Of a stretch of DNA of 25,736 nucleotides, positions 1 through 25,736 are shown one piece after another. The notes beneath the pieces are model-generated. The model was not told the DNA's origin and did not search any database. It saw only the letters and a list, made by a program, of their open reading frames with translations. Source of the DNA: Clostridia bacterium. Lineage in GTDB: Bacteria > UBA6262 > WVXT01 > JAUXBS01. The stretch lies in the NCBI GenBank assembly GCA_030618495.1, contig JAUXDE010000009.1, positions 1-25,736 on the forward strand, written 5' to 3'. A program made the translations under genes and the position numbers. Within the stretch, counting starts at the first letter, position 1; every line of letters starts with the position of its first letter.

Positions 1-1023
1 GGCTTAGGGTACAGCTATGAGTACGGGTTAATGGGGACAGTCCAGTTGCAATGGAATAACCTGTTCGGCAGGGGGCAGAGGATAAATCTCATGGCGGACT
101 TTGGAGTGGGGGAAACTTCGGGGACACCGACAGGGCTTGGCGGCAGGACAAGAAACTTTCAGTTCAGTTTCACTGAGCCATGGCTTATGGGAAGACACAT
201 ACTTGCGGGTTTTGATATCTTCAGCACATACAGGTACCGTGACGCCTGGTCGGAAAACAGAACGGGAGTAACCGGAAAGATAGGTCCTCACCTGGACGAA
301 GATACAAATTTATTGTTTGCTTATACTTTTGAAGGAGTTACAATCCCGGACGCGAAGGATGAAACCCTGATAAGTGATGAAGCTAAGATCAACAGCACGC
401 TGTCAGCGTATTTGACAAGGGATACCAGGGACAACATCTTCGATGCCACAAGGGGTTCGAGGTTAAGTTTTTCCCTTAAGAAAACGGGAGGCATTCTCGG
501 GGGTGATAATGAGTATGAAAAAGTAGGTATTACCGGAAACGTGTTTATTCCCCTGTTTTGGAAATTTGTGTTGGGAGCCCAGGCGAGGTTTGGCGGATTA
601 AGAAGCAATATGGAAGAGGTTCCGATTTATGAGAGATATTTTGTCGGCGGCGGGGAAACGGTAAGGGGGTATGAATACGGTTTCAGGGTGCCTGAGATTG
701 GGGCGATTGACGGCGGCAAGTTGATGTTCGTCAGCAACATTGAGCTCAAAGTGCCCCTCGCCAAGCAGGGAAGGAATACCATAGTGCAGGGAGTGTTGTT
801 CCTTGATATCGGCGGCACATGGAACACTGTTGATGATATCCATTTTACACTGGGAGATGGAAGGACTAATCTAAAGGCGGGTATCGGGTTTGGTGTCCGT
901 TTTACGCCGATTCCGATGTTCCCGATAAGGCTTGACTGGGGAATTGGCCTGAACACCACGGATTATAAGGGCCATGCGCCCAGGGAGTTGAAGTTCTATC
1001 TGACCATAGGGCCGACATTTTAA
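1..1023 (+). CDS. bamA: Outer membrane protein assembly factor BamA, C-terminal barrel (5' truncated by window edge)
   Basis: The frame is open from base 1, so the gene begins before the window; an internal Met at 31 is not the real start. The visible 340 residues are the Omp85-type 16-stranded barrel. Early strands carry the sequence NNLFGRGQ, typical of the barrel entry in BamA. The conserved loop 6 motif VRGY is encoded at 661-672, preceded by the usual YFVGGGET-type strand. The protein ends in an aromatic-rich last strand finishing with Phe, the usual outer-membrane insertion signal. BamA folds and inserts beta-barrel proteins in the outer membrane. The order BamA, Skp/OmpH, LpxD, LpxC/FabZ, LpxA is a classic envelope cluster, which supports BamA over TamA or another Omp85 member. 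POTRA domains would lie upstream and cannot be checked here. Confidence 0.93.
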   Translation, partial: GLGYSYEYGLMGTVQLQWNNLFGRGQRINLMADFGVGETSGTPTGLGGRTRNFQFSFTEPWLMGRHILAGFDIFSTYRYRDAWSENRTGVTGKIGPHLDEDTNLLFAYTFEGVTIPDAKDETLISDEAKINSTLSAYLTRDTRDNIFDATRGSRLSFSLKKTGGILGGDNEYEKVGITGNVFIPLFWKFVLGAQARFGGLRSNMEEVPIYERYFVGGGETVRGYEYGFRVPEIGAIDGGKLMFVSNIELKVPLAKQGRNTIVQGVLFLDIGGTWNTVDDIHFTLGDGRTNLKAGIGFGVRFTPIPMFPIRLDWGIGLNTTDYKGHAPRELKFYLTIGPTF

Positions 1024-1121
1024 TTTAAATAGGGACAGACACCTATTTAATTGAAAATAAGAAATAAGTAAATAGAATAAGATAATGAACACAGATAAAT
1101 AGGTGTCTGTCCCTATTTAAA
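1024..1121. repeat. GGGACA-type palindromic repeat: 26-bp perfect inverted repeat, copy 1
   Basis: Bases 1024-1049 and 1096-1121 are perfect reverse complements (26 of 26), separated by 46 AT-rich bases. The core of the left arm reads AGGGACAGACACCTATTTA. The left arm begins directly after the bamA stop codon and the right arm ends just before the GGAGG ribosome binding site of the next gene. There is no T-run after the stem, so it does not look like an ordinary intrinsic terminator. A related element sits at 25479-25570. The pattern fits a dispersed REP/MITE-like family of the kind mobilised by REP-associated (Y1) transposases; that assignment is inference. Confidence 0.85.
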
Positions 1122-1134
1122 CTGGAGGCAAATT

Positions 1135-1788
1135 ATGATTAAAAAAATAGTTTTTATGATAATTACTTTAAGTTTATTTTTCCCCTTCCCGGTTTCTCCG
1201 GTAAAATCGGCTGTATTATCGTCCACCAGAATTGCATTTGTGGATATTGAGAGAGTGTTTAATGAGTATAAAGGAACAAAAGACGCAAAGAAAAAAGTGA
1301 GCGAGGAAGTTCGTATGAAGAGGGAAAAGATAATCATGATGGAAGTAGCCATAAGAGAACTGGAAGAGAAGATTGCCGGGGGAATAACAACTTTAAAGGG
1401 GCTGATCCATGATGAAGAAATAATGACACCTGATGGGTATGAATTGAAATATGGTACGGGTAGTTTAAAGACGCAAAATATGGATGTTGTCGGCTCTACA
1501 GGCGCAATAGAAGTTGCCGTGTCCACGGACTCTGTGAAATTATCCGAAACTGAAATGCTTGCCGTCAAAAAGAAGGAAATTGAGGATGTGATTCAGAATG
1601 TCAGGGAAAGCCTTCTTGATACGGAAGGTATAATGAAGGAAAGAATCATGGGGCATATTTACGATGTGATAAGAGATGTCGCCGAAGAGGAAGGGTACTG
1701 TATCGTTCTTAACAAGGAAGATGTTCTGTTCAGCGAAGAGGAGAGCATTGATTTAACTGAAAAAATTATTCAGAAACTGAATGAGTAA
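1135..1788 (+). CDS. Skp/OmpH-family periplasmic chaperone
   Basis: The 217-aa product starts with a signal peptide (lysines, then a hydrophobic stretch to about residue 26). It continues with [20 protein letters not shown], the conserved N-terminal beta-strand and first coiled-coil turn of the OmpH/Skp family. Charged heptad-like helices follow, and the C-terminal end ([12 protein letters not shown]) matches the DITEEVLKKLN-type family ending. Skp trimers hold unfolded outer-membrane proteins in the periplasm and deliver them to BamA, encoded just upstream. The protein is longer than most Skp proteins (about 160-180 aa): residues ~80-135 form a non-helical-looking insert rich in Gly, Thr and Val. 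The start is supported by GGAGG at 1124-1128. The gene is separated from bamA by the inverted repeat, so the two may not be strictly co-transcribed. Confidence 0.85.
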
Positions 1789-1805
1789 TTCGTGAGAGGG
1801 TTAAA

Positions 1806-2813
1806 ATGAAGTTAAAAGAAATTGCCCGGCTGGTAAACGGAAAAATACAGGGAGAAAGCGACCCGGAAATTACTTCAGTAGCGCAGCTTGATGAGGCCAT
1901 GAGGGGGCAGGTGACGTTTCTGGCTAACCCTAAATATGTTTCATTATTACCGGTAACAAAGGCCTCGGCTGTTATTGTTCAGGAAGGGAAGTCATATCCC
2001 GGAGTTACAGTTCCGTTAGTGTTTGTGAAGAACGTTTATGTAGCGCTGGCGGGGATTCTAAAGAAACTGATGCCGCCTATGCGGGAAATAATAAAGGGAA
2101 TAAGTAAAAACAGTGTCATCGGCAAGAAAGTCAGGCTGGGGAAAAACGCTGCGGTTGGCGATTATGCGGTTATCGGGGACGGGGTGTCAATAGGAGATGA
2201 TTCCCAGGTACATCCGAATGTTTGTATTGGCCCGGGCGCGGAGATTGGCAGCAATGTTCTGATTTGTCCGAACGTTACGATAATGCACGGGGTAAAGCTC
2301 GGGAACAATGTTATCGTACAAAGCGGCACTGTTATAGGTTCCGATGGTTACGGGTACGCAACCGTTGACGGCAGGCATTTCAAGGTGCCTCAGGTGGGAA
2401 CTGTGGTGGTTGAAGATGATGTTGAAATCGGCGCAAATGTAACGATTGACAGGGCGGCCATAGGTAAAACCGTTATTGGCGCGGGAACGAAGATAGATAA
2501 CCTTGTGATGATTGCGCATAATGTAAAAATAGGAAAAAACTGCCTGATTATCGCGCAGGTTGGAATATCCGGAAGTACGGTGGTTGGAAACAACGTGATA
2601 ATTGCCGGACAGGCAGGTCTCGTGGGACATATTGAAATCGGTGATAATGCAGTGGTTGGCGCAAAGTCGGGCGTTTCAAAGAGCGTGCCTGCCAATCAAA
2701 TAGTGTCCGGTTACCATGCCAGGGAACATAAACTGTCAAGACGGATAGTAGTTCAGCAGGAAAAGCTGACACAGCTGTTTAAGGATGTGAAGGAATTAAA
2801 AGATAAAAAATAG
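1806..2813 (+). CDS. lpxD: UDP-3-O-acylglucosamine N-acyltransferase LpxD
   Basis: The 335-aa product has the two-part LpxD layout. An N-terminal domain (residues 1-~95) binds uridine and has the family pattern around FLANPKY. A left-handed beta-helix follows (residues ~100-300), visible as repeated hexapeptides with I/V-G at regular spacing. The C-terminal helix (~305-335) is charged. The catalytic base is His238 in MIAHNVKIG, equivalent to E. coli His239. LpxD adds the second, N-linked hydroxyacyl chain to UDP-GlcN from acyl-ACP, the third step of lipid A synthesis. Length and motifs are normal. The start is 17 bases after the Skp stop, behind a GAGAGGG ribosome binding site, so the two are probably one transcript. 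Confidence 0.96.
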
Positions 2814-2824
2814 AAAGGGAACCC

Positions 2825-4168
2825 ATGGAAAAACAAAAAACGATTAAGAAGTCCGTAACATATTCGGGCGTTGGACTGCATACCGGCAATGAAACTCTGG
2901 TTACTTTCAAACCGGCCGGGCCGGGTACGGGGATAATATTCATAAGGACGGACCTGCCGGGAAAGCCCGTAATAGAGGCAAGTATAGATAACGTGGTTGA
3001 TGTATCCAGGGGAACGACCCTTGGAAAGAACGGGGATAGCCTCCATACGACGGAACACCTGATGGCTGCCCTGTGCGGTTTTGGAATTGATAACCTGAAG
3101 GTCGAAGTAAACGGGAATGAGCTTCCGGTGGGGGACGGCAGTTCCAAGCCTTACGTTGAGATTATAGAAAAGGCGGGGATTCAGGAGCAGGATGCCGTGA
3201 AGGAATATTTTATTGTGACCAAGCCAATCAGGTATTCTTCGGAGAAAGCGTCTCTGGTGGTGATCCCGTCCAATGAATTTAAAATCAGTTGTACGATTAA
3301 TTATAATCATCCCGTGCTTAAAACGCAGTTCCGCTCATTTTCCATAAACGAAAATACTTTGAAAAACGAAATCGCCGATGCAAGGACTTATTGTTTTGAC
3401 ACTGAAGTTAAGCAATTACAGGAACAGGGGCTTATTAAAGGGGGGAGTGTCAGAAATGCCGTGGTAATCTGCAATGATGGAATATATAATGACGAAAAAC
3501 TCAGGTTTCCGGACGAATTTGTACGTCATAAAATACTTGATTTAATGGGTGATGTTTATCTTCTCGGCAGGCCTATTAAGGCGCATATTATTGCCATTTG
3601 CTGCGGGCATGCTTCAAATATAGCCCTGACAAAAAAGATGAAAAAAATACTTAAAGAACTCATAATGTTGAAAACCGACATTATTGGGGACAGGGAGAAA
3701 TTTGAAGGAAGAGAACTCGGCAAGGAGGAAATCAAGAAACTGATTCCACACAGGAAACCGTTCTTGTTTATTGACAGGGTTATTATAAATGAAAAAGAGT
3801 TAAAAGCGATCGGGTATAAGTATGTTGACCCCGGTGAATATTTTTTTGAAGGGCACTTTCCCGGCTCTCCGATTATGCCGGGGGTTCTGGTAATTGAAGC
3901 TATGGCTCAAACGGGCTGTGTTTTATTTATGGCGCGCGCGGGGGTACAGAGTAAGCTGCCTTATTTTATAGCCATCGAGGATGTGAAATTCCGTAAGGCT
4001 GTCTACCCGGGAGACGAACTGTGTTTTGAAATAGAGGTTTTAAGAGATCGTCTGGTGGGTGGTAAAGTCCGAGCCAAGGCTTATGTCAAAGATAATCTCA
4101 TGGTGGAAGCGGAATTCATGGTGGCGCTGGTGGGCAAAGAAATTGAAAGGAAAGGGAAGGGAAACTAA
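2825..4168 (+). CDS. lpxC: Bifunctional UDP-3-O-acyl-GlcNAc deacetylase / 3-hydroxyacyl-ACP dehydratase (LpxC-FabZ fusion)
   Basis: The 447-aa protein is two enzymes in one chain. Residues 1-~285 are LpxC: Glu77 and His78 in TTEHLMAA, His235 and Asp239 in HKILDLMGD, and His262 in CGHASN correspond to the catalytic Glu, the zinc ligands and the second catalytic His of Aquifex LpxC (offset 3 positions or fewer). Residues ~300-447 are FabZ: IPHRKPFLFIDRV, then catalytic His344 in FEGHFPGSPIMPGV and Glu358 in IEAMAQ. LpxC performs the committed step of lipid A synthesis. FabZ dehydrates 3-hydroxyacyl-ACP, pulling the same substrate pool into fatty acids, so the fusion ties the two competing pathways together. 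Such fusions are established in Bacteroidota and some other phyla. Its stop overlaps the lpxA start by one base. Confidence 0.96.
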   Translation: MEKQKTIKKSVTYSGVGLHTGNETLVTFKPAGPGTGIIFIRTDLPGKPVIEASIDNVVDVSRGTTLGKNGDSLHTTEHLMAALCGFGIDNLKVEVNGNELPVGDGSSKPYVEIIEKAGIQEQDAVKEYFIVTKPIRYSSEKASLVVIPSNEFKISCTINYNHPVLKTQFRSFSINENTLKNEIADARTYCFDTEVKQLQEQGLIKGGSVRNAVVICNDGIYNDEKLRFPDEFVRHKILDLMGDVYLLGRPIKAHIIAICCGHASNIALTKKMKKILKELIMLKTDIIGDREKFEGRELGKEEIKKLIPHRKPFLFIDRVIINEKELKAIGYKYVDPGEYFFEGHFPGSPIMPGVLVIEAMAQTGCVLFMARAGVQSKLPYFIAIEDVKFRKAVYPGDELCFEIEVLRDRLVGGKVRAKAYVKDNLMVEAEFMVALVGKEIERKGKGN

Positions 4169-4947
4169 TGATTCATAAAACCGCGTTAATTAATCCGGAT
4201 GCGATAATTGCAGAAGATGTTGAAATAGGGCCGTTTACGATAATCGGGGGAAGTGTAAGCATCGGCAAGGGCACAAAGATAGGGGCTCGTGTGATTGTTG
4301 AGGGAGATGCCCAGATAGGAGAGAACTGCCAGGTTTTTACGGGAGCAATAATAGGTAACATGCCGCAGGACCTGAAGTACGGGGGGGAGCATACGAAGGT
4401 TATTATAGGTAACAACAACATTATCAGGGAGTACGTAACAATTAACCGCGGCACTCAATTAACAGGAAAGACGGTTATAGGTGAGAAGAACCTTATAATG
4501 TCCTATGCCCACATAGCCCATGATTGTGTTATAGGGGATGAAGTGATACTTGCAAATGCCGTTACCATGGCAGGACATGTTATTGTTGATGATAAGGCAA
4601 TTGTGGGTGGATTGAGTCCTGTTCACCAGTTTGTCAGGATAGGGACGCTGTCAATCGTAGGGGGGGGCTCTAGGGTTGCAAAAGACGTTCCACCGTACTG
4701 CATGGCTGCGGGAGCTCCTATAAGGATGTTTGGCCTTAATGTAGTCGGGTTGGAAAGGAATAATTTTTCACATGATGTTAAGTCGCAGATAAAAAAAGCT
4801 TATAAAATACTCTTCCGTTCCAAGTTAAACACCACACAAGCGCTGAAGAAATTAGAGAAGGAGCCGGATCTTTCGGATGAGGTTATGCAGTTCATGTCGT
4901 TTATCAGGGAATCGGAAAGGGGTATTTGCAAGGAAGAGACAGCTTAA
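4168..4947 (+). CDS. lpxA: Acyl-ACP--UDP-N-acetylglucosamine O-acyltransferase LpxA
   Basis: The 259-aa product is a left-handed beta-helix acyltransferase with the LpxA signature. It has hexapeptide repeats from residue 12, the IGNMPQDLKYGGE loop (residues 62-74), REYVTINRGT, and catalytic His118 in AHIAHDC (E. coli His125). The C-terminal helical domain (~190-259) is present. LpxA transfers a 3-hydroxyacyl chain from acyl-ACP to UDP-GlcNAc, the first step of lipid A synthesis in the cytoplasm. The start codon shares one base with the lpxC-fabZ stop (TAATG), implying translational coupling. Length is normal. No lpxB, lpxI or lpxK follows; a new promoter and unrelated surface genes begin after the stop. 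Confidence 0.96.
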   Translation: MIHKTALINPDAIIAEDVEIGPFTIIGGSVSIGKGTKIGARVIVEGDAQIGENCQVFTGAIIGNMPQDLKYGGEHTKVIIGNNNIIREYVTINRGTQLTGKTVIGEKNLIMSYAHIAHDCVIGDEVILANAVTMAGHVIVDDKAIVGGLSPVHQFVRIGTLSIVGGGSRVAKDVPPYCMAAGAPIRMFGLNVVGLERNNFSHDVKSQIKKAYKILFRSKLNTTQALKKLEKEPDLSDEVMQFMSFIRESERGICKEETA

Positions 4948-4971
4948 TAACACTAAAACCAACAAAAATTC

Positions 4972-5000
4972 TTGACATGAATAGGCAATAATGCTTTAAT
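4972..5000 (+). promoter_or_regulatory. Sigma70-type promoter for the lipoprotein/barrel genes
   Basis: TTGACA at 4972-4977, a 17-base spacer, then TTTAAT at 4995-5000. The -10 region lies in an unusual run in which TGCTTTAA occurs twice back to back (4992-5007), followed by GCTTTAAT. The next gene starts at 5050 behind GGAGG. It marks the break between the lipid A operon and the surface-protein block. Confidence 0.6.
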
Positions 5001-5049
5001 GCTTTAAGCTTTAATATCAAAGACGAAAAAAAAGTTGAAGGAGGATAAA

Positions 5050-5991
5050 ATGTCAAAAAAATTCAGGTTAGTCATTACTCTTGTTCTTGGAATAGTATTC
5101 CTGTGGGGGTGCGGCACGGTTCCAAGGAAGTCGAAGAAACCCATAGAAAACGTGAAGGTTTTTAAGGGGTCTTATGATAATGTATGGTACGCGGCTATAG
5201 ACATGTTAGGGAAACTTGAATTTCCTCTGGTGCTGTCGCAGAAAAGGGATGGGATTATCACCACTGACTGGGTGAAGTTTAAGCGGAAAACTTACAGCCT
5301 GGGGATAAAGAGCTGGAAGGAAAGGTCAAACCTTGAAAAGGTCCAGGTGAGCCTGAGAATACTCTCTGTCGGTGACGGGATAGAAGTTAAGGCAACTGTT
5401 TTTAACGAGGATTTCGTGGGTATCAAGGGAATGTTGTGGAAATCTCACTGGATGAAGACGTACAGCAAGGGTGAACTTGAAAAGGATATGCTGTCCAAAA
5501 TCAGTATAGAGCTTGAAGGAGAAGAAGCAATTCTGACGCTGACTGCCCAGCCCGATCAGCTGGTTTCCGACAAAAAGAGCGTAGCTCTTGTCACGGCAAG
5601 CATGATTGATGAAAACGGAAACCTGGTGATTTCGGCTAACGGCAAGGTCATGTTCAGCGTTTCGGGACCTGCAAAACTATCAGGGAAAAACCCGGCTAAA
5701 ATGAAAGCCGGAGTTGCCGTGATAAAAGTCAAGTCAACCAAAGAGGCCGGCAACATTGAAGTAACAGCTGCGTTTCAGGACGTGACATCCGAGGCGATAA
5801 CGATAGTGTCCGCTTATCCTGTTGAGGAAGTTCCGGCTGAGGAAGTCCCGGCTGAGGAAGCCCCTGTTGAAGAAGTCCCGGCTGAGGAAGTTCCCGCTGA
5901 GGAAGTTCCGGCTGAGGAAGTCCCGGCTGAGGAAGTTCCGGCTGAGGAAGTTCCGGCTGAGGAAGTTCCCGCTGAGGAAGCAGGCGAATAA
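5050..5991 (+). CDS. Lipoprotein with BamC-like domain, Ig-like domain and (A/V)EEVP repeat tail
   Basis: I chose the ATG at 5050, after AAGGAGGA, rather than the in-frame ATG at 5035, giving 313 aa. A signal peptide ends in the lipobox LWGC, so Cys21 would be lipidated. Residues ~35-150 resemble the small helix-grip domain seen in BamC/NlpB-type lipoproteins: VFKGSYDNVWYAAIDML, then a DGIITTDW strand. Residues ~155-255 look like a bacterial Ig-like fold (LTAQPDQLVSDKKSVALVTA). The tail, residues ~258-313, is ten and a half (A/V)EEVP units, acidic and proline-rich, likely extended. The role is unknown; the BamC-like part suggests an outer-membrane anchored periplasmic protein, possibly a spacer. 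It is the first gene after a strong promoter and precedes the first lipoprotein/barrel cassette. The domain assignments are by eye and moderate. Confidence 0.75.
   Translation: MSKKFRLVITLVLGIVFLWGCGTVPRKSKKPIENVKVFKGSYDNVWYAAIDMLGKLEFPLVLSQKRDGIITTDWVKFKRKTYSLGIKSWKERSNLEKVQVSLRILSVGDGIEVKATVFNEDFVGIKGMLWKSHWMKTYSKGELEKDMLSKISIELEGEEAILTLTAQPDQLVSDKKSVALVTASMIDENGNLVISANGKVMFSVSGPAKLSGKNPAKMKAGVAVIKVKSTKEAGNIEVTAAFQDVTSEAITIVSAYPVEEVPAEEVPAEEAPVEEVPAEEVPAEEVPAEEVPAEEVPAEEVPAEEVPAEEAGE
5821..5985 (+). repeat. 15-bp tandem repeat encoding (A/V)EEVP
   Basis: Ten consecutive 15-base units plus a diverged eleventh, consensus GCTGAGGAAGTTCCG, lie in frame in the 3' end of the lipoprotein gene. 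Units differ mainly at silent third positions (TTCCG, TCCCG, TTCCC). Two units begin with GTT (Val) instead of GCT, and one has CCCCT. Such arrays change copy number by slippage or recombination, so tail length may vary between strains. Confidence 0.9.
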
Positions 5992-6008
5992 AGAAGTACG
6001 GAGAGAAA

Positions 6009-6761
6009 ATGGAAAAAGGAAAAATTATTATATCGGTTATGATTGCATGTTTCCTGTCGGCGGTTGTCGCGGGATGCAATATCTTCGGGTTCCTTCATCC
6101 GGCAACTCCGGACCTGAGTACCGGCACCGTTGATGAGCATATAGCGCAGGGAAGGAAACTTCTAAATGCGGCAGATTATGCCGGAGCTGCAAAGGAGTTC
6201 CAGTACGCCATTGACAAGGGCACGGCATCGGACCCGCAGGACAACGTCACCGACGCATACTATTACCATGCGGTGGCGTATTCAAGGGACAGGGACGTGG
6301 ATGCGCTTGGCGTCATGTTAAAAATGATAACAAGCATGGGTTCAGCAGAAAAAACAAGCCTTCTTGAGGGGTTTGAACCGGATGAAATAGATAATATTTA
6401 TTATACCAGCGATGTAGCCAGGGAGGACCTGTGGGCGGTATTTAAGGGTACGGATTTCAGGCAGATTGAGATAAGGCCTGAGAACGTCTACTTTGATTTA
6501 ACCATGTGTTCCGTCTTGAAGGCGGTTACAAGCATAAGCAGGGCATCATCCGGACTTGGATTGGCATTTGAGGGTGGAAGTGTTGTGTTTACCAGCACTG
6601 CAGCTTACGCAGGTCTGTCAGTAGAGGAAAAAGCTGCTTTAAAAGCGAATATCGAGGATTCAATGGAATCAATTGACGAAATATCGGAAATTTTCGGCGA
6701 TGATAACGAGATGGGCACGATAGTCGGGGATTTGGATTCTTTCTTTGACGATTTGGAATAA
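6009..6761 (+). CDS. Cassette 1 lipoprotein (TPR-like N-terminus)
   Basis: The 250-aa product has a signal peptide with lipobox VAGC (lipidated Cys23) followed at once by NIFGFLHP. The same position in the two paralogous lipoproteins reads NVFSWLHTP and, slightly later, NIFAWLDPP, so this is a family-defining motif. Residues ~42-110 look like one or two TPR-type helical hairpins: AQGRKLLNAADYAGAAKEFQ, then a DAYYYHAVAYSR helix. The rest is helical and acidic at the end. I do not recognise a named family. The gene ends exactly where the barrel gene begins (no spacer), so the two proteins are surely made together and probably work together at the outer membrane. GGAG at 6000-6003 supports the start. 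Confidence 0.8.
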   Translation: MEKGKIIISVMIACFLSAVVAGCNIFGFLHPATPDLSTGTVDEHIAQGRKLLNAADYAGAAKEFQYAIDKGTASDPQDNVTDAYYYHAVAYSRDRDVDALGVMLKMITSMGSAEKTSLLEGFEPDEIDNIYYTSDVAREDLWAVFKGTDFRQIEIRPENVYFDLTMCSVLKAVTSISRASSGLGLAFEGGSVVFTSTAAYAGLSVEEKAALKANIEDSMESIDEISEIFGDDNEMGTIVGDLDSFFDDLE

Positions 6762-7925
6762 ATGAATAAAAGATTAATATTATTAATAATTTTTCTTCTA
6801 ACAACGCATTTCATCCGGTTTGTTCCGGATTTATATGCCGCGGAGCGCCAGCCGGTCCTGTGGAGCATACGCTCAATGGGTATGGGAGGCGCGGGTATAG
6901 TGGTGGCAAATACCGATGATTCCATTATATTCAACCCCGCCTGTGTTTCATCTGTCCCCGGCCCGAAATTAACTATTGTCGCTCCGTCTGTTGGAATAGC
7001 TGATGGCATCGTAAGTGAAATTAGCTATGTTATAGGTGAATTGGCAACTGAAATTATGAGTATGAGTGATATTGCAGACATAGCCAATAACGATAAGATG
7101 AAAGAATGGCTTAACGCTGAGCATAATATAGGTTTTGACCCCGGTTTTAGTTTATCCTTTGTGTCCCCGTTGAAGTTCAAGGATTATCAAATGGGTTGCG
7201 GGTTCGGTGTTTACGGCAATGCCCTTGCGAATTTAGGAATAGGGCAGGGAGTGTGGTCCCCGTTCATGGACATAGATGTAATTGCGGACGGGGTGGGGGT
7301 TGGGGCGGTGGCTTTTGATATCTTTTCACCGATTGATATGCTTAATCCCATTACCGTCGGCATAAGCGCAAAACTTCTTGCCAGGGCTAAAATAGACGAA
7401 TATGAATCATTGTTCAGTATGATAATGGAATCAGCGAGTAGTGAAACGTACTGGGTAGACAAGTTCAGCAATTTCCTGCAAACAGGCATAGGAGTAGGCA
7501 TTGACCTGGGCTTCCTTTACAAGTGGAGTGACGGCGACGTGGGAGTGGGGCTTACCGTTAAGAACCTGGGCGGGTTGAAATTGGGTTACGCTTCCGGAGC
7601 GGCAACCATTCCCCAGATAATAAATTTTGGCTGGGGCTGTAACTACGGGAAATTAATACTTGCCTGCGATGTTCATGATGTGCTGGGAACGGGAGACTTG
7701 CTCAAGAAGGTTCATATCGGCGCGGAGTACCCTCTGGGGGCGTTACTTTTCCTGCGCGGCGGGTTCAGTTCGGGCTGGCCCACGGCGGGCGCAAGGCTTG
7801 CGATTGACCTGATAATTGTCAAGTTCTATATTGAGTACGCGTTGACGGCAAACGAACTCGGCGAGTACGCGGGCCAGTGGGGCGATTATTATCACAGGGC
7901 TTCAATAACCATGCAGTTCTTCTAA
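6762..7925 (+). CDS. Cassette 1 outer-membrane beta-barrel, PorV/UPF0164-like
   Basis: The 387-aa product has a signal peptide (~1-27) and then SIRSMGMGGAGIVVANTDDS followed by FNPACVSS. This is the RSxGMGGAGVA...YNPAG start of the PorV/UPF0164/FadL-like barrels. The remaining sequence alternates hydrophobic and polar residues with many Gly, as expected for beta-strands, and ends in ITMQFF with a terminal Phe, the barrel insertion signal. The C-terminal half shares a block with the two other barrels here: DVHD, then KVHIGAEY, then LRGGFSSGW, then IEY. The start codon follows the lipoprotein stop directly. Function is unknown; related barrels act in secretion (type IX PorV) or hydrophobic compound uptake, but nothing here fixes a substrate. 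Confidence 0.8.
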   Translation: MNKRLILLIIFLLTTHFIRFVPDLYAAERQPVLWSIRSMGMGGAGIVVANTDDSIIFNPACVSSVPGPKLTIVAPSVGIADGIVSEISYVIGELATEIMSMSDIADIANNDKMKEWLNAEHNIGFDPGFSLSFVSPLKFKDYQMGCGFGVYGNALANLGIGQGVWSPFMDIDVIADGVGVGAVAFDIFSPIDMLNPITVGISAKLLARAKIDEYESLFSMIMESASSETYWVDKFSNFLQTGIGVGIDLGFLYKWSDGDVGVGLTVKNLGGLKLGYASGAATIPQIINFGWGCNYGKLILACDVHDVLGTGDLLKKVHIGAEYPLGALLFLRGGFSSGWPTAGARLAIDLIIVKFYIEYALTANELGEYAGQWGDYYHRASITMQFF

Positions 7926-7942
7926 GAAGGAGATGTACGTAC

Positions 7943-8158
7943 ATGGATAAGGAAAAGAAAGTAAAGCAAAAAGTTCCGGTGCAGGGAATAAGCAGGAGGG
8001 GCCGCAAGATATTGACTTTTGGAATCATCGGTTACGTTCTGGCGTTTGTCATTCTTGCGATGGTGGATTCCGAGGCAACCAACTGGGCGTCCGTTGTTTC
8101 ACCGGTGCTTTTCGTTTCAAGTTTTATAGTGATTTCGCTTGGAATAATAGCAAAGTGA
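7943..8158 (+). CDS. Small two-helix membrane protein (71 aa)
   Basis: I chose the ATG at 7943, with AAGGAG at 7927-7932, over longer starts that would run back inside the barrel gene. The product has a basic N-terminus (KEKKVKQK and RRGRK, residues 3-22) and two hydrophobic helices at about 24-41 and 51-69, separated by the short polar loop VDSEATNW. By the positive-inside rule the N-terminus should be cytoplasmic. I do not recognise a family. It lies 17 bases after the cassette 1 barrel and 10 bases before another tiny membrane gene, so it belongs to the same transcript. Confidence 0.65.
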   Translation: MDKEKKVKQKVPVQGISRRGRKILTFGIIGYVLAFVILAMVDSEATNWASVVSPVLFVSSFIVISLGIIAK

Positions 8159-8168
8159 GGAAATTATC

Positions 8169-8294
8169 GTGAAGAAGTTATATGAGAAGTATAAAGCGGA
8201 AATCTGGCTCGTGGCGCTTTTTCTTTATGTTATTACGCTTGGCCTTGCAACGGTAAGCGAAGTGTTTAATCTCGGTTGGTTTGACTGGCTTTAG
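8169..8294 (+). CDS. Predicted 41-aa single-helix membrane protein
   Basis: A GTG start at 8169 is preceded by TGAGG at 8156-8160, about 8 bases upstream. It opens a 41-codon frame ending in TAG at 8292-8294. The product is MKKLYEKYKAEIWLVALFLY (residues 1-20) continuing through a hydrophobic segment to about residue 29, then EVFNLGWFDWL. One membrane helix is predicted at ~11-29, with a basic N-terminus and an aromatic C-terminus (three Trp overall). It sits 10 bases after the 71-aa membrane protein gene and is the last gene before the convergent cassette 2. The frame is short, so the call rests on the ribosome binding site, spacing and amphipathic layout. Confidence 0.5.
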   Translation: MKKLYEKYKAEIWLVALFLYVITLGLATVSEVFNLGWFDWL

Positions 8295-8315
8295 AAAAAG
8301 AAACTATTCCCTTTC

Positions 8316-9506
8316 TTAAAAGAATCCCAGCGTAAAGCAAACCAGCCATGTATCCGCTCCTATATTACCCGCGTAGTCGCCAACCTCTTCTTCAAAGTAA
8401 GTAAATTCAATAGCAACCCTTGCGACGAGAAGGTCAATACATGCCTTACCACCGAACGTGGTATAGCCGGAATTAAGGCCGCCCCTCAGCGTGATGGCGC
8501 TGAGTATATGATGCAAGACGGGAATCTGGGATGCTCCCCCAAGGTTGAACTCCACTCCCATGTGTGTTTTTGCCAGAAAGTCACCGCCGGAAATGAGGTC
8601 CCTGATGTCTGCCGCCAGCGTGATATGTTTATTCGGGTGAAACGCGTAGCCCAGATGGACTCCCATCGGTATGCCCTCGGCTGTTTCTTTGGTATCTGTA
8701 TAAATAAATTTAGAATATACATCCGTTACAGAAAGCCCCACGGACATTGTTTCATTGCTGAAGTTATAAAGCAGTCCCAGGTCAATGCCGCTGCCGCTCA
8801 ACGTTTCCAGGGAGAATATTTTCTCATAATCAGGGTCTTCTCCCAGTACTTCCAGTATGCTGTCAATTCCCACCGTTGAATTAATCCTGTACCTGAACAG
8901 TGTTTCCTTGTAATTAAAGCCCACCGAAAGAGAGCTTGGCTTCTCATCTTCGTAAAGAAACTCGCTGGCGCCTCCTACGTCAAATTTTTTCGCCACACCT
9001 GCTATAATAACGGTGTCAGCCGTAACATTGAGTGTATACTTCGGGACCAGTACGTCCCAGTCCTTTCCTATGGAGGTCTTAATGCCCTGGTAAGTCGCTA
9101 TGCCGAAGTTTACGGGAAGTATCCGCATGACGGTACTGAATGAAGGGCAAAACCTGGGGGCGATTGACATTTTTTCCGGAGTCAGGGCAAATTCAACCCC
9201 TGCTTCAATTGCCCCGGCGGCTCCCCCTGTTGTGTAACCGTCATAAATATCCTTAACTTCATTATATATATCGGAGTTTATCCCTAAAGGGAGATTAATA
9301 TGAATATCCATGCCCCTTAAATATTCAAGGCAGGCGGGATTGTATATCAGGGCATCATGGTTGTTGCTCGTACATACCCCCACTCCGCCCATTGCCAGCG
9401 AGCGCATGCTCCATATGCTCAGCGGCGGCTCAGCTGAGCTGGCGCTGCCTGAAAATATCAAAACTATGAATATCAGTGTTAGAAGCAATCGTTTTATTGT
9501 CATCAT
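8316..9506 (-). CDS. Cassette 2 outer-membrane beta-barrel, PorV/UPF0164-like
   Basis: The 396-aa product has a signal peptide (~1-24), then IWSMRSLAMGGVGVCTSNN and IYNPACLEYL. This is the same opening as the cassette 1 barrel (SIRSMGMGGAG...FNPAC). The C-terminal half again carries LAADIRDLISGGDFLAKTHM, then LRGGLNSGYTTFGG, then IEF, and DYAGNIGAD parallels EYAGQWGDY in cassette 1. The protein ends in FTLGFF with terminal Phe, typical of outer-membrane barrels. Two adjacent ATG codons open the frame behind GGAAAGGAAC; the upstream one is used here. It lies 15 bases after its lipoprotein partner and runs convergently toward cassette 1, with only 21 bases between stop codons. Confidence 0.8.
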   Translation of the reverse strand: MMTIKRLLLTLIFIVLIFSGSASSAEPPLSIWSMRSLAMGGVGVCTSNNHDALIYNPACLEYLRGMDIHINLPLGINSDIYNEVKDIYDGYTTGGAAGAIEAGVEFALTPEKMSIAPRFCPSFSTVMRILPVNFGIATYQGIKTSIGKDWDVLVPKYTLNVTADTVIIAGVAKKFDVGGASEFLYEDEKPSSLSVGFNYKETLFRYRINSTVGIDSILEVLGEDPDYEKIFSLETLSGSGIDLGLLYNFSNETMSVGLSVTDVYSKFIYTDTKETAEGIPMGVHLGYAFHPNKHITLAADIRDLISGGDFLAKTHMGVEFNLGGASQIPVLHHILSAITLRGGLNSGYTTFGGKACIDLLVARVAIEFTYFEEEVGDYAGNIGADTWLVCFTLGFF

Positions 9507-9521
9507 TGTTCCTTTCCTTTA

Positions 9522-10361
9522 TTATGGCCCGGATAGTCCGTTTGAATCCTCGTCAATGAGTCCATCCCCGTCGTTATCAATACCATCAAGCCATTCCTCA
9601 TCTATTTCACCATCACCATCGTTGTCTTCGCCATCGGCAACTGCATAAAGATATATGCTGTCGTATAAAGTGTCTGTTTTATCCTGAAAATTATTGGTTT
9701 CCTCATTCCCTGAAATCGCGTTGTAGCCGTCATTCGTGTCATCAAGTAACCCTAATGTAGTATCAATCACGCTTTTTAAATCATCTACGGAATTTATGTT
9801 TTCAAAAGATATGTTTCCGTTTTCATCTATAATAAACCCGAATTGTTCAAATGCCGCCTTGATTTTTGCCAGGAAAATTATAGTCGTTAATGTCAGGTTT
9901 ATGATAAAGGACAGCGCAACGTCGTCCGAGGTTATTGTTCCCGATGTGGTTGCTCCTATAACGATTTCCCTGAGACTGGACGTGATTTTGTTTGCTGCAT
10001 CATACATGGTTTGAAGTTTATCTTCTTTTAAACCTGTCAGTATCTCATCTCCTTCCATACTTCCCGAAGCAAGGTTTCTGAACAGGTCAATACCCAGTTC
10101 CGCGACGCTGATCCCGTTCTGCCTGGCAACGCCAACGGCGTACCAGTACAGGGCGTCCGAGTTGTTGGGCTCCGCTGTCTTGGCAAGTTCAAAACTTGTC
10201 ACTGCGCTGTCATAGTCTCCGGCGTCAAGGTATCCTTTACCGTCGGCAATATAGCTTTCAGCCCCCGCCTCCGGCGTATGAAGCCAGCTGAAGACGTTGC
10301 AGCCTGTAGCCCCTGAAAGGAATATAACTACTAAGCAATAAATGAAATATTTTTTAACCAT
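9522..10361 (-). CDS. Cassette 2 lipoprotein with TPR-like region and Asp-rich DxDxDG tail
   Basis: The 279-aa product has a signal peptide ending in ATGC (lipidated Cys21) followed by NVFSWLHTP, matching the cassette 1 lipoprotein. Residues ~35-80 form a clear TPR-like hairpin pair: GKGYLDAGDYDSAVTSFELA, then a NNSDALYWYAVGVARQ helix. A helical middle follows, including a hydrophobic segment near residues 145-165. The last ~40 residues are acidic with two DNDGDG motifs (EDNDGDGEIDEE and DGIDNDGDGLIDED), which resemble calcium-binding EF-hand or thrombospondin-type-3-like loops. This tail is absent from the other two cassette lipoproteins. The start is supported by AAGGAG upstream. Function is unknown; the partner is the barrel directly downstream. 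Confidence 0.78.
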   Translation of the reverse strand: MVKKYFIYCLVVIFLSGATGCNVFSWLHTPEAGAESYIADGKGYLDAGDYDSAVTSFELAKTAEPNNSDALYWYAVGVARQNGISVAELGIDLFRNLASGSMEGDEILTGLKEDKLQTMYDAANKITSSLREIVIGATTSGTITSDDVALSFIINLTLTTIIFLAKIKAAFEQFGFIIDENGNISFENINSVDDLKSVIDTTLGLLDDTNDGYNAISGNEETNNFQDKTDTLYDSIYLYAVADGEDNDGDGEIDEEWLDGIDNDGDGLIDEDSNGLSGP

Positions 10362-10409
10362 TTTTTTTCTCCTTGTTACTTATGTGATTAAATACTTGAA
10401 TATATAAAT

Positions 10410-10438
10410 ATATTATCACAAGATTGAGGTATAGTCAA
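10410..10438 (-). promoter_or_regulatory. Promoter for cassette 2 (minus strand)
   Basis: Read on the minus strand: TTGACT at 10438-10433, a 17-base spacer, then TAATAT at 10415-10410. It lies about 50 bases before the cassette 2 lipoprotein start. It is back to back with the cassette 3 promoter. Confidence 0.5.
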
Positions 10439-10469
10439 GGGTTTTTGTAAAAACTTACAATTTTATTAC

Positions 10470-10498
10470 TTGACGAATATGAAGAAATAGCGTATAAT
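10470..10498 (+). promoter_or_regulatory. Promoter for cassette 3 (plus strand)
   Basis: TTGACG at 10470-10475, a 17-base spacer, and a perfect TATAAT at 10493-10498. A second TATAAT occurs at 10504-10509. The lipoprotein gene begins at 10535 behind GGGAGA, leaving a short leader. Confidence 0.65.
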
Positions 10499-10534
10499 AA
10501 AGGTATAATACACGGACTCAATGGGAGAATAACT

Positions 10535-11401
10535 ATGAAAAAACATATTATTATTATAGTTTTATTGATAACATCGACATTATTTATCACATCCTGCGAT
10601 GATTTAACAAGGAATCTTAACATCTTTGCCTGGCTCGACCCGCCAGATTCTATAGAACAGAAGATGGAAACGGCAGCCTATTATATGGAAAAAGGGAATA
10701 TTGATAACTATAAAGCCGCATTGGATATTTATAAGGAAATATGGGATGATGACAGGTATAACAGCGATGCGGCTTACGGTTACGCAACAGCGTATGCCAG
10801 GTATAATGAAATTGAGCAGGAGGTAGTGGCCCCGCTCATATCTATCATGGCGCTGATAGCCGACCTGAAGAGCGTAACCCCCGTGACTCTTTTCGCGCGT
10901 CTTTATGAAAGCGATGAAGAAGGAGAAGCCGAACTCAGCAACCAGCAGATTGCGAGTTATAATATATCAGTAAAGGTATCCGATGTGCTTAACGATACCA
11001 GCGCCGTTAAAGGACTTGCGTATGATATAGATAATGAATATTATCATGGCAGGGTCAAGAGCCAGGATGTATGGCTGGATGCTGTTATCGCCCATCTCCA
11101 CAGGTGCAGTTCAACGATAACCACGAGTGACGGAGATCCTGATCCAGCCGTAACTTTGAAGCTTACGTGGAATCCTGTCGACAAGAAAATCGAACTAAAC
11201 CTGGCCGAGGTTATTGAATGGCAGAAAAAGAACCTGAGTGAAAAAAATGTAATACTGAATGCTTCAGCAGAGAGCCTGGGGCATGCCATTTCAATACTGG
11301 CGCTTCATACCGGAATGGAAGAGCTGGAAGAGTTAAACAAGCAGCTTACCAATGTGACGGATTATTTTAACAATTTCATAAACTATTTGCAGGGCTTATA
11401 A
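10535..11401 (+). CDS. Cassette 3 lipoprotein
   Basis: The 288-aa product has a signal peptide ending in ITSC (lipidated Cys21). The motif NIFAWLDPP follows about nine residues later, again matching the other two cassette lipoproteins. Residues ~42-95 look TPR-like: AAYYMEKGNIDNYKAALDIY, then DAAYGYATAYARYNEIEQ. The rest is mostly helical. Near residues 190-210 there is a short stretch rich in Ser, Thr and Asp (SSTITTSDGDPDP), and the end is a predicted helix (DYFNNFINYLQGL). No named family was recognised. The gene has its own strong promoter and is followed two bases after its stop by its barrel partner, so the lipoprotein-then-barrel order is kept in all three cassettes. Confidence 0.78.
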   Translation: MKKHIIIIVLLITSTLFITSCDDLTRNLNIFAWLDPPDSIEQKMETAAYYMEKGNIDNYKAALDIYKEIWDDDRYNSDAAYGYATAYARYNEIEQEVVAPLISIMALIADLKSVTPVTLFARLYESDEEGEAELSNQQIASYNISVKVSDVLNDTSAVKGLAYDIDNEYYHGRVKSQDVWLDAVIAHLHRCSSTITTSDGDPDPAVTLKLTWNPVDKKIELNLAEVIEWQKKNLSEKNVILNASAESLGHAISILALHTGMEELEELNKQLTNVTDYFNNFINYLQGL

Positions 11402-11403
11402 TT

Positions 11404-13032
11404 ATGACTATGAGAAAACCGGCGGTAAGAATCGTAATTCTGTTTGTTTCATTCATGGGGCTGGCTGGAAACAGGGCATATCCACAGTCGGCAAGGCCCC
11501 TGGATTACTACGATTATTATACGATGTCCATGGGTGATGCCAAGATTGCGGTATTGAATCCCAATCCCAGGGAAAACGCGCTCTTCCTGCATAACCCCGC
11601 GGGGATGTCCTACATACCGAAAAAAAGGAAGAGGCAGTTGATAAGGCTTCCTTTCCAACTCATGATGAGAACGGTTAACCCGAAGAGAAAGGATGTATTT
11701 GAATGGGGGGAAAGGCTTATACAAACATGGATTAACGAGGCGAGGTTCCTGATTGCTGTCGCGACTACCGATGACTGGAATTATATAAAAAATATGTCAA
11801 AAGATGAACTCTACAACAACTTGCTGGAACCAAACGAGCAGATGAAAAACAATATTCTCTACCAGCTTTATGATGAAGAAATCGGCTATCTGATGCGGGG
11901 GTACTGGGACCTTTATTCCGGGAACAAAACTTTGCCTGAAATATATGCGGAAAATCCGGAATTCGAGGAGCACCTGGAGGATGCGCAAGAAGGAACCGAT
12001 CACGTAAAGAGCAATTTCTCTAACACGGAAATAGTTGCAAGGATGGACACCCGTTCAACATTAGGATGGCTCGGAAAAAAGATTGACAATCTTTTTAATA
12101 TAAACAATATTTTTGAAAGCGCCCTTTCGTGGGATTTCGGCGCTACGGGTTTCCTTCATCCCCGCTCTGAATCTTTACTGCAGGCAAGTGAAGGGCCTTA
12201 CACGCCTTTCTGGCTCATTGACCTTGAGGTGGATACCGGTTACAGCCTGGGTGTATCAAAGAAAATTGATTTTGACATGGGATCCAGCGGGACAATGCCT
12301 TTATCGTTAGGTTTCAGGTACAACAAGCTGTACAGGTTTGCGCTTGATTCGTATATGTCACCGTCTACCATTCTCAGCGCCCTGTTTGGCTCCGGTGTAT
12401 TATCCGGCGGGTCAAACCCCACGGAATTGTTCTATGCCCTGGGAGGCGAGGTTATTGACAAAATGGTGATGGGGACCGCGGATTCATTTGAAATGGGATT
12501 ATTATTCGAACCTCCCGGAATACCGCTGATGTTCGGGGCGGTTGCGAGGAATGTGGGAGGAACGAATATTTACCAGGCGGATATTGTCGGAAATAGAATA
12601 GTTGCCAGTGATACGGTTGTCGGGGGAATAAATCAGAGTTTTGACGTGGGGGTGTCCTATAAAACCGTAACTGATATAGGAAACAGGAGTTTATTGGTCG
12701 CGTTGGATTTAAGGGACATGGGCGGGCTTGAAGAAAGCATATTCCTGAAGCTGCATTTCGGCGGTGAATACGAACTGGTAAAGGATTCAGTTTTTATAAG
12801 AGCAGGCGTTAACCAGGGATACATAACGTATGGTATTTCAGCGGTTGCGAACCTGGTAATCTGCAAGTTATACTTTGAAGCTTCAAAGTACGAGGCGGAA
12901 AAATTCGGCAGCCGCCTGCCGGGAGTTCATACCGTAGACCCGTACTATACGTACGGTCTCAGCCTGAGAATTAAAACGCCACTGCCGTTGAAGTTGAAAG
13001 CCAATCAGGACGAAGAGGATATGTATTTCTAG
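11404..13032 (+). CDS. Cassette 3 outer-membrane beta-barrel with large insert, PorV/UPF0164-like
   Basis: The 542-aa product is the largest of the three barrels. A signal peptide (~1-28) is followed by YYTMSMGDAKIAVLNPNPRE and LHNPAGMSYI, the family opening in a diverged form. Residues ~85-245 are a charged, helical-looking insert missing from the other two barrels. The C-terminal half returns to the family pattern: EMGLLFEPPGIPLMFGAVAR, then LVALDLRDMGG, then KLHFGGEYEL, then IRAGVNQGYITYG, and YFE. The protein ends with EEDMYF, a terminal Phe after a short acidic tail. The start has only a weak ribosome binding site and lies two bases after the lipoprotein stop, so translation is probably coupled. 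Function unknown. Confidence 0.78.
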   Translation: MTMRKPAVRIVILFVSFMGLAGNRAYPQSARPLDYYDYYTMSMGDAKIAVLNPNPRENALFLHNPAGMSYIPKKRKRQLIRLPFQLMMRTVNPKRKDVFEWGERLIQTWINEARFLIAVATTDDWNYIKNMSKDELYNNLLEPNEQMKNNILYQLYDEEIGYLMRGYWDLYSGNKTLPEIYAENPEFEEHLEDAQEGTDHVKSNFSNTEIVARMDTRSTLGWLGKKIDNLFNINNIFESALSWDFGATGFLHPRSESLLQASEGPYTPFWLIDLEVDTGYSLGVSKKIDFDMGSSGTMPLSLGFRYNKLYRFALDSYMSPSTILSALFGSGVLSGGSNPTELFYALGGEVIDKMVMGTADSFEMGLLFEPPGIPLMFGAVARNVGGTNIYQADIVGNRIVASDTVVGGINQSFDVGVSYKTVTDIGNRSLLVALDLRDMGGLEESIFLKLHFGGEYELVKDSVFIRAGVNQGYITYGISAVANLVICKLYFEASKYEAEKFGSRLPGVHTVDPYYTYGLSLRIKTPLPLKLKANQDEEDMYF

Positions 13033-13073
13033 TCCTGCATTAATTCCCGCCTGAAAAAAATATTAATTTTTCC

Positions 13074-13102
13074 TTGACATGATTATTTTAATTTATTATT
13101 AT
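13074..13102 (+). promoter_or_regulatory. Promoter of the hydrogenase operon
   Basis: Perfect TTGACA at 13074-13079, a 17-base spacer, TATTAT at 13097-13102. Transcription would begin near 13109 and read all the hydrogenase genes. The Rex-like operator lies just downstream of the start, where bound repressor would block RNA polymerase. Confidence 0.65.
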
Positions 13103-13127
13103 TGGGTTCACCTTTTTTTAAGATGTT

Positions 13128-13145
13128 ATGTGAAAGTTTTCACAA
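13128..13145. promoter_or_regulatory. Rex-type operator (redox-sensing repressor box)
   Basis: The sequence ATGTGAAAGTTTTCACAA is a palindrome TGTGAA-N4-TTCACA. The established Rex consensus is TTGTGAA-N4-TTCACAA; only the first base of the left arm differs. Rex represses at low NADH/NAD+ and releases when NADH rises, and it is known to control hydrogenase and fermentation genes in several phyla. No rex gene is in the window, so its presence in the genome is not shown. Confidence 0.65.
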
Positions 13146-13167
13146 TATCAAACGGAAAGAACCTTAA

Positions 13168-14184
13168 ATGTCGATTTATTATCTCACCAAGAACAGCTGG
13201 AAGCGCCTGTTGTCCGGTCTCACGGAAACCTGCGATATATATGTATTAAAGGAATGTAACGGCAGCCTTTCTTATGAGTTGCTGGTCAAAGAAAGCCTTT
13301 CCTCCGATGAAATCGTTTTCGGCGGGGTTCGGGCGGTACAGTCCGTTAAGTCCTTTTTTCACCTTTACGCAGAGGATGTTTCAAAAGTAAAGAGCCAGCC
13401 CAGGAAGAGGATTATAGTGGGCGTTAAGGCATGCGACCTTACTGCTCTTGCGGTGATGGATAAAATGTTTATGGAAGGCGACTGCGTGGATCCCTTTTAT
13501 AAGATGAAGAGGGATAATACCGTGATAATCACAAGCGACTGCACCAAGCCGAATAACTACTGTTTTTGCACCCTGCTTGGCAACAAGCCGTATTCAGAGA
13601 AAGGATTTGACCTTAATATTTCCCAGTCCAAGGATGGTTTTATAGTTGAGGTTGGTTCGGATAAGGGAAAAGCCCTGGTTGATGGAAACAGGAGTATATT
13701 CGGGGGAGAAGCAAAGGAAAACCTGAATGAAGACAGGGTAAAATCAAGGGAGAAGGTGTTAGAAAAAGTAAAACAAATAAATGCGGAATTCAACCTGAAA
13801 GCCGGGTTCTGGAATGACCTGTCAAAAAAACACAATTCACCCGGATGGAAGACTGAGTCCGAAATGTGCGTGGAATGCGGGGCGTGCACCAATGTTTGCC
13901 CATCCTGTTACTGTTTCCTGCTTGCGGATATCCCGGGCAAGGATGATTTCAGCAGGATGAAGTACCAGGATTCCTGCCAGTACTCGGGTTATGCGAGGGT
14001 AGCCGGGGGGGCGAGTCCGCGTCCTGAAATTCATGAGAGGTTCAGGAACAGGTATCTCTGCAAGTATGAGTACAGGCCGGCTTCGTTGGATTTAGTGGCA
14101 TGTACCGGTTGCGGAAGGTGTATAGAGGCTTGCCAGGGAAAGATAGATAAAAGGAAAGTGCTTGCAGGTATATTGAAGAAGTAA
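13168..14184 (+). CDS. hydB: Sulfhydrogenase beta / AsrA-like 4Fe-4S electron-transfer subunit
   Basis: The 338-aa product matches the HydB/AsrA layout. The N-terminal domain has the conserved GVKACDLTAL (Cys89), SDC (Cys125) and YCFC (Cys132, Cys134) region. Two [4Fe-4S] motifs follow: Cys234, 237, 240, 244 (CVECGACTNVCP) and Cys312, 315, 318, 322 (CTGCGRCIEAC). In group 3b sulfhydrogenases and anaerobic sulfite reductase this subunit passes electrons between the flavin subunit and the catalytic part. Here the usual partners HydA and HydD are absent, and a group 4 hydrogenase follows instead. It is the first gene after the promoter and Rex-type site, and its partner flavin gene starts four bases after its stop. 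The ribosome binding site GGAAAG is modest. Confidence 0.85.
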   Translation: MSIYYLTKNSWKRLLSGLTETCDIYVLKECNGSLSYELLVKESLSSDEIVFGGVRAVQSVKSFFHLYAEDVSKVKSQPRKRIIVGVKACDLTALAVMDKMFMEGDCVDPFYKMKRDNTVIITSDCTKPNNYCFCTLLGNKPYSEKGFDLNISQSKDGFIVEVGSDKGKALVDGNRSIFGGEAKENLNEDRVKSREKVLEKVKQINAEFNLKAGFWNDLSKKHNSPGWKTESEMCVECGACTNVCPSCYCFLLADIPGKDDFSRMKYQDSCQYSGYARVAGGASPRPEIHERFRNRYLCKYEYRPASLDLVACTGCGRCIEACQGKIDKRKVLAGILKK

Positions 14185-14188
14185 AATT

Positions 14189-15007
14189 ATGGATAAGAAT
14201 ATATATAAACCAATAGAAGCTGTAGTAGAAAAGGTTATAACCGAAACCTCTAATATCAAGACCTTTGTGCTTAAACCGGAGGAAGAGATATTATTTAAGA
14301 CAGGTCAGTTTATTGAGTTGACGGTGCCGGGATTTGGTGAAGGCCCTTTTACTCCGTCATCCTCTCCATATGAAACCGACAGGATTGAAGTAACGATAAT
14401 GGATGTTGGGAAATTGACCGGAAAACTTCATGCGATGAAACAGGGCGCAAAGGTAGGGATAAGAGGCCCTTACGGTAATGGCTATCCGGTAGAGCAGTTC
14501 TACAATAAGGAAGTTCTTATACTTGGCGGCGGGGTTGGCATGGCTCCATTGAGGTCTTTCCTTCTTACCCTGCTTAAGGAATCAGAAAGGTTCAAGAAAA
14601 TCATCCTGTGCTACGGTTCAAAGACCCCCGGGGATGTGGTTTATAAAGATTCATTTCCCACATGGAAGAAGGAAAAAAACCTGAGGATTCTAAGGAGCGT
14701 TGACAAGGCTGACAAGGGTTGGAAGGAAACGGAAGGACTTGTTACTGTACTGCTTGATAAGGTCAAGCCTAACCTTAAAAACGGTGTTGCTATAGTATGC
14801 GGTCCGCCGATTATGATGAAGTTTGGCACTTTCAAACTGCTGGAAGTGGGCTACAAGCCGGAACAGATATATTTATCCATGGAAAGGAACATGTCCTGCG
14901 GGCTCGGCAAGTGCGGTCACTGCGGACTGGGCAAGTACTATGTCTGCAAGGACGGCCCCGTGTTCACGTACGATATGATAAAAGATATCCCGGAGGTGTG
15001 GGCATAA
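14189..15007 (+). CDS. hydG: Sulfhydrogenase gamma / AsrB-like FAD- and NAD(P)-binding [2Fe-2S] subunit
   Basis: The 272-aa product is a ferredoxin-NADP reductase-type protein. The FAD domain covers residues ~8-100, with FTPSSSP (54-60) at the flavin-binding position and RGPYGNGYP (92-100). The NAD(P) domain starts with LGGGVGMAPLRS (112-123) and includes CGPPIMM (204-210). The C-terminal [2Fe-2S] site uses Cys237, 242, 245 and 253 (CGLGKCGHC and YVCKDGP), as in dihydroorotate dehydrogenase electron-transfer subunits. It would oxidise NADH or NADPH, or reduce the oxidised form, and exchange electrons with the HydB-like protein. The sequence does not tell me which nucleotide is used. It lies between the HydB-like and HycB-like genes, with 2-4 base gaps. 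Confidence 0.87.
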   Translation: MDKNIYKPIEAVVEKVITETSNIKTFVLKPEEEILFKTGQFIELTVPGFGEGPFTPSSSPYETDRIEVTIMDVGKLTGKLHAMKQGAKVGIRGPYGNGYPVEQFYNKEVLILGGGVGMAPLRSFLLTLLKESERFKKIILCYGSKTPGDVVYKDSFPTWKKEKNLRILRSVDKADKGWKETEGLVTVLLDKVKPNLKNGVAIVCGPPIMMKFGTFKLLEVGYKPEQIYLSMERNMSCGLGKCGHCGLGKYYVCKDGPVFTYDMIKDIPEVWA

Positions 15008-15009
15008 AG

Positions 15010-15498
15010 ATGAAGAAACTGTTTCTTGATTACGAAAAATACAGCAAGACCAAAGATTTCAAAACGGATTGTGATTTCTTCTATCATCCGGACAATAAAG
15101 GGGTTAGTTCACTGCTCGAACTTGCCGCGTTTTCGCTTGTGTGCAGGCAGTGCGAGGAAGCTCCCTGCGTGAAGGCATGCCCGAAGGACGCGCTTGAAAA
15201 GCAAAAGGACGGGACGGTAAAAAGATACAACATGAGATGCGTTTCGTGCAAGTCCTGTGTTATAGCCTGCCCATTCGGTACCATATACCCGGAAATAATT
15301 GACTTTTTTGCGCACAAATGCGATTATTGCCTGGAAAAATCAAAAGGTGAAGTTCCTCTTTGCGTGAAAACCGCAACGGACAAAGAAGTCCTGCAGTATA
15401 TAGATGCTAGTGAAGACAGGGGAAACTATAACTATGCGGTGGGAGAGAATCTTATTGTTCATGCCGTCCCCTGGAAGAAGGAAAAGAAAAAGAAATGA
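15010..15498 (+). CDS. HycB/CooF-like ferredoxin subunit with three of four [4Fe-4S] clusters
   Basis: I chose the ATG at 15010, after GGAGG at 14993-14997; a longer frame back to 14797 would overlap the flavin gene deeply. The 162-aa product has the HycB-family four-motif layout. Motif II is Cys45, 48, 53, 57, motif III is Cys77, 80, 83, 87, and motif IV has Cys104, 107, 118. Motif I is degenerate: the first three Cys positions are Tyr11, Thr14 and Phe17, and only Cys21 remains. Motif IV's last Cys is Ala122. Since motif I Cys 1-3 pair with the last Cys of motif IV, exactly one cluster is lost and three stay complete. It likely links the diaphorase pair to the membrane hydrogenase. Its stop overlaps the next start (ATGA). 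Confidence 0.85.
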   Translation: MKKLFLDYEKYSKTKDFKTDCDFFYHPDNKGVSSLLELAAFSLVCRQCEEAPCVKACPKDALEKQKDGTVKRYNMRCVSCKSCVIACPFGTIYPEIIDFFAHKCDYCLEKSKGEVPLCVKTATDKEVLQYIDASEDRGNYNYAVGENLIVHAVPWKKEKKKK

Positions 15499-16421
15499 AG
15501 ATACTGTTTCAATATATAATTTTTCCCGGATTCCTGTTTACTGCGATTGTCGGAATGATCGCCAGCTGGATAGACAGGAAGGTCACTGCAAGGGTGCAGT
15601 GGAGAGTGGGTCCGCCGATTCTTCAGCCGCTGTATGATTTTATAAAACTGCTTGGAAAAGAAATAATTATACCAAAAGGCGCCTCCAGGGGGACTTTCCT
15701 GCTTTCTCCCGTATTCGGAATGTCGGCAATAGTCATCGTGTCAACGATGTTGTGGCTTGTGATTCTTTCGCCTGAGAACAGCTTTACCGGTGATTTAATA
15801 GTTATACTGTATTTGCTCGTCATACCTTCAATTGCCGTGATTATCGGGGCTTTTGCTTCAAAGAACCCCCTTGCATCGCTTGGAGCGTCAAGGGAGATGA
15901 AACTTATACTAGCCTATGAACTGCCTTTTATCCTTATAGTGTTTATACCGGTAATCAAGGCAGGTTACACCATAAAGCTCGGTGAACTTTTAGCGTTTCA
16001 GGCAAAAAACGGTGTATTCCTTAATCACCCGTCGTGTATTATTGCTTTTATCGTTGCCATAATGTGCATGCAGGCAAAACTCACTCTTGTGCCTTTTGAC
16101 ATGCCGGAGGCTGAAACAGAGATTATGGGAGGCGCGTATATTGAATACTCGGGAGCGCCATTGGGAATATACAAGCTTACAAGAATGATGATGCTGTTCG
16201 TTGTGCCGATGTTCCTCGTTATAATGTACATGGGCGGAATCATATTTGAAGGCTGGCATATCCTGTGGGGTATACTGAAATACGTCCTTCTTCTTGTAAT
16301 CATCGTACTTATAAGGAACACCAGCCCCAGGGTCAGGATTGACCAGGCAATGAGGTTTTTCTGGAGGCCTATGACAATTCTGGCTGTTGTGGGAGTATGT
16401 CTGGCGTATTTGGGATTATAA
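15495..16421 (+). CDS. Group 4 [NiFe] hydrogenase membrane subunit, NuoH-like (MbhM/EchB/HycD family)
   Basis: The 308-aa product is a multi-helix membrane protein, with about eight hydrophobic segments. WIDRKVTARVQWRVGPPILQ at residues ~17-36 is the conserved quinone-site loop region of NuoH-type proteins. FDMPEAETEIMGGAYIEYSG (~residues 198-217) is the acidic cytoplasmic loop shared by complex I and group 4 hydrogenases. This subunit anchors the hydrogenase core in the membrane and connects it to the antiporter arm. The PEAETEI...EYSG form is the usual one in group 4 hydrogenases. It overlaps the HycB-like gene by four bases and ends one base before the small-subunit gene, so translation is coupled. 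Confidence 0.92.
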   Translation: MKILFQYIIFPGFLFTAIVGMIASWIDRKVTARVQWRVGPPILQPLYDFIKLLGKEIIIPKGASRGTFLLSPVFGMSAIVIVSTMLWLVILSPENSFTGDLIVILYLLVIPSIAVIIGAFASKNPLASLGASREMKLILAYELPFILIVFIPVIKAGYTIKLGELLAFQAKNGVFLNHPSCIIAFIVAIMCMQAKLTLVPFDMPEAETEIMGGAYIEYSGAPLGIYKLTRMMMLFVVPMFLVIMYMGGIIFEGWHILWGILKYVLLLVIIVLIRNTSPRVRIDQAMRFFWRPMTILAVVGVCLAYLGL

Positions 16422-16844
16422 ATGAGTATTAAACTGAACGCATTAACAAAATCTTTATGGGTGTTTCATATGGCGGCAAGCCCATGCAACAACTGCGATA
16501 TTGAAATACTCGATGCCCTGACTCCCAGGCATGATATAGAAAGATTCGGGATGCTGCTTGTGGGCAGTATAAAGCACGCCGATGTACTGCTCGTTACCGG
16601 GTGTATTAATAAGAAGGTGATCGATAGGATGAAGAGAGTGTATGAGCAGGCGCCAAAACCCATAATAGTTGTGGCAGTCGGAGGCTGCGCATGCACGGGT
16701 GGCATGTTCAGGGATAGTTACAACTATGCCGGCCCCCTGGATAAAGTTTTTCCGGTTGATGCTTACGTGCCAGGTTGCCCGCCCCAGCCGGAGGCGCTGA
16801 TAGACGCGGTTGTCAAGGTAATAAATAAATTGAAGGGAAAATAA
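16422..16844 (+). CDS. [NiFe] hydrogenase small subunit, NuoB-like (MbhJ/EchC family)
   Basis: The 140-aa product is a NuoB/MbhJ-type protein carrying a single proximal [4Fe-4S] cluster. Ligands visible are Cys22 and Cys25 in SPCNNCDIE, Cys89 (or Cys91) in VGGCACTGG, and Cys119 in PGCPPQPEA. The CNNCDIE form is characteristic of group 4 hydrogenase small subunits, where complex I NuoB has adjacent Cys. The protein is short, as expected for this group, and lacks the extra clusters of group 1-3 small subunits. It passes electrons to the NiFe site in the large subunit encoded two genes downstream. It starts directly after the NuoH-like stop. Confidence 0.93.
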   Translation: MSIKLNALTKSLWVFHMAASPCNNCDIEILDALTPRHDIERFGMLLVGSIKHADVLLVTGCINKKVIDRMKRVYEQAPKPIIVVAVGGCACTGGMFRDSYNYAGPLDKVFPVDAYVPGCPPQPEALIDAVVKVINKLKGK

Positions 16845-16845
16845 C

Positions 16846-17277
16846 ATGGCAGAGGATGTTGTAGGTAAAATAAAGAATAAATTTACCGGTAAGATAATAA
16901 AAAAGACAATAAAGAAATCCGATAAGAGAGTCTATATTTATATAAACCCCGCGAATATCGTTGAAGTGATAAATTATGTTTTTCATGACCTTAAAGCAAG
17001 GTTTCAAATTGCTTCGGGAATTGATACTCCTGAAGGGATTGAAATCCAGTATCATTTTGCTTTTGACAAACTTGACAGGATTGTTTCAATATGCGTTCTG
17101 CTTGACAGGGAAAATCCCGAGATAGATTCCGCCTGCCAGGGTATCAAAGCGATAGAATGGATTGAGAGGGAAATCGCTGAATTACTCGGGGTAAAATTCA
17201 GGAATCATCCGGACATGAGGCATCTTTTACTCAGGGATGACTGGCCTAAAGGCAAGTATCCCTTAAGAAGGAAATAA
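16846..17277 (+). CDS. Hydrogenase subunit, NuoC-like 30-kDa family (MbhK-like)
   Basis: The 143-aa product has the NuoC/30-kDa signature near its end: WIEREIAELLGVKFRNHPDM then RHLLLRDDWP and KYPLRRK (residues ~105-143). The middle (~45-95) matches the usual beta-sheet domain, with the IEIQYHF...IVSICVLLDRE pattern. The N-terminal ~25 residues are very basic (KIKNKFTGKIIKKTIKKSDK). In group 4 hydrogenases this subunit is either separate, as here and in Mbh/Ech, or fused to the large subunit, as in HycE. It is structural, with no cofactor. It sits one base after the small-subunit stop and one base before the large-subunit start. Confidence 0.9.
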   Translation: MAEDVVGKIKNKFTGKIIKKTIKKSDKRVYIYINPANIVEVINYVFHDLKARFQIASGIDTPEGIEIQYHFAFDKLDRIVSICVLLDRENPEIDSACQGIKAIEWIEREIAELLGVKFRNHPDMRHLLLRDDWPKGKYPLRRK

Positions 17278-17278
17278 A

Positions 17279-18463
17279 ATGGCTAAAACTATTATTCCGG
17301 TAGGCCCATACCACCCGCTGCAGGAAGAGCCCGAATTTTTTAAACTGCACGTTGAAGGGGAGAAGGTGGTGGGGCTGGAGATAGAAATAGGTTACAACCA
17401 CCGCGGGATTGAACAACTCTGCGAACAAAAGACCTTTGACCAGGTTCCCTTCGTTGTGGAAAGAATCTGCGGAATATGCTCAACCTCGCATCCTATTGCC
17501 TGTGTTCAGGCGATAGAGGACGCTGGTGATATCAAGGTTCCGGAAAGGGCGCTTTACATAAGAACCGTAATTGCCGAACTGGAACGCATACACAGCCACC
17601 TGCTGTGGCTGGGCTTAGCAGGCCACTTCATAGGTTATAACACAGTGTTCATGTGGGCGTGGAAGTACAGGGAACCCGTTCTTGATATATGCGAGAAACT
17701 TACCGGTAACAGGAACCATTACGCCATGATGAAGCCGGGCGGAGTGAGGCGCGACATTGACGAAAACGATTTCCCGTGGGTTCTCAAGGAAATGGATAAG
17801 CTGGTTCCCGCGCTTGACCTGTTCAAGGGGGCGGTGCTTGACGACCCGGTAATTCATGCCAGGTTAAAGGGCATAGGGGTGCTTACTAAAGAAGAAATAA
17901 TAAATTACAGCGCGCTGGGTCCCACGGCAAGGGCAAGCGGTGTGGCAATTGACGTGAGAAGGGACCATCCATATGCCGCTTATGACAGGATTGACTGGAA
18001 AGTCATAACCTGTGAGGAAGGCGATGTCTTTGCGAAGGCGGTGGTGAGAATTCTTGAAATGTACGAGGCGGCAAGTATAGTAAAACAGTGCCTCAAGAAG
18101 ATGCCGAAGGGCGAGATAGATTCAAAGCCAAAGGAAATCCATCCCGGTGACGGCATAGGTATCGCGGAAGCCCCCAGGGGCGAGGTTTACCATTTCACCA
18201 GGAGCGATGGCAGTAACAGGCCTGCAAGGCATAAGGTGAGGGCGCCGAGTTTCATGAACGTCCCGACGAATCATATTGCCGCGGTTGGCGGTACCGTTTC
18301 GGACGCCACCATAGTGCTTGCGGCGATTGACCCGTGTTACTGCTGTACCGAAAGAATGGCGGCGATTGACAACAGGACAAAGAAGACAGTTTTAAACAGC
18401 CAGGATTTAATAAGGTTATCACAGGAGAAAACCGAAAGAATAAGAAAGCAATTGGGAAAATAA
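17279..18463 (+). CDS. Group 4 [NiFe] hydrogenase large (catalytic) subunit, NuoD-like
   Basis: The 394-aa product has all four NiFe ligands: Cys64 and Cys67 in RICGICSTSHP, and Cys353 and Cys356 in DPCYCCTERM. These Cys are missing from complex I NuoD, so this is a real hydrogenase. The DPCxxCTxR ending puts it in group 4, close to HycE/EchE/MbhL. About 35 residues follow Arg359. In E. coli HycE the tail is cut after the equivalent Arg, before Met, by HycI, and here Arg359-Met360 is in the same place while a HycI-type protease gene closes the operon. The reaction is reversible 2H+ + 2e- to H2 on the cytoplasmic side of the membrane. Subgroup (4d, 4g or other) needs a phylogeny. Confidence 0.95.
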   Translation: MAKTIIPVGPYHPLQEEPEFFKLHVEGEKVVGLEIEIGYNHRGIEQLCEQKTFDQVPFVVERICGICSTSHPIACVQAIEDAGDIKVPERALYIRTVIAELERIHSHLLWLGLAGHFIGYNTVFMWAWKYREPVLDICEKLTGNRNHYAMMKPGGVRRDIDENDFPWVLKEMDKLVPALDLFKGAVLDDPVIHARLKGIGVLTKEEIINYSALGPTARASGVAIDVRRDHPYAAYDRIDWKVITCEEGDVFAKAVVRILEMYEAASIVKQCLKKMPKGEIDSKPKEIHPGDGIGIAEAPRGEVYHFTRSDGSNRPARHKVRAPSFMNVPTNHIAAVGGTVSDATIVLAAIDPCYCCTERMAAIDNRTKKTVLNSQDLIRLSQEKTERIRKQLGK

Positions 18464-18464
18464 G

Positions 18465-20252
18465 ATGAATTTAATAATTTATTCAATTTCTCTGTCAATA
18501 ATAGCGGGTATAATGTGCCTGTTTATTCCTAAGAGAACAAGAGGAGTGGCTGAGACCCTGGGTGTAATAGTTTCTCTTGTTACCTTTATAATGACTATTA
18601 TGATGTTTGGCAGGGAATTTGTTTCTAAATGGTTTCTGATAGACAACCTGAGCAGGTTTGTCGTCATGGGTATAGGTATGTTCGGGTTCCTGATAGTCCT
18701 ATATTCTTTAAAATACATGCAGGGCAGGGACAGGATTAACGAGTATTACGCGTACCTGTTAATTACCATAGGCGCGTCAATCGGCGCAGTTCTTTCAAAT
18801 CATCTTATACTGCTTCTCGTTTTCTGGGGAGTTCTCGGCCTGACGCTGTACATGCTTGTTGGTATAGGAGGGTCGGATGCCTCGTCGACTGCCAAGAAAA
18901 CCTTTATTATAATAGGCGGCTCCGACGTTATCATGATTCTTGGTGTTGCCGTTACCTGGGTGCTGGGTAAGACTTTCATAATGAGTGGAATAGAAGTTTC
19001 GGTTAACAGCGGAATGTCGATGCTTGCATTCATATGCCTTGCCGTAGCGGCTTTTGCAAAAGCCGGCGCCATGCCCCTGCATTCATGGATACCCGACTGC
19101 GCGGAGAAAGCGCCCGTTTCCGTAACTGCATTCCTGCCGGCTTCTCTGGATAAATTAGTCGGTATATACTTCCTTGGCAGGATTTCAATGAAGATGTTTG
19201 TCCTGAATAAGGCGATGGGGCAGATGCTTTTAATCATAGGGGCAATCACCATTGTTGCGGCAGTTATGATGGCCCTCATACAGCATGATTTTAAAAGATT
19301 GTTAGGATACCATGCCGTATCGCAGGTGGGATACATGGTACTTGGAATAGGGACATGCAGTCCCATAGGCATAGCGGGTGGTTTATTCCACATGTTGAAT
19401 AATACTATATATAAATGCTGCCTTTTCCTCGGCAGCGGGGCGGTGGAAAAAAGAACAAAGACATCAGACCTTGATAAACTCGGGGGGCTTGCCAGGTTCA
19501 TGCCGGTAACTTTTGTGACGTTTGTTATTGCCGCATTGTCCATTTCAGGCGTTCCGCCGTTCAATGGTTTTGTTTCCAAGTGGATGATATACCAGGGCAT
19601 AGTTGACCTCGGCAGGAAAGGCGATAAGCTGTGGCTCGTATGGATGGTCGCGGCGATGTTCGGCAGCGCGCTTACGCTGGCGAGTTTCATGAAACTCATA
19701 CACGCTGTTTTCCTGGGACAGAGGGAAGGCGGAGAAAAAGTGAAGGAAGTTTCTTCATTGATGTGGATTCCCATGGTGGTTCTTGCGGGGTTGTGTATGA
19801 TTTTCGGCGTACTCGCATTCACGGTTCCCCTGGAAAAATTCATTCTGCCCGCCGTACCGGGGGTTTCGTTTACCGGCTTGTTCTCACCGAGCCTGGTTAC
19901 CTTAATGATTATCCTGGGAGTTATCCTTGGATTAATTATATACATGTTAAGTAACTTTAAAAACATAAGAGAGGACAGTCTCCCGTATATTGGCGGTGAA
20001 GAACTGCCTGTAGAGACCAGGGTTACAGGGGTTGACTTTTACCGGTCAATAAAGGATTCAAAAATTCTCGGGGGGATATACAGGGCTGCCGATAAGAAAT
20101 CATTTGATATTTATGATGTTGCCAAACGTGTTCTGAATTACTTTATCGGGATGCTCAAGTACCTGCATTCCGGATTACTGTCAAACTATGTTATCTGGGT
20201 AGTGGCGGGGATACTGGTTTTATTGATTGTTCTGATGAAAGGTTCCATATAA
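18465..20252 (+). CDS. NuoL/EchA-like antiporter-type membrane subunit (595 aa)
   Basis: The 595-aa product is a proton_antipo_M family membrane protein of about 14-16 helices. The TM7 region AAFAKAGAMPLHSWIPDCAE contains the expected Lys199. QHDFKRLLGYHAVSQVGYM (~residues 273-291) is the family's TM9 motif. The C-terminal ~100 residues (SLPYIGGEELPVET, then a DIYDVAKRVLNYFIG helix and a last TM helix) resemble the lateral-helix end of NuoL/HyfB/EchA proteins. The TM5 position that is normally Glu reads FWGVLGLTLYMLVG, so Gly122 replaces it. With the MbhD/E protein encoded next, it looks like MrpA split into two genes. It couples electron transfer to Na+ or H+ movement. It starts one base after the large-subunit stop. 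Confidence 0.9.
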   Translation: MNLIIYSISLSIIAGIMCLFIPKRTRGVAETLGVIVSLVTFIMTIMMFGREFVSKWFLIDNLSRFVVMGIGMFGFLIVLYSLKYMQGRDRINEYYAYLLITIGASIGAVLSNHLILLLVFWGVLGLTLYMLVGIGGSDASSTAKKTFIIIGGSDVIMILGVAVTWVLGKTFIMSGIEVSVNSGMSMLAFICLAVAAFAKAGAMPLHSWIPDCAEKAPVSVTAFLPASLDKLVGIYFLGRISMKMFVLNKAMGQMLLIIGAITIVAAVMMALIQHDFKRLLGYHAVSQVGYMVLGIGTCSPIGIAGGLFHMLNNTIYKCCLFLGSGAVEKRTKTSDLDKLGGLARFMPVTFVTFVIAALSISGVPPFNGFVSKWMIYQGIVDLGRKGDKLWLVWMVAAMFGSALTLASFMKLIHAVFLGQREGGEKVKEVSSLMWIPMVVLAGLCMIFGVLAFTVPLEKFILPAVPGVSFTGLFSPSLVTLMIILGVILGLIIYMLSNFKNIREDSLPYIGGEELPVETRVTGVDFYRSIKDSKILGGIYRAADKKSFDIYDVAKRVLNYFIGMLKYLHSGLLSNYVIWVVAGILVLLIVLMKGSI

Positions 20253-20798
20253 ATGGAAATTATCTTTGTTTTATTGCTTCTTATGATAATCGGTTCCATA
20301 GTTGCGTTGGAAACCAAGGACCTGCTTGCCGCGGTGATTTCAGTCGGAGCGGTTGGTCTTATTCTCAGTGTTACCTTTCTTTTCCTTGCGGCTCCCGATA
20401 TAGCAATCGTCCAGATTGTCGTGGAGGTTCTGGTGCTGGTCATATTGATACGCGCTACCATAAGCAGGGATACAACGGCGGTTTCAGGCGACAGGGAGTT
20501 CTTCGGCATGGCTGTGAGCATTGTCCTGCTGGTTGTGATCGTCATATTCGGAATCAGGGTTTTCAGTGACATCCCGCAGTTCGGCAAGCCCATTATCGCG
20601 TTGTTCAGGGATGCCCCGTCAAATACGTATATAAGCAGGGGATTGAAGGATACGGGAGCGGCAAATATCGTGACCTCGGTCATACTTGATTACCGCGCCT
20701 ATGATACTCTTGGCGAAGCCACGGTATTATTCACGGCGATACTGGGAGCCCTGGCAATACTCAGATCTAAAGCCAGGAAGAAATTAAAAGGAAAATAA
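20253..20798 (+). CDS. MbhD-MbhE fusion (MrpA C-terminal-like) subunit
   Basis: The 181-aa product combines two short subunits that are separate genes in Pyrococcus mbh. Residues 1-~85 are MbhD-like: three helices and the motif APDIAIVQIVVEVLVLVILI with the conserved Glu. Residues ~88-181 are MbhE-like, with ANIVTSVILDYRAYDTLGEA near the end, the family signature. The same pair forms the C-terminus of MrpA in Na+/H+ antiporters. In Mbh structures this part contributes to the ion path between the hydrogenase and antiporter modules. The gene starts immediately after the NuoL-like stop and ends directly before mrpB. Confidence 0.9.
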   Translation: MEIIFVLLLLMIIGSIVALETKDLLAAVISVGAVGLILSVTFLFLAAPDIAIVQIVVEVLVLVILIRATISRDTTAVSGDREFFGMAVSIVLLVVIVIFGIRVFSDIPQFGKPIIALFRDAPSNTYISRGLKDTGAANIVTSVILDYRAYDTLGEATVLFTAILGALAILRSKARKKLKGK

Positions 20799-21284
20799 AT
20801 GGTTGGAATGACCTTAATCGTAAAAACAGTTGCCCGTTGGGTTAAAAGTTTCATATTCTTGTATGGTATATACATTACCCTGTACGGACACCTGACACCC
20901 GGAGGCGGGTTTGCCGGCGGAGTCATCGTTGCCTGCTCATTCATTCTGCTTATTCTGGCTTTTGGCAAGGAAAAGGCGCTTAAGAGGATAAGTAAAGCGC
21001 TTGCTTCAGAACTTGACAGCATAGGGGCATTGATGTTTCTTATTATCGCTTTACTGGGTATATTTGCCGGCGGGACTTTCTTTATTAACTTCATCCAAAA
21101 AAATGCTCCCGGGCAGGATTTTCACCTGTTAAGCGCCGGGACCATAATACTTTCCAATATAGCGATTGCGGTAAAGGTGGGAAGTTCGCTGTTTATGGTG
21201 TTTGTAATTCTTGCGGTCCTGAGGGTTGTAAAAAAGGGAGACAAACTTGAAATGATTCAGACTAATATGAGGGGCGAGGAATGA
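20799..21284 (+). CDS. mrpB: Na+/H+ antiporter subunit MrpB / MbhF
   Basis: The 161-aa product has four hydrophobic helices and the MrpB signature YGIYITLYGHLTPGGGFAGG (residues ~24-43). LLSAGTIILSNIAIAVKVG (~108-126) is the family's second conserved helix. MrpB is required for Na+/H+ exchange in Mrp complexes and is found as MbhF in Mrp-linked hydrogenases. An ATG opens the frame directly after the MbhD/E stop. The basic/acidic C-terminus (KKGDKLEMIQTNMRGEE) is cytoplasmic by charge. Its stop overlaps the mrpC start in an ATGA arrangement. Confidence 0.93.
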   Translation: MVGMTLIVKTVARWVKSFIFLYGIYITLYGHLTPGGGFAGGVIVACSFILLILAFGKEKALKRISKALASELDSIGALMFLIIALLGIFAGGTFFINFIQKNAPGQDFHLLSAGTIILSNIAIAVKVGSSLFMVFVILAVLRVVKKGDKLEMIQTNMRGEE

Positions 21285-21628
21285 TATATATTTTATGCTT
21301 AATATTTTTCATGGTGGGATTATACGGCGTGCTCGTAAAAAAGAACATCATTAAAATTGTCCTCGGACTTATAATTATGGAATATGCCGTTAACCTTTTC
21401 CTGATAATGCTTGGCTACAGGGAAGGGGGGGTGGCGCCGATTATTTCAGAAGGCGACAGTATAACAGAATTTATAAAACATTCTGTTGACCCTCTGCCGC
21501 AGGCGCTTGTGCTTACGTCAATCGTAATAGGCCTTGGAGTCATTGCATTAATGGTAGCAATATGCATAAGGCTGTATGAAAAATATGGGACGTTTGATAT
21601 AACCGAGATGAGGAGACTGAAAGGTTGA
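21281..21628 (+). CDS. mrpC: Na+/H+ antiporter subunit MrpC / MbhG, NuoK-like
   Basis: The 115-aa product is a three-helix NuoK/MrpC protein. The pattern VGLYGVLVKKNIIKIVLGLI followed by EYAVNLFLIMLGY (residues ~12-47) includes the buried acidic and Asn residues typical of the family. DPLPQALVLTSIVIGLGVIA (~69-88) is the conserved third helix. It belongs to the Na+/H+ antiporter arm. The start overlaps the mrpB stop and the end overlaps the mrpD start by four bases if the TTG is used, so the whole set is translated as a coupled block. Confidence 0.94.
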   Translation: MIYILCLIFFMVGLYGVLVKKNIIKIVLGLIIMEYAVNLFLIMLGYREGGVAPIISEGDSITEFIKHSVDPLPQALVLTSIVIGLGVIALMVAICIRLYEKYGTFDITEMRRLKG

Positions 21629-23115
21629 ACATGATTCCGTTATTTGTTGCAGTGCCTCTGGCAGGCGCTTTTATAATTCCAATGCTTTCAAGGAAATTTA
21701 AATGGTTCCCTGATGTGCTGGGTAACCTTGTCACGCTTGCCCTGGTCATTATGTCCTTTGCGGTAATAGGCAAGTCTGGTGTGTACAGCATGGGAGCATG
21801 GAAAGCGCCCATAGGCATCGTCATGGTTCTTGACGGATTAAGCGTTTTACTTCTTGTCTCTATAAACGTAATCGCGTTTGCATCCACGTTGTATTCTATT
21901 AAATACATGGAGCAATACACGTCAAAACTTCGTTACTACAGTCTTTTCCTTTTAATGCTTGCCGGGATGAACGGGGTTGTCCTCAGCGGCGACATGTTTA
22001 ACCTGTTCGTTTTTCTTGAAATCGCCTCGGTAGCATCCTATGCTCTTGTGGGATTCGGGTGCGAGCATGAGGAACTGGAAGCATCCTTTAAGTATCTTGT
22101 TTTAGGGACAGTGGCTTCCACTTTCATACTCCTTGGCATAGGAATGACTTACGGTTCGATAGGTTCTCTGAACATGGCTCAGATTTCAGAGCAAATCAGC
22201 CAAAATGGCATGAATAACGCATTACTATTTGCGATTGCATTGTTTATTATGGGGTTCGGACTAAAGGCTGCCCTCGTGCCGTTCCATGCATGGCTTCCCG
22301 ATGCGCACCCTTCGGCTCCTGCTCCTATTTCTTCAATGCTTTCAGGTGTCCTGATCAAGGCGCTGGGTATATATACGCTGGTAAGGTTTCTTTTTAACGT
22401 TGTTGGAGTGGATGAACGGCTGCTGATGATATTGATGGTGTTAGGCGCGCTGTCAATGGTAATAGGAGTAATGCTTGCGTTTGGCCAGTGGGATTTCAAG
22501 AGACTTCTTGCTTATCACAGTATAAGCCAGGTTGGTTATATTATCCTGGGTATTGGGCTTGGTACTCCTTTGGGTATACTTGGAGGGTTGTTCCACCTTA
22601 TTAATCACTCAGCATTTAAATCTCTATTGTTCCTGAATGCCGGCGCGGTTGAGTATTCAACCGGAACGAGGGATTTGCAGGAACTGGGAGGGATAAGGGA
22701 AAAAATGCCTGTAACGGCAAATACTTCTCTTGTAGCCTCAATGTCCATTGCCGGTATTCCGCCGTTTAACGGTTTCTGGAGTAAATTGATTATTATTATT
22801 GCCTGTGTACAGGCAGGGCGCCCTGTATTTGCGGCGCTGGCGGTATTTGCAAGTATTCTTACGCTTGCTTCTTTTCTTAAGGTTCAAAAATATGTTTTCT
22901 TTGAAAAACTGAAGGAAAAATGGAATGATTTAAGGGAAGTACCTGCGTTGATGAGTCTGCCGATGGTACTGCTTGCTCTTCTGTGTATCGTGATGGGTGT
23001 ACTGCTTCTGCCGATAGGAAATACAGGAGTACTTGAGAATATTAATATTTTAGAACCTGCCGTTAAAGTTATCATGGACGGCACGGATTATGCGTCAAAA
23101 ATATTAGGTATGTAA
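21625..23115 (+). CDS. mrpD: Na+/H+ antiporter subunit MrpD / MbhH, NuoN-like
   Basis: The 496-aa product is a ~14-helix antiporter subunit with a full set of the usual charged residues. Glu132 is in FVFLEIASVASYALVG (TM5), Lys214 in GFGLKAALVPFHAWLPDAHP (TM7), and Lys245 in LSGVLIKALGIYTLVRF (TM8). DFKRLLAYHSISQVGYIILG (TM9) is typical. It therefore has the normal ion-pumping machinery that the NuoL-like subunit upstream partly lacks. Two starts are possible: TTG at 21625 with AGGAG nine bases upstream, overlapping the mrpC stop, or ATG at 21631 behind GAAAGG. They differ by two residues, so length is 494 or 496 aa. Confidence 0.94.
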   Translation: MNMIPLFVAVPLAGAFIIPMLSRKFKWFPDVLGNLVTLALVIMSFAVIGKSGVYSMGAWKAPIGIVMVLDGLSVLLLVSINVIAFASTLYSIKYMEQYTSKLRYYSLFLLMLAGMNGVVLSGDMFNLFVFLEIASVASYALVGFGCEHEELEASFKYLVLGTVASTFILLGIGMTYGSIGSLNMAQISEQISQNGMNNALLFAIALFIMGFGLKAALVPFHAWLPDAHPSAPAPISSMLSGVLIKALGIYTLVRFLFNVVGVDERLLMILMVLGALSMVIGVMLAFGQWDFKRLLAYHSISQVGYIILGIGLGTPLGILGGLFHLINHSAFKSLLFLNAGAVEYSTGTRDLQELGGIREKMPVTANTSLVASMSIAGIPPFNGFWSKLIIIIACVQAGRPVFAALAVFASILTLASFLKVQKYVFFEKLKEKWNDLREVPALMSLPMVLLALLCIVMGVLLLPIGNTGVLENINILEPAVKVIMDGTDYASKILGM

Positions 23116-23129
23116 TACCGGAGTTTTGA

Positions 23130-23639
23130 ATGCGAAAATTAGTGATGTTTATAGTTTCATTTATAACCTGGATGCTGCTGGTATTCAGGGGAAAAGCGGG
23201 AACCTGCTGTTTTAACCTGCAGGATGTGATTGCAGGATTGTTTGCAGCCATGCTGACTGCTCTTATTTTTGGTGAGACCTTTACCAAAAACCCGCATAAA
23301 TTCTTTGATTTGCGAAGGTATCTATGGTTCCTGGTTTACTTGCCCATGTTCCTTTACTGGTGCCTGCTGGCTAACCTTGACGTGGTCTACAGGGTTTTTC
23401 ATCCGAAAATGCCGATAAACCCGGGTATAGTAAAGGTGAAAACAACCCTTAAGAGCAAATCGGGTATAACCGCCCTGTGTAATTCAATAACCCTGACTCC
23501 GGGCACCCTGTGCGTGGACCTGACGGACGACGGTTATATTTACATTCACTGGATTAACGTTGAGAGTCAGAATGTTGAAGAAGCAAGCAGGATGATAATT
23601 CAGAAGTTTGAAAAAATTCTAACAAGGATATTTGAATGA
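23130..23639 (+). CDS. mrpE: Na+/H+ antiporter subunit MrpE / MbhA
   Basis: The 169-aa product has two to three N-terminal membrane helices and then a cytoplasmic domain, the MrpE layout. LRRYLWFLVYLPMFLYWCLL (~61-80) precedes ANLDVVYRVFHPKMPINPGI (~81-100), which is the MNHE signature. CNSITLTPGTLCVDLTDDGY (~116-135) is the second conserved block. MrpE is needed for assembly and full activity of Mrp complexes. CGGAG at 23118-23122 supports the ATG, and a 14-base gap separates it from mrpD. The end overlaps mrpF. Confidence 0.93.
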   Translation: MRKLVMFIVSFITWMLLVFRGKAGTCCFNLQDVIAGLFAAMLTALIFGETFTKNPHKFFDLRRYLWFLVYLPMFLYWCLLANLDVVYRVFHPKMPINPGIVKVKTTLKSKSGITALCNSITLTPGTLCVDLTDDGYIYIHWINVESQNVEEASRMIIQKFEKILTRIFE

Positions 23640-23908
23640 GCGCGGATATTATTTACCAGGTATTTTTTGGTGTGTTGCTGGCGTGCTGCTCGATCTGTAT
23701 GTACCGGATAAGTTCGGGGCCCACTGTCCCCGACAGGACCGTAGCCATTGACATCATGGGTGTAGTCATGGTTGGTTTTTGCGCCATTCTGTCAATTGTA
23801 ACGGGCAAGGATTATTATATAAACATTGCGATTGCCTGGGCTCTACTGAGCTTCATAGGCACTCTTGCGCTGGCGAAGTTCCTGGAAGGTAAGGGATTCG
23901 ATGAATGA
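23636..23908 (+). CDS. mrpF: Na+/H+ antiporter subunit MrpF / MbhB
   Basis: The 90-aa product has three membrane helices. The MrpF signature is seen in YRISSGPTVPDRTVAIDIMG (residues ~23-42), with the conserved Asp in PDRTVAID that is part of the ion path. The C-terminal helix IALAWALLSFIGTLALAKFLE-like segment is typical of the family. It overlaps mrpE by four bases (ATGA) and mrpG by eight bases. The gene order E-F-G is the standard mrp order. Confidence 0.92.
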   Translation: MSADIIYQVFFGVLLACCSICMYRISSGPTVPDRTVAIDIMGVVMVGFCAILSIVTGKDYYINIAIAWALLSFIGTLALAKFLEGKGFDE

Positions 23909-24236
23909 GATTATAGGTTTAATATTTATTGCGGTAGGAGTTTTCTTTGACCTGGCAGGTTGTATCGGGCTGGCAAGACTGCCTGATATCTACAACCGGC
24001 TCCAGGCAGCAACGAAAAGCGTAACCCTTGGGACATGTCTTATTCTCGCCGGGTGTGCAGTATTTAAAGGAATCCTGTCCCCCATGGGTATAAAAGCTCT
24101 TATCTGCGGTGTTTTTATTTTACTGACGTCGCCGACGGCTGCCCACGCTCTTGCGCGGGGCGCCCACTTGTTTGGAGTGAAATTGTGGGACAAGAGTGTC
24201 TGCGACATGTATGAACAGGACAAAAAGAACTTTTAG
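23901..24236 (+). CDS. mrpG: Na+/H+ antiporter subunit MrpG / MbhC
   Basis: I chose the ATG at 23901 (eight-base overlap with mrpF) over an upstream in-frame ATG at 23865, because MrpG proteins begin just before this first helix. The 111-aa product has three helices and the family pattern GCIGLARLPDIYNRLQAATK (~20-39) followed by TSPTAAHALARGAHLFGV (~77-94). MrpG is a small structural member of the antiporter arm. With this gene the Mrp set B-G is complete. It is the last gene before the only long gap inside the operon. Confidence 0.92.
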   Translation: MNEIIGLIFIAVGVFFDLAGCIGLARLPDIYNRLQAATKSVTLGTCLILAGCAVFKGILSPMGIKALICGVFILLTSPTAAHALARGAHLFGVKLWDKSVCDMYEQDKKNF

Positions 24237-24247
24237 ACATTTATCTC

Positions 24248-24321
24248 GGAGGTCGTTCACGTGAGAGGCTCACTCCGAATCACGAAAGCGCTTGGGTGAA
24301 ACCTTTCGTGATTAGGCCTCC
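24248..24321 (+). ncRNA. Possible structured RNA element in the operon gap (three-stem junction)
   Basis: An outer stem pairs 24248-24254 (GGAGGTC) with 24315-24321 (GGCCTCC, one G-T pair). Inside it are a short hairpin, GTGAG-AGG-CTCAC at 24261-24273, and a longer hairpin with 11 perfect pairs, 24278-24288 with 24303-24313, around a 14-base loop. The three stems make a closed 74-nt domain. I cannot match it to a known riboswitch. It could be a cis-regulatory leader, a processing site separating the antiporter genes from the ferredoxin gene, or a small palindromic repeat. No T-run follows, so it is not a simple terminator. Confidence 0.4.
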
Positions 24322-24360
24322 TCAATAAAATCTAAAAGTTCAAGAGAAAAAGGAGAAAGG

Positions 24361-24972
24361 ATGAAGTATCCGAAACTCAGGGAATTGAGGGAAGCCGTTA
24401 AGGCGTTGATAAAGGGGCCCTATACGAGTAAGTTCCCTTATGAACCTTACATTGCGGAAAATTTTCGCGGTAAGCCCGAATATGTTGAAGATGAATGCAT
24501 AGGATGCGGAGCCTGCGCGGAAGTCTGCCCGGCAAGGGCGATAGACGTGGTTGAGAAAATAAACAGGAACGGTAAATCAACAAGAAAATTGGTTCTGCAC
24601 TATGATATATGTATATTTTGCGGGCAGTGCGTGGCGAACTGCACTTCTGAAAAGGGGATAAAGCAGACACACGAATACGCCCTGGCATTGTTTGACAGGA
24701 AACTGGCGGTTGAGGAAGTGGAAAAGGAACTTGTCCTGTGCCAGGAATGCGGAGAAGTTATCGGACCCAGGGACCACCTTGTTTTCCTGGCGAATAAACT
24801 CGGGCTGCTTGCCTCGGGTAACCCTCTCTTGATGCTGACTTCCCAGGAAGAACTGGGGCTGTTAAAGGAAGATCCTGCTGAGAAGTCCTCGCCTGAAGGA
24901 AGAGCGAACATGTTCAGGGTTTTGTGCCCGAAATGCAGGCATGAAACCGTTCTTACAGATATCTGGGGATAA
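24361..24972 (+). CDS. Hydrogenase 4Fe-4S subunit, NuoI/HyfH/MbhN-like, with C-terminal zinc-ribbon-like Cys pairs
   Basis: The 203-aa product has two [4Fe-4S] motifs: Cys46, 49, 52, 56 (CIGCGACAEVCP) and Cys84, 87, 90, 94 (CIFCGQCVANC). They are spaced as in NuoI and the HycF/EchF/MbhN subunits. A C-terminal extension (~125-203) contains CQEC and CPKC pairs that could bind one zinc ion, a feature also seen in HycF-like subunits. In Mbh this subunit takes electrons from ferredoxin and hands them to the small subunit. Here it could also receive them from the diaphorase route. AAGGAG is present upstream, with the structured gap region before it. Confidence 0.9.
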   Translation: MKYPKLRELREAVKALIKGPYTSKFPYEPYIAENFRGKPEYVEDECIGCGACAEVCPARAIDVVEKINRNGKSTRKLVLHYDICIFCGQCVANCTSEKGIKQTHEYALALFDRKLAVEEVEKELVLCQECGEVIGPRDHLVFLANKLGLLASGNPLLMLTSQEELGLLKEDPAEKSSPEGRANMFRVLCPKCRHETVLTDIWG

Positions 24973-25003
24973 TCTATCACTATTTTCCCAACGGGAATAT
25001 AAC

Positions 25004-25501
25004 ATGTTTGATTCTGACAATTCTCAATTAACGAAATTAAAAAAACTATTAAAACAAAAAACCCTCATCGTAGGTATAGGCAATCCTCTTAAGGGTGATG
25101 ACGGCGCAGGCCCGGAACTGATAAGGAAGCTTGAAGAAAAAAAACTCCCGGCTGGAAAATACCGGTTACTGGACGTTGGGGAAGCGCCCGAGAACTACCT
25201 TCACAATATTATAAAAGAAAAGCCGGATACGCTGATGCTGGTGGACGCGGTTGATATGAAAATATCCCCGGGGTCTGTAAAAATACTGAAATACGATGAT
25301 ATCCTTGACAACTCTCTTTCCACTCACAATGCTTCGTTAAAATTAACGATGGACTATATAAAATCGGAAATTAATACGGATATATTTATTGTTGGCATTC
25401 AGCCCGCGGGTGTTGGATTCGGCGACTCTATTTCAGCCGAAGTCAACGAAGCAATAAAAAAAATCTGCCGCATAATTGGAATTAAGGGGACATGTACCTA
25501 A
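25004..25501 (+). CDS. hycI: Hydrogenase maturation endopeptidase, HycI family
   Basis: I chose the ATG at 25004; an upstream in-frame ATG at 24941 would overlap the preceding gene by 32 bases. The 165-aa product has the hydrogenase maturation peptidase motifs: GIGNPLKGDDGAGPEL (24-39), GEAPENY (59-65), LVDAVDM (79-85), THNASLKL (107-114) and GIQPAGVGFG (131-140). These follow E. coli HycI more closely than HybD. The likely nickel-sensing residues are Asp32/33, Asp81 or Asp84, and His108. It would remove the C-terminal tail of the group 4 large subunit after Arg359 once nickel is inserted. The last six or so residues (IKGTCT) and the stop are encoded by the left arm of the palindromic repeat. 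Confidence 0.9.
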   Translation: MFDSDNSQLTKLKKLLKQKTLIVGIGNPLKGDDGAGPELIRKLEEKKLPAGKYRLLDVGEAPENYLHNIIKEKPDTLMLVDAVDMKISPGSVKILKYDDILDNSLSTHNASLKLTMDYIKSEINTDIFIVGIQPAGVGFGDSISAEVNEAIKKICRIIGIKGTCT

Positions 25502-25570
25502 TTATTGGATTATGTCTAAACCATTATTTTCGCGTAATTATCAATAATTAGGTACGTGTCCCCATAATTC
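25479..25570. repeat. GGGACA-type palindromic repeat, copy 2
   Basis: Bases 25479-25507 and 25542-25570 are reverse complements at 27 of 29 positions, around 34 loop bases. One of the two mismatches is a G-T-type change (CAT versus CAC in the GGGGACA core). The core GGGGACATGTACCTAATTA resembles copy 1 (GGGACAGACACCTATTTA). It runs from inside the protease gene, across its stop, to 14 bases before the next start. Function is likely a dispersed REP/MITE-type element; the strong stem might also stabilise or end the upstream mRNA. Confidence 0.8.
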
Positions 25571-25584
25571 AAAAAGGTCATGCC

Positions 25585-25736
25585 ATGACACTTCTGGTGA
25601 AAAAACACTTATTATTAATAATACTGATATCGGTTGTTTCGGCAGTGGTTTATTCCAATTCACTTAATAATTCCTTTCAATACGACGATGCCTTCAATAT
25701 AGTCGGAAATACCCTGATAAAAAGCCTTGAAAATAT
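25585..25736 (+). CDS. TMTC/PMT-like polytopic membrane protein, N-terminal fragment (3' truncated by window edge)
   Basis: The frame runs from ATG at 25585 (AAAGG eight bases upstream) off the end of the window, giving 50 residues. The first hydrophobic helix (~8-25) is followed by YSNSLNNSFQYDDAFNIVGN. The family pattern Y-x-N-S/x-L-x-N-x-F-x-Y-D-D is typical of the first luminal/periplasmic loop of TMTC-type O-mannosyltransferases and bacterial TPR-containing glycosyltransferase relatives, where the DD pair is catalytic in the GT-C fold. I cannot see the TPR part. It starts a new transcription unit after the hydrogenase operon and the palindrome. Confidence 0.6.
   Translation, partial: MTLLVKKHLLLIILISVVSAVVYSNSLNNSFQYDDAFNIVGNTLIKSLEN

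Follow-up and report, generated by a model that had tools for sequence, protein, structure and literature searches.

A putative Rex operator between the promoter and first gene of a group 4 [NiFe] hydrogenase operon in a Clostridia bacterium

An 18-bp palindrome lies just downstream of a predicted promoter in the window, by which we mean the whole 25,736-nt stretch of DNA analysed here. The palindrome is very probably an operator for Rex, and this NADH-sensing repressor would then control an entire operon for a group 4 (Mbh-Mrp type) [NiFe] hydrogenase. Rex is bound to DNA at low NADH/NAD+ and is released by NADH (PMC13077300, PMC5317091); given this established behaviour, the operon is predicted to be silent when NADH/NAD+ is low and expressed when it is high. 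By analogy with the Rex family, a Rex dimer would sit on the DNA just past the transcription start when NADH/NAD+ is low, silencing the whole operon. When NADH accumulates, Rex would bind it and leave the DNA, as family members do, and the hydrogenase would be made. The enzyme could then vent surplus electrons as H2 via its ion-translocating complex, for which we infer both the direction of the reaction and the electron donor.

Operator, promoter and hydrogenase operon

The palindrome at 13128..13145 differs from the Rex consensus TTGTGAANNNNTTCACAA of Ravcheev et al. 2012, as cited in PMC6391272 and PMC5317091, by a single mismatch at the first (outermost) base. The sequence-only reading had described a near-consensus Rex box, TGTGAA-N4-TTCACA with one outer-base change, and both its letters and its coordinates are exact. 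It had also placed the box about 20 bases past the expected start of a TTGACA-N17-TATTAT promoter. The two hexamers (TTGACA at 13074-13079 and TATTAT at 13097-13102) are indeed a consensus match, and with a transcription start near 13109 the box would span about +19 to +36. Its first base is 26 nt past the -10 hexamer and its last is 22 nt ahead of the ATG at 13168. The five nearest orthologous leaders have their own TTGAC(A/G) and TATAAT-like hexamers at the equivalent place. The box thus lies where a Rex site belongs, within or shortly past a promoter that serves redox metabolism or fermentation, here that of the hydrogenase operon. As the preceding gene is on the same strand and ends at 13032, the target is evidently the operon that starts at 13168. 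The features are as follows.

13074..13102, + strand: sigma-70-type promoter match, TTGACA - 17 nt - TATTAT, 11/12 consensus positions
13128..13145, no strand (palindrome): putative Rex operator ATGTGAAAGTTTTCACAA, one mismatch to TTGTGAAN4TTCACAA and conserved in orthologous leaders
13154..13159, + strand: likely ribosome-binding site GGAAAG, 8 nt ahead of the ATG, by direct reading of the sequence
13168..14184, + strand: first gene, AsrA / HydB-like iron-sulfur subunit, 338 aa (Pfam Fer4_22; scores below cut-off for NCBIfam ShyB, HydB and AsrA)
14189..15007, + strand: AsrB / HydG-like diaphorase subunit, 272 aa (Pfam FAD_binding_6, NAD_binding_1 and DHODB_Fe-S_bind; NCBIfam AsrB/HydG/ShyC below cut-off)
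15010..15498, + strand: ferredoxin-like 4Fe-4S subunit (Pfam Fer4_11; likely start at 15010 judged from the translation, within a longer ORF from 14797)
15495..18463, + strand: NuoH-, NuoB-, NuoC- and NuoD-like hydrogenase module (MbhM, J, K, L; Pfam)
18465..24236, + strand: Mrp-type antiporter module with two MrpD-like subunits, MbhD/E and MrpB, C, E, F, G (Pfam and NCBIfam; the last ORF, MrpG-like, from the translation only)
24361..25501, + strand: NuoI/HycF-like ferredoxin subunit and HycI-type hydrogenase maturation protease (NCBIfam and Pfam)

The NuoD-like large subunit (17279-18463) keeps both CxxC nickel-iron ligand motifs, RICGIC and DPCYCC, and the HycI protease is encoded at 24941-25501. 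Together these are the features by which a group 4 (Mbh-Mrp type) [NiFe] hydrogenase is recognised, and they mark the predicted enzyme as a genuine [NiFe] hydrogenase rather than a relative of the MBS/MBX type. The operon also encodes two MrpD-like antiporter subunits (18465-20252 and 21625-23115), an arrangement more Mbx/MBS-like than classical Mbh; the nickel-iron ligands are nonetheless kept in the large subunit. Mrp-linked enzymes of Omnitrophota have been named 4g (PMC8542988). Ahead of the operon, the window from 5035 to 13032 holds several pairs of ORFs, some in one direction and some in the other, in which a lipoprotein/TPR-like ORF comes first and a PorV-like outer-membrane ORF second (6009/6762, 9522/8316 and 10535/11404). 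In the ORF at 5035-5991 the C-terminus consists of EEVPAEEVPA repeats, nearly identical and in succession.

Conservation of the box and its association with rex

The window contains one match to the Rex consensus at ≤1 mismatch, against a mean of 0.01 in dinucleotide shuffles, and this match is the sole such site in its own 1.69 Mb genome (98% complete), where a reversed control pattern gave 0. At ≤2 mismatches the genome has nine sites, the other eight all within open reading frames, and at ≤3 mismatches it has 99 matches against 90 for the reversed control. Since there is no genome-wide excess at this last threshold, the single-genome statistics alone would be modest, and conservation is the deciding evidence.

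The regulator that the sequence-only reading called for is present in the same genome as one full-length rex (G000:C60, 211 aa), scoring 243 bits against an NCBIfam Rex model cut-off of 126. The protein has DNA-binding and NAD-binding domains, passes several Rex model cut-offs and aligns along its whole length to solved Rex structures (E 5e-43), in which alignment its glycine motif GAGNLG and acidic FDND agree with the Rex fold for NAD(H) binding. Its DNA-binding region includes some unusual residues (RRDLSCLGQLGQRKVGY). Conservation of the box upstream of orthologous operons, on which that reading also depended, was found in G001, a member of the same genus, and in four genomes of another family in the same order. 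The box of G001, ATGTGAAAGATTTCACAA, has the identical outer A and lies 39 nt ahead of the orthologous gene; those of the other four are perfect and lie 34-41 nt ahead. Alignment of the leaders shows a constant box core, differing flanks and a promoter-box spacer that varies in both length and sequence.

In these four genomes of the same order rex is directly upstream of the box and operon; the rex frame of G004 contains one stop. Two perfect boxes in G098 are followed by rex and then by the hydrogenase genes, forming a rex-hydrogenase operon, and G032 has two 2-mismatch boxes ahead of its operon; the contig also carries rex, about 11 kb off and next to hyp-like maturation genes. Upstream of rex in G002 (L085:7848-10963) are a molybdopterin oxidoreductase gene and then a second HydB-like gene, perhaps a further oxidoreductase module close to the hydrogenase.

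Scanning genome contigs with a profile recovered 80 orthologous loci from many phyla, 78 of them with usable leaders. Perfect boxes were found in 7/78 leaders and ≤1-mismatch boxes in 20/78; including rex's own leader where rex comes first raises the count to 22, or to 30 at ≤2 mismatches. When 209 other distinct half-site permutations were scanned as palindromes, each matched at most one leader, and coding stretches gave 0. The ≤1-mismatch boxes occur in Bacteroidota, Omnitrophota, Ratteibacteria, Latescibacterota, Aerophobota and Auribacterota, and the boxed rows cluster on the tree, requiring 12 changes, so that 20/78 does not mean 20 independent events. The flanks fetched include a rex match at 16 of the 80 loci (at L114 as a fragment only), on the same strand in nine and divergent in seven, all seven in Bacteroidales. 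At genome level, rex was over the cut-off in 22/25 genomes with a box at ≤2 mismatches compared to 10/25 unboxed genomes (Fisher p 0.0009); three boxed genomes, possibly incomplete MAGs, had no detected rex, and ten unboxed genomes had one. After correction for the tree, the association runs in the right direction and is not significant, with too few pairs (8 independent pairs, 2.4 following versus 0.2 opposing).

The Bacteroidales loci L140, L144, L154, L157, L171 and L176 differ in layout: rex is divergent from the hydrogenase operon, and two palindromes lie between them, about 200 and about 20 nt ahead of the hydB-like gene. The second palindrome (mostly ATGTGAATCTTCTCACAT or close to it) is nearer to a plain TGTGA-N6-TCACA site, and these genomes are rich in Crp/Fnr proteins; dual control by Rex and Crp/Fnr is therefore possible in Bacteroidales.

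Alternative readings of the palindrome

The 16-bp core of the palindrome, TGTGAAAGTTTTCACA, fits the Crp consensus TGTGA-N6-TCACA exactly, and the genome encodes a Crp/Fnr protein with an HTH_Crp_2 domain (66 bits) adjoining argF, both of which favour a Crp/Fnr-family site bound by that regulator and not by Rex, a rival that the sequence-only reading does not raise. Such a regulator should be present wherever the site is conserved, but HTH_Crp_2 gave no match over the cut-off in nine genomes that have both rex and a ≤1-mismatch box, and no cNMP-binding domain was matched in the boxed relatives G002, G005, G098, G129 and G032. Furthermore, the gene adjoining the box is rex, not crp. Even sites gathered by the Crp core alone remain Rex-like at the distinguishing positions: of 41 such sites (related rows included), 31 have T at position 1, 34 have A at position 7, 26 have T at position 12 and 28 have A at position 18. 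The usual place for a Crp activator is ahead of the promoter and not at +19. Crp/Fnr is disfavoured as the binder, less decisively in this genome itself, and we consider this reading very unlikely. The regulator beside argF (L067:1192-2091) is conserved in G001, G003 and G004, and no cNMP-domain match was found in G002 or G005.

The close agreement between ≤3-mismatch matches and the reversed control would also suit a chance palindrome served by no regulator. The 0.01 matches expected in the window at ≤1 mismatch argue against this, as do the strict conservation of the box amid diverged flanks and its presence in 20/78 leaders against at most one per permuted palindrome, which leave chance scarcely credible. 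Rex might instead bind the box without its usual NADH response, or respond to other signals, so that the operon would not be NADH-controlled. The unusual residues in the DNA-binding region of the protein lend this some weight, but the agreement of GAGNLG and FDND with the NAD(H)-binding fold, together with the several Rex model cut-offs passed, makes it highly improbable.

Redox control, known systems and other Rex targets

The claim in the sequence-only reading that Rex represses the operon stands as a predicted operator placed for repression, with rex present and the box conserved. Its statement that binding blocks elongation is only one possibility, as a repressor at about +19 to +36 could hinder polymerase binding, promoter escape or elongation. 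The further claim, in which the box is independent support for NADH as an electron partner and not just for ferredoxin, does not follow: Rex also controls the ferredoxin-type Ech, and Rex control hence does not identify the electron donor. It is the diaphorase subunit (14189-15007), with its FAD-binding and NAD-binding domains, and not the operator, that suggests use of NAD(P)H by the predicted enzyme. A wider proposal, which we find nearly balanced and leaning towards doubt, is that the AsrA/AsrB-bearing Mbh-Mrp hydrogenase is repeatedly paired with Rex as its regulator in at least six phyla (those listed above for the box), with the enzyme acting as a dedicated NADH-triggered redox valve, probably fed by NADH and perhaps by ferredoxin as well.

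Hydrogenases of the Ech type are not known to carry the AsrA/AsrB diaphorase. Rex control of hydrogenases, including those of group 4, is already known from Ech in Caldicellulosiruptor and Ni-CODH/ECH in Parageobacillus. In Caldicellulosiruptor bescii, a Rex operator with gel-shift support precedes the Ech [NiFe] hydrogenase operon, 147 bp from the ATG (PMC6391272). The window likewise has a Rex site, predicted from sequence, ahead of a group 4 [NiFe] hydrogenase operon, whereas C. bescii differs in the distance of its site from the ATG, in being a Firmicute and in having a larger Rex regulon. In Parageobacillus and Thermolongibacillus the consensus TTGTGAA-N4-TTCACAA is found 31-37 bp ahead of the first Ni-CODH/ECH gene (PMC13077300), and in Calderihabitans Rex boxes precede cooS2-ech1 and hyd-3b (PMC13077300, PMC7306483). 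These systems share with the window operon a group 4 hydrogenase and predicted derepression at high NADH, but their electrons come from CO dehydrogenase and they belong to a different phylum. Caldithrix abyssi, like the relatives described here, has rex adjacent to a hydrogenase operon with a box in the leader; its enzyme, unlike that of the window, is an electron-bifurcating [FeFe] hydrogenase of a different family (PMC5317091).

The closest described gene cluster is that of the 'enigmatic' group 4 [NiFe] hydrogenase of Saganbacteria, with asrA, asrB, cooF and Mrp subunits, whose nearest relatives are in Zixibacteria and Omnitrophica and whose donor was left unknown (PMC6349859). It has the same AsrA/AsrB-like oxidoreductase module, Mbh-like hydrogenase and Mrp subunits as the window operon, and differs by an extra molybdopterin oxidoreductase; the paper makes no mention of Rex. 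We found no report, in the open-access papers searched, of Rex with AsrA/AsrB-Mbh hydrogenases or with Omnitrophica/Elusimicrobia, and the multi-phylum link between Rex and the AsrA/AsrB-bearing Mbh-Mrp hydrogenase appears to be unreported. The present analysis offers a predicted regulator, signal and promoter for this widespread hydrogenase of uncultured anaerobes, and widens predicted Rex control of energy-converting hydrogenases from the cultured Bacillota of the papers cited here to several candidate phyla and Bacteroidales. Because H2 from fermenters feeds methanogens and other partners, the timing of operon switch-on bears on the sources of H2 in anoxic habitats.

A scan for further boxes, as the sequence-only reading proposed, gave a divided result, with candidates in same-order genomes and no second credible site in the own genome. 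The recognisable Rex regulon of the own genome is one operon with a single credible site. No box lies ahead of its rex or fhs, the eight other ≤2-mismatch sites were rejected as targets for lying inside ORFs, and nothing convincing emerged at four loci with 3-mismatch sites, one of which, TTGTGACTTTAATTACAA, is intergenic and ahead of a PorV-like gene. An [FeFe] hydrogenase as a second target was found neither in this genome nor in four relatives.

In contrast, the four same-order genomes carry a perfect Rex box, TTGTGAAAATTTTCACAA, ahead of a panE-like ketopantoate reductase gene that is followed by fhs (L060:1501-1518, L053:236-253, L051:1501-1518, L089:2283-2300 and L058:1501-1518). One of these genomes, G005, has two boxed panE-fhs loci, one of them cut by a contig end. 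As fhs encodes the formate-tetrahydrofolate ligase of the Wood-Ljungdahl pathway, this arrangement suggests that Rex would also control that pathway in same-order genomes, as part of a coherent redox regulon. The rex gene of the own genome is preceded by a metF-like gene and a radical-SAM gene, and in G001 (L096:220-2888) the order is HycI-like protease, metV, metF and then rex. metVF encodes the methyl-branch reductase of the Wood-Ljungdahl pathway, and the gene order in G001 links rex to this branch in the genus.

Follow-up and report, generated by a model that had tools for sequence, protein, structure and literature searches.

A multi-phylum operon combining a sulfhydrogenase-type diaphorase with an Mrp-linked group 4 [NiFe] hydrogenase: a candidate ion-coupled NADH:proton oxidoreductase

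Organization of the operon and its subunits

We observed that the window (the whole stretch of 25,736 nucleotides analyzed here) contains an operon of 17 genes at 13168-25501. The genes lie on one strand, nearly gapless, with a single strong promoter-like site ahead of them. Intergenic distances range from -44 to +14 bases, the sole exception being 124 bases 5' of the NuoI-like gene. All the genes named in a preliminary description of this DNA were found in this tight operon, in the order given there. The features are as follows:

13074..13102, +, sigma-70-like promoter TTGACA-17-TATTAT (11/12; best promoter-like match in 12950-25736, by consensus match only)
13128..13145, +, putative Rex operator ATGTGAAAGTTTTCACAA, one mismatch
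13168..14184, +, HydB/AsrA-like [4Fe-4S] subunit (NCBIfam sulfhydrogenase beta, E 1e-50; SHI beta 9nez_B)
14189..15007, +, HydG/AsrB-like FAD/NAD(P)H diaphorase, C-terminal [2Fe-2S] motif (family matches, conserved cysteines)
15010..15498, +, HycB-like ferredoxin relay
15495..16421, +, NuoH/MbhM/HycD-like membrane anchor (conserved charged residues)
16422..16844, +, [NiFe] small subunit (NuoB/MbhJ/HycG-like)
16846..17277, +, NuoC/MbhK-like subunit
17279..18463, +, group 4 [NiFe] large subunit
18465..20252, +, NuoL/MrpA N-terminal-like antiporter subunit (best PDB match MrpA 6z16_A)
20253..20798, +, MbhD-MbhE fusion (MrpA C-terminal part)
20799..21284, +, MrpB/MnhB
21281..21628, +, MrpC/MnhC
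21625..23115, +, MrpD/MnhD, MbhH-like antiporter subunit (best PDB match MbhH 6cfw_H)
23130..23639, +, MrpE/MnhE
23636..23908, +, MrpF/MnhF
23901..24236, +, MrpG/MnhG (ORF opens at 23865; ATG at 23901 the most likely start)
24361..24972, +, NuoI/HycF-like 2x[4Fe-4S] relay, C-terminal CxxC...CPxC quartet
25004..25501, +, HycI-type maturation protease (ORF opens at 24941; probable start 25004)

The HycB start was placed at 15010 and not at 14797, since the longer ORF runs into hydG.

The diaphorase pair belongs to the HydB/HydG family. The predicted model of HydB matched the sulfhydrogenase I beta fold (TM 0.80), and 15 of its cysteines, including the cluster ligands, were kept in 55-56 of 56 sequences. 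HydG has an FAD/NAD domain and the C-terminal [2Fe-2S] motif, and its cysteines 237, 242, 245 and 253 were kept in 62/62 sequences. The scores of both fell below the strict NCBIfam cut-offs for the SHI/SHII equivalogs, which indicates a homologous family and not the same equivalog. The third soluble subunit had been described as a three-cluster HycB-like protein; this holds within the genus, but most relatives have four clusters. As described earlier, neither of the group 3b genes HydA and HydD occurs in the operon. We found no second Fer4_22 (HydB-family) protein besides the operon HydB in the genome, which is 98% complete.

The hydrogenase core is of the group 4 [NiFe] type. The large subunit has both CxxC pairs intact (C64/C67 and C353/C356), with the four Ni-Fe cysteines kept in 81/81 sequences, and a HycE-type C-terminal extension beyond the DPCxxC-TER motif. 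The NuoB-like small subunit has only the proximal [4Fe-4S] ligands (C22, C25, C89 and C119, kept in 77/77 sequences), and the core is accompanied by the NuoH-like anchor and an antiporter-like subunit. The NuoL-like subunit most resembled the N-terminal portion of MrpA, so that together with MbhDE it makes up a split MrpA. The complete Mrp B-G set with an MbhD/E fusion proposed earlier is thus all present, but the set extends to A-G with MrpA in two pieces, and these homologues identify the module as an Mrp arm with a putative role in ion transport.

Motifs for two [4Fe-4S] clusters, with conserved ligands, are present in the NuoI-like subunit. The best fold match of its predicted model was E. 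coli HycF, while MbhN came only at rank 45. A HycF-type cysteine quartet was kept in all 55-56 sequences. In E. coli, the C-terminal segment of HycF that bears this quartet contacts HycB (PMC9474812). The resemblance suggests a wiring like that of formate hydrogenlyase, with the diaphorase in place of the formate dehydrogenase. The HycF resemblance and the quartet fit a relay role better than the second ferredoxin entry suggested earlier for this subunit.

Conservation and lineage of the diaphorase module

We examined the layout in relatives. HydB-HydG-HycB lay upstream of the core in 51/51 loci with enough upstream DNA, an order conserved far beyond chance, which rules out chance or mis-annotation as its source. 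In the large-subunit tree, a single clade (84 rows, support 99) held every HydBG operon and spanned roughly a dozen bacterial phyla, most of them uncultured. Outside this clade we found paralogues (n=11, Omnitrophota, 43-48% identical), whose operons lack HydB, HydG and HycB and whose NuoI-like subunits lack the quartet. Some Omnitrophota genomes carry both the operon type and the paralogue type.

The HydG tree placed 66 complex-linked HydG in one clade (100/100), separate from group 3b HydG (100/97). Relatives with a HydBGDA enzyme have a distinct HydB/HydG pair at that locus and retain the operon pair as well; the first refuting observation named earlier, a pair next to HydA/HydD and none here, was thus not made. 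Several genomes holding both, together with the separate HydG clades, rule out that the operon pair was taken over from a group 3b enzyme. The operon HydB was the sole HydB in 14/24 genomes, and in 8 of those 14 the operon encoded the only PF00374 hydrogenase.

Distances of HydB, HydG and HycB correlated with those of the soluble core at r 0.84-0.88, and with those of the antiporter subunits at 0.41-0.69. At one locus (L079) the membrane-arm genes are placed apart, and HydB, HydG and HycB remain beside the soluble core. Gene fusions linking the diaphorase module to the core were not seen among the loci compared. Conservation, both trees, the absence of the module from the paralogues and co-evolution with the soluble arm strongly support the earlier claim that the diaphorase is a dedicated part of this group 4 Mrp-linked hydrogenase.

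The conserved gene order establishes a functional link and is not proof of physical assembly. HydB, HydG and HycB could make up a soluble oxidoreductase of their own (NAD(P)H:ferredoxin, or sulfur- or sulfite-related like AsrAB or sulfhydrogenase), merely co-transcribed with a ferredoxin-dependent Mbh-type hydrogenase, and in the family profile comparison the best score of HydG was indeed to AsrB. However, the operon has no AsrC-like partner gene. A physical connection between HycB and the HycF-type quartet is already known, and the quartet is absent where HycB is absent. As the three proteins also co-evolve with the soluble core and stay with it at L079, we consider this explanation very improbable.

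Relation to known hydrogenases

The nearest parallel in wiring is FHL-1 (E. coli FdhF-HycBCDEFG, group 4a). Shared with it are a HycB-type relay, a HycF-type relay with the quartet, a HycG/HycE/HycD-like core and a HycI protease with a C-terminal extension. However, HydB/HydG takes the place of a formate dehydrogenase, and a full Mrp arm is found where FHL-1 has HycC alone. A group 4a or 4b formate hydrogenlyase would have a formate dehydrogenase gene, but the operon contains none. The window encodes no molybdopterin enzyme at all; a NuoEF-type formate dehydrogenase on contig C21 is the sole one of the genome. FdhA-type genes do occur upstream at three related loci (L002-L004), but a rex-type gene and a gap wide enough for a promoter lie in between. 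A formate hydrogenlyase served by a nearby formate dehydrogenase was therefore ruled out.

Mbh of Pyrococcus furiosus (group 4d) is the closest solved structure to the large subunit by sequence (280 bits), and shares the Mrp-type arm with MbhD/E, MrpB-G and an MbhH-like MrpD. To our knowledge, Mbh has neither HydB, HydG or HycB nor an MrpA N-terminal antiporter subunit. Its ferredoxin-entry subunit MbhN is short and lacks the quartet, whereas the NuoI-like subunit here is HycF-like and the operon has all three diaphorase-module genes, which sets it apart from group 4d. With P. furiosus HydBGDA (soluble hydrogenase/sulfhydrogenase I, group 3b) it shares HydB, HydG and the HydB fold (9nez, 9nf0), but the HydA/HydD core is missing, HydG falls in its separate clade, and a membrane core is attached instead, probably through HycB.

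Part of this operon type is already in print. The available text of PMC6349859 (2019) describes a group 4 operon of Saganbacteria RX5A with asrA, asrB, cooF and Mrp genes and with relatives in Omnitrophica and Zixibacteria; it proposes an Mbh-like function, leaves the donor unknown and does not describe a clade-wide pattern. The RX5A locus differs in also having a molybdopterin oxidoreductase. The combination of modules singled out earlier as unusual is thus present, but it is widespread and not peculiar to this genome. The large subunit of Ca. Saelkia (L014) is ~70% identical to that of the window. Its only hydrogenase is classed as 4g and Mrp-linked in the available text of PMC8542988, where a diaphorase module is not mentioned; 4g enzymes are presumed to be ferredoxin-coupled. 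Group 4g is polyphyletic (PMC11291895) and has no biochemical characterization (PMC7886697).

Electron donor, direction and physiological role

We propose that the products of the operon assemble into a single membrane complex, which would act as an ion-coupled NADH:H+ oxidoreductase and is probably H2-evolving and reversible; we put the probability of this reading at roughly 70%. NADH would be oxidized at the HydG FAD, and electrons would pass from the HydG [2Fe-2S] cluster through the [4Fe-4S] clusters of HydB, then HycB, the HycF-like NuoI and the NuoB-like subunit to the [NiFe] site for the reduction of protons to H2. As in Mbh and complex I, the NuoH-like subunit would link turnover to the movement of ions in the full Mrp arm. 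Against this reading, the MrpA TM5 glutamate is missing from the NuoL-like subunit in 66/67 family rows, and the genome also has Rnf and Nfn-like genes able to interconvert carriers.

The choice of nucleotide is guided by a putative operator of Rex, the NADH sensor. With TTGTGAANNNNTTCACAA as the motif reference, which we take to be the Rex operator consensus, the site at 13128-13145 was the only one with <=3 mismatches in the window. It follows the promoter, and a Rex-like site with 0-1 mismatches was seen near the hydB start in 6/6 sampled genomes of the phylum. In a close relative a rex gene lies directly upstream of the operon, and the genome analyzed here has a Rex of its own on contig C60. 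These sites would favor NADH, and derepression at high NADH fits a role in NADH disposal. A clear Rex site was found in just 16/54 loci, which counts against the NADH reading, and the HydG motifs examined gave no separation between NADH and NADPH preference.

A different possibility is that ferredoxin is the main donor through the NuoI-like subunit and HydB/HydG a side branch, joining ferredoxin, NAD(P) and H2 in an enzyme that may confurcate or reduce NAD(P)+. The Mbh and Ech relatives use ferredoxin, the NuoI-like subunit has its two [4Fe-4S] motifs, and HydDB lists 4g as putative ferredoxin-coupled (PMC5037454), as most papers assume. However, HycF in E. coli is a relay from HycB and not a ferredoxin acceptor (PMC9474812), HydG resembles the sulfhydrogenase diaphorase subunit without a known bifurcating flavin, and the Rex site indicates NADH. 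We regard a ferredoxin donor as rather unlikely.

The small NADH/H2 span makes reversibility of the proposed NADH-linked enzyme probable. A small energy conservation may be possible while H2 is low; at higher H2 the ion gradient would pay for shedding NADH electrons as H2. It counts against the proposal that H2 formation from NADH is endergonic when H2 is high, so that running this way the enzyme would achieve little or even negative net ion pumping. An enzyme working mainly in H2 uptake, as an ion-pumping NAD(P)+ reductase in, for example, an acetogenic lifestyle, would find the reaction from H2 to NAD+ downhill at high H2, and the MetV/MetF, NADH-type formate dehydrogenase and Rnf genes are compatible with the Wood-Ljungdahl pathway. 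Rex-repressed genes, however, as a rule dispose of NADH and do not make it. Besides that of the operon, the genome (98% complete) has a single [NiFe] large subunit, of group-1 type and beside metVF on a different contig. It could itself belong to the uptake enzyme, and mainly uptake therefore appears improbable. An [FeFe] hydrogenase was looked for in the same genome and not found.

Taken across the clade, we lean, with less assurance, towards this multi-phylum "group 4g" lineage being independent of ferredoxin: a respiratory-type ion-coupled NADH:proton hydrogenase with FHL-like wiring and NADH diaphorase input, and the chief route by which many uncultured fermenters discharge NADH. Group 4g enzymes are routinely annotated as ferredoxin-coupled, and the literature usually assumes ferredoxin for them, so the useful contribution here would be the reassigned electron donor, the asrA/asrB/cooF operon type being itself partly known since 2019. 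Should NADH be the donor across the clade, the redox balance in metabolic models of Omnitrophota and of many other uncultured groups would have to change: these organisms could use the ion gradient to release NADH electrons as H2 and would need no bifurcating hydrogenase for it. Such an enzyme would also add an electron-input module to the complex-I-type core, beyond ferredoxin entry and formate dehydrogenase, and so bear on the origin of the complex I NADH module. HydB-HydG-HycB together with the HycF-type quartet offers a marker by which the class is easily recognized.

The window also contains a diderm-type cluster, bamA-lpxA, which fits poorly with the "Clostridia bacterium" label on some records of the phylum.

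The operon and its Mrp arm

The window is the entire contig C152 of its source genome (1.69 Mb, 98% complete), and its operon (13168-25501, + strand) has 17 genes in a single direction. Spacings and overlaps are of a few bases, save for 124 bases 5' of the NuoI-like gene. Using Pfam and NCBIfam, we identified HydB, HydG, a HycB-like protein, NuoH, NuoB, NuoC, the NuoD/[NiFe] large subunit, a NuoL-like protein, MbhD-E, MnhB, C, D, E, F and G, a NuoI-like protein and HycI. In the large subunit, the nickel ligand motifs CGIC and DPCYCC are retained, and the C terminus is extended as in HycE.

Features of the operon and its upstream region
13074-13102: near-consensus promoter (sequence match)
13128-13145: putative Rex operator ATGTGAAAGTTTTCACAA, 3' of the promoter
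15010-15498: HycB-like relay; four ligands of one cluster lost
18465-20252: NuoL-like subunit; Gly at the site of the MrpA TM5 Glu

The preliminary description had claimed an Mrp B-G set with an MbhD/E fusion. This was borne out, and the set is more complete than claimed: the closest match of the window's NuoL-like protein was the N-terminal part of MrpA, and that of the D subunit (MnhD) was MbhH, so that the Mrp set is complete with MrpA in two pieces. In the NuoL-like subunit, Gly replaces the key TM5 Glu of MrpA in 66 of 67 family rows, and an Asp (D154) is conserved near this site. The arm may therefore function differently in its distal half.

We also observed a long stem-loop-like repeat 5' of the NuoI-like gene (24237-24340) and, 3' of HycI (25480-25570), an inverted repeat (GGGGACATGTACC...) that resembles a mobile-element end. 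At 1-4947, the consecutive genes bamA, skp/ompH, lpxD, lpxC-fabZ and lpxA identify the organism as a diderm bearing an outer membrane.

Spread and co-inheritance of the diaphorase

The union of a group 4 Mrp hydrogenase and an NAD(P)H diaphorase dedicated to it is a real, conserved and phylogenetically coherent variant; as first proposed, this union is upheld by gene order, the large-subunit clade and the HydG clade. A species-genome scan found 456 relatives, and 80 were kept at 64-75% identity. By record titles, several of which are MAG labels of uncertain worth, these belong to Omnitrophota, Fibrobacterota, Verrucomicrobiota, Kiritimatiellota, Lentisphaerota, Elusimicrobiota, Spirochaetota, Hydrogenedentota, Actinomycetota, Pseudomonadota, Caldisericota, Mcinerneyibacteriota, FCPU426 and the window's own small phylum. 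Gene order was near-identical throughout, and HydB, HydG and HycB were present in every one of the 51 loci that extend 4.6 kb or more 5' of the large subunit. At one locus (L079) the soluble-arm genes, including HydB/HydG/HycB, are grouped, and NuoH, NuoL and the Mrp genes lie 3' of HycI. At four others (L046, L053, L058 and L076) NuoI and HycI follow the core without an Mrp block; since these contigs are mostly short, the Mrp genes may be located elsewhere. The genome recorded as Ca. Obscuribacterium magneticum (G015) has two copies of the operon type (L061 and L145).

In the large-subunit tree, the 69 HydBG loci without exception grouped with 15 contig-edge loci in one clade (SH-aLRT 99), apart from a clade of paralogues (support 99); the deeper branching order is unsure, as outgroup branches are long. 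Matches occurred in 191 of 285 sampled genomes of Omnitrophota, the phylum of G006, as a window-type set (62-71% identity) and a paralogue set (43-48%) that often co-occurs with it in one genome. HydB, HydG and HycB were absent from all 11 paralogue loci examined, where gene order also differs. In the HydG tree, a single clade (100/100) held 66 complex-linked proteins, with group 3b HydG set apart (100/97), including those from genomes holding both types. Pairwise distances of HydB, HydG and HycB tracked the large-subunit and NuoI distances (r 0.84-0.88) more closely than the NuoL, MnhD, MnhB and MnhE distances (r 0.41-0.69), and the diaphorase was therefore inherited together with the soluble arm.

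HydB is the sole protein of its family in the window genome and in 14 of 24 relatives' genomes; in eight of these 14 (G006, G007, G008, G010, G018, G020, G022 and G024) the operon's hydrogenase is also the sole one of PF00374. We found no relatives with HydB/HydG beside HydA/HydD elsewhere and missing from this operon, the case named in the preliminary description as refuting the link.

HydDB lists group 4g as of 'undetermined role, putative ferredoxin-coupled' (PMC5037454); the group is polyphyletic (PMC11291895) and uncharacterised (PMC7886697). One report gives a Mrp-linked 4g enzyme, likened to other Mbh enzymes, as the sole hydrogenase of Ca. Saelkia (PMC8542988), whose operon is among our relatives (L014), and Matheus Carnevali et al. 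(2019) describe a Saganbacteria RX5A group 4 hydrogenase with asrA, asrB, cooF and Mrp genes, leaving the donor open (PMC6349859). Our literature search, which mostly did not reach subscription journals, found no description of the HydBG-linked clade as such.

Proposed electron path and donor

The cluster and metal ligand cysteines are fully or almost fully conserved (HydB 15; HydG 4, in a [2Fe-2S] motif; NuoB 4; NuoI 8 + 4; large subunit 4). The predicted HydB fold resembles sulfhydrogenase I beta (TM 0.80). For the NuoI-like subunit, a moderate-confidence model (pLDDT 77) gave E. coli HycF of formate hydrogenlyase as the first match, whereas MbhN of Mbh ranked only 45th. Its C-terminal CxxC...CPxC quartet is present in all 55-56 sequences and missing from the NuoI-like proteins of the paralogue clade. 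By analogy with E. coli, in which the quartet-bearing C-terminal part of HycF touches HycB (PMC9474812), electrons may pass from HydG through HydB, HycB, NuoI and NuoB to the [NiFe] site. Of 66 HycB sequences, 50 have full ligand sets for four clusters. The window's genus has lost precisely the four ligands of one cluster, whereas no cluster is missing in related genera; as some ligands of the same cluster are lost in other lineages too, it is dispensable.

The idea that most merits a test is that the donor is NADH rather than ferredoxin. Textbook potentials are -320 mV for NADH and, for H2, -414 mV at 1 atm and about -270 to -300 mV at 1-10 Pa. With this pair near equilibrium, reversibility would be expected of an ion-coupled enzyme, which may save a small amount of energy when H2 is low and may use the ion gradient to form H2 when it is higher.

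Putative Rex sites and neighbouring genes

The putative operator at 13128-13145 has one mismatch to TTGTGAANNNNTTCACAA, which we take to be the Rex consensus, and is the window's sole site at ≤3 mismatches. In each of the five further genomes from the window's phylum, putative sites (0-1 mismatches) occur 5' of hydB or at its start. Among the 54 loci as a whole, 16 carry such a site (≤2 mismatches) vs ~1% of random stretches, although the loci are related and the count is not independent. L003 has a rex gene immediately 5' of the operon, and an upstream gene matching it in length and position is present in both L002 and L004. Since Rex senses the NADH/NAD+ ratio, these sequence matches favour NADH as the nucleotide and a role in NADH disposal.

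In the close relatives L003 (364-5508) and L004 (573-5720), the DNA upstream of the hydrogenase operon encodes FdhA together with an additional HydB-like protein, as well as MobA-like, FdhD and Rex proteins (domains checked in L003); here a HydB-type subunit is paired with a formate dehydrogenase. Elsewhere in the window genome (L089, contig C60, 501-10698, - strand), a cluster of hypD, NfnAB-like genes, hypE, group-1-type [NiFe] small and large subunits, a further small gene, MetV/MetF, a radical SAM gene and rex resembles an H2-linked methylene-THF reductase locus such as a Wood-Ljungdahl organism would have.
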